Below are positions 1-64,000 of a DNA stretch of 64,000 bases, piece after piece. A program made the translations under genes and the position numbers. The notes beneath the pieces were generated by a model. That model made no database searches. It had not been told where the DNA came from and saw only the letters and a program-made list of their open reading frames with translations. The first letter of the stretch is position 1. Each line of letters begins with the position of its first letter. This stretch comes from Ignavibacteria bacterium (GTDB taxonomy: Bacteria; Bacteroidota; Ignavibacteria; Kapaibacteriales; UBA4661), in the NCBI GenBank assembly GCA_013298775.1, contig JAAFIV010000002.1, positions 1-64,000 on the forward strand, written 5' to 3'.

Positions 1-19
1 GGCGACCCAATCCCCCGTT

Positions 20-37
20 CCCCCTTTATCAAGGGGG
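20..37. repeat. Short GC hairpin downstream of proB
   Basis: CCCCCTT (20-26) and AAGGGGG (31-37) form a 7-bp stem with a 4-nt loop. It lies about 150 bp beyond the proB stop. There is no T-tract, so a terminator role is weak; a repeat remnant is equally possible. Confidence 0.4.
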
Positions 38-137
38 CGAAGGATTGATGCGGCTTTCACGGCATTGTCGGCAAAAGACCGAACTACCAAAACTTTCGTT
101 GTCAAAGACCATACTGCCGTCTACTCAAGTGCAGGTA

Positions 138-156
138 ACAAGAATGTCTGTGCCAC
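138..156. repeat. Half copy of the CAGACA/TGTCTG repeat family
   Basis: ACAAGAATGTCTGTGCCAC matches the right arm of the two full repeats at 10609-10684 and 10743-10818. No matching left arm is recognisable, so this is a decayed or solo REP-like unit next to the proB 3' end. Confidence 0.6.
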
Positions 157-188
157 TGAATATCTTGAAGTTTATCTTGAAATCTTTC

Positions 189-1280
189 TTACTGTTTCAA
201 AAACAAGTAATCGTAGTGAATAAGCGGCTTCTGACCCGATTTGCCAATGCGTTCTTTTGCTAAGGCAGAATCGTATTGCGCCATGCCGTAGCCGAGCGAC
301 ATACCTTCTTGGCTGCTAATTTTCACAATGTCGCCTTTTTGAAATTCTCCCTCAATCGCTGTAATGCCCACTGGTAGGACGCTGGCAGCTTTTTCTTGTG
401 AAAGCAGCACGCGAGCCGCACCGTCATTGACAACGACCGTTCCTTTCTCAAAGCCTTCGGTGTGCGCTATCCAGCGTTTCGCACCGGAGGCTTGTTTGTG
501 CGGGATAAACGTTGTGCCAACGGCTTCACCACGCGCTATTGCCGACAAAATATGCGGCTTTTTTCCATTCGCAATTTTCACGCTAATTCCCACAAGCGAG
601 AGTTTATGCGCTATACCAGCTTTGGTGAGCATTCCGCCGCGTCCGAAGGATGATTTTTCGGGGGCAATAAAATCAAGTTTGAGTTTGCGCGTATCAATCG
701 TAGAGATGAGATTTGATGCGGGATTGGAGGGATTGCCATCGTACACGCCATCAACATTGGTGAGAATCACGAGCGCGTTTGCTTGGAGCATGGAGGCAAT
801 TAAACCAGAAAGTTCGTCGTTATCAGTAAACATGAGTTCTGTTACTGAAACAACATCGTTTTCGTTTACAATCGGCACAATTCCTTGCGCGAGCAGTCCT
901 TCTAAGCAATTCTGCATATTCAAATAATGCTGCCGACCGCGAAAATCCTCCTTCGTTACCAAAACCTGTGCGCACAACAGCCCATGCTTCTCAAAGAGGC
1001 TTGAATACGTGTTCATTAGGCGCACCTGTCCAACGGCAGCCAACACCTGACGCGCAGTAACGGTCGGCGTTTTCTCTGGTAATTTGACTACCGCTCGCCC
1101 CGAACCCACCGCTCCCGACGAGACTAACACCACTTGCACTCCCGAAGCATGAAGCGCGGCAATATCCGCTACAAGCTGCTCCATTACTGAAAGGTCGAGC
1201 AGTCCATTATCAAGTGAAAGAACGTTTGTACCAACTTTGACGACGAGTTTTTGAAGAGCCAGCTTTTGAAGAGTATTCAT
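189..1280 (-). CDS. proB: Glutamate 5-kinase
   Basis: ATP-dependent gamma-phosphorylation of glutamate, the first step of proline synthesis, in the cytoplasm. The 363-residue protein has the amino-acid-kinase fold at residues 1-250 (KVGTNVL near residue 16, SSGAVGSGR near 54, the IVNENDVV segment near 140, and FGRGGMLTK near 212) followed by a C-terminal PUA domain from about residue 270. This is the usual length for the PUA-containing ProB form. No proA is adjacent, so the pathway partner lies elsewhere. It follows the toxin-like gene at 1300 by 19 bp on the same strand and may be read through from it. Confidence 0.95.
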   Translation of the reverse strand: MNTLQKLALQKLVVKVGTNVLSLDNGLLDLSVMEQLVADIAALHASGVQVVLVSSGAVGSGRAVVKLPEKTPTVTARQVLAAVGQVRLMNTYSSLFEKHGLLCAQVLVTKEDFRGRQHYLNMQNCLEGLLAQGIVPIVNENDVVSVTELMFTDNDELSGLIASMLQANALVILTNVDGVYDGNPSNPASNLISTIDTRKLKLDFIAPEKSSFGRGGMLTKAGIAHKLSLVGISVKIANGKKPHILSAIARGEAVGTTFIPHKQASGAKRWIAHTEGFEKGTVVVNDGAARVLLSQEKAASVLPVGITAIEGEFQKGDIVKISSQEGMSLGYGMAQYDSALAKERIGKSGQKPLIHYDYLFLKQ

Positions 1281-1299
1281 ATCAAGAAATCGTGATTTT

Positions 1300-1599
1300 C
1301 TAATCAGAAGAAGTTATTGTGATCTTGCCTGTATCGCTCAAAAGCCTGATATAATCAGCTTCCTGCATTGAGCAATCAAAGAAATCATCCATTTGTTTCG
1401 TGCTTTGAAAGTGCATTTGTTGCTTCATTTTCGCCAAAAGCATATCTCCATATTCTTTCACACCATGACTGACAAACGTGCGAATTCCCGTTGCTTTGCC
1501 ATCAACATGGAGAACAAAAAGATGATGGTGCGATTCTCGTTGCCGAAATCCTTTTTGCGCAAGCATTGATGCGAGTTCTTTACTTTTGCGTGGCTTCAT
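1300..1599 (-). CDS. HicA/YcfA-like toxin-type protein
   Basis: A 99-residue protein counted from the methionine at 1599 (MKPRKSKELASMLAQKGFRQ). The KSKEL-L-KGF pattern followed by HHHLFVLH and a FVSHGVKEYG segment resembles the double-stranded-RNA-binding-like fold of HicA/YcfA mRNA interferases, in which a central histidine is catalytic. The open frame extends upstream to 1749, but that part overlaps the preceding gene and lacks the family pattern. It overlaps the upstream gene by 20 bp, a typical toxin-antitoxin arrangement. Family assignment is from motif resemblance only. Confidence 0.6.
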   Translation of the reverse strand: MKPRKSKELASMLAQKGFRQRESHHHLFVLHVDGKATGIRTFVSHGVKEYGDMLLAKMKQQMHFQSTKQMDDFFDCSMQEADYIRLLSDTGKITITSSD

Positions 1600-1993
1600 A
1601 AACGGTATCAACGAGCGATAATAATAAATTTTTGAGTGCCAGCGCGTTTTCATCAAGCGAGGTGAAAGATTCGGCGTATGCGGAGAATAATTCGCTAAAA
1701 CATTGGGCAAATTCTTCTTCTGCCGCTTGGCGTGTTGCCCCGCAAGCAACGATCATAAACTCATCGTTTTCTACCATCCAGAAATTGCTGTGTTTTTGTA
1801 GGCGACAAAGAAGCGGGCGTGAGAGTGCGTAAATACGTTCTTTGGTCCGAATTTCCGTCGGCTGGACAAGATATTGACCGCGCTCTTTCGTTGTTGTGCG
1901 CAACTTCCCATTTGGCACAACAAGAGGCGTAAGAATCGGCAATGATGCTTGTACAAGTTTCTTTGCCGTATTTACTGCGAGGCTTGATTTCAT
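1580..1993 (-). CDS. Putative antitoxin partner of the HicA-like protein
   Basis: A 137-residue protein if started at MKSSLAV (1993); an upstream methionine at 2032 is also in frame. I do not recognise a named domain with certainty. The middle (WMVENDEFMIVACGATRQAAEEEF) and the acidic helical tail (LDENALALKNLLLSLV) look like proteins encoded directly before HicA/YcfA-type genes, where they act as antitoxin and autorepressor. Coupling by a 20-bp overlap with the downstream toxin-like gene is the main evidence. It starts 60 bp after the TonB-dependent receptor stop. Confidence 0.5.
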   Translation of the reverse strand: MKSSLAVNTAKKLVQASLPILTPLVVPNGKLRTTTKERGQYLVQPTEIRTKERIYALSRPLLCRLQKHSNFWMVENDEFMIVACGATRQAAEEEFAQCFSELFSAYAESFTSLDENALALKNLLLSLVDTVYEATQK

Positions 1994-2053
1994 GAAGTTT
2001 CCAGAAGTTAATGATGCTGCGCACAGCGTCATGAATTACACGCAAAGCACAAT

Positions 2054-4318
2054 TTACCACTCCACATTTAGATTCACAAAAAATTGCCGCCCGACAAGAT
2101 TGGGCAGGGAACGCAGGTTAATTGCATCTAGCGCATTATTCACGCCGCAAGTGGCGCGAAGCGAGGAAATACCAAGCACACGGGCATCTTTCGCAAAGGA
2201 AAACGTTTTTGAACAGGCAAGATTGATGTTCCAATACGCAGGAATATCTTCGGCGGAGGAATCCCAGACTTTACGCGGTGGGTCGCCAATCACGAAGCCG
2301 TTGCGGTCGAGAGCTTCATCGCCCATCGTGCCGATGTACTGGACGCGGATATTCGCTGACCAACCGTGTGCGTCGTCGTCGTATTGCAGACGCAGTGCGC
2401 CCGAATGCGGTGGACGAAACCACAAGCCGCGATAATCCTGACGTTTGAGCGGAATAAATGCGCCCGTGCTAGCATCAACCGCTCCTGCCGTGCCGTTTTG
2501 AATCGCGGCAAGCACTTCCATATCCATTGCTTCCAGATATTGATAGCCAAAGCTGGCAGTTAAAGATTCACGCGGTGCGAGCGGGATTTGTGAGCGCAGA
2601 TTCAGCTCCAAACCTTGTGTGTACGCCCGCGCAACGTTGCGATACGAATACACATCACGGTCATTCGTGCGTCCGACGCGATAGACTTCAATTAAGTTCG
2701 TTAAATTATTGTGGAAGAGCCGTGCATCCAGATTCCACGCGCCCGCGTCGAAATCGCCCAGCGTTAGCGTTCCCATGTTCCAGACCGCGCCGAGGTCGAA
2801 TGCCATTGAGCGTTCTGGCTGAAGCGTGTTTCCAAGCCTGTACGCGCCAATGAGGTCGTAGCCCGCGCCCGCCAAACGATTGGAAAACTCCACGTACAAC
2901 TGCCGAAAATCGGGGGCTTTGAAGCCTGTGCCGCCAGAGGCGCGTATTTGCAAGGCATCGGACGGCTTGAAAAGCAGTGAGAAGCGAGGATTGAAGCTGT
3001 TTCCAAAGGCACTTGTAGCATCGTAGCGTGCGCTGAGGGCGTAGGAAAGCCAATCGAGCGGGTTGCCCTCCCATTGCCCAAAGCCAACAAAGGTGCGGTA
3101 TTCAGGGTTTGTGGGATAGCGCGAGCCGCTTGCGTCATCAAGTTGAAATTCACCTCCGAGCGTAAAGCGATTTTTTTCATTCCACAGCACGTCGTATTGC
3201 ACCAAGCTCCGCGAGATGCGGCGTTGGAGGTTGTCGGTGCGACCGACTGCGCCTTGCGCAACGTCGAAATTGTAGGTTTCATCAAAGAGCGAGGCGTAGG
3301 TTTGTGCTGAAAGCCGCGCCTTTCCTAGCGTCCACTCCATTGCAAGCGTGGCGGAATAGTCGCTTTGCTGCACCGAACCTTTATTTGATGCCACTTGTCC
3401 AAAAAAAGATTCGATAAACGCGCCTTCGCTGCCTGTGCCGAAATAGCGGAGATTTGCTGACAAACTCAGGTTTGATGCGGGATACCACTTTATGCGAGCT
3501 TGCGCCGTGCGGTCGTTGAATGCAGCAAAAGGAACGGTCAGCGTATCGCGTTTTTGCTCGTCTTGCATGATTTGTGTGCGCTGAAAGCCGCTTGCATTCT
3601 TGTAATTCCCAAAAACCGCAACATCAAAGGCATCACCTCCGTAGTTGATTTCGCCTTGCACTTCTGCCGCGCCGCGTTCAATTATTTGCGAGTACAGCCG
3701 CCCAGACCAGCCCTGTTGCGGCTTTCGGGTGATGATGTTAATCACACCCGCAAGTGCGTCGCTGCCGTACAAGCTCGACATCGGACCTTTCACAATTTCC
3801 ACTTGCTGCACGTTGCCGACCGAAAGCCGCGTCAAATCTATCACGCCAGCCACACGCCCGATAACGGGCTGTCCATCAATCAAAATCAAGGTGTAATCTG
3901 GGTTCAAGCCCATCATCTGCACACCGCTTCGGACGTGGTTTGTGATGAGCAAGCCCGTTTGTTCTTGAAGCATATTGCCCAGATTCACCATACCCGTCGT
4001 TTTGGTAACGGCTTGGTCAATAATTTCCACGCGCACGGGCGAATTTTTGAGCAATACTTCATTCCGCGCACCAGTAATGACCACGCGTTCAGCGTTGTAG
4101 GTCTTCGAGCGAGAAGAGTCGTTTGTGCTTGACAACGTGCTTTTCTTTGCAGGAATGGCGGGCATTCTGGGGGATTTGCTTAATGAATCATCATTCATAA
4201 CAGCAGGAACAGTGCGGGGCAAGGAAGAGCTGAATGACGCATGATGACGTGCTTGTGCAGCACGGCAGCAACAACATACTATGGAAATACTAAGCGCGAA
4301 CAATGTGAATGACCGCAT
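2054..4318 (-). CDS. TonB-dependent outer-membrane receptor
   Basis: A 754-residue outer-membrane active transporter, starting at MRSFTLFALS (4318), which gives a clean signal peptide with a cysteine-rich h-region; an upstream in-frame ATG at 4384 would add 22 residues without signal character. The plug domain follows a spacer: LLKNSPVRVEIID, GNMLQEQTGLLI, ILIDGQPVIGR, and VEIVKGPMSSLYGSDALAGVINIIT are the canonical BtuB/FepA-type plug segments. The rest is a 22-strand-type barrel ending in the aromatic FFVNLNVEW. The ligand cannot be read from sequence; vitamin B12-, siderophore- or metal-type substrates are all possible. No TonB/ExbBD is nearby. Confidence 0.92.
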   Translation of the reverse strand: MRSFTLFALSISIVCCCCRAAQARHHASFSSSLPRTVPAVMNDDSLSKSPRMPAIPAKKSTLSSTNDSSRSKTYNAERVVITGARNEVLLKNSPVRVEIIDQAVTKTTGMVNLGNMLQEQTGLLITNHVRSGVQMMGLNPDYTLILIDGQPVIGRVAGVIDLTRLSVGNVQQVEIVKGPMSSLYGSDALAGVINIITRKPQQGWSGRLYSQIIERGAAEVQGEINYGGDAFDVAVFGNYKNASGFQRTQIMQDEQKRDTLTVPFAAFNDRTAQARIKWYPASNLSLSANLRYFGTGSEGAFIESFFGQVASNKGSVQQSDYSATLAMEWTLGKARLSAQTYASLFDETYNFDVAQGAVGRTDNLQRRISRSLVQYDVLWNEKNRFTLGGEFQLDDASGSRYPTNPEYRTFVGFGQWEGNPLDWLSYALSARYDATSAFGNSFNPRFSLLFKPSDALQIRASGGTGFKAPDFRQLYVEFSNRLAGAGYDLIGAYRLGNTLQPERSMAFDLGAVWNMGTLTLGDFDAGAWNLDARLFHNNLTNLIEVYRVGRTNDRDVYSYRNVARAYTQGLELNLRSQIPLAPRESLTASFGYQYLEAMDMEVLAAIQNGTAGAVDASTGAFIPLKRQDYRGLWFRPPHSGALRLQYDDDAHGWSANIRVQYIGTMGDEALDRNGFVIGDPPRKVWDSSAEDIPAYWNINLACSKTFSFAKDARVLGISSLRATCGVNNALDAINLRSLPNLVGRQFFVNLNVEW

Positions 4319-4759
4319 ACTATCTTCGTTTGTGGGATTACTTTTGGTGATGCGTTGTGTTCCAAATGGTTGGCAACTCAACATCTGTAATTACACAAAT
4401 ATAGATGAAATCAGGATGCGTGGCAAAACAAATTTTATTGATTCTAATATTGCAAACATAATTGACACTCATCAAGATTGGCAATGCAGCCTTATCATAA
4501 AGAACAAGCTCAAAATGAAAGCTGATTCATCGTGCTTCATTCTGAGCTTGTAGGATGGTGAAGATAATAGACTTTATATATCATAAAGTTTTTGTCATTC
4601 CCGCGTAGGCGGGAATCCAGTATAACGACAGGCTTCAGCCAAAATACTTGGTCGCTACGCGGCATTTTCGCTGGATGCCCGTCTGCACGGGCATGACAGG
4701 ATTATGACATATAAACTCTAATCAAGATAATCAAGAGGAAAATTTTAACCTGTGCATTT
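4319..4759. other. 441-bp intergenic region holding one MITE-like element
   Basis: This stretch separates the TonB receptor start from the stop of the SDR gene. It contains the promoter side of the receptor and the palindromic element at 4567-4722. I see no convincing gene in it. Confidence 0.6.
4567..4722. repeat. MITE-like palindromic element
   Basis: Outer arms ATAGACTTTATATATCATAA and TTATGACATATAAACTCTAAT (right end at 4722) are imperfect inverted repeats. Inside lie the palindromic arms GTCATTCCCGCGTAGGCGGG (from 4594) and its counterpart ending GGGCATGACAG (4699). The GTCATTCCCGC...GGGAAT motif is a well-known dispersed intergenic repeat type in several phyla. The outermost bases resemble those of the 91-bp repeats at 57535 and 62925. 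Confidence 0.7.
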
Positions 4760-5704
4760 TCAAAGGAAATCTTCGCAGTATTCTAAACTTTTAGCCCATA
4801 AGTCTTTTTGTTTTGAGGTGTGATAACTTTCTTTGGAGGAAGATTGTTCTTGCAGTCCGTCGAAGTATAGTGCGCTTTTTCCTTCAAATTGAGAATGGGA
4901 AGCGAGCATTGCTAGGTCTTTTCCTGAGATTTCAGTTGTCCGTACATGGTTATCGAATAATCGCAAAACGGGAAGAATATATTTCCATGCAAAACGGCTT
5001 AAGACATCAAATTTTCTAGCCAGCCCTGTTCCTGGCATCAAACCAGGATTGAATGAGGTTACCGTAATTTCTCTTCCTTCATTTCGGAAGTATTCTGCAA
5101 AAGAGTACATGCAGAGTACATTGCACAGCTTCGAGGTTGAATATCGTTGTTGTCCCATTTTTGTTCCTGAATTAAACTCCATTATCCCTTTGGCTACTTG
5201 TTCTGTTGAAACGAAGTATGGGGCTGGAAGAGAGATTGTCAATTTGAGAGCGGGGTTGTGTACTTCGCTTGCCACAAACACGACTCGCGCTGGTGCTGTT
5301 AAAAGGGGAGAAATAAGAAAAGTGAGTAAAAAATGCCCCAAGTGGTTTACACCAAAGGTCATTTCATATCCCTCAGCAGTAAATTCTGTAAATTCACCCA
5401 TTTGAAGACCAGCATTATTGATGAGTGTTCGGACAGGTGGAATTTTTTTATTTCCTAATAGTTCACGTACTCGTGTGGCAAAGGATTGTACAGAAGCTAA
5501 TGAGGCAAGGTCTAGTTTTTCCACACTAATTGCGGTATTTCCTGTTTCACTTCGTAGTGTCTGAGCTGCTTTTTCGGAAGCTGGGATATTTCGACAAGCC
5601 AAAATGATATGCCAGCCGTCTAAGGCAAGGTTTCGTGCGCATTCGTAGCCAAGTCCTACGTTTGCCCCAGTAATGATTGCAGTTTTTTGAGGTGGGTTTT
5701 TCAT
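4760..5704 (-). CDS. Short-chain dehydrogenase/reductase
   Basis: A 314-residue NAD(P)H-dependent oxidoreductase of the classical SDR superfamily with a Rossmann fold. TGANVGLGYECA (residues 12-24) is the TGxxxGxG cofactor loop, NNAG sits near residue 93, and YSTSKLCN gives the catalytic Tyr-xxx-Lys near residue 187. Length and the ARKFDVLSRF extension resemble the retinol dehydrogenase/protochlorophyllide-reductase-like branch, but substrate is unknown. It lies 104 bp downstream of a Crp/Fnr-type regulator on the same strand, which is a plausible controller. Confidence 0.88.
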   Translation of the reverse strand: MKNPPQKTAIITGANVGLGYECARNLALDGWHIILACRNIPASEKAAQTLRSETGNTAISVEKLDLASLASVQSFATRVRELLGNKKIPPVRTLINNAGLQMGEFTEFTAEGYEMTFGVNHLGHFLLTFLISPLLTAPARVVFVASEVHNPALKLTISLPAPYFVSTEQVAKGIMEFNSGTKMGQQRYSTSKLCNVLCMYSFAEYFRNEGREITVTSFNPGLMPGTGLARKFDVLSRFAWKYILPVLRLFDNHVRTTEISGKDLAMLASHSQFEGKSALYFDGLQEQSSSKESYHTSKQKDLWAKSLEYCEDFL

Positions 5705-5808
5705 GATATTTTACAGATGATAAGAAAAAATACAATTTCACCTGTAAAATTAGCTGTTGCCGTTCACAGTTTTTTTGCCATTTGGCAAAAAATATCTTTT
5801 CAAACCAC

Positions 5809-6387
5809 TTATACCATTTCGGAGATATTCCGCCGGATGCGGCTCAGAGATGATTGGGTAACGCCTAGAAAAGAAGCTAAATAGCCAAGAGGAACTCTTT
5901 GCGCAAGTTCGGGAAAGCGCATAACAAACTGTTCATAGCGTGTCATTGCATCACCAGAAAAATAGTTTGTAGCAGTTAGTTTTTCTAAAAACGCCCGCTC
6001 AGTCAGCTTTCGTCGAATTTCGGACCACTCAGGAATTTGCGCTTCAAAAGCCTTTAAATCACTTTCATACCAAACAATGACATGACAATTGGTAACAGCC
6101 TGAATAAATTCAGGCGGGCGCATTCCATTCTCGTACAATTTCAGCATATCGCTCACAAATTGCCCTTCACGCATGAAATAGCGTGTAACTTCGTCCATCG
6201 CATCATCATGATAAACAATCCGCATCACGCCACTTGTAACAAAACCAATCCTGTTACGGAAAATATCGGGTTCGGCAAAATAGTCACCTTTTTGAAGAAA
6301 TATTTCATGCGAGTTTTCATGTAAGACGATTTCATCCTGTTTGGTAAGATTATGAACATAGCGAATGATTTGAAAAAGAAGCTCCAT
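5809..6387 (-). CDS. Crp/Fnr-family transcriptional regulator
   Basis: A 192-residue protein with an N-terminal cyclic-nucleotide-binding-type beta barrel (HEIFLQKGDYFAEPD through MRIVYHDDAMDEVTRYFMREGQFVSD) and a C-terminal winged helix (VPLGYLASFLGVTQSSLSRIRRNI). This short form with a terse helix-turn-helix is common in Bacteroidota. The phosphate-binding cassette arginine typical of CAP is not evident, so ligand binding to cAMP is doubtful. It is encoded directly upstream of the SDR at 4760 and probably regulates it. Confidence 0.85.
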   Translation of the reverse strand: MELLFQIIRYVHNLTKQDEIVLHENSHEIFLQKGDYFAEPDIFRNRIGFVTSGVMRIVYHDDAMDEVTRYFMREGQFVSDMLKLYENGMRPPEFIQAVTNCHVIVWYESDLKAFEAQIPEWSEIRRKLTERAFLEKLTATNYFSGDAMTRYEQFVMRFPELAQRVPLGYLASFLGVTQSSLSRIRRNISEMV

Positions 6388-6482
6388 TATTTTTCCTCAT
6401 GGTAAAGTGGATAACGACTTCAAGCATCAAAATAGATGTCTTTCAGCCAGATGGTAAATATGTGCAGAAAGCCTGTATAACC

Positions 6483-9035
6483 CTACTTATTCGCCGATTC
6501 CTTCGCTTTACGAGAATCGGTGAAACGATTCGTTGTGTTGATAAGGCGCATAGCAAGCGTGAAGATGAGCTTTTTTGCTATTTCAGGATTTTGCCGAACA
6601 AGCTCATCAATGGTGGCGTTGTAGTAGGTGATGTCGCACTCCGACTTCGCAATAATAGTAGCGGTGCGGGGTTCATTGGTGATTTCACTCATTTCACCAA
6701 AAATGGTTTCCGGTACGCTGAATTCCGTAATTTTTACTTTATCTTTCAAAACTTCTACCGTTCCACGATGAAGAATGTAGAATCCACGCCCTTTGTCGCC
6801 TTCTTTCATGACAACTTGTCCTTGCTTGGCGTGAATCTTTTCTTCGCGATATTCATGAACCGCCGAGAGGGAAGCGAGTTTTGAAGTTGGGCTTGCTGAA
6901 AGATAGGATGCAAGCTGCTTTGAGGAGATTTGCGCCTCTGGAGATTGTTCGTTCAGAACCGTCGTAGAATCCATGCGGAACCGCAAAACAAGATTGTTCA
7001 ACTGATTCGTAACAGCAGCCAGATTGTTAATCGTTGATGCAACCCGCTCCGTTTCTTGCGCCGATTGCGATGCCGTCGAAGCAATATTTTCTACGCTACT
7101 TAAAATGTGCAAACTCGTTGCAGATTGCTCTTCGGTGGACGATGCAATCTGGCTAATGCGGTCAAGAACCGATTGCGAACTTGTCATAATTTCTTCCAAC
7201 GCAATTCCCGCAGAATCAGCAAGTTTTATACCTTCCTCAACCTTCTTCGAGCTAGCAAACATCAGGTTTGTAGCATTGCCAATATCATTCAAAATTTGGT
7301 CGAGCATGATGCTAATTTGCTTTGTCGCGTTTGATGTTTGCTCGGCAAGTTTCGCAATTTCATCGGCAACAACTGCAAAGCCGCGTCCTTGCTCACCTGC
7401 GCGAGCGGCTTCAATAGCTGCATTGAGAGCGAGAAGATTCGTGCGCTTGGCGATATTTTCAATCGTTTGAATGATTTTGCCAATATCCTTACTGGATGTT
7501 CCCAAACTTTCGATGTTCACTGCCGAACCTTTCACCACATCCGCCAGATTACGGATATTTTCAACTGCTTGTGCAACCACAAACCCGCCTTCTGCCGCCA
7601 CTTTGCGGTTTTCGGCAGCAAAACGCGTTGTTTCGGTGGCGTTTTGTGCGCTGTGCGTAATGGCTTTGTTCATTTCTTCCAACGCAGTATTTACCTCATC
7701 GGACTGAACCCATTGCTTTTGCGCCCAGAACACAAGCGCGTCTTTGGATTCGTTGATTTGCCCCGCAATTTGCCGTGTGACGCTCACAGCTTCTAAAATT
7801 TGGCTCATCATGCCGCGAATGTTCGTTACCACGTCGTTGAAACCAAGAAATAAGCGTCCAATTTCATCATTTTTTTGTGCGCTCAAATGCGCCGTCAAAT
7901 CGCCTTTTGCGAGTGCTTCCATTTGCTGCAAAATCTCGGAAACGCTGGAGTGGAGATAGCTGGTCTGCGTTTCGAGCGTGTTCAGTGTGGAGTTAAGTTC
8001 GGATTGTTGCTTGAGAAGATTTTGCTGTTGCGACGAGATTTTTTTATTGGATTCCAGCATGCCAGAAGCCATGCTATTGAACGCCTGCGAAAGAGAGCCA
8101 ATTTCATCGGCACTGCGCACCTCCACTGGTTGGAATGCGCCTTCCGCAAAATGTTGTGTTGCGAGTTTGAGTTCACGAACAGGACGAACAAGGCTGCGAG
8201 CAAGTAAATATGCGGTTGGTAAGCCCGTTAAAAACGCCAGAGCGATGACAATGTACATCCACCGTTCAGCAGAATGTGCTTGAGTTTCCTTAATGCTAAT
8301 TATTCCATCAATATTTCTCAGCGCGTTTTGTTCTTGCCCGCCGAGGTGGGTATTCAAGGAATCTACACTTTTGACGATATTGGCAAATGAAATAAAGGTA
8401 GTGCGGTAGGCTTGGGTTTCAGCAAGCACCGTCGCTTGAATCTCAGGATTGATGCCGCTAAGAGCCGTTGCTTCTTCTAATTTTACGGTATATTCTGCAA
8501 GTTCTCGAACGTGTTTTTCTAATTTGCGTAGGATAAAATCTTTTTCATACCGGCGGCATTGCAAGAACAGTATGCGAATTTCTGGTGTGGAAGATTCTCG
8601 GAGTGCGTCTTCGATATTATGCGCATGTTTGCGGAAAGTACCTTCCGCACCTTGATTTTCCGTTATTCCGCGCTCGTTCCAGCCCGAAATATATTTTTGC
8701 CACGTTGCCTCATAATCGGTGAGAGAACTTTGCACTTCGCCCATTTCTTTTCGTGCGCTCAGACCCTTCGGAAGGCTGGTAAATGCTTGTTTTGCAATTT
8801 GATTGAGAGAGTCAAAGCGGGGAATATGCTCTGTTTTGCGCGAGGTGTAAAAATCAATGCGATTCGAGCGAATTTGCAACATTGCCGATTCCACTGTTCG
8901 CGCTAAATCGCGCTCATCCAAAATACGTGAACCCATGATGGAAACAAACGCCACGCCCGCCGTAAACGCAGCGAGAATTCCCGCTAAACCAAGAATTTTT
9001 CCAAACAATGAAATGCGTTGTAAGAAAGCGAACAT
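6483..9035 (-). CDS. Chemoreceptor (MCP) with C-terminal cyclic-nucleotide-binding domain
   Basis: An 850-residue membrane receptor. TM1 spans about residues 13-35, a helical periplasmic sensor follows, TM2 spans about 258-280, and a HAMP domain ([13 protein letters not shown]...[11 protein letters not shown]) begins near 284. A second HAMP-like segment ([10 protein letters not shown]...NDEIGRLF) is near 375. The signalling hairpin tip [20 protein letters not shown] lies near residue 530. From about 720 to 840 there is a complete CNB domain with [15 protein letters not shown] and the phosphate-binding cassette [16 protein letters not shown] carboxy-terminal CNB on an MCP is unusual and suggests that a cyclic nucleotide or similar ligand tunes the receptor from the cytoplasm. 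No che genes are adjacent. Confidence 0.93.
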
Positions 9036-9312
9036 ACGAAAAGTGCAAAAGTTGAAAGAGGATAATTGAGGCGCGAAACCGCATAAAATCTATAAAGATA
9101 ACGACAAGAGTAACGACAAAAGTAATTGCAAAAACTGCGCCATGACAGCAACGACCACCTCTGGCGATGAGTGCAACTCTCCGAAACGGCACAAGATACA
9201 AAAACAACAGGTTTTTTCCATTAAGGAATTATCGAAAAATCCATTGCCCCTTGCGATGCACAATCACTCGCTTTTATGCGGCTTCTAGACCTTTTCTCCC
9301 CTTCCTTCTTTT

Positions 9313-10506
9313 CTAAAACGCCTCAGTAAAAGAAACATACGGGAAAAGTGTTTGCGTGGCAAAGCCATAGCCAACATCAATGCGAAGATTGATGCGCTCT
9401 TCTGGCACAAGAGCAAAGCGCAAACCCGCACCAATACTTGGCTTTATGGTGTTGAAATCGAACGTCGCAAGTGATGTTGCCGTATTGCCCGCGCCCGCAA
9501 AAACTACGCCGCCAAACCGCCAGTAAATGGGAAAACGATACTCCGCTTGCGCATGGGCAATCACGTTATCGCGATAACGTCCACCAAAATAGCCGCGTCC
9601 AAGCGCGATTCCACTGATGTTTTGCCCCAGCATTGCCATACGGAAAAAGGGCATATTGCCCCACATAATATCGGAGTAGAATTGCAACGCCAGCGTGTGC
9701 GCAAAGCCGTTATCTTCAGGGGTTGGAGTATTGAACGTCCAGTATTTATGCACGTCGAGCGTGGTGCGCCACGCTTCAAAATTGCTGCCGATAATGCGGG
9801 AATAGGGCAAGAGGCGGAAATCGGCGTATTCTCCCACGCGCGGTGCGACGGCAACATCGCGGGTATCGTAATTGATTGCCAAGCCTAAGCCAGCAAGGAA
9901 GCCACCGTTGCGCCCTTGAATAGAATCCGCGCCAGTTTTGTCCAGCAGACCGCCGTCTTTGCGCTCAATCACATTTTGGTAATCAAAATCGAAGCGCACA
10001 CCAGCATTTACGCCATTGCGAATACCTTTTCCATTCAAACTAAACCACACACTGCCAATGGCAGCAGCGCGGAAAATTGTAAACGCTTCGCGGTTTGTTT
10101 CGGGAAGATTATTGCCAATGCCATAGAAAAAATCAGGATAACGCGAAACCTCAAACTGCCCGAAAAGCCTGATATTTTCTCGGTTGAAGTACAATTCTGG
10201 CAAAATGCTCACCACAAATTGATTCCGCAATGTGTACTGCAAACCGCCAAAAAGCTGGTTCAGACGGCTTGTGGAATCACCATCGGGCTGACCAAAATAG
10301 TGCAACCCACCAACAACAAGGGAAAATGAGGTTTCGGGAGCATATCCAGGAACAGGCAGTACACGCCAACCGATGCGCAAGGGCTTTGTTTGTGCGGTAT
10401 CTGGCGGTTGTACTTCTTGCGCAAATGCGTGGAAAAACGCTGCTTGCAGCATGAATGCTTGGAGTGCAATGCAAAAAATGAAATTGAAAAGGCGAGAATG
10501 GAGCAT
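9313..10506 (-). CDS. Omp85-like outer-membrane barrel (BamA/TamA surface-antigen domain)
   Basis: A 397-residue protein with a signal peptide (FNFIFCIALQAFMLQAAFFHAFAQ) and a predicted 16-strand barrel. Segments such as GGFLAGLGLAINYDTRDVAVAPRVGEYADFR and GRYRDNVIAHAQAEYRFPIYWRFGGVVFAGAGN match the bacterial surface antigen (Omp85 C-terminal) domain; the (V/I)RG(F/Y)-like position is GGRYRD. POTRA domains are absent, so it is a barrel-only member, probably not BamA itself. The C-terminus ends in an aromatic-rich strand (LFPYVSFTEAF). Confidence 0.8.
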   Translation of the reverse strand: MLHSRLFNFIFCIALQAFMLQAAFFHAFAQEVQPPDTAQTKPLRIGWRVLPVPGYAPETSFSLVVGGLHYFGQPDGDSTSRLNQLFGGLQYTLRNQFVVSILPELYFNRENIRLFGQFEVSRYPDFFYGIGNNLPETNREAFTIFRAAAIGSVWFSLNGKGIRNGVNAGVRFDFDYQNVIERKDGGLLDKTGADSIQGRNGGFLAGLGLAINYDTRDVAVAPRVGEYADFRLLPYSRIIGSNFEAWRTTLDVHKYWTFNTPTPEDNGFAHTLALQFYSDIMWGNMPFFRMAMLGQNISGIALGRGYFGGRYRDNVIAHAQAEYRFPIYWRFGGVVFAGAGNTATSLATFDFNTIKPSIGAGLRFALVPEERINLRIDVGYGFATQTLFPYVSFTEAF

Positions 10507-10608
10507 GAAAAGAGATGATAATTCAAGAAGTGATTACGTTGTAATTACTAGATATTATACAGATTAGGAAGGCTCAAAAATTAAATGAATGAACTTCAGA
10601 AATATTTA

Positions 10609-10684
10609 GTGGCACAGACATTCTTGTCTGTGAGTGTTAGCGCGGACTTCAAGCGACAAACACAGACAAGAATGTCTGTGCCAC
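10609..10684. repeat. REPIN-like inverted doublet, copy 1
   Basis: GTGGCACAGACATTCTTGTC opens a 76-bp element whose right arm is its near-perfect inverse, ending GTCTGTGCCAC. Each arm is itself a small hairpin (CACAGACA...TGTCTGTG). Confidence 0.85.
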
Positions 10685-10742
10685 TATTGACTTTGAACAC
10701 TTAATTTTTTACCATTCCTTAGTTGTTTTTGCTCTTTAGATA

Positions 10743-10818
10743 GTGGCACAGACATTCTTGTCTGTGAGTGTTGGTACGGGGGTTGGGTAACAAACACAGA
10801 CAAGAATGTCTGTGCCAC
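10743..10818. repeat. REPIN-like inverted doublet, copy 2
   Basis: Same 76-bp length and the same arms as the copy at 10609-10684; only the central spacer differs. The pair may come from a local duplication or two insertions. Confidence 0.85.
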
Positions 10819-10872
10819 TGAAGCCAGTATTTACGCCACTCCTAGCCCCTCAGCGCTTAATCTGTATAATGT

Positions 10873-11217
10873 CTATTGGAGAAAAGGAAGCACAGAAGGG
10901 TTCTTCCACAAATACACATATAAAATTGCTATGGCAACAGAAACGAGATTACCAACAAGATAATAATCGTTGAATTGCTGAGAGTCTCCTTCATCACTGC
11001 GTTTGAGGCGTGTAGCGAGCTTGAGTGTGCCAAAAAGTGTGAGAGCATGAGGAACGTCTTGAATTAGTGCGAAAGCAAGGAAAAGCCTTTCAATCACGCC
11101 TTTCAAAATTGATTTCCAGTCAAATCCCAAGCGGTTGTAGAAAATCTGTCCAATACCCGCAAAGATGCTTGCAATCAAGATTTCTGCCACAATGAATACA
11201 ATAAATTTGAGTGTCAT
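10873..11217 (-). CDS. Small integral membrane protein linked to SatD-like gene
   Basis: A 114-residue hydrophobic protein of unknown function with about three membrane spans: FIVFIVAEILIASIFAGIG (4-22), a central amphipathic/hydrophobic stretch (IERLFLAFALIQDVPHALTLFG) and LVGNLVSVAIAILYVYLW near the C-terminus. Its ATG overlaps the stop of the SatD-like gene by 4 bp, so the two are translationally coupled. Its TAG stop lies inside an 18-bp inverted-repeat arm (10858-10875). I do not recognise a named family. Confidence 0.75.
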   Translation of the reverse strand: MTLKFIVFIVAEILIASIFAGIGQIFYNRLGFDWKSILKGVIERLFLAFALIQDVPHALTLFGTLKLATRLKRSDEGDSQQFNDYYLVGNLVSVAIAILYVYLWKNPSVLPFLQ

Positions 11218-11873
11218 AACGCTTTTTCTCCTTGCTCGGCTATCATTTGTATTGCTGATTTTATGCGCGTGTATGCCTTAAAGTTCAAAGTTTTTTGCCG
11301 TTTCCAGACTTGTGAAGGGTCTTGGTGCAAATGCGCTGCCGCTTCTTTGTAATCGTGGTATTTCAGCAAACTTCCAACGACGGAATAATCCTTGTCGGGT
11401 CGCCATTCATCAACGAAAGATTGATAGACAAAAAACGTTGAGTTCAAAAGTGCGTTCAATTCTTTGCTGTGAATATGCACCAGAAAGCGTGATGAATCCT
11501 TGTCTTTCTTGAGTAATTCCAGTTGTTGCCGTGTTTCGGTAAGTCCTGCCCCCATCATTCCGTGTGCATTTTTGGTATTGATTGCTGTTTCAATAACGCC
11601 TTCGCCGATGGTGTAGCGCAACTTAAAATTCCATTTCTGCTGGATAATTTCTTCTTCCAAAAAAAGGATAATGTTAATTGCGCTACTGAGAGATTTCGGC
11701 ACACCTTGAAATTCATCTCCAAGCGTGATAGTAAGCGGCGAGCGAAGGTTTTTTTGATAAATCAAATTTGCATTTTTCGTCAGCAACATAAACTCTTTGA
11801 GCAGTTTTTTTTGCTCAAAACCACGACTGGATTGTATATCCGCCATGAGAACAATATGTGTATGATTCGGCAT
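11214..11873 (-). CDS. SatD-family protein
   Basis: A 219-residue protein resembling SatD, first noted in streptococcal sat loci and later found widely. The N-terminus HIVLMADIQSSRG and the segment LTITLGDEFQGVP, followed by YTIGEGVIET and AHGMMGAGLTE, are the conserved blocks; the D-I-x-S/R start and GDEFQ recall nucleotide-cyclase-like folds but activity is unproven. The C-terminus YKEAAAHLHQDPSQVWKR looks like a helix-turn-helix. It forms an operon with the membrane protein at 10873. Three 29-bp-spaced repeats and a palindrome lie directly upstream. Confidence 0.75.
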   Translation of the reverse strand: MPNHTHIVLMADIQSSRGFEQKKLLKEFMLLTKNANLIYQKNLRSPLTITLGDEFQGVPKSLSSAINIILFLEEEIIQQKWNFKLRYTIGEGVIETAINTKNAHGMMGAGLTETRQQLELLKKDKDSSRFLVHIHSKELNALLNSTFFVYQSFVDEWRPDKDYSVVGSLLKYHDYKEAAAHLHQDPSQVWKRQKTLNFKAYTRIKSAIQMIAEQGEKAL

Positions 11874-11905
11874 GATATTTCCTGCAAAGCATTATCTGAA
11901 AATCT

Positions 11906-11930
11906 TTTGTAGGTTCCTTCTTCCTACAAA
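11906..11930. promoter_or_regulatory. Palindrome in the satD-like leader
   Basis: TTTGTAGG (11906-11913) and CCTACAAA (11923-11930) are perfect inverted arms around a 9-nt spacer, 33 bp upstream of the SatD-like start. It may be an operator or a leader hairpin. Between it and the gene the leader is short, so it probably overlaps the promoter or 5' UTR. Confidence 0.5.
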
Positions 11931-11933
11931 TAT

Positions 11934-12010
11934 ATTGCAGAAAAAGTGAAATAACAATATTCATTGCAGAAAAAGTGAAATGATTGATAAAATTGCAGAA
12001 AAAGTGAAAT
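11934..12010. repeat. Three iteron-like direct repeats, 29-bp period
   Basis: ATTGCAGAAAAAGTGAAAT occurs exactly at 11934, 11963 and 11992. The 19-bp core is identical each time and the 10-bp spacers differ in sequence, giving a strict 29-bp period. Conserved cores with variable spacers point to protein-binding sites upstream of the SatD-like gene (minus strand) rather than simple slippage. Confidence 0.8.
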
Positions 12011-12028
12011 GATTTTTGTTCTAAATCT

Positions 12029-13171
12029 TCACCAACGAAAGAGAACAAACTCAGCACTGAAGCCAGGTCCAAGTGCCATCATTACGCCAAAATCACCATT
12101 TGCCTCGTTGGTGCGGCAATATTCCTGCAACGCAAACAATACAGATACACTCGACATATTCCCATGCCCACGAAGCACGGTGTATGCTGCTTCCAGCTCT
12201 TTTTGCGGAATACCGAGCGCAGTGTGATACGCATTCAAGACCTTCGCACCGCCCGCATGAACCACAAAACGGCGTATCTGCTCTCGTTCAAGCCCCCACG
12301 CGGCGCAGGCTTCCTGCAAACGCTGCGGCAAATGCTCGGCAATAAAGGTCGGAATATCCCGCGAGAAGCGCACTTTTAAGCCACTATCCAGAATATCCCA
12401 GCCCATAATATCTTCCGAATCATCAAACAAAAAACTATACGAATTCAGGAGTGTTGGCGGATTGGTTGGTTGGTTTCTCGACTCTTGTGCGCTCTTACCT
12501 TCATCCCTCATCCCTCTGTCTTCATCCTTCAAAATCGCTGCTGCTGCGCCATCGGCAAAGAGGCTGGAGGCGACGATATTTGATTTGGTAATGTCATTGC
12601 GCTGAAAGGTGAGGCTGCAGAGTTCCACCGCAACCATGAGCAAATACGTGTTCGGCGGCAATGTAGAGCAAAGCTCCGCAGACCGCGCCAAACCTGCTAC
12701 GCCGCCCGCGCAGCCAAGCCCCCAAATGGGCAAACGGCGCGTGGTATGGGGAAGCTGGAGGCGTTGGATGAGCTTCGCATCAAGGCTTGGCGTAGAAATG
12801 CCTGTTGTCGAGACAACGACGACCATTCCAATATCACTTGCCTGCAAACCCGCAGTACGCATGGCTTCGGAGGCTGCTTGAAAGCACAGTTCCGATGCGG
12901 TTTCCACGTAGGCTTTGCTTGATTCAACAAAACTTACCTGCTCCTTGAACCATTCAAGAGGTTTAGAAAAATAGCGCGATTGAATTTGCGTGTTTTCAAA
13001 GACAGGCAAAAGCCGCTCTAAGCCGCGATATTCCTTGCTGAAAAGGGCAGAGACTAAATCACGAACATCCGATTGCTGCACTTTGTGTGGCGGAAGTGCG
13101 GTGCCGAGACCGACGATGTTTGATTGATACGGGAATGCTGGAAGGTGCATGAAATATAATGTTGGTGGCAT
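12029..13171 (-). CDS. Type III polyketide synthase (chalcone synthase-like)
   Basis: A 380-residue thiolase-fold ketosynthase that condenses malonyl-CoA onto a starter acyl-CoA. The catalytic triad is visible: Cys154 in GLGCAGG, His305 in VVHAGGAKVL and Asn338 in GHGNMSS; the signature MALGPGFSAE closes the protein. Bacterial relatives make alkylpyrones, alkylresorcinols or phloroglucinols. Residues about 217-243 (DEDRGMRDEGKSAQES...) are a hydrophilic insertion not usual in the family. The start at 13171 may be replaced by MHLPAFPY at 13150. Unlike many bacterial loci it has no adjacent methyltransferase; a nitroreductase lies upstream. Confidence 0.92.
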   Translation of the reverse strand: MPPTLYFMHLPAFPYQSNIVGLGTALPPHKVQQSDVRDLVSALFSKEYRGLERLLPVFENTQIQSRYFSKPLEWFKEQVSFVESSKAYVETASELCFQAASEAMRTAGLQASDIGMVVVVSTTGISTPSLDAKLIQRLQLPHTTRRLPIWGLGCAGGVAGLARSAELCSTLPPNTYLLMVAVELCSLTFQRNDITKSNIVASSLFADGAAAAILKDEDRGMRDEGKSAQESRNQPTNPPTLLNSYSFLFDDSEDIMGWDILDSGLKVRFSRDIPTFIAEHLPQRLQEACAAWGLEREQIRRFVVHAGGAKVLNAYHTALGIPQKELEAAYTVLRGHGNMSSVSVLFALQEYCRTNEANGDFGVMMALGPGFSAEFVLFRW

Positions 13172-13224
13172 GGTTAATTTGTCTTGATTCTCCCACCCAA
13201 GCGGCTGAGGAGTGCAGACACGCT

Positions 13225-13268
13225 GCCGTTCGGCGGGTGGGTTGCTTGTGTGGCACCCGCCGGACGGC
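13225..13268. repeat. GC-rich hairpin between nitroreductase and PKS genes
   Basis: GCCGTTCGGCGGGTG (13225-13239) pairs with CACCCGCCGGACGGC (13254-13268) with one mismatch. It lies downstream of the nitroreductase stop and upstream of the polyketide synthase start. It could terminate or attenuate transcription, or be another palindromic repeat family; a related GCCGCCCGACGGG follows at about 13288. Confidence 0.55.
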
Positions 13269-13325
13269 TACTGTGCTTGTGATAACAGCCGCCCGACGGG
13301 ACGATATCTGGCTTGTTACGATTAC

Positions 13326-14138
13326 TTACTTCTCAAATTCATCAAGCGCAGACGGCGCGTCGCTTTCAGGCGTTTCGCAGGTATTCCGAAAAGCAAGTTG
13401 CGACAAGCGTTTGCGTTGATTGCTCGTCCAGTCAATGCGCGGACGGTCGCGTTTGTCGGGGGTGTAGCCGATGCGGTACATTGCCATAAGCTCCATATCG
13501 TCTGGCACTTTCAGTAATTGCTTGATTTCTTGCCATGCTTCGGGGATTTCCATTGGCGTTGAAATAAATTGAATCCCCATGCCGAGTGCGCCCGTTGTCA
13601 GCCAGACGTTTTCGATTGCCATGCCGAGCGACAACACGCAGTAAAAGCCTGAAAGTTCGCCCGGAATGTACTCATCTTTTTTGAGCAACGCCGCCAAAAT
13701 AAGCGGACTCGCGCTCACGAGCTTGGTATTGTCCGAACCCAGTAATTTCGGCACTCCCAGACCACGCATGACCTTCAATGCCGTATCGCTGAAGATTTGC
13801 TTGATAAAAGGGCGTAACGGTGCGGGAAGCTGGTCAATCAAAATACCGTCGCGGCGTTCTTCCATCTCTTTTTCATCGAAGCGAAAGTATTTTTTGTAGC
13901 GTGAAAAAAATTTGCCTTCATCAATAAGCTGCGTCATGCACTCACCGCCGAGTTCGGCAATGCGGGTGCGAATTTTTTCATCATCAATCAAAATAAATCG
14001 CCAAGGCTGAGAATTGAAGTGGCTAGGAGCGCGTCCTGCTGCCTCCACAAGCAAGCGTTGATGCTCTAGGGAAACAGGGTCGGGCTTGAAATACCCATTG
14101 GTGGTGCGGCGTGTGCGAATTGCTTCGAGAAGGTTCAT
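13326..14138 (-). CDS. Nitroreductase-family flavoprotein
   Basis: A 270-residue FMN-dependent oxidoreductase. The N-terminal [17 protein letters not shown] is the phosphate-contacting arginine cluster of the nitroreductase fold, [18 protein letters not shown] is the conserved FMN segment, and [25 protein letters not shown] contains the second cofactor region. Physiological substrate is unknown. It is 154 bp upstream of the type III polyketide synthase on the same strand; a shared pathway is possible but not shown. Confidence 0.88.
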
Positions 14139-14175
14139 TTGTGGTGAGTTGGTGATGGAAAGAAGTTTGGCAAAT

Positions 14176-14256
14176 GACGCAGATAGGAGTGTCTGCGCTA
14201 CCGTCTGAGGCTGATTTCATGCGGCTTCGGTAGAACAGACACGCTTGTCTGTTCGC
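14176..14256. repeat. REPIN-like inverted doublet, copy 3
   Basis: Left arm CGCAGATAGGAGTGTCTGCG followed by CTACC; right arm CGGTAG then AACAGACACGCTTGTCTGTT. The GTAG/CTAC tags face inward in this copy. Confidence 0.8.
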
Positions 14257-14265
14257 AATGAGGTT

Positions 14266-14835
14266 CTAAAAAATCTGCGAAATATCAAGCGAAAATCCTG
14301 TAAGCTGCGTGGAATCAAGTGTTCCAGCTTCAACAGCGTAAGAATGTAAATCATACACCGTGCCAGCAAGCAAGTATAATTCAACCGTCGCACTTTTGGG
14401 GTCAATGATCCAATACTCTGGCACACACAAACGCTCGTACAAATGCAGCTTTTGCGAGCGGTCGCGCTTGATGGAACTCGGCGAAAGAATCTCCACAACA
14501 AGGTTTGGTGCGCCCATGATGCCATCGTCGGTGATGATGTGTGCATTCTCATTCGCAATAAAGAGCAAATCTGGCTGAGGAACATTTTCATCGTCCACAT
14601 ACACATCAACGGGAGCGCATAAAACCTCACCACGTTTGTTCTCAAAAGCATAATTCGCAAGAAGACGAAACAATTTTGCTTGAATCATTTGATGGCGCGG
14701 CGCGGGAGAAGATTTTTTCACAAGTTCACCGTTAATGAGTTCGTACCAAAAATTATCATCCACGTCGAGTGCTTTGTAATCGGCGTAGGTAGAGCGTTTC
14801 AAGGTAATGGGCGGGTCAATCAAGGTGGCGGTCAT
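14266..14835 (-). CDS. Uma2-family restriction-endonuclease-like protein
   Basis: A 189-residue protein of the Uma2 (DUF820) family, PD-(D/E)xK nuclease fold, common in cyanobacteria and some environmental phyla. Visible blocks are ELINGELVKKSSPAPRHQ, QPDLLFIANENA with the motif aspartate, APNLVVEILSPSS with the second acidic residue, and YERLCVPEYWIIDP. Start chosen at MTATLIDPP (14835) since the family begins there; an in-frame ATG at 14904 adds 23 residues. Cellular role is unknown. A palindromic repeat abuts its 3' end. Confidence 0.85.
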   Translation of the reverse strand: MTATLIDPPITLKRSTYADYKALDVDDNFWYELINGELVKKSSPAPRHQMIQAKLFRLLANYAFENKRGEVLCAPVDVYVDDENVPQPDLLFIANENAHIITDDGIMGAPNLVVEILSPSSIKRDRSQKLHLYERLCVPEYWIIDPKSATVELYLLAGTVYDLHSYAVEAGTLDSTQLTGFSLDISQIF

Positions 14836-14963
14836 GGGTGCTTGGAATGAGTGAACAAACCGTTGTTGATGCAGGTAAGTTATTGAATTTTTCGGTGTTT
14901 TCAAATTCTTTTCCGTGCTTGCAAGAGCGCATGAAATCTTGCTTGTAGGATGATTGTTTGAGC

Positions 14964-14989
14964 TTAATATTTTAGCAAACTCGCATCGC
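14964..14989. repeat. 26-bp duplication of the TPR gene 3' end (outer copy)
   Basis: These 26 bp are identical to 15113-15138, which contains the stop codon and last codons of the TPR gene. The two copies flank the palindromic element 14990-15112, as a target duplication would. Confidence 0.8.
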
Positions 14990-15112
14990 CCTCACCCAAC
15001 CCTCTCCCAGGGGGAGAGAGCTTCAGAGCTAGTCTCCATCAACCCTCGCCCTTTGGGAGAGGGTCTCGCGCAGCGAGGGGTGAGGGCGGCGTGAGGGTGT
15101 GCGTAAGGTAAG
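14990..15112. repeat. MITE-like palindromic element, copy 1
   Basis: A 123-bp element starting CTCACCCAACCCTCTCCCAG and ending GAGGGTGTGCGTAAGGTAAG. It matches the element at 25065-25206 through most of its length but lacks about 19 bp of the left terminus. Long inverted segments (CCCTCTCCCAGGGGGAGAG; CCTCGCCCTTTGGGAGAGGG) fold into strong hairpins. Confidence 0.8.
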
Positions 15113-16681
15113 TTAATATTTTAGCAAACTCGCATCGCGGTACATATTAAACTGCAACCATTCTTCAAAATCATACTTGCTGAAAACTTTTGCTTTGTCC
15201 AAGTACGAGCGCGAAAGCTCGGTTTTACCAGCGTTGTAGTGGATTGTGGCAATGCGATAATAGCTCCACGGCATTGTCCAGCGTTCTGTTTCTGCTTCGC
15301 ATTCTACGGCTTTTAAGTAAAAAGGAATTGCTTCTGCACCGCGCCGTTCCTCGCGGAGAGCCTCGCCTAGATTATATGCGGCTTCTGAGCGTATTTCCTT
15401 TGAAAGGGCGGTATTTTCTACGAGCGGACGCAAAAGCTGTTCTGCTTCTTGAAACCGCGACGATTCCACGCAGTTAATTCCCTTCAAAAGCTGTATTTGT
15501 GCGGCATTGGGAGCTTCTTTGATGTACTCTTTTGCGCGGCGAATGGCAAATTTATCGTCTGGCTCGAAGGGCGGTAATGCTGTGCATTTTGCGTAGCCTT
15601 TGAGAGCTTCTGCGCGATTTCCCTCCATTTCGTAACACAACGCTAAACGCAGCAATGCCATTCCGCGAAAAGAACGCTCATATTTTCCCTTGAAGAAGCG
15701 TTGGAATGAGGCTTTCGCGGCATCGAACTCGTTCAAACGGAAATGTGCTTCGGCAATGCGATAGTGCGCAAATGCGGTGAAGGTGCGAAAATTCGTATCA
15801 GCATTTTGCAAGGCGCGACGATAGTAGGGAAGCGCGGTTTGGGGCTTTCGGAGCAGCATATCCACGTTGCCGAGCGTGTAGAGAACGGGAATGTTGTTCG
15901 GATACGATTGAATAAGGTCGGTTAAATACTTCAAACCTCGCGTGAAATCTCGGTTGTAGTAAATGTTTATCATTGCCAAAAACATTTTTGCATCGTTTCG
16001 CGCCCACGTAGAACGCTCCGCCGCTTGCTCAATCTCGCGCAAGCCCGATTCGCGGTCGCCTTTCAAACCTGCAAAGTTCGCACCGTAGCGAGCTTCTTTC
16101 GGCAAAACGCCAATGCCAAAATGGAACATCCCCAAACCCAAGTAGGCATCGTATTCCTGAGGATTTTTCTTGATAACATCGGAAAGGTAATTGTAGCAGG
16201 AACGCCCGTCCAGCGTGGCTTTTACGAAGTTTTCCGCACGAAAATTTGCCATGGAACGAAAGCCATAGACTGCGCCGACAACGGCTTGCGCAAAGGAATT
16301 TTGCGGGTTCTGGGCGAGATTTGTTTCCGCAACGCTAATCGCCTTATCGCAGGAAGCCAGAAAGAGCTTGAAATCTGGTTCGCTGTAATCAAACAAATAT
16401 CGCCAAAGGTGAATTTGTGAGCGGAAAAAATATCCAGCAGGCTCGGTGGGATATTTTTTTATGATGTCGTCAAAGGCTTGCGCAGCTTCCGTGTAGCGCA
16501 TACCATACATTGCGTCAATGCCAGTGTTGATGCGATTCTTGAGGTATGGGTCGTAATCTTTTGCCTGAAGGTCTGATGATTGAACGCTAAAAAAGAAAAT
16601 ACAGCTACAAGAAATAATGAATGTTCTCCATACAAGATATTGTGCTGCATTCAGAGGAAATTGAGACGAAAATTTTTTCAT
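15113..16681 (-). CDS. Secreted TPR-repeat protein
   Basis: A 522-residue periplasmic or surface-facing protein with a signal sequence (FIISCSCIFFFSVQSSDLQA) followed by helical TPR-like repeats through the C-terminus: AAQAFDDIIKKYPTEPAGYF, GLKYLTDLIQSYPNNIPVLYTLGNVDMLLRKPQTALPYYRRAL, FDAAKASFQRFF and AEQLLRPLVEN are clear units. TPR proteins scaffold protein-protein contacts; no enzymatic motif is seen. The last codons and stop are duplicated 123 bp downstream by an inserted palindromic element. Confidence 0.82.
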   Translation of the reverse strand: MKKFSSQFPLNAAQYLVWRTFIISCSCIFFFSVQSSDLQAKDYDPYLKNRINTGIDAMYGMRYTEAAQAFDDIIKKYPTEPAGYFFRSQIHLWRYLFDYSEPDFKLFLASCDKAISVAETNLAQNPQNSFAQAVVGAVYGFRSMANFRAENFVKATLDGRSCYNYLSDVIKKNPQEYDAYLGLGMFHFGIGVLPKEARYGANFAGLKGDRESGLREIEQAAERSTWARNDAKMFLAMINIYYNRDFTRGLKYLTDLIQSYPNNIPVLYTLGNVDMLLRKPQTALPYYRRALQNADTNFRTFTAFAHYRIAEAHFRLNEFDAAKASFQRFFKGKYERSFRGMALLRLALCYEMEGNRAEALKGYAKCTALPPFEPDDKFAIRRAKEYIKEAPNAAQIQLLKGINCVESSRFQEAEQLLRPLVENTALSKEIRSEAAYNLGEALREERRGAEAIPFYLKAVECEAETERWTMPWSYYRIATIHYNAGKTELSRSYLDKAKVFSKYDFEEWLQFNMYRDASLLKY

Positions 16682-16995
16682 GCCGAAGGTGTGTAGTGAA
16701 TGCTGAGATGTACTTTAGAGTGTATCCCTAGCTAGAGACGGGCAAAACTACGCAAAATTGCTGAGAAAATGAGAACTCTAGGGTAAAAAACATCAGGAGA
16801 AGGCGCGAAAATGGTACTATTCGCGCATTCGCACTCAAAATATTTATTTTGCTCAGATGAATTTTGCTCATCAAAATTTCTGAGGTATTGCATAGCAGCA
16901 CGAAACCTTGTAACTTCGTGCAAACATCGTATTCAGTCATTGTGTTCAGTTTTGCTGATTGATAATTCTTTCACACTTCATGTCTTTCATACTCC
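16682..16995. other. 314-bp divergent intergenic region
   Basis: This AT-rich stretch separates the divergent TPR (minus) and STAS (plus) genes and should hold both promoters. I see no repeat of the window's families and no convincing small gene in it. Confidence 0.5.
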
Positions 16996-17352
16996 ATGAG
17001 CCTCCAAAACGCTTACGCACTGGAAATTTCTACCTCCGAACACAAAGGCATCGCTATTGTGAGCCTTGTGGGAGAAATTACCGCAGAAACCGCACCAATT
17101 CTTGAGTCTGAGGTGTTGCCCCAAGCACGCCGTTTTCACCGCATTGTGCTGGATGTTTCAGGTGTTCATGCGGTTTCCAGCATTGGTCTTCGCAAAATTC
17201 TCATGCTCTACCGCGCTGTAAAACTTCACGACGGGCAGGTTCTGCTCGCGGGCATGAATGACGCTCTGCGCCGCGTGATGTGGGCTGCGGGCTTTTTGAA
17301 TTATTTTATCATTGCTGAATCGCTGGAAATGGCACTTGCAGCGTACGACTAA
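16996..17352 (+). CDS. STAS-domain anti-sigma-factor antagonist
   Basis: A 118-residue single-domain STAS protein of the SpoIIAA/RsbV type. GIAIVSLVGEITAETAPILESEV forms the first strands, and IVLDVSGVHAVSSIGLRKILMLY contains the loop where the phosphorylatable serine sits (VSSIGLR; canonical DSSGLG). The aspartate before the serine is replaced by valine-serine, so phosphorylation control may differ. Possible partner kinase: the RsbW-like protein at 22190. Confidence 0.85.
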   Translation: MSLQNAYALEISTSEHKGIAIVSLVGEITAETAPILESEVLPQARRFHRIVLDVSGVHAVSSIGLRKILMLYRAVKLHDGQVLLAGMNDALRRVMWAAGFLNYFIIAESLEMALAAYD

Positions 17353-17362
17353 GGGGCAAGAC

Positions 17363-17420
17363 TGAAGTATGAAGTATGAAGTATGAAATCTGAAGTATGA
17401 AATATGAAATATGAAGAGAA
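17363..17420. repeat. Degenerate heptamer tandem repeat
   Basis: TGAAGTA/TGAAATA-type heptamers are repeated about eight times between the STAS gene and glgX. It is low-complexity DNA with no gene; its expansion could change spacing upstream of glgX. Confidence 0.6.
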
Positions 17421-17489
17421 AACGTGCTAAAACCCGCATTATTGCTTGAATAATTTAGCATTCAACACTTACCACTCAACACTACGAAC

Positions 17490-19619
17490 ATGCTCGACCA
17501 CCGCATAGATTATTACCCAACGCATGAAATCAATGGCTACAAATTCCGCATCGGTCGCCCAAACCCGCTTGGCGCGACGATTGTGCCAAATGGTGTGAAT
17601 TTTTCTATCTTTTCCAGTGCCGCCACCGTGTGTACGCTTGTGCTGTTTAATGAAGGCGAGGCTACGCCGTTTGTAGAAATTCCTTTACCGCCAGAGTTCA
17701 GGATTGGTCACGTGTTCACGGTGTTGGTGTTTGATTTGGATGTGGAATCGCTGGAGTACGGTTTTCGCTTCGATGGTCCCGCCGAGCCGCAGGATAGAGC
17801 CATTGGGCATCGTTTCGACCGCTCCAAAATTGTCAGCGACCCTTACGGAAAATTGCTCACCGGGCGCGAAGAATGGGGAACGGCGAGCTACGACGACACC
17901 TATCCTTTCCGAACACGGCTTATTTTCGAGGATTTTGATTGGGAAGGCGACAAACCGCCCGCATTGCCGCTTGAAGACTTGATAATCTACGAAATGCACC
18001 TGCGCGGATTCACCAAACACCCTTCGGCGGAACTGCACGAGGACGAAGCAGGAACATTTGCTGGAATGCGTCGTAAAATCCCGTACTTGAAGGAATTGGG
18101 TGTGAATTGCGTTGAGCTTATGCCCATTTTTGAATTTGATGAATTAGAATTTCCACGCGCGAATCCCTTTACAGGCGAGAAGTTGCTGAATTACTGGGGT
18201 TATAGCACGACGAACTTTTTCGCGCCCAAAGCGGGATTTGCCGCAACGGGCAAATTTGGAATGCAAGGCGACGAACTCAAAGCACTCGTGAAAGACTTGC
18301 ATAAAGCGGGTATTGAGGTGATTTTGGACGTGGTCTATAATCACACTGCCGAAGGCGACCATCGCGGGCGGACGCTGAGTTTTCGCGGCATTGACAACAA
18401 AGTCTATTATATGCTCGCGCCCGACGGAACGTATTTCAACTTTTCGGGTTGCGGAAATACGCTGAATTGCAATCATCCTGTTGTGCGGCAAATGGTTCGC
18501 GCCTCGCTTCAATACTGGGTTTCGGAGTATCACATTGACGGCTTCCGCTTCGACCTTGCATCCGTGCTTGGGCGCGACCAGAGCGGGCATCCCACCTCGA
18601 ATCCGCCGCTTTTGGAAGCACTTTCTTACGACCCAATTTTGGCAAACGTCAAGCTCATTGCAGAGGCGTGGGATGCTGGTGGACTTTATCAAGTTGGCTC
18701 GTTTCCTGGTTACGGACGCTGGGCGGAATGGAACGGAAAATACCGCGACGATATGCGGAAATTTTTGAAAAGCGATGGCGGAATGGTCGGGAAAGTCGCG
18801 CTGCGCGTACAGGGTTCGCCAGACTTGTACGAGTATCGGAGCAATTCAGCGAGCATCAATTTTATCACCTGCCACGACGGTTTCACGCTGAACGACATGG
18901 TTTCCTACAACCAAAAGCACAACGAAGCAAACGGCGAAGCCAATAACGACGGTGCGAATGACAATTACTCGTGGAATGGCGGCGTGGAGGGCGTAACTCA
19001 AGACCCTAGTATTATCGCGCTTCGCGACCGACAAATGAAAAATGCGTTTGCCATGCTGCTCACCTCGCAAGGCGTACCAATGCTCTACATGGGCGACGAA
19101 ATGAAGCGCACACAGCACGGCAACAACAATGCGTATTGCCACGACACGCAGATGAACTGGCTTGATTGGTCGCTTTTGGAAAAAAACGAAGGAATGTTCC
19201 ATTTTGTGCGGCGGTGCATTGAGTTCCGCAAGGCGCATCCCGTCTTGCGCAACAAGCATCATTTCCAAAACAAAGATTATATGCGCTCTGGCAAGCCCGA
19301 TATCACCTTTCACGGCACAAAAGCATGGCAACCAGATTGGTCGGATGGAAGCCGCTCCATTGCGTATATGCTCTGCGGAAAGCACGCCAAAAGCGGCTTT
19401 TTGGCGGATAATGATATTTACGTGGCAATGAATATGTTCTGGGAGCCGCTTTGGTTCGAGATTCCAGAGTTTGACGATGACCGTAAATGGCATATTTTTC
19501 TCAATACGGGAGCCGACCCATTGTTGGATTCTTTCGAGGTCGGGCAAGAGCCAGTCCTTGAAAATCAGCATGGAATCTTGCTTGGAGCGCGGTCGGTGGT
19601 GGTGTTGATTGGTAAATAA
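17490..19619 (+). CDS. glgX: Glycogen debranching enzyme (isoamylase-type GH13)
   Basis: Hydrolyses alpha-1,6 branch points of glycogen limit dextrins in the cytoplasm. The 709-residue length matches GlgX. An N-terminal CBM48-like domain (residues 15-150) precedes the GH13 barrel: VILDVVYNHTAEG (about 277), GFRFDLASVLGRD with the nucleophile aspartate (about 350), LIAEAWDAGG with the acid/base glutamate (about 391) and ITCHDGFTLNDMVSYNQKHN (about 460). NGGVEG and the RQMKNAFAMLLTSQGVPMLYMGDE block are typical of GlgX/TreX. No other glg gene is adjacent. Confidence 0.95.
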   Translation: MLDHRIDYYPTHEINGYKFRIGRPNPLGATIVPNGVNFSIFSSAATVCTLVLFNEGEATPFVEIPLPPEFRIGHVFTVLVFDLDVESLEYGFRFDGPAEPQDRAIGHRFDRSKIVSDPYGKLLTGREEWGTASYDDTYPFRTRLIFEDFDWEGDKPPALPLEDLIIYEMHLRGFTKHPSAELHEDEAGTFAGMRRKIPYLKELGVNCVELMPIFEFDELEFPRANPFTGEKLLNYWGYSTTNFFAPKAGFAATGKFGMQGDELKALVKDLHKAGIEVILDVVYNHTAEGDHRGRTLSFRGIDNKVYYMLAPDGTYFNFSGCGNTLNCNHPVVRQMVRASLQYWVSEYHIDGFRFDLASVLGRDQSGHPTSNPPLLEALSYDPILANVKLIAEAWDAGGLYQVGSFPGYGRWAEWNGKYRDDMRKFLKSDGGMVGKVALRVQGSPDLYEYRSNSASINFITCHDGFTLNDMVSYNQKHNEANGEANNDGANDNYSWNGGVEGVTQDPSIIALRDRQMKNAFAMLLTSQGVPMLYMGDEMKRTQHGNNNAYCHDTQMNWLDWSLLEKNEGMFHFVRRCIEFRKAHPVLRNKHHFQNKDYMRSGKPDITFHGTKAWQPDWSDGSRSIAYMLCGKHAKSGFLADNDIYVAMNMFWEPLWFEIPEFDDDRKWHIFLNTGADPLLDSFEVGQEPVLENQHGILLGARSVVVLIGK

Positions 19620-19797
19620 ATGTACAGGACAAGAATTGAATGTGATACTCGTGAGGGACGTATTTTCATACTTTAATCTTTCGTTATCCTTCAAGGAGAA
19701 ATCACGGAAATATTTTTGCATGGCATACGAAAACAAGTATCTTTGCGCTTGATTCGGTTGTTATTTCGATAGAACATTCGCACGTTCGCATTCATTC

Positions 19798-21429
19798 GTG
19801 AAAAGACAAAATTTCGATAGGCAGGATTTGAATATGGTGAATTTTCAAGCTGTGGAGCAGATTGAGCATATACTTGACCAAATTTTACAAAGTGGTGTCC
19901 ACGAGCTGGATTTACTGCGGCAGTTGTATTTATTTCGTGCTGGAATGCCATTTATTGAACTCATTGAGGCATGCACGGTCGAAAATGGCACAATTTTACG
20001 GCTTGAACCCACGGCGGAAGAAACCTATCTTCGTCGCTCGCAAACCGCAATACAACAGGGACGAGTAATGAAGTTCGTTCCAGCCTCTGGCGCGGCTACG
20101 AGGATGTTCAAATCACTTCTCGCCGTTCTTTCCAATGAAGAAGACTTGAGCTTTGCACTCTTGAAGGAGCGAGCAAATAAGCAAAGTGATTACAAATTCG
20201 CACTTCATTTCCTTACCAATATTCGCTCGTTTGCGTTTTTTCAAAGTCTATCGCAACGCCTGAAACGGGATGGACACGATATTGAAGAGTGCTTAGAAAA
20301 AGAGCAACTACGCCGTGTACTGGAATATGTTGTCGAGGAGTCAGGTCTTGGATATGCACAGCTTCCGAAAGGATTGATTGAATTTCACTCCTACGAACAC
20401 GGAGAAATACGCACTGCTTTTGCCGAACATATCGTGGAGGCTTTGGAATACACCTCCGATGGAACAAAAGCTGCTCACGTGCATTTTACAGTGTCCCCTG
20501 AATACATTGACCGAGTCGAAACGCATTTGGAGCGTCTTCGCGCTGTGTATCGTAAAAACGATTCCAATTTGGAAATCATACTTTCTGAACAGAAAACTTC
20601 TACGAATACGATTGCGGTAACACAAGAGAATGAGCCATTTTTGACGGACGATGGGCTACATTTTCGTCCCGCAGGACATGGCGCATTGTTGGAAAATTTG
20701 AATGACTCTGGTGCAGATATTGCGATTATTAAAAATATTGACAATGTGGTTCCAGACCGCTTAAAACCTATGACGTACCGCTACAAGCGAGTGTTGTGCG
20801 GTTTGTTGGTTGAATTACAAGAACAGATTTTTTTGTATCTTCACCGATTGGAACAACAAGAACAATCCTTATCCGAACTCCGCGCTATTGCTCAATTTGC
20901 ACAGGAACGTCTCTTTATTGATGCGTTTTCGGACGATGTTCAGGCAAATGAGTCGAAGTTTAAGAAAGCCTTGTTTGATGTTTTGAATCGTCCAATTCGA
21001 GTTTGTGGAATGGTGAAAAATGCGGGGGAACCTGGTGGTGGTCCATTTATTGTGCGAAGCCGCGATGCTTTAAAGAGCTTGCAAATAGTGGAGTCGGCTC
21101 AAATTGACCTTTCCAATCCCGTGCAAAAACGTATTTTCGATTCTTCTACACACTTCAACCCTGTTGATGTCGTTTGTGGCTTGCGAAATTACAAAGGCGA
21201 GCAATTCAATTTGCTGGATTTTCGTGATGATGAAACAGGATTTATTTCGGTGAAATCAAGCAATGGTCGGGAGTTGAAGGCATTAGAGCTGCCTGGTCTG
21301 TGGAACGGCAGTATGGCGCATTGGAACACGGTTTTTGTCGAAGTTCCTAGCGATACGTTTCATCCCGTGAAAACAATTAACGACCTTTTGAAGCCAGAAC
21401 ATCAGGCTCAGAACAGTGTAATGCGATAG
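19798..21429 (+). CDS. DUF4301 protein
   Basis: A 543-residue protein of the DUF4301 family found mainly in Bacteroidota and relatives. The recognisable part is FRAGMPFIELIEACTVENGTI followed by KFVPASGAATRMFKSLL, resembling a nucleotidyltransferase-like phosphate loop; later GMVKNAGEPGGGPFIV and LWNGSMAHWNTVFVEVP are conserved. Function unproven; the fold suggests sugar-nucleotide-type chemistry. Start is a GTG at 19798 giving FDRQDLNMVNF, which fits the family; ATG at 19834 is the alternative. Confidence 0.82.
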   Translation: MKRQNFDRQDLNMVNFQAVEQIEHILDQILQSGVHELDLLRQLYLFRAGMPFIELIEACTVENGTILRLEPTAEETYLRRSQTAIQQGRVMKFVPASGAATRMFKSLLAVLSNEEDLSFALLKERANKQSDYKFALHFLTNIRSFAFFQSLSQRLKRDGHDIEECLEKEQLRRVLEYVVEESGLGYAQLPKGLIEFHSYEHGEIRTAFAEHIVEALEYTSDGTKAAHVHFTVSPEYIDRVETHLERLRAVYRKNDSNLEIILSEQKTSTNTIAVTQENEPFLTDDGLHFRPAGHGALLENLNDSGADIAIIKNIDNVVPDRLKPMTYRYKRVLCGLLVELQEQIFLYLHRLEQQEQSLSELRAIAQFAQERLFIDAFSDDVQANESKFKKALFDVLNRPIRVCGMVKNAGEPGGGPFIVRSRDALKSLQIVESAQIDLSNPVQKRIFDSSTHFNPVDVVCGLRNYKGEQFNLLDFRDDETGFISVKSSNGRELKALELPGLWNGSMAHWNTVFVEVPSDTFHPVKTINDLLKPEHQAQNSVMR

Positions 21430-21436
21430 AATCATT

Positions 21437-21559
21437 AGGACTCTCGCAAATGGCGCAGACAGGAGTGTTACGCGCTACCACGTGATGCCGATTGTACGCG
21501 TCTTCGGTAGCACAGATACTCTTGTCTGTGCCACAAAACGAGAATTTAGCGAAAGTCCT
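21437..21559. repeat. REPIN-like doublet with outer arms, copy 4
   Basis: Outer inverted arms AGGACTCTCGC (21437-21447) and GCGAAAGTCCT (21549-21559) enclose the REP pair CGCAGACAGGAGTG...CTAC and GGTAGCACAGATACTCTTGT. The tags face inward. The outer arms recur in the copy at 29008-29127. Confidence 0.8.
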
Positions 21560-21613
21560 CATCATTTTTTAGAAATCAAATTTTTCATCAATTCTTCAAC
21601 GAAGGACGAAGTA

Positions 21614-21955
21614 ATGAGTTTAATTCAAACCCAACAAGACCCCAACGCACTTATCGTAAAAGTAGTTCAAACCCGCTTAGATGCTAAAATAGCGGTGAAT
21701 TTCAAAGAAGAAATGACCAAGCTGATAAATGAAGGAAACCATAAATTGGTGCTGGATTTATCGGGCGTGGATTTTATTGATAGTAGCGGATTAGGGGCGA
21801 TTGTTACATGCCTGAAAGTGCTAGGACGTAAAGGCGATTTGGTCATTGCGGGCGTTAAAAACGATGTGATGACCATGTTTGTTCTAACCCGCATGGATAG
21901 AGTGTTTCAACTTTTTCCGAATAGCGAAGATGCAGCAAAATCGCTTGCAGCATAG
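21614..21955 (+). CDS. STAS-domain anti-sigma-factor antagonist
   Basis: A 113-residue SpoIIAA/RsbV-like protein. LVLDLSGVDFIDSSGLGAIVTCLK carries the canonical DSSGLG phosphorylation loop. Start at 21614 is preceded by GAAGGA (from 21601), a good ribosome-binding site; a longer frame reaching 21482 only translates repeat DNA. The RsbW-like kinase at 22190 follows on the same strand and is its likely partner in a partner-switching module; a PP2C phosphatase able to reactivate it is at 37936. Confidence 0.92.
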   Translation: MSLIQTQQDPNALIVKVVQTRLDAKIAVNFKEEMTKLINEGNHKLVLDLSGVDFIDSSGLGAIVTCLKVLGRKGDLVIAGVKNDVMTMFVLTRMDRVFQLFPNSEDAAKSLAA

Positions 21956-22010
21956 GTATTTCCTTTGTACGCCCATGTACATAATTGTACACGACGAAGT
22001 TTTTTTCATA

Positions 22011-22084
22011 GTAGCTTGAGGCTTCTTGTTTGTAAGTGATAGTGCGGGATTCAGGCGACAAATACAGACAAGAAATCTCAAGCC
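22011..22084. repeat. REPIN-like doublet, copy 5 (long-arm type)
   Basis: GTAGCTTGAGGCTTCTTGTT and the inverse ACAAGAAATCTCAAGCC form the arms. The left flank (GTACACGACGAAGTTTTTTT, from 21989) matches the outer arm of the copy at 37658-37802, so both belong to one longer subfamily. It lies between the STAS and RsbW-like genes. Confidence 0.7.
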
Positions 22085-22189
22085 GCTGTTGATGTCGTTT
22101 CTTTTTTCAATCACAACGGTTTCACTCGTACATCAATTTTTTCATCTTTTCACGCGTAGTTTACGTCTTTTTTCTTCCATTTTTGAACA

Positions 22190-22615
22190 ATGGCAAAAAT
22201 ACAGTTTCGTATTGAGGGGCATCTTGAAAATGTCGCGCTTGTAGGACAAGCAATCAACACTATTTGTACGAGCGTTTGCTCGACAAGCACGGCGTATCAG
22301 GTAGAAATCGCCGTCGTTGAGATATGTAATAACATTATCGAACATGCGTATGCGCAATCTTCTGGAATGATTGATATTGCACTATTGCTCAATGGAACGG
22401 AATTACAATTAGAGTTTACCGATACCGGTGCTGCAATGCCAGAACGTTTGGAGGCTGCACCAACACTCGACTTTGACCCAGAAAAACGGGAAGAATTACC
22501 CGAAGGTGGCATGGGCTTATTTTTGATTGATACCATCATGGATTCATCGGAAACCCGACGAATTCAGGAGACGAATGTTTTGACAGTACGGAAACAACTG
22601 CGAACGCGACAATAG
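22190..22615 (+). CDS. RsbW-like anti-sigma serine kinase
   Basis: A 141-residue GHKL ATPase of the anti-sigma factor serine/threonine kinase group. VEIAVVEICNNIIEHAY is the N-box (asparagine co-ordinates Mg-ATP), LEFTDTGAAMPE is the G1 box with aspartate, and EGGMGLFLIDTIMD is the G2 region. It would bind and phosphorylate the STAS partner encoded 234 bp upstream and hold a sigma factor or other output. No sigma factor gene is seen in the window, so the output target is elsewhere. Confidence 0.9.
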   Translation: MAKIQFRIEGHLENVALVGQAINTICTSVCSTSTAYQVEIAVVEICNNIIEHAYAQSSGMIDIALLLNGTELQLEFTDTGAAMPERLEAAPTLDFDPEKREELPEGGMGLFLIDTIMDSSETRRIQETNVLTVRKQLRTRQ

Positions 22616-22655
22616 ATTTTTGCGAAATAGATTTCTGCGAAGTGTGCAATACAAA

Positions 22656-22703
22656 ACTATGGTCATCCAATACTATGGTCGTCCAATACTATGGTCATCC
22701 AAT
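22656..22703. repeat. 16-bp tandem repeat x3 abutting the GH2 start
   Basis: ACTATGGTCATCCAAT occurs three times in tandem (the middle copy with one A-to-G change). The last unit ends inside the ATG chosen for the GH2 gene (22702). Sixteen is not a multiple of three, so copy-number changes shift any frame entering from upstream. Confidence 0.85.
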
Positions 22704-25050
22704 GCGAATTACTTCCCCCACATATCCTTCGTTGCGGCGTTGGTTTCGTAAATATTCCCTCAATGTGAGTTTCTGCGCCGTTCTATGCGGGCTGTCCTGT
22801 GCGTTGTATAGTTGCGCTTCCGTGCAGGATGTTACTCCTTCGGAAACATCATTTTTTACCCTGCCCGATTCCTCAAATAACACTTTTCCACTTACAGGAA
22901 CATGGTCGTTTCAAAGAGAAGGGATAGACTCTTTCCCGCATAATATCAAGGTGCCGGCGAATTGGTTCACCGAGAGCATTGGTGAGCAGCGCGTAGATTT
23001 TGCTGGAGCATGTGAATACACTCGTACCTTCATGTTGCCAGAAAAACTCACCACAAGCCAGCTTTTCCTTGTGTTTGAGGGTGTTGATTACGAAACGGAT
23101 GTTTGGTTGAATGATGTGTATCTCGGAAAGCATACGGGCTATTTCGCTCCTTTTGCTTTTTCCATTCAGAAGGAAATTCACACAAATAAACCAAATAAAC
23201 TTCGTGTCCGAGTGAACAGTCCGTCCGAAACGGACGAGGATTGGTCGCTCAAGAAACGGCTCATTAAGGGCATTTTCGGACACCATGACACTCGACCAGG
23301 CGGGGCGTGGTCGAAGCGCGGGCAGGAGCAAAATACTGGCGGTATTTGGGGAAAGGTGTATCTTCAAGCTGGCTCATTTGCTCACATTACGGGACTAAAG
23401 TGTACTACCATTCTTGTTCAGGATACAAATAGCTCTTCACATAATTCATTTAATAATTCATTTAATAATTCATTACTTAATTCTTCAAATCAACATGTAC
23501 ATTTGCGCATACAAGCGAGTATGTATGCTGCTCGTGGCGGTGTGGGCAATGTACAATTCTCATTACGTCCTGAGAATTTTTCTGATTCTACTGCGGATAT
23601 AGCAACAGCGATGAACATCAGTATTCATCAGGGTCTCAACGTTCTTGACACGATAATTTCGGTAAAAAATGCAAAACTGTGGTACCCTGCTGATGTTGGT
23701 TTTCCTCACTTGTACGTCCTGAAAACCAGTATTTCCCTTGATTCACCAACAAATGCAACGACTGACACCATTACTCGCTATGATAAACTTGGTTTCCGCA
23801 CGGTTCTTTGCGATACTGCAACTCAGCAGTGGTTTATCAACGGTAAACGTTTGTTTTTAAGAGGAACGAATTATATTGGTACGCAATGGCTCTCGACTAT
23901 GGGCAAAGCCGAGTATCTGAGCGATATTCAGTTGATGAAAGAAGCAAATATCAATGCAGTTCGCGTTCATGCGCACATTGCGCGAAAGGATTTTTACGAT
24001 GCCTGCGATGAAGCTGGAATCCTTGTTTGGCAAGATTTTCCCTTGCAATGGGGCTATTCAGACGACCCAGATTTTTTCAGAGCTGCGCATGCACAAACGA
24101 AGGAAATGATTCACTCCTTGTTTAATCATCCAAGTATTTTTGCGTGGTGTATGCACAATGAACCGCCATTTGATGCGGATTGGATGATTTACAAGTACAA
24201 AAACTATTCGCCCCTCCAAAATAAACATTTGAACGACGTATTGACGAAAGCCGCACGAAAACTAGATTCTACGCGATATGTGTATCCCTTTTCCGCAACA
24301 AAAGAACATCATTGGCAAGGCTGGTACGGAGGAAAATTGACCGACCACGCTGCACCGACTAAAACCCGCATCATATCTGAATTCGGCGCACAGGCACTGC
24401 CAGAACTTGCAACCTTAAAAAACATCGTTGGAGAGAAGGCATTATTTCCCACAACCGAGCAGGAATGGGTGTTGTGGGAATATCATAATTTCCAAAAAAT
24501 GGAAACCTTTCAGAATGCACACGTTCCAATGGGCGCAACACCAGAGGAGTTTATTGCAAATACGCAAGCCTACCAAACAGCTCTGACGCGGCTTGCGGCT
24601 GAGTCGTACAGAAAGCAAAAATACTCACCCGTTAGCTCAATCTTTCAATTCATGTTTGTAGAAAACTGGGCTTCCATCAATTGGGGCATTGTGGATTTTC
24701 AGCGCAAAAAAAAGCCAGCATATTTCGCCTTGAAGCAAGCATATACGCCAACAACAGCCTTTCATGAGTACGATTCCACAACACAAAGCGTCAAAATTTG
24801 GATTGTAAATGATGCTTGGAAATCATTCCCAAAAAGTACAATTTCATGCACACTTCAGGCAGTTGGAGCAATGGAGCCACCAATAACTACAAAACCGAAT
24901 GGACTACTTTTGCCGTTTCAAAAAACGTGGCAATGCTCCATTCCAGCAGATACTTCGTATGTAGTTGTTTCGTGGAAAGTACCACCAACGCTTGCAAGCA
25001 GGCTCATGAAGAACGAACTTCGTTTGCAAACAACTCTTTCGCTTGAATGA
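22702..25050 (+). CDS. GH2-family beta-glycosidase lipoprotein
   Basis: A 782-residue exported glycoside hydrolase of family 2 (beta-mannosidase/beta-galactosidase/glucuronidase superfamily). Start at MRITSPTYP (22702) leads into a lipoprotein signal ending LYSCAS, so it is probably anchored in the envelope. A jelly-roll domain (VDYETDVWLNDVYLGKHTGYFAPF), an immunoglobulin-like domain and the TIM barrel follow. The acid/base glutamate is in CMHNEPPFD (about residue 489) and the nucleophile in IISEFGAQ (about 560). An in-frame Asn/Ser-rich linker (HNSFNNSFNNSLLNSS) arises from 12-bp DNA repeats near 23440. Confidence 0.9.
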   Translation: MRITSPTYPSLRRWFRKYSLNVSFCAVLCGLSCALYSCASVQDVTPSETSFFTLPDSSNNTFPLTGTWSFQREGIDSFPHNIKVPANWFTESIGEQRVDFAGACEYTRTFMLPEKLTTSQLFLVFEGVDYETDVWLNDVYLGKHTGYFAPFAFSIQKEIHTNKPNKLRVRVNSPSETDEDWSLKKRLIKGIFGHHDTRPGGAWSKRGQEQNTGGIWGKVYLQAGSFAHITGLKCTTILVQDTNSSSHNSFNNSFNNSLLNSSNQHVHLRIQASMYAARGGVGNVQFSLRPENFSDSTADIATAMNISIHQGLNVLDTIISVKNAKLWYPADVGFPHLYVLKTSISLDSPTNATTDTITRYDKLGFRTVLCDTATQQWFINGKRLFLRGTNYIGTQWLSTMGKAEYLSDIQLMKEANINAVRVHAHIARKDFYDACDEAGILVWQDFPLQWGYSDDPDFFRAAHAQTKEMIHSLFNHPSIFAWCMHNEPPFDADWMIYKYKNYSPLQNKHLNDVLTKAARKLDSTRYVYPFSATKEHHWQGWYGGKLTDHAAPTKTRIISEFGAQALPELATLKNIVGEKALFPTTEQEWVLWEYHNFQKMETFQNAHVPMGATPEEFIANTQAYQTALTRLAAESYRKQKYSPVSSIFQFMFVENWASINWGIVDFQRKKKPAYFALKQAYTPTTAFHEYDSTTQSVKIWIVNDAWKSFPKSTISCTLQAVGAMEPPITTKPNGLLLPFQKTWQCSIPADTSYVVVSWKVPPTLASRLMKNELRLQTTLSLE

Positions 25051-25064
25051 TTTTTTTTGAATAA

Positions 25065-25206
25065 CTCACCTTACACACAAGCCCCTCACCCAACCCTCTC
25101 CCAGAGGGAGAGGTCTTCAGAGCTAGTCTCCACTAACCCTCGCCCTCTGGGAGAGGGTCTCGCGCAGCGAGGGGTGAGGGCAGCGCGAGGGTGTGCGTAA
25201 GGTGAG
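25065..25206. repeat. MITE-like palindromic element, copy 2, with 7-bp direct flanks
   Basis: Terminal inverted repeats CTCACCTTACACAC (25065-25078) and GTGTGCGTAAGGTGAG (25191-25206) enclose a 142-bp hairpin-rich element related to 14990-15112. TGAATAA is present immediately on both sides (25058-25064 and 25207-25213), which looks like a target-site duplication. Confidence 0.82.
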
Positions 25207-25257
25207 TGAATAATTTTTCTTGAATAATTTTCTCGTCCAAAAGCTCATTTTCACAGC

Positions 25258-28200
25258 ATGCCAAGCACTCCAACAACACAACGTTTACAAGAAATACGTA
25301 TTGCCTTTGTCGCAATGCGCAAGCGGTACATTGTGCTGCTTGGTAGCGTGTTCTTGGTTATTGTTGTTGGGCAATATGAAATTCAAAAAAAGCTGAATCA
25401 AATTGGCATAACCTATGAAGCTCTGAATGAATTGCAACAGCTCTACGAGCTTGGAAGCCTGATGAAACCGAAGGGACTGATGATTGCCGCTTCTACAACA
25501 CCAGAAGAACGCGCAAAAAGTATAAGCGATTTTTCCCAAAATGTGCAGCTATACTTAGATTTATTCGGAAAAATCCGCTACAACTCTGATTACCACGAGG
25601 TTTTTGGTATTAGCGATACCGTCAAGCAACGTATTTTTCGGCTCGACGGTGCAACCTCGCTCATACGGACATCGCTTCCTATCTCGTCTGATACCATTTC
25701 GCTTGATACTACGTTTATCAGAATTACCACCATTTTAAGTGTGCAAAGTAGAGCAGAGCAGGAACTCAGTGTGTTTGTGTACGGGTATAAATCCGAGCTT
25801 CAGAAAATGCGGGCATTTGTGCAATGGCTTTCTTTGGGCGGGATTGCAATTATTGTTCTCGCACTTGGTTGGGAATTAGCCTTTATTTTATTGCCGTCTC
25901 GAAATACAACGCAAACCCTTTTTAAGGAAGTCGAGGAAAGCCAGAAAAACCTTGAAACTGCGCTAAAAAAGGTCTCCGATACGCGCTCTCGGTATGAGTT
26001 ACTGTTTAATCAAGCGCATGATTGTGTGTATCAATTAGACGGTCGCGGAAGGTTCGTTTTTGCTAATACTGCTGCTCAAAAATTGTTGGGATATGACAGC
26101 GCAATGCTCGCAGAAACGTACTATTTGGACTACGTGCATCCAGATTATCGGCGTTCTGTTACGGTTGAATACCTTCGCACCGACCAAGAAGGGAAGCCTA
26201 GTTCCTCCCCAAAAGATACTCTGTCGTCGGTGAATTATTCAAAGTCCATGAGTTTTCCTATTGTGAATGCAAACGGCACAACTCGGTGGGTGGAGCAAAG
26301 TTTTACCAAACTGTACGACAACGAAATGTTTGTTGGCTATCTCGGAATTGCGCGTGATGTAACCGAGCGACAGGAAATTCAACAATACTTGGAAGAGTTA
26401 GTTGCGCTTCATTCTCTTGTGTTGGAAAACATCTCATCTGCTGTGATTTCATGCGACCTTCAAGGAGTAATTTCCGTTTTTAACAACGCCGCAGAATATA
26501 TGCTCGGATATAGTGCCGATGAGGTGATTGGCGAAAAAACAATCATCGAACTCTTTACGTTGGATGACCTGTACGCAAAGAAAAAAGCCCTACTTCAATC
26601 CTTTGGGAAAGAGATTTCAAGCGACTTAGAGACCTTTTTCCTTACAGCAGAGCATTTTGGAAATTATATCCAACGCTCAACCTTGCGCTCAAAACATGGC
26701 AGTTCGGCTTCTGCGGATATGAGAATTCGCTTGCTCAAAGATAGTGCTGGTGTTGTTACGGGCTTATTGCTCACGGCGCAGGATGTGAGCGATGTTCAGC
26801 AGTTGGAGCAAATTAAGCAAGATTTTATCTCAAGAGTAAGCCATGAAATGCGCACACCGCTTCATGGAATAATGGGCATGATAGAAATTTTGCAAACATC
26901 AGAATTGAACGAAGAACAACGCTCAATGGTGGATATTGCCCAAGCAAAATCGGATGTTTTGCTTACTCTTATCAATGATATTTTGGAGTATTCCAAGATA
27001 CAGAGCGGCGCGTTGGAAATTCAGAATGCTCATGCTGATATGAGTATTTTAGTGAGCAATATTTCTGAAGTGCTTCAGTATCGGTTGTTTGCAAAAGGAA
27101 TTGGCTTGGAAATTCAACTTGCCCCAAACACACCGCCAATGCTGTACTGCGACCCAGTACGCTTGTATCAAATTATCCTGAATCTTTGCGATAATTTAAT
27201 ACAATTCAGCGAAGGCGGAACCTTGCATATTGATATTGAGTACCTTGAAAAAAGTGGTGGGCAAAATGGACTTTCTCTCTCCTTGTATATCCTCGGAGGC
27301 TCAGTAAATCAGGATATTCAACGTAAAGTCTTTGCCCCGTTTGTGGATGAGAATTCCAACAAAGAAATGTTTCATCCTGCGGGATTGCAGATTACGCTCT
27401 TGCGTGGAATTGTGCAGCAAATGGGAGGCGTGCTGTGGTTGGAAAATGATTTGGAAAAAAAGAGCGTTTTTCATATATTCCTGACAATAGACAACGCTTC
27501 AGCAATGCTTGATGAAAACATTTCTTCTGCCTCGAATCATCAACATTCAAAAAAGGGGTTTACTCCTGAGGTTGTCTCGGAGACGGTTTCATCGTCAAAT
27601 AAGGGTTTATCAGCTATTCAGCATTCTACGCCTCAAGGCGTTTCCTCAGAACAATACTCGGAAACTACACTTCCGAGAAAAATTATTCGTATTTTAGTAG
27701 TGGACGATGACCAAGACAACCGAAGTCTTGCAGAATCGTTTGTAATGCAATCTGCTCATCCTTTATTTTCCTATCAACTTACTTTTGCAAAAAACGGTGA
27801 AGAAGCGCATCAGCTTTTTGGTGAGCAGCTCGCAACGGCATACCCATTTGACCTTGTGTTGATGGATATTCAAATGCCTGTTATGGATGGTTTTGAAGCA
27901 ACAAAGTCCATTCGTTTGCAAGAAAATGCGATAAAAAAATCCCGCGTTCCCATTATAGCGATTACCGCGAATGCAATGGAAAATTACCGCGAAAAATGTT
28001 TAGCCGTCGGCATGAATGATTACCTAGCAAAGCCCGTAAAGAAAAAGCAACTTAATGATATGATTGAAAAATGGCTCGAACACCGAAAGAATATTCTTCT
28101 TGTTGATGACAGTGAAGATTTTCGCTTGATTATGCAATTGCAACTGGAAAAAGAACAACGATATAATCTGTTTATTGCATCCAATGGTCAAGAAGCCATT

Positions 28201-28473
28201 GAGCTTTTTCAAGAACACGACATTGACGCTGTGATTATGGATATGGAAATGCCGATTGTCAATGGATATGAGGCGACCAAAATATTGCGTCAAATGCCCA
28301 AAGGGTTCACTATTCCTATTCTCGCTATGACAGGGCATAATGGAGAAAAGGAAATACTTCGTACTCTTGAGGTTGGATGTACAAAATGTTTTACAAAAGA
28401 AGGACTGGAAACAATTCGTCAAGTTGTTGCTGAATTGACCGACTATTTTTCCTCTCCAAAATTGAATGCCTAA
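25258..28473 (+). CDS. Hybrid histidine kinase with two receivers and an eroded ATPase domain
   Basis: A 1071-residue membrane sensor. TM1 about 18-38, TM2 about 190-212, two PAS domains (about 243-370 and 385-505), HisKA with intact SHEMRTPLHG (His about 528), HATPase-like region (about 620-735), then two receivers (ILVVDDDQD...VLMDIQMPVMDG from about 811; ILLVDDSEDFR...VIMDMEMPIVNG from about 944). The ATPase keeps an N-box-like LNLCDNLIQFS but the G1 box reads YILGGSVNQDI instead of DxGxG, and G2 reads AGLQITLL instead of GLGL. ATP binding is therefore doubtful. An Hpt protein follows at 28673. Confidence 0.9.
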   Translation: MPSTPTTQRLQEIRIAFVAMRKRYIVLLGSVFLVIVVGQYEIQKKLNQIGITYEALNELQQLYELGSLMKPKGLMIAASTTPEERAKSISDFSQNVQLYLDLFGKIRYNSDYHEVFGISDTVKQRIFRLDGATSLIRTSLPISSDTISLDTTFIRITTILSVQSRAEQELSVFVYGYKSELQKMRAFVQWLSLGGIAIIVLALGWELAFILLPSRNTTQTLFKEVEESQKNLETALKKVSDTRSRYELLFNQAHDCVYQLDGRGRFVFANTAAQKLLGYDSAMLAETYYLDYVHPDYRRSVTVEYLRTDQEGKPSSSPKDTLSSVNYSKSMSFPIVNANGTTRWVEQSFTKLYDNEMFVGYLGIARDVTERQEIQQYLEELVALHSLVLENISSAVISCDLQGVISVFNNAAEYMLGYSADEVIGEKTIIELFTLDDLYAKKKALLQSFGKEISSDLETFFLTAEHFGNYIQRSTLRSKHGSSASADMRIRLLKDSAGVVTGLLLTAQDVSDVQQLEQIKQDFISRVSHEMRTPLHGIMGMIEILQTSELNEEQRSMVDIAQAKSDVLLTLINDILEYSKIQSGALEIQNAHADMSILVSNISEVLQYRLFAKGIGLEIQLAPNTPPMLYCDPVRLYQIILNLCDNLIQFSEGGTLHIDIEYLEKSGGQNGLSLSLYILGGSVNQDIQRKVFAPFVDENSNKEMFHPAGLQITLLRGIVQQMGGVLWLENDLEKKSVFHIFLTIDNASAMLDENISSASNHQHSKKGFTPEVVSETVSSSNKGLSAIQHSTPQGVSSEQYSETTLPRKIIRILVVDDDQDNRSLAESFVMQSAHPLFSYQLTFAKNGEEAHQLFGEQLATAYPFDLVLMDIQMPVMDGFEATKSIRLQENAIKKSRVPIIAITANAMENYREKCLAVGMNDYLAKPVKKKQLNDMIEKWLEHRKNILLVDDSEDFRLIMQLQLEKEQRYNLFIASNGQEAIELFQEHDIDAVIMDMEMPIVNGYEATKILRQMPKGFTIPILAMTGHNGEKEILRTLEVGCTKCFTKEGLETIRQVVAELTDYFSSPKLNA

Positions 28474-28672
28474 CGAACCATTGCAGAAGCATTGTGGAAG
28501 TATTGATGACCATTTCGTAACTGATGAGGTCTTATCTTGGGAACGCAGATGTGAGGATTTTAAAGATAAAAAACAACGATAAAAAATCCTTAACATCCTT
28601 TCCATCTACGCTTCATCCGCGTTTCTTGATGAATGGCTACATTAGGTACACAAATTCAAAACCAAACTGTGC

Positions 28673-28990
28673 ATGAATACTTCGTCTGTCCAACGTACTG
28701 CTCGGGTTCCTAGAGATTTGGAGCCACTTTTAGAACGATATTTTTCCAATAGAAGGAAAGATATTCGTACCATTCAAGAATGTCTTCAGGAAAACAATTT
28801 TGAGCAAATACAAGGGATTGGGCATACAATGAAGGGATCTGGTTCGTCGTATGGCTTTCTTCCTATTACAGAGCTGGGTAAAGCAATCGAGCAAGCTGCA
28901 AAAAATGCAGACGCAACCAGTATTCAAGGGCATATGTACGAATTAGAGCAGTATATCAATACGGTACACATTGAGTTTGTTGATGAATAA
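28673..28990 (+). CDS. Hpt phosphotransfer protein
   Basis: A 105-residue histidine phosphotransfer domain protein. IQGIGHTMKGSGSSYGF contains the phosphorylated histidine and the following KGSG helix. It would shuttle phosphate between receivers, most likely those of the hybrid kinase encoded 199 bp upstream, or the receiver-phosphatase at 37936. It is the last regulatory gene before the polysaccharide cluster. Confidence 0.88.
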   Translation: MNTSSVQRTARVPRDLEPLLERYFSNRRKDIRTIQECLQENNFEQIQGIGHTMKGSGSSYGFLPITELGKAIEQAAKNADATSIQGHMYELEQYINTVHIEFVDE

Positions 28991-29007
28991 AGAAACAAAA
29001 TTTAGGA

Positions 29008-29127
29008 GGACTTTCGCAAACGGTTCGTTTCATGGGGCAGACAAGAGTGTCCGTCCTACTGAAGCCAGATGAAACCGAAGCCTGATAGTAGCGCAGACAC
29101 TCCTGTCTGCGCCGTTTGCGAAAATCC
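29008..29127. repeat. REPIN-like doublet with outer arms, copy 6
   Basis: Outer arms GGACTTTCGCAAACG and CGTTTGCGAAAATCC (one mismatch) enclose inward-facing REP units GGGCAGACAAGAGTGTCC and GTAGCGCAGACACTCCTGTC. It separates the Hpt gene from the glycosyltransferase gene. Confidence 0.82.
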
Positions 29128-29170
29128 CATTCAGATAAAACATGACCAGCATCGAATACGAAAAACGTAA

Positions 29171-29215
29171 GAAGAATTGAAAGAAGAATTGAAAGAAGAA
29201 TTGAAAGAAGAATTG
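29171..29215. repeat. 12-bp tandem repeat overlapping the glycosyltransferase ribosome-binding site
   Basis: GAAGAATTGAAA is repeated three times plus GAAGAATTG, ending 5 bp before the ATG at 29221. Each unit contains an AAGAAG purine run that could serve as a weak ribosome-binding site. Confidence 0.88.
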
Positions 29216-29220
29216 ATTGT

Positions 29221-31017
29221 ATGATGGAACATTATTTTACACCTTTCGAGCATCGCCAACCGCCTCCACCAATTCCGCATTCTGTTGGAAGAGAGCTGCT
29301 GTGGCAATTTCTCGCAACAGTTGCTCTTGCTCTCGGCGCGTGGTATATTTCTTGGCGATGGATGCACAGTATCAATTGGGACGCGCTGTGGTTCTCCTTG
29401 CCATTGCTGTTTGCGGAAACTATGTCGTACATTGGGCTGTGTATTTTTGCACTCAATTTATGGAAAGTCGAAGATACGCCAAGACAAGAGGCTCCGCGCT
29501 TTATCAATGACTGCGTGCGCGAACAGATGCCAGAACATCGTATTTCGGTGGATGTTTTCTTTCCAACCTTTAACGAAGACGTAGATTTGGTGCGGCTTGG
29601 CATTCGCGATGCAAAAAACATGCGCTATCCACACCCAATTGACGTTGCGATTCATGTGCTGGACGATGGTAAACGCGAGGAAATGCGCCGCGTTGCTGAA
29701 GAAGAAGGTGTCAATTACATCACGCGTGATAACAATGTTGGCTTCAAAGCGGGGAATTTACGCAATGCAATGGAGCAAACGCACGGCGATTTCATCGTTA
29801 TCTGCGATGCCGATACCCGCCCATTTCCTACGCTTCTGGAGCATACGCTTGGTTACTTCCGCGACCCCGATGTGGCGTGGGTTCAAACCCCGCAATGGTT
29901 TTTCGATTTAACCGAAGGCGTTTCCTTGAAGCATTGGTTGAAAAAGTATCTTTGGTTGCCAGGCTATGCTATTGGAGCGAGTATTGAAGCGGTTGTTGGG
30001 GAAATTCGGGTTGGGCATGATGTTTTTGTCAATGACCCGCAAATGTTCTTTGATGTTATCCAACGCAGGAGAAATTGGGCAAATGCTTCGTTTTGTTGTG
30101 GGGCAGGTTCCGTACATCGGCGCGAAGCCGTGATGCAGGCAGCAATGCAGACGTATTCCGATGCAATTGATGGGCATATTCGTAAAATGACGAGCGATGT
30201 TGAAAACGAGGAATTGCGTGTGAATTTATCTGAGGTCATGCGCAAAGAACTTGCATTGGAGACAGAAGTTGTGCCGTATAAATTCCATGTTTCGGAAGAT
30301 ATTTACACCTCAATTGTCCTCCATTCTTACAAAGAGCGCACGTGGAAATCGGTGTATCATCCGTTTGTAGAATCCAAAATGCTTTCGCCGCAAGACCTGT
30401 TGTCGTGGACGATTCAACGCTTCAAATATGCCGGCGGTTCGCTTGATATTTTCTTGCACGATAATCCGCTTTTCCGCAAAAGTAATCTTTCGTGGGCGCA
30501 ACGTGCGATGTATTTCGCAACGTTTTTTTCCTATTTGGCTGGTGTGTGGAATATCATTTTTTTGCTTTCCCCGATAATCTATTTATTTAGTGGCGTTTCA
30601 CCCGTGAATGCAGATTCTATCGCCTTTGCAGCTCACTTTCTTCCATTCATCTTGGCAACAGAGTGTGCTTTTTTGGTGGGAACTTGGGGAGTGGCTGGCT
30701 GGCAGGGCATGGCAAGTTATCTTTCCTTCTTCCCCGTGAATCTACGCGCTATCTGGACGGTTTTGCGTGGTGAAAAAATCAAATTTCCGGTAACACCGAA
30801 AAGTCGCCAAGAAGGAAATTTTTTGCATCTCGTCATCCCGCAAGTAGCGATTATTGTTCTCACGCTCTCTGGGCTTCTGTACTCAGGAACAATGCTCGCT
30901 TTGGGAAAAAACAGTAATTACTCAGGTTTTATTACAAACTGTTTTTGGGGCGGTGTCAATATCTTTGCAATGAGCGGAATTGTGATGGCTGCGCTCTGGA
31001 AGCCGCAAGAAAGCTGA
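29221..31017 (+). CDS. Cellulose-synthase-like family 2 glycosyltransferase
   Basis: A 598-residue processive inner-membrane synthase related to BcsA. Membrane spans flank the cytosolic GT-A domain. DDGKREE (about residue 148) binds UDP, CDADTRP (about 195) is the DxD metal site, HVSED (about 358) carries the catalytic-base position of the TED motif, and IQRFKYAGG (about 398) replaces the canonical QxxRW. C-terminal membrane helices follow. There is no PilZ domain, so direct c-di-GMP control as in BcsA is not expected. It heads a same-strand cluster with three DUF3131 genes, a ConA-fold protein and an outer-membrane barrel. The sugar polymer is unknown. Confidence 0.9.
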   Translation: MMEHYFTPFEHRQPPPPIPHSVGRELLWQFLATVALALGAWYISWRWMHSINWDALWFSLPLLFAETMSYIGLCIFALNLWKVEDTPRQEAPRFINDCVREQMPEHRISVDVFFPTFNEDVDLVRLGIRDAKNMRYPHPIDVAIHVLDDGKREEMRRVAEEEGVNYITRDNNVGFKAGNLRNAMEQTHGDFIVICDADTRPFPTLLEHTLGYFRDPDVAWVQTPQWFFDLTEGVSLKHWLKKYLWLPGYAIGASIEAVVGEIRVGHDVFVNDPQMFFDVIQRRRNWANASFCCGAGSVHRREAVMQAAMQTYSDAIDGHIRKMTSDVENEELRVNLSEVMRKELALETEVVPYKFHVSEDIYTSIVLHSYKERTWKSVYHPFVESKMLSPQDLLSWTIQRFKYAGGSLDIFLHDNPLFRKSNLSWAQRAMYFATFFSYLAGVWNIIFLLSPIIYLFSGVSPVNADSIAFAAHFLPFILATECAFLVGTWGVAGWQGMASYLSFFPVNLRAIWTVLRGEKIKFPVTPKSRQEGNFLHLVIPQVAIIVLTLSGLLYSGTMLALGKNSNYSGFITNCFWGGVNIFAMSGIVMAALWKPQES

Positions 31018-31056
31018 TTGTTTTTGTTAAGGTTAGGGACAGAACTATATTAAATT

Positions 31057-31129
31057 GGGCAAACAAGAGTGTCTGCCCTACTGAAGCCAGTATGTATCGG
31101 TAACGCAGACACTCTTATCTCTGCGCTAC
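31057..31129. repeat. REPIN-like doublet, copy 7
   Basis: GGCAAACAAGAGTGTCTGCC then CTACTG on the left; GGTAACGCAGACACTCTTAT and CTGCG on the right. It lies between the synthase and the first DUF3131 gene. Confidence 0.72.
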
Positions 31130-31231
31130 GAGATGCCAAGGTATTATGTCCACAATCCTAGCAACTGAAATGTAATACTATCATATGATTATGAGAATTT
31201 GCCAATTTCTTTATCGTTTCTTTCATTGTTT

Positions 31232-32581
31232 ATGAACTTTACACAAGGTTTGAAAGCTGCTCGAAGCCGCATTGTTATTATTCTTGGGCTGCTTACGTCG
31301 GTGGGAATAATTGTTGCCATTGATAATTCCGATTTGACTATCGCTAAAAACCAACGTCTTTTGCGCGGTGTAAATACGCCCGGCAATATTTTTTTGGTGG
31401 ACACATCAAAAGGAATTCCAACGCCTCCTTCGCAGGAATTATCTGCCCAAGAACAAGAGTTTGCGCGGATTGCATGGAAATATTTTGAGCGGAATTATCA
31501 AGAACAAACGGGCTTGGTGAACTCGGTGGACCAATATCCAGCCTCAACGATGTGGGACACGGGTTCGTATCTCATGGGTGTTCTGTCGGCGTATAAATTG
31601 GGCATTATCTCAGAAGAAGTTTTCAAAAAGCGCATCAGTTCTTGCTTGCAGGCGTTGGCTGTATTGCCTTTGTATGATAACGAATTGCCAAATAAATCAT
31701 ACAATACCACGACAAAGCAAATGGTCAATTACGACAATTCCCCCTCACCACGCGGTATTGGCTGGTCTGCAATTGATGTTGGCAGATTGTTTGTTCCCAT
31801 GAATATTCTTACGTGGCAATATCCCGAATTTGCTGGGCAGGTGCGAGCTGTTATCAAGCGTTTGCGCTTTTCGCATGTGGTACAAGGTGGCATCATGTTT
31901 GGCGCAGTTGTGGGGGATAGCAATACAACAGAATACCCACAAGAAGGACGTATTGGATATGAGGAATATGCTGCAAAGTCTTATTCTATCATGGGTACAG
32001 ACGTTTTCGGTGCTTTGAAATACGATGATTTTTTGCAATACGAAAATATTTATGGAATACAAATTCCAACAGACAGCCGAACACCTGACCGTTACAAGGC
32101 TTTCAACTACGTGGTCAGTGAGCCATATATTTTGGACGGTTTGGAATATGGCTTTGATAATTATTCCAGAGAATTTGCCTATCGCGTGTATCGCGCACAG
32201 GAAGAGCGTTTCAATAGAACTGGCATTCCAACAGCAGTAAGTGAGGATAACATTGATACCGTTCCGTACTTTGTGTATAATACCGTGTTTACTGCTGGTA
32301 AGCAATGGAGCTGTATTACTGACAAGGGCGAAGATGTATCGCAGTTTCGCTCATTGAGTACCAAAGCGGTTTTTGGCTGGTATGTTTTGTACCAAACCGA
32401 ATACACGAAGAAACTTCTTGAAAAAACCGCCTCCCTCTACGACCCTGATAAAGGCTGGTTTTCTGGAGTGTATGAAAAAACAGGGAAGCCCAACAAAGCT
32501 ATCACCTGTAATACAAACGCAATTATCTTAGAAGCATTGTGCTACAAAAAATTTGGTCCACATTTGAAACTGTTGAATTAA
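31232..32581 (+). CDS. DUF3131 protein, copy 1
   Basis: A 449-residue exported or membrane-anchored protein: the N-terminal helix IVIILGLLTSVGIIVAI is a signal anchor. The DUF3131 domain starts at AWKYFERNYQEQTGLVN and carries TMWDTGSYL, ELPNKSYN, GWSAIDVGRL, GYEEYAAKSY and TVPYFVYNTVF. Such domains are expected to form an alpha/alpha toroid like glucoamylases; glycosidase or lyase activity is inferred, not shown. Start at 31232 (MNFTQ) is preferred over 31199. It sits behind the polysaccharide synthase, so a role in trimming or modifying the polymer is likely. Confidence 0.85.
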   Translation: MNFTQGLKAARSRIVIILGLLTSVGIIVAIDNSDLTIAKNQRLLRGVNTPGNIFLVDTSKGIPTPPSQELSAQEQEFARIAWKYFERNYQEQTGLVNSVDQYPASTMWDTGSYLMGVLSAYKLGIISEEVFKKRISSCLQALAVLPLYDNELPNKSYNTTTKQMVNYDNSPSPRGIGWSAIDVGRLFVPMNILTWQYPEFAGQVRAVIKRLRFSHVVQGGIMFGAVVGDSNTTEYPQEGRIGYEEYAAKSYSIMGTDVFGALKYDDFLQYENIYGIQIPTDSRTPDRYKAFNYVVSEPYILDGLEYGFDNYSREFAYRVYRAQEERFNRTGIPTAVSEDNIDTVPYFVYNTVFTAGKQWSCITDKGEDVSQFRSLSTKAVFGWYVLYQTEYTKKLLEKTASLYDPDKGWFSGVYEKTGKPNKAITCNTNAIILEALCYKKFGPHLKLLN

Positions 32582-32659
32582 ACCTTTGCTTTGCTTGAAC
32601 TTCCTAAAGAACGACGTGGTTTATCCGCTTGAGAATCATTGCAATAATCTTTCAAAATT

Positions 32660-34072
32660 ATGTTTACAATCCGCATTCTATCAGGTTTCTTGCTTGTTTG
32701 TAGTTTGTATTTTTCTACATCTCCTTTGCATGCACAGCTTCCGCAGCGAGATTTTGGGCGGCATCCGGGCAGAAATGGTGCTTTGACCGAAGAAGAAATC
32801 ACGATGGCTCGCCGTGCATGGAAATACTTTGAGCGCAACTATCAAGATTCGACGGGACTTGTAAACGCAGTAGACAAATATCCTTCCACAACGATGTGGG
32901 ATATTGCTGGATATATGGCTGCACTCGTGGCGGTGCGGGAAATGGGTATCATTACGCCAGAACTTTTCGATGCTCGCATTACCAAAATGTTTGCAACGTT
33001 TCAAAAAGTTTCGTTGTTTCGTGATGAATTGCCCAATAAATGTTACCACACAATCACCGCACAAAAGGTGAATTATGGTAACGAGCCAATGGAAATCGGC
33101 TTTTCGGCGATTGACTTAGCACGCTTTTTGCTGTGGTCGAAGGTCATCAAAGAACGCTTTCCCCAGCATAGCGACCGCATTGATGAGTTCATTTTGCGCT
33201 GGAGATTCAAAAATGTGATTGATAGTGTTGGCATGCTCTACGGCGCAACGGTGGATGACAAAGACAAAAAGAAAACGAAGTATTTGCAGGAAGGGCGTTT
33301 GGGCTATGAAGAATATTCCGCAAAATGTTTTCAGTTGTGGGGCTTTGAAACGGGAATGGCTGCAAAACCTGAACCCTACGACACCCGCACTATTTACGGC
33401 GTTGAGATTCCCTACGACACCCGCGACCCACGCGAATTAGGTGCGCATAACTACGTCGTTTCAGAAAGTTATGTGCTGGATGGCATCGAATTAAACTGGG
33501 ATTCTGGCTTTGACCGTACCTCGCGCGATGATGACTACACCGATAAAATAATTGCGGAATTTGCCCAGCGCATTTACAAGGTTCAAGAAGAGCGATTTCG
33601 TAAAACAGGCATTATGACCGCACGAACAGAGCATCAGCTCGACGGCGATCCCTATTTTGTGTATGATGCTATTTTTACCGATGGTTATCCTTGGAATACC
33701 ATCACCGAACCCGGCAAACATGTTCCACAATATGCGGCGGTTGCTCTGAAAGGCGCATTGGGACTGTGGTCTCTTTGGCAAACAAAATATACCGATTCAT
33801 TGTTTAATTACATCAAAAATGCTTACGACCCAGAAAAAGGCTACTACGAAGGCATTTTTGAGCGTAAAGGGAATGACCTCATAAAAACCTTCACGATGAA
33901 CAATAACGGAATTATGCTTGAAACCTTGCTATACAAGATGCAAGGAAAATTGGTTCGATTTTCTGGACGAGATAGTAAATGGGACAAAACCTTACGTAAT
34001 CGCGAAGAACCCAAGAATAGTTATATTTACGAGCGACAGCGCAAACCATTGGAAAGCGCATTAAAGCAATGA
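32660..34072 (+). CDS. DUF3131 protein, copy 2
   Basis: A 470-residue periplasmic paralogue of the neighbouring genes. A signal peptide (ILSGFLLVCSLYFSTSPLHAQ) is followed by AWKYFERNYQDSTGLVN, TMWDIAGYM, ELPNKCYH, GFSAIDLARFL, GYEEYSAKCF and GDPYFVYDAIF, so it keeps the same conserved positions as copy 1. Compared with copy 1 it has a longer C-terminus (YIYERQRKPLESALKQ). It starts 78 bp after copy 1 and ends 18 bp before copy 3, in operon-like spacing. Confidence 0.86.
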   Translation: MFTIRILSGFLLVCSLYFSTSPLHAQLPQRDFGRHPGRNGALTEEEITMARRAWKYFERNYQDSTGLVNAVDKYPSTTMWDIAGYMAALVAVREMGIITPELFDARITKMFATFQKVSLFRDELPNKCYHTITAQKVNYGNEPMEIGFSAIDLARFLLWSKVIKERFPQHSDRIDEFILRWRFKNVIDSVGMLYGATVDDKDKKKTKYLQEGRLGYEEYSAKCFQLWGFETGMAAKPEPYDTRTIYGVEIPYDTRDPRELGAHNYVVSESYVLDGIELNWDSGFDRTSRDDDYTDKIIAEFAQRIYKVQEERFRKTGIMTARTEHQLDGDPYFVYDAIFTDGYPWNTITEPGKHVPQYAAVALKGALGLWSLWQTKYTDSLFNYIKNAYDPEKGYYEGIFERKGNDLIKTFTMNNNGIMLETLLYKMQGKLVRFSGRDSKWDKTLRNREEPKNSYIYERQRKPLESALKQ

Positions 34073-34090
34073 GTGTGAATCGGTATCTTT

Positions 34091-35500
34091 ATGAAACAAC
34101 TTTTTCAGAACAATCATCATCATAATTTGCTCCGGCGAGCTTATTCCCTATGTGCCGCTCTCTGTCTTGTGTTTGTGAGTTCATGCGGTGTTATTGTTCG
34201 CTCTATTGATGAAGGTACTGAAAAAGCGGTGAATGTTTTCAAAGAAGGTCGGCGCGGTCGTTTGAGTGAAGAAGAGCAGCTCTGGGCGAAAATTGCTTGG
34301 AAATATTTCGAGAATAATTACAATCCGCAAACTGGTTTGGTGAATGCGAAAGATGCGTCGCAGATTGTAACAATGGAAAGCATTGGCGATTACATTATTG
34401 CTTTGATGGCAGCGCGTGAACTGGAAGTAATTAGCAAACATGAATTTGACAGCCGATTAAGTTTGGTGTTTGGTTTCTTGAATACCATGAAACTTGCCTT
34501 CGGCGAATTGCCCAATGTCAATTATCACGCCGTTTCTTTACAGCCCTTAAATTATGCCGCAAAGCCCGCCGTTATTGGCTGGCAGATACATCATATCGGA
34601 AGGCTTATGACAGTTTTACGCCTTCTTCGGAATAAGTATGCGTATTACGGCGAATACGTTGATAGAGTTATTTTGCGTTGGTCTTTTTGCAATTGCATAG
34701 ATAAAGAAGGGAATTTGTATAGTGCAGTGAATGTAAACGACAAAGCGGCAAAATTTCTCGACGGCAAGCATGGGCAAAAAGAATATACTGCTCGTGGCTT
34801 CAAAGCGTGGGGATTCAGTATGGAAGCGGCTTCTAGCATTGACCCGATAGAAACAATTCGTATAAACGATATTGAAATCTATTTTGATGGCAATGACGAG
34901 CGGGCAAGCAACAGCAATAATGCGGTAACGAGCATGCCCTATTTTCTCACGTTATTAGAATTTGGTTGGGAAAATATCTCGTATCTCGCGCTGGATAAAC
35001 GGTATTATGAGCAGATTATGAATGTGTATGAAGTTCAAAAACGACGACATGAGCGCGAAGACATATTCACTGCCCGTGCAAAGCATGAAGTTACCACAGA
35101 GCCATTTACTGTGTACGATGCGTTGTTTTCCAATGGCTATAAATGGACAACAATTTCCAGTTCAGGTGTCTATTTTCCACAGCATGCTGCCGTTTCCACA
35201 AAAGCTGCTTTTGCTATGTGGGCAGCCTTCAAAACGCCTTACACCGACGCACTCATGCAAATTTCCAACTCCCTTTTTGACCCAGCACGTGGCTGGTACG
35301 AAGGGCGTTTAGAAAAAACAGGTGATATTGTCCGCACACTTACTTGTCAAACAAACGCTATTGTCTTAGAATCGCTCTTATTCAAAAAATCTGGTCGCTT
35401 ATACGAACAAGCTCATGAAGAAGACGACCTTTATAGAATCTATCTCCGCGATGAATTTAAACTCCTCAAAAAATGTCTTCCACTTAAAAAATCTTATTAA
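34091..35500 (+). CDS. DUF3131 protein, copy 3 (diverged lipoprotein)
   Basis: A 469-residue paralogue with a lipoprotein-type signal (CLVFVSSCGVIV). The AWKYFENNYNPQTGLVN start is kept, but the TMWD motif of copies 1 and 2 is TMES here, GW/FSAID becomes GWQIHH, and GYEEY becomes GQKEY. These are the positions most likely to line the active site, so copy 3 may bind rather than cleave glycan, or have another specificity. Its 3' end overlaps the next gene by about 50 bp. Confidence 0.84.
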   Translation: MKQLFQNNHHHNLLRRAYSLCAALCLVFVSSCGVIVRSIDEGTEKAVNVFKEGRRGRLSEEEQLWAKIAWKYFENNYNPQTGLVNAKDASQIVTMESIGDYIIALMAARELEVISKHEFDSRLSLVFGFLNTMKLAFGELPNVNYHAVSLQPLNYAAKPAVIGWQIHHIGRLMTVLRLLRNKYAYYGEYVDRVILRWSFCNCIDKEGNLYSAVNVNDKAAKFLDGKHGQKEYTARGFKAWGFSMEAASSIDPIETIRINDIEIYFDGNDERASNSNNAVTSMPYFLTLLEFGWENISYLALDKRYYEQIMNVYEVQKRRHEREDIFTARAKHEVTTEPFTVYDALFSNGYKWTTISSSGVYFPQHAAVSTKAAFAMWAAFKTPYTDALMQISNSLFDPARGWYEGRLEKTGDIVRTLTCQTNAIVLESLLFKKSGRLYEQAHEEDDLYRIYLRDEFKLLKKCLPLKKSY

Positions 35501-36530
35501 CATTAGTGGATTCCTTTTCTTCTTGCTGTATGCTGGTTGTCTCTTTGCTCAATATCAAGTAGTTTCTCCTAGTAGTTTGGAATCCAAACAATTAAAAAAA
35601 ATCCCGCTCTCCAAAGAACCTATTCTTCCACCACTACCGCCCGCAATCCAAAAAGCTGTGAATGAACGGCTTCAAAAGGAACAACTTCAGAAGGAACAGC
35701 TTCAAAAAGAGAACCTTCAGAAAGAAAAAGAACACGAGCAACAACAAGAAACGCAACCGCATAATTTTCATAATCTTCGCCACGAAGAAGAAAGCCTCGA
35801 AGAAAAAGGAAATGCGAGCCGTAGTTATCCAGCTCCAGATACACTGTTTTGGGGCGGAATACGATGGATAGCGCGGAATTCCTCAGAACGAGGTGAACCT
35901 TTCAACACCATTTTTTCTGGAAAAAAAACGGAAGTGTTTGTGGATGACCAAAATAAACTGCACCTTGTTATCAATAAGCGAGATGGCTATTGGTATAGTA
36001 TTGATTTAGCAGCAGATACGAGCTTAGGGTACGGCGTATATGGGTTATTTGCCGAAACAAAATTCGATGAATTTGCTCCGAATGTACAGTTTGAATTTTC
36101 CATTACGCCCGATGCGGCAATGGACACATACACCGCACCAATACTTGCTATTCAATGTACAAAACTGCATGAACAGACAATTTCTCCACTTCGCTACCTT
36201 GTGGCAAATGTGGAGCAGAATCTGGTCGGTGAGCGCAAAGAAAAAGTCTTTCGGTCTGATGAACCATTTCGGATGCAAGGGCTTTTTTCCACGCATGCAA
36301 TGACGTGGAAAAGCCGTAGTTGTGAATTTGCAAGCTACCACGACCATGGTCTGCCGAGCAAGTATTTAGCTGCATTATGGGATTTTTCTGGTTCTCCAGC
36401 AACAGGTCTGAAAGTCCCTGAGCCAACACCGACAAATACTCTTCGCCTCCGCTTATGGTGTACTGGCTCGCCCATTGACAACAAGCCGATTGAAGTTGTG
36501 ATTAAAAAAATTGTGTATCGGTCTGAATAA
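35451..36530 (+). CDS. Secreted ConA-fold (GH16-like) protein
   Basis: A 359-residue protein if started at MNLNSSKN (35451); ATG 35415 is also in frame. After a signal sequence (LINISGFLFFLLYAGCLFAQ) comes a linker with four LQKEQ-type repeats (15-bp DNA units at 35670-35729) that would form a coiled coil. The rest (DTLFWGGIRWIARNSSERGE, LHLVINKRDGYWYSIDL, GYGVYGLFAETKF) looks like a concanavalin/laminarinase-type beta sandwich. The GH16 catalytic ExDxE motif is not apparent, so glycan binding is more likely than hydrolysis. It overlaps DUF3131 copy 3 and is 15 bp from the barrel gene. Confidence 0.7.
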   Translation: MNLNSSKNVFHLKNLINISGFLFFLLYAGCLFAQYQVVSPSSLESKQLKKIPLSKEPILPPLPPAIQKAVNERLQKEQLQKEQLQKENLQKEKEHEQQQETQPHNFHNLRHEEESLEEKGNASRSYPAPDTLFWGGIRWIARNSSERGEPFNTIFSGKKTEVFVDDQNKLHLVINKRDGYWYSIDLAADTSLGYGVYGLFAETKFDEFAPNVQFEFSITPDAAMDTYTAPILAIQCTKLHEQTISPLRYLVANVEQNLVGERKEKVFRSDEPFRMQGLFSTHAMTWKSRSCEFASYHDHGLPSKYLAALWDFSGSPATGLKVPEPTPTNTLRLRLWCTGSPIDNKPIEVVIKKIVYRSE

Positions 36531-36545
36531 ATTACGAAGGGTAGT

Positions 36546-37652
36546 ATGCGATTTGTGTCTCCATATCAATATCTCAATTTTATTGGATTTTTACTATCGT
36601 TTGGAATCCTTCCTTTTTCTTTGCTATGCCAACAAAAATCTGTACAACCAGCTACCACAGAAAATGGTGCAACGACTAAAACGATAAACAATTCTGCGAA
36701 TTCCTCGACAATACGCTCCATCAATAAATACGGTGGTCTTCAGGCACAGCTTGATGGTACGGGTCCAAAAGCAATAAAATCTATTCCAATAGAGCCAGAT
36801 ATTCGAGAAGATGAAACGTGGGAAAATATTTGGTCGAATATGAAAACCTCGTTTGAATTTCCCTTTGAAGATTTTCTCAAGAACAACCAAGTAGATGCTT
36901 TAAGCGGAAGCATTGCAATTACTTATCCCTTCAGCGATGCGGCTTCCAGAGCTGATAACGGTAGCAATTCGCAGGGAGTAGCCTTATCTTCTGCGGTTCT
37001 GGGGCTTTCTTTATCGTATAAGCCGATTTCATATTGGTTTGTGAGTGTATCGGTCATGCGTTATTTTTTTCCTGACCAGAAAAGGAGTTGGAATCCAGAT
37101 TTTACGTATAGTTTTGGCTATAACGATTGGCATCCTTATACATTTAGTTTCGTCTATTCAAATTTTCAAGGGAATCGTCTTTTTCCAAATATTGCGAGCG
37201 GGGAAGTTGTGACGCACTTTTGGGAAGGAAATTTTGCACTTGGGTGGAAATTTCCTTCTGCAAAGCTCATTGAGCATGTATGCGTTGTTCATCCAAGCGG
37301 CGGAATTGGTCATAGTTTGCATCTCAATATTCACCCGCAATATAGAATTCAAGGTGCAAAGCAGGACGAGTTGGGGTTTTGGAAAACTGCGCTCAGTTTT
37401 TCAACAAAATACACGATTTATGAGCAGATTTATGCGAATTTTACGGTATTTTGGTATCCCATTCCGGGACAGCAGCAGCCTTGGGACCCTGATTTTACCT
37501 ACGGTATTGGCTTTTTTGATTGGCATCCGTACACACTTTCGTTACAATACAATAACCATGTCGGCGGGCGTTTCCCTTGGAATCCGAGCAAAGCTACGCT
37601 GCGTGGTATTTTGGATGGAACATTATCGCTTTCGTGGAGCTTTGTGTTTTAA
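36546..37652 (+). CDS. Predicted outer-membrane barrel of the polysaccharide cluster
   Basis: A 368-residue protein of no family I can name. A signal sequence (FIGFLLSFGILPFSLLC) and low-complexity linker precede amphipathic strands. An internal duplication is clear: WNPDFTYSFGYNDWHPYTFS, then YSNFQGNR, near residues 180-215, and WDPDFTYGIGFFDWHPYTLS, then YNNHVGGR, near 315-350. It ends with a strand finishing in phenylalanine (TLSLSWSFVF), as outer-membrane barrels do. Position as the last gene of the synthase cluster suggests the export pore for the polymer, in the place of BcsC or AlgE. Confidence 0.7.
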   Translation: MRFVSPYQYLNFIGFLLSFGILPFSLLCQQKSVQPATTENGATTKTINNSANSSTIRSINKYGGLQAQLDGTGPKAIKSIPIEPDIREDETWENIWSNMKTSFEFPFEDFLKNNQVDALSGSIAITYPFSDAASRADNGSNSQGVALSSAVLGLSLSYKPISYWFVSVSVMRYFFPDQKRSWNPDFTYSFGYNDWHPYTFSFVYSNFQGNRLFPNIASGEVVTHFWEGNFALGWKFPSAKLIEHVCVVHPSGGIGHSLHLNIHPQYRIQGAKQDELGFWKTALSFSTKYTIYEQIYANFTVFWYPIPGQQQPWDPDFTYGIGFFDWHPYTLSLQYNNHVGGRFPWNPSKATLRGILDGTLSLSWSFVF

Positions 37653-37657
37653 TCCTT

Positions 37658-37802
37658 TGTACACGACAAAACCTCTGAAAAGCGCATTAAATCAGTCTTC
37701 AGTGGCTTGAGACTTCTTGTCTGTGTTCGTTGCTTGAACCCCACACCAACACTCACAAACAAGAAGTCTCACGCCACTATGAAAAAAGTTTTGTCGTGTA
37801 CA
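37658..37802. repeat. REPIN-like doublet with perfect outer arms, copy 8
   Basis: TGTACACGACAAAAC (37658-37672) and GTTTTGTCGTGTACA (37788-37802) are perfect 15-bp outer arms. The inner arms GTGGCTTGAGACTTCTTGTC and ACAAGAAGTCTCACGCCAC (37702-37777) are the REP-like part. It separates the polysaccharide cluster from the receiver-phosphatase gene. Confidence 0.83.
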
Positions 37803-37935
37803 GAGGTTTTAATCTCGAATTCGAGAGTGAAATATCCTGCAAAAAGTATATTTTGAACTCCTTGAATTCAAGCTCCCGTATCTTGGTTCTTTTTGTCCAT
37901 TTGTCTTTCCTTAGGCTTCTATTTTAGAGTATCGT

Positions 37936-39231
37936 ATGAAAATTTTGGTTGTAGATGATAATGAAGATATGCTTCTTCTTTTGATGCAATTTTTGAAAAA
38001 TTGGGGGCATGACGTTCTTCTTGCAAGCAATGGAGCGGAGGCGTGGCATATCCTTGAAGAAAACGACCAGATTCAATTCGTCATCAGCGATTGGAATATG
38101 CCGCTAATGAATGGCATTGAATTTTGCAGAAAAATACGAGAAGACAATTATTTCGACCGGTATATCTATGTGATTTTGCTCACTGCTAGAAGAGACCAAC
38201 TCGACCTTGTGGAAGGCATGGAGGCTGGCGCAGATGATTTTATGGGAAAACCTTTCAATAAAGAAGAATTGCGAGTTCGCATTCGCGCAGGGGAGCGGGT
38301 TATTCAATTAGAAAAAATCTTAGAAGAGCGTAATAAAAAACTACGAGAAGCACAAGATTCCTTGCAAAAAGACTTGCAAGCAGCAGCAAGTTTGCAAAAA
38401 AGTTTATTGCCAGATAAGAAGGAGTCCCAACCATTTTTATCGCATGGATTTCGGTATGAGTGGCTTTACGTTCCAGCAGCATTTATTGGGGGAGATAGTA
38501 TTAACTTTCTCCGTTTAGATAGTAATCATGCTGGTTTTTATATTGTTGATGTTGCCGGACACGGTATTCCATCGGCAATGACTTCGGTAATGTTGCATCA
38601 AACCTTGTCTGCAGCGAATGGTCAGGCGGGTTTGTTGAAGGATGATATTTCATTTACACCACATGTGTATATCCGCCCCCCAGCAGAAGCACTCTACGAA
38701 CTCAATAATACTTCGCAGCATGAAAACGATGCAATGAATTATTTTACAATGATTTATGGCGTAATGGATGTTCGCACGTCCCGAATCACTCTTGCTCAGG
38801 CGGGGCATCCACCAGCAATTTTGCTCCGTGCCGATGGAAGCGCAGAATTAGTAGAAGGCGCAGGAGGCGTACCAATTGGCATGCTACCCGACATGCTGTA
38901 CGATGAAACTGAACTCACCCTTTCTCTGCATGACCGATTGTTTTTTTACACCGATGGCATTACCGAATGTGAAAACCGTTTTGGGGAACAATTTTCGCAA
39001 GAACGGCTGATTGAAACACTTATCAAATATGCCAATTTGCCCCTCGATGAGATTGTCGCAGAACTCGCGGCAGAAATCAGACTTTGGCGAGGTAGTACCA
39101 CCTACGACGATGATATTACCCTCTTCGCGATTGAAAAATATGCTCAAAGTAAGGAAAATTCAATCCCTGAAGATGTTTCTGCTCCCTTTGATGCGGATTC
39201 GGGGCAAGGTGAAATTGTCATTGCGTTGTAA
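37936..39231 (+). CDS. Receiver-PP2C (RsbU/SpoIIE-type) phosphatase
   Basis: A 431-residue cytoplasmic response regulator. The receiver (ILVVDDNEDMLLLL, FVISDWNMPLMNG with the acceptor aspartate near residue 55, and FMGKPF near 105) is joined by a coiled coil to a SpoIIE-type Mn/Mg phosphatase domain (GGDSINFLRLD, YIVDVAGHGIPSA, LFFYTDGITE, TYDDDITLFA). It would dephosphorylate a STAS protein, such as the one at 21614, when its receiver is phosphorylated. Its place after the polysaccharide genes suggests it links that locus to partner switching. Confidence 0.92.
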   Translation: MKILVVDDNEDMLLLLMQFLKNWGHDVLLASNGAEAWHILEENDQIQFVISDWNMPLMNGIEFCRKIREDNYFDRYIYVILLTARRDQLDLVEGMEAGADDFMGKPFNKEELRVRIRAGERVIQLEKILEERNKKLREAQDSLQKDLQAAASLQKSLLPDKKESQPFLSHGFRYEWLYVPAAFIGGDSINFLRLDSNHAGFYIVDVAGHGIPSAMTSVMLHQTLSAANGQAGLLKDDISFTPHVYIRPPAEALYELNNTSQHENDAMNYFTMIYGVMDVRTSRITLAQAGHPPAILLRADGSAELVEGAGGVPIGMLPDMLYDETELTLSLHDRLFFYTDGITECENRFGEQFSQERLIETLIKYANLPLDEIVAELAAEIRLWRGSTTYDDDITLFAIEKYAQSKENSIPEDVSAPFDADSGQGEIVIAL

Positions 39232-39235
39232 CGGG

Positions 39236-40939
39236 CTATTTTTTTGTCAGAATAGACTTAATACTATTTCTGAAACGCTCCGTAACAGGTAATGGTGACG
39301 CATTCACCAATCCTTTGCGAGAGCTTGTAAGGATTGAATCAAAATGAAGTGTATCTCGGACGCGCATCAACGCTGCTTTTCGAGTAAATTGGTCGTACTC
39401 ATACCACCAAACATTTCCATTGATTGAGCGTTTCATTACTCCTGTCAGGTTTCCTGTCATAACTGTATCTCGGTCGCGGGAAAGGAAAAAACGCGTTGTA
39501 TCATTTGTTGGGGCTTCCTTATTGACGTTGATGGTTTGTCCTTCATCAATAATTTCTTTTGAATTCAAGAGAATTTTAAGATGCCCACCAAAATCATGGC
39601 GGTACGCAAACACAATTTCATTATTAAAATTATTATTGGCATAAATAGGAACATTTCCCACAATGAATGCCTGTTTTCCTATTGGTGCATTTTTTATTCG
39701 TTCAAAACAATCATCAATAACTGCTTGCTGTAATTGACGATTTTTCACATAATTGTCTGCCTGCACCATAAAAGAATGGTAGGTCAAAATAAGGAATAGA
39801 GCGGGGATAATTATTTTCCAGCCATTGCTGAGTTTGTGGAAGAGAGCCGAAAGAAGTATGCAAACAAGAATCCACGTAGAACCGAGAAAACGATTTTCGA
39901 TGCCTTCGATACGCATATTGAAGCCAGAAAAAACCGATAATGCTGAACACGACAATAGTGTCAATGTAACGAGAAGGAGGAATAATTTCCGCTCTCGTGA
40001 AGATTTTTGACTGCTCGGTTCGTGAGAAGATGTTTTTTGTAACGTAATAACAAAAATAATCGTAGAAATAACTAATAGCCACCAATCCCATCGCAGAAGC
40101 AACGCATAACCGTAATGTGTAACGGAAGAACCAATCATCACGGGAGAATCAACGATAACGCTGTACGCCCAACGTGCGAAAGAGCGCAGCATATCACCCA
40201 GCGGGCGTGCTGAGAGACGAGAAAGATTCACGCCATACATTGGCACGATAAATTTTTGAAAGAGCATGAGTGCTACAATTAACAGCACAACAGGGAGCGT
40301 AAAACGCCGTAATGCTTGTCGCACGGGTTCTGAAAGCGGGAATGGTCGTCCTTTGAGATGAGGGATAATAGGCAAAAACATCATAATCAGCATCAGAGGT
40401 GCGCTTACTTCATAAATCAGCATTCCGATAAGAGCAAGTATAAACATACCCCAATAATATTTCTGCTCAGAGGTGCGCATATATCGCGCCAAACTTACCA
40501 AAGCAAGAGACCAAAAAAGAGTGCTTGCCGAACCAATAATCATGACAATAGGCTCAAAGATTGTTGAGGAGGCAATAGTCGGCACAGACCCCAGAAGTAT
40601 GAACCAACGCGCTGAAACTTCTCCACAATATTCTTTCACTACTCTCGAAATCAGAAGAATAGAGCCAATCCAACAAGCAGTATTCAAAAGAATATAAGGA
40701 ACGGGATGAATACCGAAGAGTGCTGGAGTCAGTCCGAAAAAAATTGAACCAATGGGACGTATTCCGCCTCCACCAATAGTATTCCAATGATGAACTGATT
40801 TCCAGATACTTTGGTCAAAATGGTACTGTACGAGCATCATCCAGTCATCCACCATGAAGCTACCACCACCTATAATATATGGCAAGTATGCTAGTGCAAT
40901 CAGGAAAAAAAGGGAGGCAAAAAGGATACGGTTTGTCAT
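39236..40939 (-). CDS. Polytopic membrane glycosyltransferase-like protein (GT-C type)
   Basis: A 567-residue protein with about ten to twelve membrane helices in its first 380 residues and a soluble periplasmic C-terminal part. FMVDDWMML in the first external loop (about residues 29-37) carries the acidic pair typical of GT-C enzymes using lipid-linked sugars. No exact family is recognised. It is the last gene of a three-gene minus-strand unit with a methyltransferase and a GT2 enzyme, resembling GtrABC-like sugar-decoration sets. It converges on the phosphatase gene with a 4-bp gap. Confidence 0.7.
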   Translation of the reverse strand: MTNRILFASLFFLIALAYLPYIIGGGSFMVDDWMMLVQYHFDQSIWKSVHHWNTIGGGGIRPIGSIFFGLTPALFGIHPVPYILLNTACWIGSILLISRVVKEYCGEVSARWFILLGSVPTIASSTIFEPIVMIIGSASTLFWSLALVSLARYMRTSEQKYYWGMFILALIGMLIYEVSAPLMLIMMFLPIIPHLKGRPFPLSEPVRQALRRFTLPVVLLIVALMLFQKFIVPMYGVNLSRLSARPLGDMLRSFARWAYSVIVDSPVMIGSSVTHYGYALLLRWDWWLLVISTIIFVITLQKTSSHEPSSQKSSRERKLFLLLVTLTLLSCSALSVFSGFNMRIEGIENRFLGSTWILVCILLSALFHKLSNGWKIIIPALFLILTYHSFMVQADNYVKNRQLQQAVIDDCFERIKNAPIGKQAFIVGNVPIYANNNFNNEIVFAYRHDFGGHLKILLNSKEIIDEGQTINVNKEAPTNDTTRFFLSRDRDTVMTGNLTGVMKRSINGNVWWYEYDQFTRKAALMRVRDTLHFDSILTSSRKGLVNASPLPVTERFRNSIKSILTKK

Positions 40940-41010
40940 CTTCGTTGGGTAAATATTGGCAAGTACATGAGAAAATTGAGGTAGAGTTTATGCGCATTGA
41001 TTTGGTTCAC

Positions 41011-41718
41011 CTAAACGCATTCCCAAACCGCAATTACCGAGCGTCCTGCATTATATCCAATCAAAAAATCAGTGATTTTTGAAAGCGGAATAATAACGTT
41101 ATCCCACAATGCAATTTGCTCTGGTGTAGGTTGGGATTGTTTCAAGAAAAGTTTATTGACGGTAGAGGTGCATAAACCTAAGGAATCAAGATAAAATGCT
41201 TTTTTTATGCGAAGTTCGGATGGAGCTGTTGCCAAAAGGCTTTTACGCGTGTAACGCCGATAATGCCCAATAGCAGCATCAAATGGGCTAAAAAGCCATT
41301 GGTATGCGGGGGAAAGGACAATAATATGCCCGCCACGTTTCACATAACGCATTGCTGTTGCTAATTGTTGTGTATCATGCTCAATATGTTCAAGAACATC
41401 AATATAAATCGCAACATCAAATTTTTCTTGCTCATCAATACTCTCAAGAAAGCCAATATGTGTTTTGCAACATGATGGTAACGCGCCAGATGATATCTTC
41501 TCTTCAATCCGTGCTGCCAATTCCGCATCTGGTTCAACGCACAGCCATTCTGTTTGTGAGCCATCGCAAAGAGTTGTTGCTGTGCCTCCCAAACCTGCAC
41601 CAACCTCAAGAACGCGTCCTTTTAGGTAGGGTTTTAGAAAAGATGCGTAGTAGCTTTTCCAATGAACAGCTTTTTCAAATAATTCAAGTTCATTTCCAAT
41701 GTAAACGGAGTCGGTCAT
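41011..41718 (-). CDS. Class I SAM-dependent methyltransferase
   Basis: A 235-residue Rossmann-fold methyltransferase. VLEVGAGLGGTATTL (about residues 35-49) is motif I, LCVEPDAELAARIEE is motif II, and FDVAIYIDVLEHIEHD is motif III/IV. The substrate is not evident; being between two glycosyltransferase-type genes it may methylate a sugar or lipid carrier intermediate. Spacing is 43 bp from the GT2 gene and 71 bp to the GT-C gene, consistent with one transcript. Confidence 0.88.
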   Translation of the reverse strand: MTDSVYIGNELELFEKAVHWKSYYASFLKPYLKGRVLEVGAGLGGTATTLCDGSQTEWLCVEPDAELAARIEEKISSGALPSCCKTHIGFLESIDEQEKFDVAIYIDVLEHIEHDTQQLATAMRYVKRGGHIIVLSPAYQWLFSPFDAAIGHYRRYTRKSLLATAPSELRIKKAFYLDSLGLCTSTVNKLFLKQSQPTPEQIALWDNVIIPLSKITDFLIGYNAGRSVIAVWECV

Positions 41719-41761
41719 TTCAGGGTAGATTGTTGTGAATTGAAACGGTGAACAATAATGA

Positions 41762-42754
41762 TTACTTTATGTGTTCAATATCAGAAATATAATCGTTATA
41801 GTGTAAACGCGGCACAAATGGCTGCTGCGAGCGATTATTCAGCACGAGAAAAACCAGTAGTATTGACATCAGAAGTGCTTCAATAAAAATTGCGATGAGT
41901 GTCCCGATTGAGCTTGTCGCCCAGCCAGGTATTGCTACATCGGTAGCAAGCCTTATTGCCAAAACAGCGACAATTCCAAGCAGAGAAAAGATGATAAATA
42001 CAAACGAGACAACGAGTAAACGCGCTGCTGCCACTTCTGAATGAACAGCAATGCCGCTCAAACCATGTAATACCAAAGAAACAAAATTCATTTTTGATTC
42101 GCCCGCAAGACGGCTTCCGCGCTCGGTTGGAACTGCAGTGAGTGGTAAACGTGCCTTCATAATTCCCGCCGCAACATGTATCCATACTTCCGATACGGAA
42201 GAAACTCGTCGTAATAATTCTTTTGGCATAATACTAAAATTTCCAAAAGAAATGGGTGCGCCCGTGAGCAATCGAAATAAGCGTTTATACAAGGCATAGA
42301 AAAAGCGGAACGCAAGGTTTTCTGAGCGTTTAGCGCGTTCTGCAAAGATGATTTTCCCTGTATGAACACCGAGTGCTTGAATAAGCGTAAATACATCTTC
42401 TGGCGTATCTTCACCATCGGAATCCATGACGAGTGTTGGTGCGTGAGCCAGATGTTCTGCTGCGTAGCATAAACCAATAGCAATCGCCCGTTGATGACCA
42501 AAATTTCTTGTTAAATGAATAATGCGGATTGAAGCAATTGAATTCAAATGTTGAAGGGTATCGCCACTAATAGTGCAAGGGGTGGTCGAACCATCATTCA
42601 CGGCAAGAATAGTAAAATGGGTCTGGTATGGCTTTTGGTTTGATAGCGTATTGAGAGCATTGATAAGGAGACCAAAAGACTGCCAATCATTGAAAACAGG
42701 CATAACAATAGTAATTTCTTGGCTATTTTCGGAAGCCTTTAGGGGATATGCCAT
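41762..42754 (-). CDS. Family 2 glycosyltransferase, GtrB/DPM1-like
   Basis: A 330-residue enzyme started at MAYPLKASEN (42754). The GT-A domain shows ITIVMPVFNDW, ILAVNDGST, HLTRNFGHQRAIAIGL and PTLVMDSDGEDTPED with the DxD metal motif. Two C-terminal membrane helices (LLVVSFVFIIFSLLGIVAVLAIRL and a second ending LLMSILLVFLVLNN) anchor it. Relatives transfer a sugar from a nucleotide to polyprenyl phosphate on the inner leaflet, for a GT-C enzyme to use outside; the gene at 39236 is a suitable partner. Confidence 0.9.
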   Translation of the reverse strand: MAYPLKASENSQEITIVMPVFNDWQSFGLLINALNTLSNQKPYQTHFTILAVNDGSTTPCTISGDTLQHLNSIASIRIIHLTRNFGHQRAIAIGLCYAAEHLAHAPTLVMDSDGEDTPEDVFTLIQALGVHTGKIIFAERAKRSENLAFRFFYALYKRLFRLLTGAPISFGNFSIMPKELLRRVSSVSEVWIHVAAGIMKARLPLTAVPTERGSRLAGESKMNFVSLVLHGLSGIAVHSEVAAARLLVVSFVFIIFSLLGIVAVLAIRLATDVAIPGWATSSIGTLIAIFIEALLMSILLVFLVLNNRSQQPFVPRLHYNDYISDIEHIK

Positions 42755-42915
42755 AGCATTCAGAGATTGGGTATGCTCAGTGAATATTCGATTTTTTGCA
42801 TTAAAATCTTGGACACAAAAATACAATCTTCCTGCTAACTTTTTGTAAGATTTTTCTACAAAGATTTTTCCTTATGAATGGAAGAAAAACAAATGAGCGA
42901 ACTTCTTTCGGCTTT

Positions 42916-42989
42916 GGTAGCGCAGACACTCTTGGCTGCGAGTCTTTATGTGGGCTTAAAGAGGCACAGACAGGAGTGCCTGTGCTACC
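42916..42989. repeat. REPIN-like doublet, copy 9
   Basis: GGTAGCGCAGACACTCTTGG opens and GGAGTGCCTGTGCTACC closes the element; GTAG and CTAC tags are on the outside. It is a well-preserved example with a 74-bp span. Confidence 0.85.
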
Positions 42990-43032
42990 ATCAAGAAAAG
43001 CGCACATTGATTTTTTGTTGTTCCTTATGAAT

Positions 43033-43074
43033 TCTGTGGTATTGCATCTGTGGTATTGCATCTGTGGTATTGCA
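43033..43074. repeat. 14-bp tandem repeat x3
   Basis: TCTGTGGTATTGCA is repeated three times without change. It lies in the divergent intergenic region about 280 bp from either gene. Confidence 0.85.
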
Positions 43075-43201
43075 ACAGTATTATCATCCGTAAGTATGGA
43101 ATTTTTCATATCAAACGAGTGAAGAAAGATATTTGCGAAGTTGAATGAAATTCTGCAAATTAACCTCTCAAAGCAAGCAAGTACAAGTATTCCCATTCCA
43201 A

Positions 43202-43297
43202 TTGGTGTACAGTTTGGTTGGTGTACAGTTTGGTTGGTGTACAGTTTGGTTGGTGTACAGTTTAGTTGGTGTACAGTTTGGTTGGTGTACAGTTTGG
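43202..43297. repeat. 16-bp tandem repeat x6 upstream of the giant secreted protein
   Basis: TTGGTGTACAGTTTGG is repeated six times over exactly 96 bp with a single change (TTTAG at 43261-43265). It ends 43 bp before the proposed ATG at 43341. Unit length equals that of the repeat at 22656 but the sequence differs. Confidence 0.9.
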
Positions 43298-43340
43298 TTT
43301 AGTTCAACATGTCTTTCTGTTCTATTTCACGGGGTTCTCT

Positions 43341-46300
43341 ATGCACAATTTTACAGGATTGAGGCTGCATCGGGCATTCAAAATAATGACCCCAAGCGTC
43401 ATTGCAGCACTGTTTCTCTTCTTTTCATGCACTTCGTTTACACTTCGCGCTCAACAGTCCACCGAACTTGCACAGTTCTTCTCCGCAAACGGACCTTTTT
43501 CTGGCGTGCCAAAAACACTCGTGCGTTCAGGAAATACGCTCTTTGTCGGTATCGTTTCCAGTAATCAGGACGTGCGTACAAAAAGTGGAATTTTTCAGCT
43601 TTTGCCTCAAGACTCAGCATGGGTGCGGCTTTCAGGCATTCCTGATTCTGCCAATATCCAAACCCTCTTGAGTGCGCCCAGTACCTCGCAGACCGCGCTA
43701 TTGCTGATGTATAATGCAAGTGTGGGAAATGGAAAACTCCTGCGCTCTGTTGATAATGGTCGCTCATGGTCAGCACCGATGGGCGTTACGCAGGGTTTTA
43801 CGCATATTGTGGAAGTGGGGCAAGATACCTTGATTGCCAGAACAGGCATCGGTACTGGTGTTCCGACCTTGTTCTACCGCAGCGTGGATGCTGGTGCATC
43901 GTGGGCGCAAATTCAGCAATCTCGCAATTCTATCAATTCAATAGTTTCCTATCAATCTCTCCGAAACACCAGCAACAAAGCACTCTTTGGCGGCTCAAAT
44001 GGTCTCGGACTTTTCCGCTCGACGAATAACGGCTCGAATTGGCAACAAGTGAGTTTTTCTGCGCCAAGCCAGACGGTTACAGTGCTAGCGGTGTATGCCT
44101 CGCAAGAAGACGTGCTGTATCTTTCCACCAATCACGGTATCTATACAAGCAATGATGCGGGTTTAAGCTGGATAGCCATTAACAAAGGCTTGGAAATGAA
44201 CCGCGGAACACAAACCGCAAATGCCTTCAAAAGCTGGCAAAATCGTCTCTTTGCAGCGACAAATATGGGTCTCATGGAATGGAAACCGAATGAACAAACA
44301 AAAGATTCCTCGTGGGTGCGTGTGGACGTGGATGGCATTGCCGCAAACGACGAAGTAATGCAGTTTGCAGAGTTTTCGTCGTCGTCCAGTTCCTCCTTGT
44401 CGCAACTTGCGCTGCTGAGTGGGCAAGGGGTTTTTCGTTTGAATGAGGGTGGGAGAAATCAGAGTGCCACGTGGCAGCCGATAAATACTGGTCTTCCAAG
44501 CATTGCCGCCCATTCTTTTTCGCTCGCTTCCGAAGGCAATACGCTGGTGGCGGCGCAAGCGCAGGAAGGTGTTTTCCGTGCTGGATTGTCGGGAACAGCA
44601 CAAGCACGTTTTGTTGCGGATAATCAAAGCCTTGTGAATCTTGGAATAATGCTCCCTCTCAGCCGTATCAATGCTAGTCAAATAGCCGTTGTGCCGCCAC
44701 GTATTTTTTCAGGAAAAACGCGCTTTATTTTGACAACACAAACAGGAATTTTTACCGCGCTAATTCCTTCGCAAAGCTCACCAAACCTTGCGTGGAAAGC
44801 TGCCGACGGAGAAACCTCAGGCACAGAAATAACAAGTTTTGCCGTGCAAGCAAGTACGCAAGCGGCTTCTGGGAGTGGACGCTTGTATGCTGGCGCGAAA
44901 GATGGCGTAATTGTGCGCTCCAGCAACGAAGGCGCGACGTGGATGCGCGTCCAGACTGACTTTGCCGCCAGCGTGAATAGCATTCTTGCCTTTGGGCAAC
45001 GCCTTTTGGCAGGGACAAATTCTGGTTTGGCAGAAAGCATAAACAATGGCGAGCGTTGGAGCTTAGTGCCTGCGCCGCGTTGGACTTCGCAACTCGCAAT
45101 TTCCGCACTCGGAGCGGCATGGGAAGCAGAAACGCTGCTTGCCGCAACACCTCAAGGAATCTACCGTTCCAGCGATAATGGCGCAACGTGGCTGTTGCAG
45201 CCAAATTCAAACGACATCGGCACGGTGAATGCTTTTCTGGAACGGCAAGGTACATTCTACGCCGCAACATCGCTTGGATGCTACCGTTCCAGCGATAACG
45301 GACGCACGTGGATTCGCATTTCACCAAACACCATTCGCACTGTTCTTACGCTCGCCGACACAGACAACGCCCTCGCGCTCGGCACAGCAGACAACGGATT
45401 TTTTACAATTTCTTTGCCGCCCAGAACTGCCGCCGCACCCGTGATTACAAGCCTCAGCAGCGATAGTACGATTGTTGGCTCGCCGATGCGGGAGGTGATA
45501 GTGCGCGGACGAAATTTTGCACAAAACGCGCGGATAGAATTTGGTGGACAGCCCGTCACGCCAGAAATGGTGCGCATTGTGTCGGCAACGGAAGTGCGCT
45601 GTACTTTACAGAGCAGTTTTTTTGCGAATGTTGGCGACATTATTCTCAGCCTCATCAATCCTGCTTCGGCGAGCATTCCGAGCCAGCAAGCGAGTACGCT
45701 TTTTCGCGTTGTGGAAGTCCCGCGCACCGCACCAGTGCTGCTTTCTGTCCAACCCGATTCGCTCTTTGTCAATGAACCCGAAACAATCACGCTGAATGGT
45801 TTGAACTTCAGTAACTGCGCGGTATCGGTGAATAATGAGGAACTCACACCAACGAGCAATACTGGCACACGCATCAGCCTCGCAATACCTCTGCGCCTTG
45901 TAAACACGCTAGGCGCGAGGCAGGGAGAGATTCGCAATCGCATGACAAATGAGCGAGCCGTCTTTGTTTTGCGCGTGGTAGAGCGTCCCGAAACACCGCC
46001 AATACTCAGCCTTGAAGCCCCATCACTACAAGAGTTTCGGGCATATCGCACGTTTCCTTCCGATGCGCAAGAGTTTATCCTTTCTGCCACGAATGCGCCA
46101 AACGGCGTTCTTCTTCAGGTTTCACGCGGCTTCCAGCTTGCCTTGAATAGCGGAGTGTGGTCGTCGGATTCATTGCGGATTTTGCCAATGAGCGGAACAA
46201 GTCAAATTCCTCCAACGCGCGTAGCAGTGCGCTTTTTTTCGCAAATTGATTTCTTAGCTAACCTAAGCACAACACAAGGAACGGTGCGTATCTTGAGCGG

Positions 46301-48626
46301 TAGGCAGCGTATTTTTCTTCGAGAAATCCCTGTGCGCGGAAGCATCATTCCACTTGCCTTAGAAATATCTCCCTCAAGCATGATTGATTTTCGCCGTGTC
46401 CGCATTGGCTCCATAACGCAAGCAATGGTGAGGGTTGTGAACCCTTCGCCGCTTTCTTTTGCGGTGAATGTTGTTCAAAATTCTTCATCGGCAAGCACAC
46501 AATCAACAAGCGCGGCAACCTCAGCCTTTCGCGTAGAGCCTGCCACCTTCACACTTGGCGCGAACGCCGCACAAATGCTTATTGTCTCGTATTCTCCGCA
46601 GCAACTTGGTGCGGAAGAGGGAAGTGTGCAGCTTGTCGGAGTAGCCTCAGTACGGCTTGATTTCAGGGGCGAAGGTGGTCAAGCACGCTTTGAATTTGCA
46701 AAAAATGAGATTGTTTTTTCAACTGCAGCATTTGTTCGCCAACGCCGCAGTTTTCCCACAGAACAAGTAATGGTGAGGAATACAGGCACCCTTGAAGAAG
46801 AAATTCGCAACGTGTCATTTGATAGACAAGGAGTTTTCGCGCTCGCAAATGCAGTTCCCATGCGCCTTGTGGCAGGGCAGTCCACAACACTGACTGTGCA
46901 AGTTCGCCCTACAATTCGGCAACTTTCATCCCGTTCTAGTCTTGAAGAGCGCGTCGAATCTCGTTTACAAATTCTCACGCAATTTCCCGCAACACAAGGA
47001 AATATAAGCCTTCGGGCAATTGTGAACGTTTTGCCGCCGCCTGAAATTCTTCAGCCAAATAGTCTTTCTTTTGCAAATGGAAGTCCTCCAAGCCCGACAA
47101 ATACTGGCTTTGTAAGTGGTGTAATGGCTCGCTTACAATGGCAAAACGTCGCAAATGCTGACCGCTACGAATGGCTGTGGAATAGTCAAATTGCGCAACT
47201 CCTCACAAGCCGCAGAAATACTGAATCCGCGACAAATGCGATACTAACGCTTACGCCAAATACCAGCTATCACTGGTCGGTTCGCTCAGTGAAGTTAGAT
47301 GCTGCTTCGCAAGATACGCTTGTGGTCAGCGATTGGCAAGAACCCGCATTCTTCCATACTTTTGCGCAAATTCCTCCTGCTGTGGCGCAGCTTTCGGGTT
47401 TTGATTTTGGCGAAACGGCTCTCCAACGCGAGCGTCGGCGTGTAGGAATGCTTGCCGTTCCAAAAGACAGCATTCTCCTTCAAAGTCTGACCATTGCTGG
47501 CGATACCTCTGCATTCCGCATTCCCACTCGTCCGCGAGATATTTTGGGATTTGCACCGCTTCCAAGCAGCATGGAGTACCTTGCGCAATATCCGCTTTCG
47601 CTGAGTTTTATTCCTCAAGAAGCAAGGAATTATGCGGGTCGAGCGATACTTAGTTTACAAGAACCAACACGTGTTTACGAATGGAGCGTACCTTTACGCG
47701 GAAGTGGTTTCTTTTGTCAATCTGCACAAGTGCTGATGTTTACTTGCCCTGAAGCTAGTTTTGATTTTCGTCTCGTGCGAGCAAGTTCCACAAGCGGCAT
47801 CAATACAAGTTCCGTCAATGGGCAGTTTCTTGTTGGTGAGCCGCTTCTTTTGCAAATACGTCTCCGTGAACTCAACGTTGCCGCGCAAGCAATAGAGCGG
47901 CGTTTGCGGCGTGTGCAGCTTCAGATTGGCATTCACAATTCTTCACTTTCTGTTATTTCACCAACCTTGCGCACAGGGACACCCGCGAAAGGGCGCGAAG
48001 CAGATGCCGTGCGGGTTTTCCCGCAGCCTGTCAGGCGTGGAGGCGGGCGAGAGCGGCAAGATGCGTTTATCAGCCTTGATATTGAACGTCCTCTGAATGC
48101 CGCTCGTGATGCGGTGTTAGCGGAAGTTCCTGTGCTAGCAACAGCAAGTTTACGGAATTTCGCAACTTCACGAACGAATGCGCTCGACAGCTCGGTGTTT
48201 TTTCTGGCTGCCGACCCGATTTGGCGAGATGAAAACGATGTCGTCGTGCCGAATATGCACGTCTTTCCGCCGCCCGATAGCTTGAGAATGCGCGTGAATA
48301 CCTGTCCAGATTCCGTGCGGCTAGGAACCTCGCTGACAACGGTACTTCGCGGAACGAAAGACGCTGAAGCCGCTCTATTCCTCCATTCGGAGAATCCGCT
48401 TTCGGGAATGGTGAGTTTTAGCGTTGTTGTCCGAAAAGAAATGCCGATAGAAATTGACCTCGTAAACTCGCTCGGAAAGCGCATTGCTACTGCTTTCCAA
48501 CACAATTACGCGCTTGGCGAGTATCGCGTGGATTTCTCTTGCACAGAACTCCCTACAGGCGCGTATTTTCTTGTCTTGCGTACTCCTTTTGAACGTATTC
48601 CTTACCGCGTGGAGGTGGTGAAATGA
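43341..48626 (+). CDS. Giant secreted propeller/TIG protein with T9SS-like C-terminal tail
   Basis: A 1761-residue protein started at MHNFTGLRL (43341), giving a signal sequence ending LRAQQS; MTPSVIAALF at 43386 is an alternative. Residues 30-690 contain BNR/sortilin-like propeller blades (VYRSSDNGATW-like motifs, two nearly identical at 45161 and 45281). Two IPT/TIG-like domains (about 697-880), immunoglobulin-like choice-of-anchor repeats, and a fibronectin-III-like domain (about 1260) follow. The last 80 residues (LVNSLGKRIATAFQHNY...TGAYFLVLRTP...) match the type IX secretion sorting-tail pattern. It is likely cell-surface attached or released; adhesion or glycan contact is inferred. The next gene overlaps its stop by 4 bp. 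Confidence 0.85.
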   Translation: MHNFTGLRLHRAFKIMTPSVIAALFLFFSCTSFTLRAQQSTELAQFFSANGPFSGVPKTLVRSGNTLFVGIVSSNQDVRTKSGIFQLLPQDSAWVRLSGIPDSANIQTLLSAPSTSQTALLLMYNASVGNGKLLRSVDNGRSWSAPMGVTQGFTHIVEVGQDTLIARTGIGTGVPTLFYRSVDAGASWAQIQQSRNSINSIVSYQSLRNTSNKALFGGSNGLGLFRSTNNGSNWQQVSFSAPSQTVTVLAVYASQEDVLYLSTNHGIYTSNDAGLSWIAINKGLEMNRGTQTANAFKSWQNRLFAATNMGLMEWKPNEQTKDSSWVRVDVDGIAANDEVMQFAEFSSSSSSSLSQLALLSGQGVFRLNEGGRNQSATWQPINTGLPSIAAHSFSLASEGNTLVAAQAQEGVFRAGLSGTAQARFVADNQSLVNLGIMLPLSRINASQIAVVPPRIFSGKTRFILTTQTGIFTALIPSQSSPNLAWKAADGETSGTEITSFAVQASTQAASGSGRLYAGAKDGVIVRSSNEGATWMRVQTDFAASVNSILAFGQRLLAGTNSGLAESINNGERWSLVPAPRWTSQLAISALGAAWEAETLLAATPQGIYRSSDNGATWLLQPNSNDIGTVNAFLERQGTFYAATSLGCYRSSDNGRTWIRISPNTIRTVLTLADTDNALALGTADNGFFTISLPPRTAAAPVITSLSSDSTIVGSPMREVIVRGRNFAQNARIEFGGQPVTPEMVRIVSATEVRCTLQSSFFANVGDIILSLINPASASIPSQQASTLFRVVEVPRTAPVLLSVQPDSLFVNEPETITLNGLNFSNCAVSVNNEELTPTSNTGTRISLAIPLRLVNTLGARQGEIRNRMTNERAVFVLRVVERPETPPILSLEAPSLQEFRAYRTFPSDAQEFILSATNAPNGVLLQVSRGFQLALNSGVWSSDSLRILPMSGTSQIPPTRVAVRFFSQIDFLANLSTTQGTVRILSGRQRIFLREIPVRGSIIPLALEISPSSMIDFRRVRIGSITQAMVRVVNPSPLSFAVNVVQNSSSASTQSTSAATSAFRVEPATFTLGANAAQMLIVSYSPQQLGAEEGSVQLVGVASVRLDFRGEGGQARFEFAKNEIVFSTAAFVRQRRSFPTEQVMVRNTGTLEEEIRNVSFDRQGVFALANAVPMRLVAGQSTTLTVQVRPTIRQLSSRSSLEERVESRLQILTQFPATQGNISLRAIVNVLPPPEILQPNSLSFANGSPPSPTNTGFVSGVMARLQWQNVANADRYEWLWNSQIAQLLTSRRNTESATNAILTLTPNTSYHWSVRSVKLDAASQDTLVVSDWQEPAFFHTFAQIPPAVAQLSGFDFGETALQRERRRVGMLAVPKDSILLQSLTIAGDTSAFRIPTRPRDILGFAPLPSSMEYLAQYPLSLSFIPQEARNYAGRAILSLQEPTRVYEWSVPLRGSGFFCQSAQVLMFTCPEASFDFRLVRASSTSGINTSSVNGQFLVGEPLLLQIRLRELNVAAQAIERRLRRVQLQIGIHNSSLSVISPTLRTGTPAKGREADAVRVFPQPVRRGGGRERQDAFISLDIERPLNAARDAVLAEVPVLATASLRNFATSRTNALDSSVFFLAADPIWRDENDVVVPNMHVFPPPDSLRMRVNTCPDSVRLGTSLTTVLRGTKDAEAALFLHSENPLSGMVSFSVVVRKEMPIEIDLVNSLGKRIATAFQHNYALGEYRVDFSCTELPTGAYFLVLRTPFERIPYRVEVVK

Positions 48627-50965
48627 CATGTTTTGCACCAACATCAGGCTTCCGTAGCACAGACACTTTTGTCTGTGCAGACTCTGCCCAAACCCGCACC
48701 AACTCTGCGCAGACAAGAGTGTCTGCGCTACTTTTTGTTCTTGTGTTTATCAATTTTTCTCAAACAATATTCGCCCAAAAGCCGCTTGATTCCTTGCCTT
48801 CTGAAATTTCTCTCAAAGAAGGAATACGTTTCGGCATAAGTGGTCATGCGCTCTGGGGCTTGCACAACGCACAGTTTCGTGCTTTGGTGCTGCCAGACCC
48901 TTCCCGTATTTCTTGTTGCTCGCAAAACTACATGCTTACGCCACGTTTGGGCTTTTCCGCGAGCGTGTTCGGCGAACTGCCACTTTTCCCGCAAACAAGC
49001 ATTGCCGCGAGACTAGGAATATCTGGGCTTTCAGCTTCTTTTCTTCAGCAAGATTCGTTGCTTTTTGGTGGGGGATTGAATCCTGTGCTTGGGGGTATTT
49101 CTTATCATTTGCAAACCTCGTTTTTGTGGTTGGATATTGAACCATATTTTGTCTTCCGACCGCTTCCTGCCTTGTTTGTACAAGCGGGAGTTGGTGGGAA
49201 AGTTGCGCTTGCAAGTGCTTTTGAGCAATTTGAGCAGCCGTATCTTTCTGTTGGACCAAGTATTGATATTGGACCATTCCCTCGCCGCAATGAAGCAAAG
49301 GGCAGTATCAACGGCATTGCGGGCTTTTTGCCAACAGCAAGTATTGGTGCGGGCTACGAGATTCCTCTTGCAAATCTTGGCAATTCTTCACTTCTCATTG
49401 CACCAGAAATATTTGCCCATGTACCGCTTGGAAGTCTTATTGCTCCAGAGTTTCTGAGAGCGCGTGCCGCCAATGGTGGACAAACACAAGGTTTTTGGAC
49501 AATGATTGCCTTGAAAGGTGGATTTTCCTTACGTCTCGCGCCTGCCTCGCCTCAGCCAAACAACGACGCTCTCCCGCAACAAAAAATATTTCCCACAACA
49601 CCTGATTCTACAAGGCTTGTAAGCACTGTTCCTGCGCAAATTTTTCCTAAAGTAGATAGCACTGTCGCGAAGAAGAAAACGGTGGAAAGCTCATCAAATC
49701 AGGTGTCTGTGCCTGTTCCCGCGAAGCCAGTATTTGTCAGCATTACGGGGCAGAGGAGTAATTCAGCCATCACAGAAAATTTTCTACGTGATTCGGTAAA
49801 TGGTCGAGAAGCCTCACCAATTCAGGTTACGGAGACACTTGCCTCGCGTTCTCGCTATGTGCTGAATAATATCTTTTTCGCGCCAAATTCTGCCCAGTTG
49901 GATGCGCGGTATCAGCGTTTGGAGGCAGACAAGCGAGGACAGTTTTACTTGGAGGATTTAGCAGATTTGGAGATTTTACAAATCTATTATCAGGTACTGA
50001 ACATCATCGGACAGCGTATGAATACTCATCCGAAAGCAATTCTCACGCTGACGGGTTTTGCTGATGCTTTACAGGAAAAAAACGATAGAGATCTGGCAAA
50101 ATCGCGTGCCGAAGTGGTTCGGTCGTATTTGATTTCAATTTGGGGAATTCAGTCGCAGCGCGTTATTGTGAAGGTTGGGTCTTCGCGAACATTGATGGCA
50201 ACCAATGGTGATGAAATCTTGGAAAGCGAGGAACAACGCCGTGTTGAGATTCAATGCAATAATTCTCCAGAGGTTTTGGAAGAATTGCGTTTTGAATATC
50301 GCATTCGAGCGGTTGAGCCACCAGCATTGCGTGTTCGCTATACACTTCCACAGGATAATATCGCTGGAAAGGCTGATACGTACACACTTCTCGCAACTCA
50401 GCTTGCAAATGAAGATGAATGGACGCAAAAAGTGAAAGAGCTTTTCCGAAACGCAATGGTGAGCGCAGATGCAAGCGGAGAAATACAAGCAGAATGGGAT
50501 TTGACGAATCCTAAAAATCAGCCAGTTTCTCGAAATCAAGTAATATTGCGTCTTGGCGAGGATGTTCGTACAGAAATTCCAGTGCAGCTTGAGTCGGTTG
50601 AAGATAAATTGCAGAATAAAATTGCCGATGAGCGTATTGATTCCTACACCCTTTTCTCCTTTGCATACGGCACAAATGCTCCTCTTTCGGGTAATTCTGA
50701 TGCTTTGCGTATTATTCAACAGATTAAACAAACGCTGAAACCTGGCGCAATAGTAATTGTTCGTGGGTATTCCGATTCACGCGGCAATCCTGCAACAAAC
50801 CTTGCATTATCGGGGCAACGAGCGCAAAGTGTGGCAAATCTTATTGGTTTTTCAGGTGCAGATGTCAAGGGTGTTGGTGTAACAAATTTAAGTGATAATC
50901 GTTTACCAGAAGGGCGTTTCTACAATCGTTTCGTGCAGGTTGATATTAGAACGCCGCTTCGGTAG
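48623..50965 (+). CDS. OmpA-family outer-membrane protein whose 5' end contains a REPIN
   Basis: A 780-residue protein from ATG 48623, which overlaps the upstream TGA (ATGA). Residues 11-36 are translated from a palindromic repeat (48654-48731, exactly 78 bp and in frame); a signal sequence (LLFVLVFINFSQTIFAQ) follows directly. GTG 48719 would start the protein at the signal itself. After a barrel-like region, one OmpA-like domain lies at about 410-540 (LTLTGFADALQEKNDRDLAKSRAEVVRSYL) and another at about 690-780 (YSDSRGNPATNLALSGQRAQSVANLI), both of the peptidoglycan-binding type. Coupling to the giant secreted protein suggests a joint surface structure. Confidence 0.85.
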   Translation: MTCFAPTSGFRSTDTFVCADSAQTRTNSAQTRVSALLFVLVFINFSQTIFAQKPLDSLPSEISLKEGIRFGISGHALWGLHNAQFRALVLPDPSRISCCSQNYMLTPRLGFSASVFGELPLFPQTSIAARLGISGLSASFLQQDSLLFGGGLNPVLGGISYHLQTSFLWLDIEPYFVFRPLPALFVQAGVGGKVALASAFEQFEQPYLSVGPSIDIGPFPRRNEAKGSINGIAGFLPTASIGAGYEIPLANLGNSSLLIAPEIFAHVPLGSLIAPEFLRARAANGGQTQGFWTMIALKGGFSLRLAPASPQPNNDALPQQKIFPTTPDSTRLVSTVPAQIFPKVDSTVAKKKTVESSSNQVSVPVPAKPVFVSITGQRSNSAITENFLRDSVNGREASPIQVTETLASRSRYVLNNIFFAPNSAQLDARYQRLEADKRGQFYLEDLADLEILQIYYQVLNIIGQRMNTHPKAILTLTGFADALQEKNDRDLAKSRAEVVRSYLISIWGIQSQRVIVKVGSSRTLMATNGDEILESEEQRRVEIQCNNSPEVLEELRFEYRIRAVEPPALRVRYTLPQDNIAGKADTYTLLATQLANEDEWTQKVKELFRNAMVSADASGEIQAEWDLTNPKNQPVSRNQVILRLGEDVRTEIPVQLESVEDKLQNKIADERIDSYTLFSFAYGTNAPLSGNSDALRIIQQIKQTLKPGAIVIVRGYSDSRGNPATNLALSGQRAQSVANLIGFSGADVKGVGVTNLSDNRLPEGRFYNRFVQVDIRTPLR
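48654..48731. repeat. REPIN-like doublet inside a coding sequence, copy 10
   Basis: GTAG followed by CACAGACACTTTTGTCTGTG at the left and CGCAGACAAGAGTGTCTGCG followed by CTAC at the right. Both REP hairpins are well preserved and the tags face outward. The 78-bp length keeps the frame of the OmpA-family gene open. Confidence 0.9.
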
Positions 50966-51058
50966 GAGATTTATTTCCAACAGACTTTCAATAAGAGGCT
51001 GAACATGAGTTGTTATGAGGTCTTCATGCTTAGATTTTCCAAAAGACATCCCCAAACT

Positions 51059-52450
51059 TTACGGAAATGAAACTGTTCGTGTAACAGTGTATCGCCCTTT
51101 ATTGACACGCCAAACGGTATAAGAACCGCTTGAAACGTCGCCTTTGTCATCGAATTCAATAGAGCTGCTTGTTCCGTTGTAATTGATACGTTTTCCTTTT
51201 GCGAGAAGTCCGATAGCTTTGGTCAGGTCGGTCGCTGTTATATTTTCAGCTTGTGGTGCGGTGTTGGCAACCTCGCGAAGATTTTTTGCAATATCCGATG
51301 AGCTGGTCGAATTTCCTTTTGCAATCGCCAACGCAATGAGATATGCTGCGTCGTAGCTTGTGGAAGCGTAGGTGTCAATTGTTTCGGTATCTACCAAGCC
51401 ATCAAGTACGCTTGCGGTGTAGTTGCTTGTGTCTTTGCTTTGCTTGAGAAATTGCTTGAAACGTGCAAGGAATTTTTCATGCGTCGGGTTGTTTTTGGGG
51501 CGCACATATGAAAGCCCAATCATACCCTCAATACCGCTTGGATTCACTGCCATCAGTAAATCATTGCTGTAATTTGCATCGCATCCAATCAGTTGTGGTT
51601 TGTAATCTTTATTCAAAAAACCGTAAATCTGAGATTGCATCGTAATCTTAATGCCATCCTCAATATCCGAAATGATGTAGATTGCTTGCGGCTTTTGAGA
51701 ATATAAGGTATCAAGTTGTTTCCGAAAATCAACATCGCGGTACGACTGCATGGGAGAATACTTTACGGCGTTGGTGATAACACCATTCAATTTTGCAAAA
51801 TCATCGCGAAAGTTAGAAAATAAGCCATTTCCATAGTTGTTATCAACATACATCACTGCCGCTTTTTTGAGCTTCATACTATCAAGCAAATCAGCAACGA
51901 CGCGCCCTTGAAAGACATCCGAAGCCGAAGTACGCCAAACAAGGTCGTTATCTTTGAGAAGGGAAATATCAGGGGACGTGGACGATGTAGCCATCATCAA
52001 AACATCCTTCACAACGGTATAGTTTGCCGATTTAATCACCAAATCCGAGCCATCGGGGATAATCACACTCGTAACGCCGCTATCTATCACAGCTTTGAGG
52101 GCAATATAAAAATTATTGTACACACGATTCGGGCTGGAAGCCACTATCAATGACAGCTTGCGCCCATTTATCCCACCTGCCGTGTTTATTTCCTCAATCG
52201 CCATTTGTGCAGCCCGAACCTGTGGTAAATCAAGGGGGTCGGAGTCCACGAAGCACATTCCAATTTTTATCGGAGCTTGTGCTTCATTGCTAATGACAAT
52301 AGCAGTTTCGGTTTTTCCGCCCTGTTTTGGTGCTGCTTTGGGGCTTTTTTTCTTTTGAGCAAACACCGATGTTCCAATAAATACCAATGCCAGAAAACAA
52401 GTAAGTATTGTTCTACCAAGATATGGAGCGGTCATGGAGCTATTGCGCAT
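51059..52450 (-). CDS. Orphan ABC-type solute-binding protein (branched-chain amino acid type)
   Basis: A 463-residue periplasmic binding protein of the type I (LivJ-like) fold. Start at MRNSSMTAPYLGR (52450) gives a signal sequence (TILTCFLALVFIGTSVFAQ); MTAPY at 52435 is an alternative. PIKIGMCFVDSDPLDLPQVRAAQMAIEEINTAGGINGRKLSLIV is the classic start, with MATSSTSPDISLLKDNDLVWRTS and AVMYVDNNYGNG further on. No permease or ATPase gene is adjacent, so it may be scattered from its transporter or act as a sensor input. Ligand unknown. Confidence 0.88.
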   Translation of the reverse strand: MRNSSMTAPYLGRTILTCFLALVFIGTSVFAQKKKSPKAAPKQGGKTETAIVISNEAQAPIKIGMCFVDSDPLDLPQVRAAQMAIEEINTAGGINGRKLSLIVASSPNRVYNNFYIALKAVIDSGVTSVIIPDGSDLVIKSANYTVVKDVLMMATSSTSPDISLLKDNDLVWRTSASDVFQGRVVADLLDSMKLKKAAVMYVDNNYGNGLFSNFRDDFAKLNGVITNAVKYSPMQSYRDVDFRKQLDTLYSQKPQAIYIISDIEDGIKITMQSQIYGFLNKDYKPQLIGCDANYSNDLLMAVNPSGIEGMIGLSYVRPKNNPTHEKFLARFKQFLKQSKDTSNYTASVLDGLVDTETIDTYASTSYDAAYLIALAIAKGNSTSSSDIAKNLREVANTAPQAENITATDLTKAIGLLAKGKRINYNGTSSSIEFDDKGDVSSGSYTVWRVNKGRYTVTRTVSFP

Positions 52451-52584
52451 TGTAATTGAAAAAAATAAGAAATGTACTGAGTGATTTTGATATTGAATCG
52501 TAGAGATTATCAGCAACGTATCGGATTGCGCAAACCAGCATGTTTCCTTGCTTTGAACCCAAAACGCTTGGTTCCTATGCACGT

Positions 52585-53796
52585 TTATTGCAATTGTATC
52601 GGGGAATTCTTCTGAAGATTATTTGTTTTTGTTTTGTTAGCTGCTGCTGCTTTTGCTGCTGCTTTTGCTGCTGCTTTTGCTGCTGCACGTGCATTATCGC
52701 GGCGTTTTTTGTTATAGTTTACAGATTCATCCAATTCTACACCTTCGGCAATCCATCCACGTTTTCGCAACGTGTCTTCGGCTGTCATATACCGTTCTTT
52801 GCTCGGTAGATTCCACCGTACTTCTGGAGGTATTTGGGAAATCGGAATCAGGGCTTCCTCAACACCAAACACATCTTTGGGAAGATTGATGACAAGCTCT
52901 TTATTGGAGCGTATATCCCACCAAGGACCGCCTTTTTTTCGCGTATAATCGAACACATCAAGGATAATAACTGGCGTTCCTGTCATTGGAATCACCTTAC
53001 GCTTTGCGGTGTCTATTTTTCCTGCCCGACCCCATGAATAGAGCCATTCCGCGTCTTCTGCAAACTGGCGAACGCATGAATGCGAGGCTGGGCGACCGGG
53101 CATATCAAATTCATGAAACGCGCTTCCGGCAAAAAGATGGAAATTCCATGTGTGCGGAAGAATCCAGTTGCTATCAAGAGAGGAGCGGCGCAATTTATCT
53201 CGCCAATTTAAGGTATATCTTCCTGGAAACGTCGGCTTTTTTTCACGCCCAGTGTTGCAGGCTGCGAAACGAACCAATCTCCCTTTTTCGTAGCACGCGT
53301 AGCACTGATGTTTGTTTGAAACAAAAATTATCTTTGGAATGGAATCAATCCAAGGAAAGCGATGTGGAAATGGGGAATAGAGCCGTACATCAGGTGAAAT
53401 AACATTTGGGAGAACGAGAGTATCACCGATTCTAAAGTATTGAATATTTTTTCTATTTACCGTTGTAAATGCTCTGTACGCAAGCATTGACGATGGTTTT
53501 TTGGCAAAGGTCGTTTTTATGGAATCCAACAACGCTCGGCTTGTCATCACCCGTTTCGTAAACTCAACTTTGGGAACGCTATCCAGCGCGTGGCGGAATA
53601 AGCGTGCTTTTGCCGAATCCTGCATGATTGCTTGCACACGTAGAGCAAGATTGATTGAATCTGCCCGCATTCGTGCTTTTTCAATCTCTTCTTCTTCTTT
53701 GCTGGTGCAAGACAACAACACACAACTGAATACCAAAAGAATGAGCAATTGCCGACATGGAGCAATCTTCAACCCAAGGACAACTTCGGACTGCAT
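52585..53796 (-). CDS. L,D-transpeptidase lipoprotein
   Basis: A 403-residue YkuD-family enzyme that cross-links or modifies peptidoglycan in the periplasm. Start at MQSEVVLGL (53796) leads to a lipobox VLLSC. The YkuD domain runs from IIFVSNKHQCYACY to the active-site HEFDMPGRPASHSCVR, cysteine at about residue 237. The C-terminus is a low-complexity AAAKAAAKAAAKAAAA tract from 12-bp DNA repeats near 52640-52690. A longer frame to 53895 would translate a 12-bp tandem repeat and is not preferred. Confidence 0.9.
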   Translation of the reverse strand: MQSEVVLGLKIAPCRQLLILLVFSCVLLSCTSKEEEEIEKARMRADSINLALRVQAIMQDSAKARLFRHALDSVPKVEFTKRVMTSRALLDSIKTTFAKKPSSMLAYRAFTTVNRKNIQYFRIGDTLVLPNVISPDVRLYSPFPHRFPWIDSIPKIIFVSNKHQCYACYEKGRLVRFAACNTGREKKPTFPGRYTLNWRDKLRRSSLDSNWILPHTWNFHLFAGSAFHEFDMPGRPASHSCVRQFAEDAEWLYSWGRAGKIDTAKRKVIPMTGTPVIILDVFDYTRKKGGPWWDIRSNKELVINLPKDVFGVEEALIPISQIPPEVRWNLPSKERYMTAEDTLRKRGWIAEGVELDESVNYNKKRRDNARAAAKAAAKAAAKAAAANKTKTNNLQKNSPIQLQ

Positions 53797-53800
53797 TCTT

Positions 53801-53848
53801 TCAAGAACATCCTTCAGAACATCGTTTAGAATATCGTTTAGAACTTCG
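53801..53848. repeat. 12-bp tandem repeat x4 abutting the L,D-transpeptidase start
   Basis: Four degenerate units of the TTYAGAACATCG type lie 4 bp upstream (minus strand) of the ATG at 53796. If translated in frame they give a LNDVL-type repeat. The placement parallels the repeat at 29171-29215. Confidence 0.8.
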
Positions 53849-53925
53849 TTCAATCGCCGATTTTTTCTGGAAAAGCTGGTATTTCCTAGCATCAAAGTAA
53901 AAAGAAAATTGAGAATATACGCGCC

Positions 53926-54285
53926 TTACACGAACTTTTTGACGACTTCAATAATATCATCGGGCCACATAGGTTTTTTCAAATACGCATTTGCACCTGC
54001 GGCTAAACCACGCTTTTCGTCGTCGGCGGTGATTTTTGCTGATAAAAAGAGAAAGGGAGTTTTTGCAAATCGTGGGTTTGCGCGAATGGCTGCAAGCACT
54101 TGGTAGCCATCTACTTCGGGCATAGCAATATCGCAAATAATGATGGTGGGATTGTGAGCTTCGGCAAGTTTTATTCCCTCACGACCGTTATCGGCAAAGT
54201 ATGTCGTCATACCTTCATTGGTGAGAAGTCGTTGCAAGCCACCGCGAATGGTTTTATCATCTTCGATAATAAGAACAGAAGCCAT
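53926..54285 (-). CDS. Stand-alone receiver (CheY-like) protein
   Basis: A 119-residue single-domain response regulator: VLIIEDDKTIRGGL (acidic pocket), IIICDIAMPEVDG with the acceptor aspartate near 52, FLFLSAKI and AYLKKPMW with the conserved lysine. There is no output domain, so it works through protein contact, for example as a phosphate sink or with one of the hybrid kinases. The L,D-transpeptidase gene follows after 129 bp on the same strand. Confidence 0.9.
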   Translation of the reverse strand: MASVLIIEDDKTIRGGLQRLLTNEGMTTYFADNGREGIKLAEAHNPTIIICDIAMPEVDGYQVLAAIRANPRFAKTPFLFLSAKITADDEKRGLAAGANAYLKKPMWPDDIIEVVKKFV

Positions 54286-54522
54286 AATTCAAACCTCAAA
54301 AAGTTAATAAACAACTGAATTGTTATGAATTGTTGCAAGAAACACAAGCCGCAAATTTACGGAATTTTACGAGCATTTTGCCGAGAAAAGAGAGAGAATG
54401 AAATATTTTTTTGCCTTGAAACCGTTGAAAATTATCTGTACTGTGAAAAAAGATTTGCATAGAATATCAAAAAATACTAATTTTGAATACTTCGATTTTC
54501 AAACTATCAAGCAAGTCAAAAT

Positions 54523-54972
54523 ATGCTGAATAATAAAGCACTGGAATTAACAGAACATATCAACGTTTTAGTTCAAGAATTTTTAACGATACACCAAACC
54601 TTGAACGACGCATATACAGGTGTGAGCAAACAAGAGCTGAACATTATTAGTATTGTCGGTCGAAGGGCAGGGGCGATAATGCGAGAAATAGCCGAAGATG
54701 CCCAGCTTGCAGTGAGTAGCGTTACGCCGATTATTGATAAACTTGTGGAAAAGAAATTGGTGAAACGCGAGCGCAGCGAGGAAGATAGGCGCATTGTAAG
54801 TGTAGAACTGACCGAAAAAGGCGCGAAGATTTATCAAATGGAACTTGAATCATATATGCGGCTGAGTGCAAGTATTCTCGCGGCTCTCAGCCCAAGTGAA
54901 CAAGATAAATTCTTAGCATTTTTTCGTAAAGTAACTTTATCGCTTACAGAAAAGCATCGTGAGATTGCATAA
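54523..54972 (+). CDS. MarR-family transcriptional regulator
   Basis: A 149-residue winged-helix repressor. LNIISIVGRRAGAIMREIAEDAQLAVSSVTPIIDKLVEKKLVKRERSEEDRRIVSVELTEKG is the complete MarR DNA-binding region with the wing DRR. A rho-independent terminator follows at once, so it may be a separate transcript from the SDR at 55092, which it could still control. Ligand unknown. Confidence 0.92.
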   Translation: MLNNKALELTEHINVLVQEFLTIHQTLNDAYTGVSKQELNIISIVGRRAGAIMREIAEDAQLAVSSVTPIIDKLVEKKLVKRERSEEDRRIVSVELTEKGAKIYQMELESYMRLSASILAALSPSEQDKFLAFFRKVTLSLTEKHREIA

Positions 54973-54983
54973 ATAAATGTGAT

Positions 54984-55013
54984 AAAAAACTGCTCTACCG
55001 GAGCAGTTTTTTT
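54984..55013 (+). terminator. Rho-independent terminator after marR-like gene
   Basis: AAAAAACTGCTC and GAGCAGTTTTTTT form a stem with a TACCG loop and a T-tract, 12 bp after the MarR stop. Confidence 0.9.
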
Positions 55014-55091
55014 ATCTTCAAAATAATACTTTGAAAATCAAAATATACGTAAATATAATTTTTTATTTTATCAAACTATTGGAGTTTCGTT

Positions 55092-55871
55092 ATGGCTACA
55101 GCCCTTATTACTGGTGCATCAAGTGGAATTGGGTATGAACTTGCAAAAATCTTTGCTCGGAATAAACACAATGTCGTTCTCGTTGCAAGAAGCGAGAATA
55201 AGTTGAAGGACATAGCGCAAGAATTAGAAAAAAGCTACGGCGTAAAAACCTTGGTGATTGCGAAAGATGTCTCGAAACTAAGCGCGGTACAGGAAATATA
55301 CGATGCTGTTCAACAAGCAAAAATGCACGTGGATTATCTCGTCAATAATGCTGGTTTTGGTGATTTTGGTTTCTTTACCGAAACAAAATGGGATAAAGAG
55401 CTGGAAATGATAAACTTGAATATGACTTCTCTTACTGCTCTTACAAAACTCTTTGTGAAAGATATGGTTGCAAGAAAATCTGGGAAGATAATGAACGTAG
55501 CTTCAACAGCTTCATTTCAACCCGGACCACTTATGGCGGTGTACTATGCCACAAAAGCCTATGTACTCTCGTTTTCAGAAGCTATTTCTAATGAGCTGAA
55601 AGGTAAAGGCGTTACCGTAACTGCCTTGTGTCCTGGTCCGACGGAATCTGGCTTTCAGTCTGCTGCGGATATGCACGATTCAAAATTAGTAAAAGGCAAA
55701 AAACTACCTTCATCTGCTGAAGTGGCTGAATATGGCTACAATGCTATGATGAGCGGTAAAGTAGTAGCTGTGCATGGTGTGATGAACAAATTGATGGCAC
55801 AATCGGTGCGGTATTCCCCGCGAGCAGTGGTGCGCTCTCTGGTGCGTGCTATGTCTGAGCGGACGCACTAA
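55092..55871 (+). CDS. Short-chain dehydrogenase (DltE/YqjQ-like SDR)
   Basis: A 259-residue classical SDR: TGASSGIGYELAKIFA (residues 7-22) is the cofactor loop, NNAGFGDFG sits near 88, and the Ser-Tyr-Lys triad is in VASTASFQPGPLMAVYYATKAY near 140-160. The GFGDFG pattern is typical of the DltE-like SDR group; substrate is unknown. It is followed closely by a small membrane protein and a royal-jelly-like propeller, which likely share its transcript. Confidence 0.9.
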   Translation: MATALITGASSGIGYELAKIFARNKHNVVLVARSENKLKDIAQELEKSYGVKTLVIAKDVSKLSAVQEIYDAVQQAKMHVDYLVNNAGFGDFGFFTETKWDKELEMINLNMTSLTALTKLFVKDMVARKSGKIMNVASTASFQPGPLMAVYYATKAYVLSFSEAISNELKGKGVTVTALCPGPTESGFQSAADMHDSKLVKGKKLPSSAEVAEYGYNAMMSGKVVAVHGVMNKLMAQSVRYSPRAVVRSLVRAMSERTH

Positions 55872-55938
55872 GGAGTGGAAGATACGCCTTATTATTCATA
55901 ACCTTTTTACAACTTCTCCAATTTTTCAGGGTCATCGC

Positions 55939-56298
55939 ATGAGTTATGCAGCAAAAACAGTTTTCGCCTTCGGCGCGTATATGCTGGGGCAGGGAGCAAT
56001 TCTCCTCCTCGTACCAAATCTTCTGTTAGGAATTGTCGGCTTACCGCTCGCAAATGAAGTATGGGTGCGGGTTGTAGGGATTGCTGTTTCTGTTCTTGGG
56101 TTCTTTTACATTATGGCAGCACGGGAAGATTTTCGCCCATTCTTTCAATGGACACTGATTTCACGTAGCTTCCAGCTTATCGCTTTTATTGGTTTGGTAG
56201 GATGTGGTTTCGTTTCGCCAATCATTCTCTTGTTTGCGGGAACTGAGTTTTTATCAGGTGTTTGGACGTTCTTTGCTTTACGGCAGTCAAAAGCATGA
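55939..56298 (+). CDS. Small four-helix membrane protein
   Basis: A 119-residue integral membrane protein started at MSYAAKTVFAF (55939); the frame reaches 55846 but overlaps the SDR gene. About four hydrophobic helices are present (TVFAFGAYMLGQGAILLLVPNLLL; VGIAVSVLGFFYIMAA; LIAFIGLVGCGFV; LLFAGTEFLSGVWTFFAL). Function unknown. It sits between SDR and propeller genes in the same orientation. Confidence 0.75.
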   Translation: MSYAAKTVFAFGAYMLGQGAILLLVPNLLLGIVGLPLANEVWVRVVGIAVSVLGFFYIMAAREDFRPFFQWTLISRSFQLIAFIGLVGCGFVSPIILLFAGTEFLSGVWTFFALRQSKA

Positions 56299-56353
56299 AG
56301 GAATGTTGTCATCACAGTTTTAATTATCATTATTGCACAATGCAAACAAAAAT

Positions 56354-57508
56354 ATGAAAAAAATACTTATGTGGTGTGGAGGTGGACTTGTGGGACTCAT
56401 CCTAACATTTATTGGAGTTTTTTATGTGTTGTATGGCGGCACTGGAAAAGCCTTTCCTTCCGTCGCTACGGCTCCAGAACTGCCTTCCGATGCACTTGAA
56501 ATTGTTGCAACCTTACCCGAACCTCCGGGAAACCTTGCGGTCTCTCGTGATAATCGTGTGTTTTTCACGTATCATGCTGAATCGCATCCCGAAATCAAGG
56601 TCATGGAGCTTGTCAATGGCAAGCCAGTGCCGTATCCCAATGCAGAGTTTCAGAAGCCCAGACCGAATGACGCGCCTTTTTTCGACCATATTTTTAATAT
56701 TCGTATTGACCGCCAACACCGCTTGTGGACACTCGACCACGGCTTTCATGGTGTGAAAAAACCACGTCTGATGGCATTCGACCTCGCAACAAATCAGCTT
56801 GTTCATGATGTTGTTTTGCCCAGCGATATTGCAGGAATTGGCTCGTATATTCAGGATATGCAAATTGATTCAACAGGCGAACATATCTACATTGCTGATA
56901 TTGGCGTTGTGGCAAAAAAGCCCGCAATCATTGTCTATAATACCAAAACACATTCAGCGAGGCGAGTATTGGAGCGGCATCCGAGCGTTACGGAAGAGCC
57001 ATACGAAATCAATGCACAGGGGCGCAAAATGTACCCACTTGGTGGCTTATTTTGGATGCACCCAGCACTCGACCCAATTGCACTTGATAAACGCGAGGAA
57101 TGGCTCTATTTCGGTCCAATGGCTGGCGATAAGCTCTTTCGCGCTCGTACGACAGACCTCACCAATACAACACTTTCAGCCGATGAACTCGCCAAGCGAG
57201 TAGAACTATACGCAAAAAAATCTCAATGCGATGGGCTGACAATGGATGCCGCCGACAACATTTACATCACGTCTATTGAAGATGGGGCAATCAATGTTAT
57301 TGGCAATGACCGCAAGCAACGAACACTCGTCAAGCACCCAAAAATGCGCTGGCCCGACGGTTTGAGCTTTGGTGGGGATGGCTATGTGTATGTTGCTGAC
57401 AGTGATATTCCTGATGTGATGATGAAAAGCAAAGCTCACATCCAAGCATCTGCGCCATTCTATCTCTTTCGTTTCAAAGCACTTGCAAATGGAGTTGCTG
57501 GGCAATAA
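56354..57508 (+). CDS. Membrane-anchored royal-jelly/gluconolactonase-like propeller protein
   Basis: A 384-residue protein started at MKKILMWCGG (56354) with an N-terminal membrane anchor. GNLAVSRDNRVFFTYH, HIFNIRIDRQHRLWTLDHG, YIQDMQIDSTGEHIYIADI and DGLTMDAADNIYITSIEDGAINV resemble the major royal jelly protein/yellow family and SMP-30-type six-bladed propellers. Bacterial members often act as lactonases or have no known role. It is the last gene of the SDR group; a 91-bp inverted repeat starts 27 bp after its stop. Confidence 0.7.
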   Translation: MKKILMWCGGGLVGLILTFIGVFYVLYGGTGKAFPSVATAPELPSDALEIVATLPEPPGNLAVSRDNRVFFTYHAESHPEIKVMELVNGKPVPYPNAEFQKPRPNDAPFFDHIFNIRIDRQHRLWTLDHGFHGVKKPRLMAFDLATNQLVHDVVLPSDIAGIGSYIQDMQIDSTGEHIYIADIGVVAKKPAIIVYNTKTHSARRVLERHPSVTEEPYEINAQGRKMYPLGGLFWMHPALDPIALDKREEWLYFGPMAGDKLFRARTTDLTNTTLSADELAKRVELYAKKSQCDGLTMDAADNIYITSIEDGAINVIGNDRKQRTLVKHPKMRWPDGLSFGGDGYVYVADSDIPDVMMKSKAHIQASAPFYLFRFKALANGVAGQ

Positions 57509-57534
57509 TTTTTGCTGGGCAAGAGTTATACATG

Positions 57535-57625
57535 AGAGTTTATCTCGAATAAGGTTTTTAGAGTTTTGGAGCAAGGCAGCATGCTGCCTTGTTTAGTAAA
57601 AAAGTCTATTCGGAATAAAGTCTAT
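57535..57625. repeat. 91-bp repeat, left copy of a perfect inverted pair
   Basis: It is identical, in inverse orientation, to 62925-63015 over all 91 bp. The centre is the perfect palindrome CAAGGCAGCATGCTGCCTTG (57572-57591). Ends read AGAGTTTATCTCG and GGAATAAAGTCTAT. Confidence 0.93.
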
Positions 57626-57743
57626 GGTAAACCTGAGGAAATACGCGCTGTTTGCATTGTTTTGACAAACAATCTTTCAGCGCATTTTCCATTTGATGAG
57701 TGATTTGTTGAAACAAATCCATACTTTTTCCGTAAGTTTGAGT

Positions 57744-58202
57744 ATGAAAATCTTCCGTCATATTGCATTGCTCATTGCAGCGTTCCACCTTGTGTTTGCC
57801 ACAAGTGGGGTACCGCTTGCGTATATGTTTTGTGGTGATGACTTTTGTTCATTATCGCTGGCAACTGCTTCAACGGTGAACCACGAGCAATCGTGTTCTG
57901 CAAGCAATGAATGCACGGAAAGCAGCATGAAATCGTGCTGTACTGAGGATTCCGCATCTGATTCTTCTGCCGATGATATGCAATGCCATACGGAATTGCA
58001 TGTAGTAAAACTTTCGGTGAATGCTCTGAACATCGCTTCAATTCAAATGTTCAGCGTTGTTGCACCAATGATTGCTATCATTCCTGTTGCTGATGTTCTC
58101 GCTCAAACGAAGTCTTCAAGCGCACTTTGCGCTCTCACACTTGATACACCTCCGCCGCAGTACACTAATCGTACTATCCTGTTTCGCTCTCTTTTGATTT
58201 AA
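57744..58202 (+). CDS. HYC_CC_PP-like small exported cysteine protein
   Basis: A 152-residue protein started at MKIFRHIALLIAA (57744) with a signal sequence. Cysteines cluster in FCGDDFC, QSCSASNEC and KSCCTED, and the C-terminus PPPQYTNRTILFRSLLI fits the short proline-containing tail of the HYC_CC_PP family of Bacteroidota, whose genes lie near heavy-metal-associated proteins. The expected histidine of HYC is phenylalanine here, so the match is tentative. The next gene encodes an HMA domain, in agreement with the usual neighbourhood. Confidence 0.6.
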   Translation: MKIFRHIALLIAAFHLVFATSGVPLAYMFCGDDFCSLSLATASTVNHEQSCSASNECTESSMKSCCTEDSASDSSADDMQCHTELHVVKLSVNALNIASIQMFSVVAPMIAIIPVADVLAQTKSSSALCALTLDTPPPQYTNRTILFRSLLI

Positions 58203-58514
58203 TCTGCTCCTCCTATTCCTCCTGAACAGCGCATCATTCCTTGATTGTGCTGAATATCTACACCTTTCCCATATCTGGTTCTTGAAGTATTTTTTTGAAT
58301 ATTTCTTTGAAATATTTCTTTGAAATATTTGCGATTGTTTAAGGTCGTGGATACAATACCTTGGATACAATACCTTGGCATCTCGTGGCTTGAGACAAGA
58401 GTGTTACGCGCTACCGCATAAATACTAGTTTCGGCACAAGCAGACACTTTCGTCTGCCCAAACATACATTTCGATAATTCACTTCTTTTATTTTCAATTT
58501 TGAAGGTTCAAACT
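58203..58514. other. 312-bp intergenic region with short repeats and one REPIN-like doublet
   Basis: It contains a 13-bp repeat of the AATATTTCTTTGA type near 58298-58330, a 14-bp unit GGATACAATACCTT repeated twice at about 58348-58375, and the REPIN-like doublet 58385-58459. The remainder should hold the promoter of the HMA gene. Confidence 0.65.
58385..58459. repeat. REPIN-like doublet, copy 11 (degenerate)
   Basis: GTGGCTTGAGACAAGAGTGT followed by GCGCTACC on the left, and CAGACACTTTCGTCTGCC on the right. It is partly decayed relative to the consensus. Confidence 0.65.
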
Positions 58515-58880
58515 ATGAACGCCTCACGTATTTCTCGTGCGCTGATACTATTTCTCAGCGCAAACATTGTAAGTATGATTACTATTTCTTCCATTGCTTT
58601 TGGTGCTGAAAAGAAAGAAAGCATCAAGGTTTGGGGGAATTGTGGCATGTGTAAAAAAACGATTGAAAAATCGTTGAACGGTGTAGAAGGCATAAAATCT
58701 GCCTCGTGGAACAAACAAACAAAAATTTTGGATGTTCAATTTGATGACAGCAAAATTTCTGTGAAGCAAATCGAAGAAAAAGTAGCGGGTTCTGGCTATG
58801 ATACGCAAAATGTAAAAGGCGACGACAAAGCCTACAAAAACCTGCATGAATGCTGCCAGTATGACCGCAAAAAATCGTAA
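58515..58880 (+). CDS. Exported heavy-metal-associated (HMA) domain protein
   Basis: A 121-residue periplasmic protein started at ATG 58515, preceded by GAAGG; a TTG at 58500 is also in frame. After a signal sequence ending SIAFGAEK, the HMA fold runs from IKVWGNCGMCKKTIEKSLNGVEGI, with the CxxC metal-binding pair in NCGMC, to VAGSGYDTQNVKG. The tail ECCQYDRKK adds two more cysteines. It probably binds copper or another soft metal in the periplasm. Forty base pairs downstream lies a cysteine-rich mini-protein gene. Confidence 0.88.
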   Translation: MNASRISRALILFLSANIVSMITISSIAFGAEKKESIKVWGNCGMCKKTIEKSLNGVEGIKSASWNKQTKILDVQFDDSKISVKQIEEKVAGSGYDTQNVKGDDKAYKNLHECCQYDRKKS

Positions 58881-58904
58881 CAAATACCGGTAAAAAAGAA
58901 AGGA

Positions 58905-58914
58905 AAGGAGGTGA
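58905..58914 (+). promoter_or_regulatory. Full-length Shine-Dalgarno sequence
   Basis: AAGGAGGTGA is a perfect complement of the usual 16S rRNA 3' tail, 6 bp before the ATG of the 60-residue cysteine protein. Most genes in this window have weak or no such site, so this one stands out and supports that small gene. Confidence 0.85.
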
Positions 58915-58920
58915 AATACC

Positions 58921-59103
58921 ATGCGTAAACTTTTTGTAACTGCACTCGCTATCACAGCGTTTGCTACTGCAACAGCTCATTGCACCGAAAATTCGTGCTG
59001 CAATCAAACGTGTTGCGACAGCTCGTGCTGCCAAACAACACAGTGCTGCGATAATTGCGACACGTGCTGCTCTGACGGCACATGCAACAATTGCTGCAAC
59101 TAA
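58921..59103 (+). CDS. Exported 60-residue cysteine-rich protein (metallothionein-like)
   Basis: A 60-residue protein with a signal sequence (MRKLFVTALAITAFATATAH) and a mature part of about 40 residues holding 15 cysteines, mostly as CC pairs (SCCNQTCCDSSCCQTTQCCD, then NCDTCC, TCNNCC). I know no named family. The composition is metallothionein-like, but export would place it in the periplasm or outside. It follows an HMA-domain gene by 40 bp and is preceded by a perfect Shine-Dalgarno site, so metal binding is the natural inference. Confidence 0.8.
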   Translation: MRKLFVTALAITAFATATAHCTENSCCNQTCCDSSCCQTTQCCDNCDTCCSDGTCNNCCN

Positions 59104-59205
59104 TTTCATCGGAATAAAATGTGTTCTGAATGAGTAACAAAGCTGCCTTCACGCCGTACACGTGGGGGCAGTTTTGTTTTTTTTTCTAATTTTTCGAGAG
59201 TTTGT

Positions 59206-59784
59206 ATGAAGTTCAGAAATAAGAATACACCACATCTTCTTCGACGGATGCTGATTGTATGCGCTCTTGTAGTAATTCCTGCTCTAGGAATGGCACAAAA
59301 TCGCGCTGCACAGCCACTTCTTTCGGCACTTCCATATCCTTCGTGGGAGAAATACGCGCTCGTAGATTCTGCCACAAAGCAAGCAATCACGGGCGTTGTA
59401 AAGAATCTCTTCGATGGAATGTCCGAAGGTGATACGGCAAAAATTCGCACTCAATTTTTTGATACCATTGACCGAATGCACACTGTCCAGCACTTTTTTC
59501 CTTCAAGAGGCGATACTACTTCTGTTGCGCAGTTTGGTACGGTGAAGGAGTTTTTGGAACGAGTACGTACCTTGAAACCGCAGGGAATTGCCTTCGAGGA
59601 GCGGATTTTGCGCTACGATATTCTCCGCGATGGCGATTTTGCTACTGTGTGGTGTCCGTATGAAGTGTACGTGAATACACAATTTCGGCACTGCGGAGTG
59701 GACGTATTTACTATGACAAAAACTGCACAAGGCTGGAAAATACTGCATCTTTCAGATACTCGGCGCAAAGACGGATGCAAATAG
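59206..59784 (+). CDS. Exported NTF2-like (SnoaL-fold) protein
   Basis: A 192-residue protein with a signal sequence (LIVCALVVIPALGMAQ). The rest resembles a cone-shaped NTF2/SnoaL-type domain: ITGVVKNLFDGMSEGDTAKIRTQFFDT as the helical start and DFATVWCPYEVYVNTQFRHCGVDVFTMTKTAQGWKILHLSDTRRKDGC as the sheet. Such domains bind small molecules or act as enzymes; here it is unknown. It ends 45 bp before a strong bidirectional hairpin. Confidence 0.75.
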   Translation: MKFRNKNTPHLLRRMLIVCALVVIPALGMAQNRAAQPLLSALPYPSWEKYALVDSATKQAITGVVKNLFDGMSEGDTAKIRTQFFDTIDRMHTVQHFFPSRGDTTSVAQFGTVKEFLERVRTLKPQGIAFEERILRYDILRDGDFATVWCPYEVYVNTQFRHCGVDVFTMTKTAQGWKILHLSDTRRKDGCK

Positions 59785-59828
59785 ACGTAGGTTCGTCGTC
59801 TGGAAACATCGGGACAACATGAGAACAT

Positions 59829-59875
59829 AAAAAAGCCGTTGAACATGCTGAGAAGCATCTGTTCAACGGCTTTTT
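59829..59875. terminator. Bidirectional terminator hairpin
   Basis: AAAAAGCCGTTGAACA (59830-59845) and TGTTCAACGGCTTTTT (59860-59875) form a 16-bp stem with a 14-nt loop, flanked by A and T tracts. It lies between the convergent NTF2-like and OmpA-family genes and can end both. Confidence 0.92.
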
Positions 59876-59910
59876 GTGTGATAAGTCTATTCAAAAACTA
59901 TTATGCGAAG

Positions 59911-60900
59911 TTATTGGCAACCTTTTTCAATCATAATTCCAATGCGACGATTTTGCTTGCGAATTTTTTCAAGTTCCGTAGGAGAAACGCTGCCCGCCGC
60001 TGGCTCTTGAACTTTCGGTTTGCTTGAGCCAAAGCCGCGTGTAACTGAGATTTTTGCTGGGTTTACGCCCTTACGCACAAGCCAATCTTTCACTTTTCCA
60101 GCGCGTTGCTCTGACAATGTTTGATTTACTTTTGCATCACCCTCAGACGAGGAATGACCTTCGATTGCAACTTGCAAACTATCGCACGATTCATTCACAA
60201 ATTTATAGACGCGAGCAAGGTTTCGTGAGGTTTCTGGCAGTTCAAAATTAAAGCCTTCTGAGCCAACTTTGAAGTAAATATCGGAGAAATCCACATACGC
60301 GCCAGTTTTTGCATCGAACACAGCAACGGTGCTGTCTGCAACGATGAGTCGCGCTTGGAATGCGTCCATCATATCACCGCTTTTTGGCTCACCTACTTGA
60401 ATGCCTTCGCCAAGCCATTCCGTCCAGCCAGCTTTGGGGAAGTGCGCACGGTATTCGAGAGCGTAGCCGGGTGCATTCAGCAAGGTTGCGCGTAATGCCT
60501 CTAAACCCTGCACGGAATCTGCCGCCGGATGGTTTGTGCGGGCGATAATTTCTGCGCCATCTTTTGCTTCTTTCCACCCCTCATTTGCCAAATAGCCAGC
60601 ATAGCCGATGCTTGCTGCTGCGGGAAGATTTTCCAGTGCCATTTTGAATGATTCAATGGGCTTGCCTGTTGTGAATGCGCCACATGTATCGCTGTCCATG
60701 CACCAGTCGTTATCCCACACGCTTTGCTCTGCACCTGCAAAGAACGATTTATATTTTACATGCGGCTCAGTATCGCGCCAAAAGACGAGATATGCTGCTC
60801 CGAAGACCGTTCCAATAACGAGAAAAGCAGTAAGCATGAGCGGAAACGTCAAGGCTGCGCCACGACGACGGCGTTTTTTTGAATCGGTAGTTTTTGCCAC
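59911..60900 (-). CDS. Membrane-anchored OmpA-family protein
   Basis: A 329-residue protein started at GTG 60900 (VAKTTDSKKRRRRG), preceded by AGGA; the open frame runs on to 61107 but that part has no coding character and would overlap the divergent promoter. A basic N-terminus and one membrane helix (LTFPLMLTAFLVIGTVFGAAYLVF) are followed by a periplasmic segment and a C-terminal OmpA-like domain (LQVAIEGHSSSEGDAKVNQTLSEQRAGKVKDWLVRKG...NRRIGIMIEKGC). It probably links the inner membrane to peptidoglycan, in a topology like that of motor-associated or stress-sensing OmpA proteins. Confidence 0.82.
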   Translation of the reverse strand: MAKTTDSKKRRRRGAALTFPLMLTAFLVIGTVFGAAYLVFWRDTEPHVKYKSFFAGAEQSVWDNDWCMDSDTCGAFTTGKPIESFKMALENLPAAASIGYAGYLANEGWKEAKDGAEIIARTNHPAADSVQGLEALRATLLNAPGYALEYRAHFPKAGWTEWLGEGIQVGEPKSGDMMDAFQARLIVADSTVAVFDAKTGAYVDFSDIYFKVGSEGFNFELPETSRNLARVYKFVNESCDSLQVAIEGHSSSEGDAKVNQTLSEQRAGKVKDWLVRKGVNPAKISVTRGFGSSKPKVQEPAAGSVSPTELEKIRKQNRRIGIMIEKGCQ

Positions 60901-61154
60901 AAGGGTATCCTGAAAAGTGAAAAAATGTAATTGGTTGAAGTCAAAGTAGTTGGAAAATATATGCTGGTGAGGTGGAAAGAACGGCGCAAAATTAGCGGAA
61001 ATGCTGCTTAAATCCAACATCTCTTTTTGAGAATTTTGTTGGAGAGACGAGCATTTATGCAACCTGTTTACCAGAATTGTGTATTTTTGTTTGTCGAAAA
61101 AATACAACTATGGTAGATTCATGCTTCATTCATGTTCCACACATTCACCTCACT

Positions 61155-62132
61155 ATGTTCGCTCGCCTTTACTCACCACTTGCCTGGACGACGCTTGCAC
61201 TTGTTTTTCTCGTTATTCTCGCTGGGGCTGTTGTGCGTACAACTGGCTCAGGAATGGGCTGCCCAGACTGGCCCAAGTGTTTTGGTCAATACATCCCGCC
61301 AACAGATATTTCGCAGCTCCCAGCCGATTACAAAGTTCGATTTATGGTAAAAGGTAAGGAAATTGCTGACTTCGATGCTTTTAAAACGTGGGTAGAATAC
61401 ATCAATCGCTTGCTGGGTGCGCTGTTGGGGGTTGTCATTTTTGCATTGTGTGTTTCATCGCTTTCGTTCCGCAAAACGCATCGAATCCATATTCTCCTTG
61501 CCGCATCATTACTTGTTGTTACAGGATTTGTTGGGTGGCTGGGTTCGGTTGTGGTAAAAACCGATTTAGAGCCGGTAAAAATCACAATTCATATGCTGAC
61601 TGCGTTTATCATTCTTGCGCTCGCCGTTGTAACGGTGCATTATCAGCGCGTACAGTCTGAAAGCCTTGCCATTTCTCGTCTTCAAGCATTGCCGTCTTGG
61701 GTTTTGCCGCTCATGTTTGCCAGCGTCGCGCTTACTCTGATGCAAGTAATGTTGGGAACACAAGTTCGTGAGGAAATTGATACCATTGCAAAAACGCTTG
61801 AGTACAGATGGCGTGAACTCTGGGTGCAGCAGCTTTCTTCCATGTTTATTGTGCATCGCTCGCTTTCGTGGCTCGTGTTCATGGTGAATGCGGCAATTGT
61901 CGTGCAACTTTGGAAAACAACCAGTTCAAAAGGCTCTGAATACCAGTTTCTACGCCGCGTGGTGGCAATTTTTCTTGGTGGAATTATCCTTGAAATTTGC
62001 TTAGGAATTACGCTGGCATATTTGGCAATGCCCAAAGCCGCACAACCCGCACATTTGCTTGTAGCGAGCGGCATTTTTGCAGCACAATTATTTGCGGCAT
62101 TAGAAGTACGTTTTCTGCAAAAACAACGCTAA
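61155..62132 (+). CDS. ctaA: Heme A synthase
   Basis: COX15/CtaA-type inner-membrane monooxygenase converting heme O to heme A for aa3-type oxidases. The 325-residue protein (start MFARLYSPL, 61155) has eight-helix topology; GAVVRTTGSGMGCPDWPKCFG is the family signature with the cysteine pair, ITIHMLTAFIILALAVV and VHRSLSWLVFMVNAAIVV carry heme-ligand histidines. Its presence implies aerobic respiration with an aa3-type terminal oxidase. No ctaB or oxidase subunits are in the window. Confidence 0.93.
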   Translation: MFARLYSPLAWTTLALVFLVILAGAVVRTTGSGMGCPDWPKCFGQYIPPTDISQLPADYKVRFMVKGKEIADFDAFKTWVEYINRLLGALLGVVIFALCVSSLSFRKTHRIHILLAASLLVVTGFVGWLGSVVVKTDLEPVKITIHMLTAFIILALAVVTVHYQRVQSESLAISRLQALPSWVLPLMFASVALTLMQVMLGTQVREEIDTIAKTLEYRWRELWVQQLSSMFIVHRSLSWLVFMVNAAIVVQLWKTTSSKGSEYQFLRRVVAIFLGGIILEICLGITLAYLAMPKAAQPAHLLVASGIFAAQLFAALEVRFLQKQR

Positions 62133-62199
62133 AACATTACACACAATTCCCCTGAACCCCAGTATTGACAAGCCTTCTTTGTCTATATTAAGATTACCT

Positions 62200-62871
62200 A
62201 TGACACAAGACCCAATCACGCTCTGCATTGTGGACGACCACGAGCTTATTCGTTTTGCGATGGAATCATGGATTCAACAAGACCTTGAGACACAATCTAA
62301 TGTGCGACCAATTCACGTTGTTGGTACTGCGGAAAGTGGGGAAGCCGCATTAGAGCTTGTTCCACGAGTAAAGCCCAAGGTGTTGTTAGTAGATTTTCAG
62401 CTCCCAGATATGCTTGGAAGTGAGATTATATCACGCTTGCGTAGTGGTGGATTGGATAAAGAAACAATGAGCATTCTTGCCTTGACTGGCATGGAAAACG
62501 CTCCCATAAAGGAAATTCTTGCAAGTGGGGCGAATGGCTATTTATCAAAATCTGAATCTAGTACAACCATTGTGCAAGCAATACGTCATGCTGCCGAAAA
62601 GCCGCATGAACTCTGGCTCAATCCCGCAGAAGCAAAAAAAATGGTAAACGCAGACCGCGCTTTGACGATGGCGGGAATTACGGCAGCAGAAAAAAATATC
62701 CTAAAAATGCTTCTTTTTACGAATGAAGAAATCGCCGAAACGCTTGATATTTCGCGAGGTACATTGAAATCCCATTTGAATAATATTTATCAAAAACTTG
62801 GGATAAATTCTCGCGAAGAAGCAGAGGAATTTGCTACGAAAATTGGTTTGCTGCCGAAAGTTATTCGGTAG
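62200..62871 (+). CDS. NarL/FixJ-family response regulator
   Basis: A 223-residue regulator started at MTQDPITLC (62200). The receiver has IVDDHELIRFAME, VLLVDFQLPDMLG with the acceptor aspartate and GYLSKSES; the C-terminus AAEKNILKMLLFTNEEIAETLDISRGTLKSHLNNIYQKLGINSREE is a LuxR-type helix-turn-helix. The LytS-type kinase at 63058 follows on the same strand after the 91-bp repeat, and is a candidate partner, though LytS kinases usually pair with LytTR regulators. Confidence 0.92.
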   Translation: MTQDPITLCIVDDHELIRFAMESWIQQDLETQSNVRPIHVVGTAESGEAALELVPRVKPKVLLVDFQLPDMLGSEIISRLRSGGLDKETMSILALTGMENAPIKEILASGANGYLSKSESSTTIVQAIRHAAEKPHELWLNPAEAKKMVNADRALTMAGITAAEKNILKMLLFTNEEIAETLDISRGTLKSHLNNIYQKLGINSREEAEEFATKIGLLPKVIR

Positions 62872-62924
62872 GGAACTCAAGAACAAACGTTTGGGAAAAT
62901 CAAACAAATCAGTAGGTTCAATCA

Positions 62925-63015
62925 ATAGACTTTATTCCGAATAGACTTTTTTACTAAACAAGGCAGCATGCTGCCTTGCTCCAAAACTCTAAAAACCTTA
63001 TTCGAGATAAACTCT
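62925..63015. repeat. 91-bp repeat, right copy of a perfect inverted pair
   Basis: Exact inverse of 57535-57625. The palindrome CAAGGCAGCATGCTGCCTTG is at 62959-62978. It begins 54 bp after the response-regulator stop and ends 42 bp before the kinase start. Confidence 0.93.
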
Positions 63016-63057
63016 AATAGATTCTGTCAATTTCATTCAGTTTCACTGGATTTGGTA

Positions 63058-64000
63058 ATGCAAAAGTCATGGAAACATACCATTACAAGCATTCTTCACA
63101 TTTGGAAACTTCCACTGTGGCAATGGGGTGTGATTGTATTTGCGTGCTTTTCGCTTATGTGGCTTTTCAATATTGCATTCTTTTTGCAAATCTATCTTCT
63201 TGCTCCAAGCTCGACCAATACTCCCGTTCAGCCGACAATGGTCTTTTTTCAACATTTTTTACCTGGTGAATTTTCGAGAAGATTAACATGGATTTTCGCT
63301 ATTCCGCTTGGATTATATTTCATCAAAAAGTTTCCGTTTCGGCAACAAGGTAACCATGCTATCGCTAAGTATCTTGGCTTGCAGAGCGCATTCAGTCTAG
63401 GCTTTGGCTTGTTGTGCGCAATTGTTACTGCCCTGCATGCTCAAATTACCGTCCCCATTATTTGGCAACAACTTTCCGATGGTGTGCCGAGCGTGTGGCG
63501 CATTCTTGCAATTCATTTTTCCCTCGTCAGTGGCTTTTTTGCCTCAGTCGCTTTGTATTGGCTGATGGTATTTGCTGTTCAAGCCGTTCAAAACTTACGT
63601 GCTTTTAGAAAGGAGCGCGACCTGCGGAAGGAAGTGGAAACTGAGCTTGTCAAGGCGCAGTTGTACGCACTTCAAAGCCAGCTCCAGCCTCATTTTTTGT
63701 TTAATGCGCTCAATTCTGTTTCATCGCTCATGTTCGAGGATATTCATCGTGCAGACCGCATGATAGCTCGGCTAGGGGAATTTCTCCGTATTAGTTTGAA
63801 TTTTCATCATATCCAAATGATTCCGCTTGGTGAAGAAATTGGGTTTGTTGAGCGATATTTAGAAATCGAACAAATGAGATTTGAAGAGCGTTTGGAAATT
63901 CATTGGTCAATTTCAGACGAATCGAAGCAAGCACTCGTGCCAGCATTTCTCTTACAACCCTTGGTTGAAAATGCGATAAAACATGGGGTCTCGCCGCTCA
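63058..64000 (+). CDS. LytS/YehU-type sensor histidine kinase (partial, runs off the window)
   Basis: The frame opens at ATG 63058 and is still open at the window edge (314 codons seen). Several hydrophobic helices (VIVFACFSLMWLFNIAFFLQIYLL; FAIPLGLYFI; FSLGFGLLCAIVTAL; LVSGFFASVALYWLMVFAV) form the sensor. A coiled coil leads into the His_kinase domain QLQPHFLFNALNSVSSL (His about residue 210), and the ATPase N-box LLQPLVENAIKHG begins near 300. The rest of the ATPase domain lies outside the window. Confidence 0.9.
   Translation, partial: MQKSWKHTITSILHIWKLPLWQWGVIVFACFSLMWLFNIAFFLQIYLLAPSSTNTPVQPTMVFFQHFLPGEFSRRLTWIFAIPLGLYFIKKFPFRQQGNHAIAKYLGLQSAFSLGFGLLCAIVTALHAQITVPIIWQQLSDGVPSVWRILAIHFSLVSGFFASVALYWLMVFAVQAVQNLRAFRKERDLRKEVETELVKAQLYALQSQLQPHFLFNALNSVSSLMFEDIHRADRMIARLGEFLRISLNFHHIQMIPLGEEIGFVERYLEIEQMRFEERLEIHWSISDESKQALVPAFLLQPLVENAIKHGVSPL

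Follow-up and report, generated by a model that had tools for sequence, protein, structure and literature searches.

Does a BcsA-like synthase encoded without a PilZ domain, beside three DUF3131 genes, belong to a variant cellulose operon or to an exopolysaccharide system of its own? This question was raised by a locus in contig JAAFIV010000002.1 of an Ignavibacteria bacterium (Candidatus Kapaibacterium), for which we analyzed a stretch of 64,000 nucleotides (the window). An earlier note on this DNA proposed a new system made up of eight genes. An ORF check placed all eight on the + strand where the note had put them. However, its range of 28673-39231 was too narrow, because the STAS, RsbW-like, GH2, and hybrid kinase genes lie directly upstream and are part of the same conserved cluster. 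The whole cluster consists of 12 co-oriented genes at 21.6-39.2 kb (Table 1). The start codon of the STAS gene was picked by comparison with relatives.

Table 1. Genes of the cluster, with positions in the window
Feature	Position	Strand	Evidence
STAS-domain protein (anti-sigma-antagonist/RsbV-like)	21614..21952 (approx.)	+	Pfam STAS 1.1e-19; cluster-relative HMM 129 bits
RsbW-like HATPase_c_2 serine kinase/anti-sigma factor	22190..22612 (approx.)	+	Pfam HATPase_c_2 1.4e-21; cluster HMM 63 bits
GH2 family glycosidase	22642..25050	+	Pfam GH2 domains; both GH2 acidic motifs (HNEPP, SEFG)
Membrane hybrid histidine kinase, PAS-PAS-HisKA-HATPase-REC-REC	25258..28473	+	Pfam
Hpt phosphotransfer protein, stand-alone	28673..28990	+	Pfam Hpt 4.5e-9
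GT2 BcsA-like processive synthase, without PilZ	29221..31017	+	Pfam GT2 family 1e-15; motifs
DUF3131 paralogue 1, single N-terminal hydrophobic anchor	31199..32581	+	Pfam 9.8e-148
DUF3131 paralogue 2, the best conserved of the three, with a signal-like N-terminus	32660..34072	+	Pfam 9.7e-124; toroid model
DUF3131 paralogue 3, lipobox-like N-terminus (VSSC)	34091..35500	+	Pfam 4.7e-99
Secreted protein ("ConA-fold" in the earlier note)	35451..36530; alternative ORF start 35415	+	No Pfam match
Predicted outer-membrane beta-barrel, unnamed family, signal-like N-terminus, C-terminal ...SLSWSFVF	36546..37652	+	Model
Receiver-SpoIIE (PP2C-type) phosphatase, RsbU-like	37936..39231	+	Pfam SpoIIE 2.7e-45, Response_reg 1.2e-26

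The synthase has the features of a processive GT2 enzyme of the BcsA superfamily: DDG, DxD, and ED motifs (the last as SED), FCCG, QTPQ, a gating-loop FPVTPK that fits FxVTxK, and multiple membrane helices. Its PDB sequence matches were cellulose synthases, and PGAP labels some related synthases "cellulose synthase catalytic subunit." The match to the CelA/BcsA model TIGR03030 had an E value of 1.6e-66, much nearer than the match to OpgH (6e-4), but it scored 225 bits against an equivalog cut-off of 699. At the acceptor site, QRFKY replaces Q(Q/R)xRW. We examined 76 synthases of this kind, and all 70 in which the pattern could be read had QRFKY or QRYKY, whereas the BcsA, BgsA, and CrdS sequences compared retained the RW of QxxRW. 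In a tree, with the CrdS row identified by gene context, the synthase belonged to a third clade (support 100/100), distinct from both the BcsA and the BgsA/CrdS clades. The earlier note had also described the locus as lacking BcsB, BcsC, and PilZ, and this absence extended to the whole genome. There was no PilZ in the synthase by Pfam or anywhere in the genome by a family search. Genome-wide searches for BcsB and for BCSC_C (BcsC) were negative, with positive E. coli controls. A BcsB or BcsC elsewhere in the genome that pairs with this synthase, which the earlier note had named as a refutation, was thus not found.

The three DUF3131 proteins scored 492, 414, and 332 bits against PF11329, all above the curated cut-off of 20.3, and each matched its own counterpart in Vibrio. 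A model of paralogue 2 (pLDDT 79.6, pTM 0.83) has a predicted alpha/alpha toroid. Matches 1 to 20 of a fold search with this model were all enzymes of the SGL group (E values of 3.7e-9 to 5.4e-5), at modest TM-scores of about 0.5-0.6. This group (GH144, GH162, GH189, and GH192-194) comprises beta-1,2-glucanases/glucanotransferases with an (alpha/alpha)6-barrel. The GH8 enzyme BcsZ was only the 27th match. The predicted DUF3131 fold is that of the SGL group rather than of GH8. The toroid fold expected by the earlier note is supported, whereas the likeness to BcsZ gave way to one with beta-1,2-glucan enzymes.

Similarity to PDB sequences was visible only with the DUF3131 family profile, which matched 8wy1 at 6e-5; a DUF3131 protein of the window by itself found chance matches only (haemagglutinin HA2, E > 0.1). 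The family profile had a weak but significant match to the GH189 cyclisation domain of cyclic glucan synthase (Cgs). The N-terminal part of that alignment was good, but the active-site part was poor because Cgs carries a large insertion. In a local alignment, NNN-G of DUF3131 pairs with HHH-G of Cgs, which is suggestive only. Nearly every DUF3131 row keeps E211, D253, and E277, although the residue mapping onto SGL-group catalytic sites is unreliable. Identities within the SGL group are mostly below 20% (PMC12102758), so linkage cannot be read from a common fold. Most weak DUF3131 matches across the phylum were rejected as true members because they lie in frames of ~2,900 or ~450 amino acids that resemble cyclic glucan synthases or glucanase-like proteins.

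The next gene encodes a secreted protein to which the earlier note had assigned a ConA fold, a label that no Pfam or PDB-sequence match backed. Profile comparison with GH16 gave an E value of 0.004 and a probability of 8%, and there was no significant match to GH16, to the barrel, or to the 403-amino-acid Vibrio protein at the same cluster position. All strong matches came from cluster copies in Kapaibacteriaceae, and this gene is lineage specific. The barrel protein had no Pfam family and no sequence-database match. Its model has 12 strands (pTM 0.69, fair confidence), and fold-search matches were FapF, porins, and other outer-membrane barrels. Two genomes of the same genus, one only 86% complete, have barrel paralogues without this synthase. 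Therefore, the earlier note's view of the barrel as the pore, in the sense of a dedicated one, is something we infer, whereas its place as a conserved cluster part is supported by the locus counts that follow.

Full GT2 matches, sets of three DUF3131 proteins, and strong matches to the secreted protein coincided precisely, all being confined to one set of 7 among 61 relatives. Among these, the synthase, DUF3131, and secreted-protein genes had an identical order wherever the copies were contiguous. The full order STAS-RsbW-GH2-HK-Hpt-GT2-D1-D2-D3-ConA-Bar-RRP was intact in loci L152 and L047, and in L045/L154 up to the contig end. The order is therefore conserved in related genomes, which was the other check set by the earlier note. 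The cluster is not restricted to this lineage. We found more than 523 loci and counted genes in 80 named ones from four phyla, in which the core is the synthase, two to four DUF3131 proteins, the barrel, RR-SpoIIE, STAS, and RsbW. The GT2 was present in 79/80 and at least two DUF3131 genes in 80/80 (at least three in 76/80). RR-SpoIIE, STAS, and RsbW-like genes were each present in 73/80. The barrel was present in 68/80 and not detected in 12, several of which are incomplete loci, and GH2 was detected in 44/80. Across several bacterial phyla, the gene set occurs in genomes that number in the hundreds, some of them from hospital-associated genera. It is common in cultured Proteobacteria and also occurs in clinically relevant genera. 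For the Enterobacter copy, no close DNA counterpart turned up in E. coli genomes. The G303 locus has two long inserts, which are genes for PIG-L and peptidase M20 and do not belong to the cluster.

Control without c-di-GMP and PilZ, by phosphotransfer, had been proposed for this locus. The genome has a single GGDEF. The STAS protein has a canonical IDSSGLG phospho-serine site, and it is encoded together with a SpoIIE phosphatase and a HATPase_c_2 kinase, the components of a partner switch. In a Pantoea cluster, the hybrid-kinase homologue has a fused Hpt domain. Overall, the regulation resembles a partner switch that receives its input from a phosphorelay. The conserved STAS, RsbW, RR-SpoIIE, and hybrid-kinase genes support the proposal and place partner switching downstream of phosphotransfer. 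The partner switches RsbU-RsbV-RsbW and SypE-SypA (Vibrio fischeri) are similar in that genes for RR-SpoIIE, STAS, and an RsbW-like kinase accompany a polysaccharide locus. In the window cluster, these are three separate proteins, and a hybrid kinase and Hpt are added.

With its conserved gene order in a genome devoid of BcsB, BcsC, and PilZ, the cluster probably encodes an uncharacterized synthase-dependent exopolysaccharide secretion system, a third BcsA-superfamily branch beside BcsA and BgsA/CrdS. By homology, and with its catalytic motifs in place, the inner-membrane GT2 would build a polymer, probably a beta-glycan, from a nucleotide-sugar and thread the chain through its own membrane channel. 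The three periplasmic DUF3131 proteins, with their predicted SGL-group folds, might cut or re-join the emerging chain, and the predicted 12-stranded barrel might carry it across the outer membrane. GH2, and elsewhere OpgC, GH16, and a sugar nucleotidyltransferase, could trim, acylate, or supply the polymer. Judged from their modules, the hybrid kinase and Hpt would pass their signal to the receiver domain that precedes SpoIIE in the phosphatase. This phosphatase would dephosphorylate STAS, which would bind or release the RsbW-like kinase and so, by way of either the synthase or a sigma factor, turn synthesis on or off without PilZ.

The polymer itself might be of several kinds. Cellulose, made by a divergent bcs operon with DUF3131 in place of BcsZ, is quite improbable. 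The likeness to BcsA-BcsB-BcsZ-BcsC lies in the processive synthase, its kept gating-loop motif and cellulose synthase matches and labels, a periplasmic alpha/alpha-toroid enzyme, and an outer-membrane barrel in the cluster. Against this stand the low TIGR03030 score, the separate clade, the altered acceptor site in every synthase where it was read, the poor rank of BcsZ, the genome-wide lack of PilZ, BcsB, and BcsC, and a cluster with three DUF3131 and partner-switch genes but no GH8 or TPR-barrel BcsC. A mixed-linkage or beta-1,3-glucan, trimmed by GH16, has a modest chance. BgsBA (mixed-linkage glucan) and CrdASC (curdlan) have BcsA-superfamily synthases that likewise lack PilZ (PMC6821405), and GH16 genes occur in some Vibrio and Paracoccus loci. 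However, BgsA and CrdS form their own clade, the sequences examined keep QxxRW, and the HlyD-type protein partner of bgsBA and crdASC is absent among the window's cluster genes. CrdA and CrdC were rejected as relatives of DUF3131, the "ConA" protein, or the barrel (E > 0.01).

We give an equal chance to a beta-1,2-linked (or cyclised) glucan, for which the GT2 would build the chain and DUF3131 would act as beta-1,2-glucanases or transglycosylases, as in cyclic glucan synthase or OPG systems, with succinylation by OpgC in other hosts. This would agree with the predicted DUF3131 fold, the GH189 match, and OpgC acyltransferase genes in 29/80 loci, including many proteobacterial copies. Compared with Cgs, the DUF3131 proteins differ in standing alone, secreted or anchored, next to a GT2. 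Compared with the OpgG/H/C pathway, there is no OpgG among the genes scanned and no OpgC in the window. Against a beta-1,2-glucan, the synthase is not OpgH-like but much nearer to BcsA, some Vibrio loci have a BglS/ExoK-type GH16 (beta-1,3-1,4-glucan), and a shared fold leaves several linkages compatible with DUF3131. Pseudomonas "Orphan" BcsA-like cyclic-glucan synthases (PMC10237404) were rejected as the same system because they are GH17-GT2 fusions with QRFRW. It is unlikely that a different nucleotide sugar is used and that the polymer contains mannose or some other sugar. An NTP-transferase with a hexapeptide domain occurs in 40/80 loci, with best matches that include mannose-1-phosphate guanylyltransferase, and a Pantoea GH2 has a Mannosidase_ig domain. 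However, the nucleotidyltransferase fits other sugar-1-phosphate models about equally, with none above cut-off, and was not found in the window, where the GH2 is nearest to a beta-glucuronidase model, below cut-off.

The reading of the cluster as a distinct secretion system can be extended, tentatively, to a third BcsA-superfamily secretion class whose product has a linkage or decoration undescribed for BcsA or BgsA/CrdS. Such novelty might arise because the chain would be made at a changed acceptor site (QRFKY), three distinct DUF3131 proteins would process it as transglycosylases of the group that acts on beta-1,2-glucan, and a barrel of a new family would release it, with a partner switch in control. 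If so, hundreds of sequenced species own a matrix-polysaccharide machine now annotated as "cellulose synthase" plus "DUF3131." DUF3131 would gain a function, outer-membrane exporters would gain a family, and the clade would offer a natural experiment on what an altered QxxRW acceptor site does to the product of a BcsA-type enzyme.

In the literature consulted, this cluster has only passing mentions, notably accessory "block 3b" of Klebsiella pneumoniae, an ecocline-associated gene block reported without functional or structural analysis (PMC12974863). By its gene composition, block 3b is probably a version of the cluster, which could explain this ecology-linked block. Among hosts of the cluster, the accessory enzymes vary, which suggests different polymers.

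All eight ORFs that an earlier note had named, from the Hpt gene to the receiver-phosphatase gene, were present at their coordinates, and Pfam agreed with its Hpt, GT2, three full-length DUF3131, and receiver-SpoIIE assignments. No Pfam family matched the 35415 and 36546 proteins (the secreted protein and the barrel). Four more same-strand genes directly upstream are also part of the cluster (see table), and the unit is therefore 12 genes, spanning about 17.6 kb. The cluster originally described is real, but its range was too small. It falls within synthase-dependent exopolysaccharide secretion, as a variant and not as a category of its own, but it is not an ordinary one.

Genes upstream of the previously noted set that belong to the cluster
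Feature	Position	Strand	Remarks
STAS	~21614-21952	+	Upstream cluster gene
RsbW-like kinase	~22190-22612	+	HATPase_c_2; upstream cluster gene
GH2	22642-25050	+	Upstream cluster gene
Hybrid kinase	25258-28473	+	PAS-PAS-HisKA-HATPase-REC-REC; upstream cluster gene

The nearest named relatives of the window's genome (5.19 Mb, 99% complete) are Candidatus Kapaibacterium MAGs. The synthase in full, a set of three DUF3131 genes, and strong matches to the secreted protein (labeled ConA) each occurred in an identical set of 7 of 61 relatives, all from one family. Conservation of gene order had been proposed as a check, and the order was the same wherever the relatives' contigs were long enough. Two loci (L152 in genome G301 and L047 in G298) read STAS-RsbW-GH2-HK-Hpt-GT2-D1-D2-D3-ConA-Bar-RRP, and L045/L154 (G300) has the same order from HK through RRP. 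The sister genus (L048/L155) retains the cluster core, with two unrelated enzymes inserted and STAS-RsbW on the opposite side; GH2 and Hpt were not found adjoining this core. Among 296 genomes sampled from the phylum, no full-length DUF3131 protein was found outside the window's genus. A member of the window's class (G066) encodes a distant DUF3131-like protein of 385 aa (L033, 8272-9429; 1.5e-13), preceded by a 706-aa protein and with several histidine-kinase-like genes around it. This locus is possibly a reduced relative of the cluster.

We also scanned GTDB representative genomes for relatives of the second DUF3131 paralogue, which yielded >523 loci. The best 80 came from Kapaibacteria, Desulfoluna and other desulfobacteria, an acidobacterial MAG, Burkholderiales, Vibrio, Photobacterium, Shewanella, Ferrimonas, and Enterobacterales. 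Using profiles made from the cluster itself, we detected the synthase in 79 of these 80 loci, the barrel in 68, and RR-SpoIIE, STAS, and RsbW-like genes in 73 each. GH2 (44/80), nucleotidyltransferase (40/80), hybrid kinase (39/80), and OpgC (29/80) genes were also found. At least two DUF3131 genes were present in 80/80 and at least three in 76/80; these loci were picked by DUF3131, so its counts, and not those of the other genes, are partly by construction. Plasmids carry copies in Pantoea, Salmonella, Paracoccus, Vibrio, Chimaeribacter, and others. D1, D2, and D3 (the three paralogues in the window) each pair with their own Vibrio counterpart (508, 548, and 359 bits, respectively). Therefore, the three-fold set is older than the spread of the cluster.

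Some loci depart from this arrangement. In eight Shewanella loci (L061, L066, L068, L071, L084, L088, L095, and L123), a fourth DUF3131 gene adjoins the barrel gene, away from the main three. Two entire clusters (L095 and L096) lie in opposite orientation on one Shewanella abyssi contig (NZ_JAKIKR010000010.1) with equal profile scores per gene, which reflects either a recent duplication in inverted orientation or an artefact of assembly. A Sulfitobacter plasmid has a two-gene locus (L043, 5154-11137), in which an annotated 1149-aa glycosyltransferase is followed by an 845-aa DUF3131 protein; the remaining cluster genes were not nearby.

We found no functional study of the cluster or of DUF3131 in the open-licence literature, preprints excluded. 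Three papers there mention DUF3131. One does so for the Klebsiella pneumoniae accessory gene block 3b (PMC12974863), and from the block's gene composition we infer that it is the same cluster. In the second, four Shewanella genes fall within a salt-shock network module (PMC8371737), and the third has a single-gene expression entry for Brucella (PMC6382750).

The window synthase is 57-61% identical to proteobacterial copies but only about 26% identical to BcsA in annotated plasmid records. In a maximum-likelihood tree, which contains long branches and a CrdS row assigned by its crdASC-like context, 27/27 DUF3131-linked synthases formed one clade (100/100), apart from BcsA and BgsA/CrdS. Its sister is a Nostoc GT2, which keeps QRLRW and also adjoins DUF3131 genes. 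That Nostoc plasmid locus (L040, 5374-19819) is of a different type, with single and double-length DUF3131 proteins beside the GT2. The window synthase has the motifs LDDG, CDADT, SED, FCCG, QTPQ, FKAG, and FPVTPK. In BcsA, the tryptophan of Q(Q/R)xRW stacks on the acceptor sugar (PMC6821405, PMC10237404). This site is QRFKY in the window synthase and QRFKY or QRYKY in all 70 readable synthases (76 examined). PilZ, BcsB, and BcsC, noted earlier as missing, were not found by genome-wide searches. Therefore, the enzyme works like the BcsA type, yet it does not qualify as a bacterial cellulose synthase. The window's genome has one GGDEF domain.

The first 20 fold matches of the D2 model (pLDDT 79.6, pTM 0.83) were all in the SGL group (GH144, GH162, GH189, newer glucanases, and whole Cgs; best, 3.7e-9), which is described in PMC12102758 and PMC10834661. 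BcsZ, the GH8 of cellulose loci, was match 27. The DUF3131 profile also matched the phylum's Cgs and glucanase-like proteins (E values of 6.7e-7 and 4e-6), mostly in the N-terminal half. E211, D253, and E277 are kept in nearly all DUF3131 rows, but the known catalytic pair of the SGL group could not be placed on DUF3131 with confidence. The N-termini (a membrane anchor in D1, signal-like in D2, and lipobox-like in D3) are consistent with action in the periplasm.

Clues to the polymer disagree. A decorated beta-1,2-type glucan is suggested by the fold of DUF3131 and by OpgC, whereas some Vibrio loci encode a GH16 of the BglS/ExoK type, a pointer to a beta-1,3-1,4-glucan, and the nucleotidyltransferase could supply GDP-mannose. 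The polymer is probably a beta-glycan; a beta-glucan is the most likely identity, at roughly an even chance. This is directly testable in cultured bacteria.

The window cluster encodes a STAS protein with an IDSSGLG site, an RsbW-like HATPase_c_2 protein, and RR-SpoIIE, by sequence a classic partner-switching set. A signal would pass from the kinase through Hpt to RR/SpoIIE and then to STAS and RsbW. This chain is supported by the Pantoea hybrid kinase, whose C-terminal end is an Hpt domain, in place of the separate Hpt protein encoded in the window. Gas or redox input may reach the cluster in some hosts, given the globin genes in 12 of the best 80 loci and the H-NOX gene of a single plasmid copy.

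The barrel has homologues in the Vibrio, Pantoea, and Salmonella copies, the latter two annotated as hypothetical. The fold matches of its predicted model (12 strands; pLDDT 74.8, pTM 0.69) were outer-membrane barrels, FapF among them, at low TM-scores. Second paralogues elsewhere in three cluster-bearing genomes, and others in two genomes of the same genus that lack the synthase, argue against the barrel being exclusive to the cluster. Same-genus copies lie at G299:C38:22271-23122, near a MutS2-type gene, and at G297:C407:3911-4732; neither genome had DUF3131 or a full-length synthase match. In G303, a second paralogue (L158/L160, contig C221, 5117-6205) is directly upstream of a DUF3492 and GT4 glycosyltransferase gene, presumably PelF-like, with a 565-aa protein and a very long open frame after it. 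This is possibly another polysaccharide locus with the same barrel family, and this single locus would fit a general role of the family in polysaccharide export.

The 35451 protein is secreted, judging by its sequence, and its strong matches are only in Kapaibacteriaceae; its ConA fold is unproven. Farther along the window (43266-48626) is a secreted-looking 1786-aa protein with a C-terminus that, by eye, looks like a sorting signal for type IX secretion.
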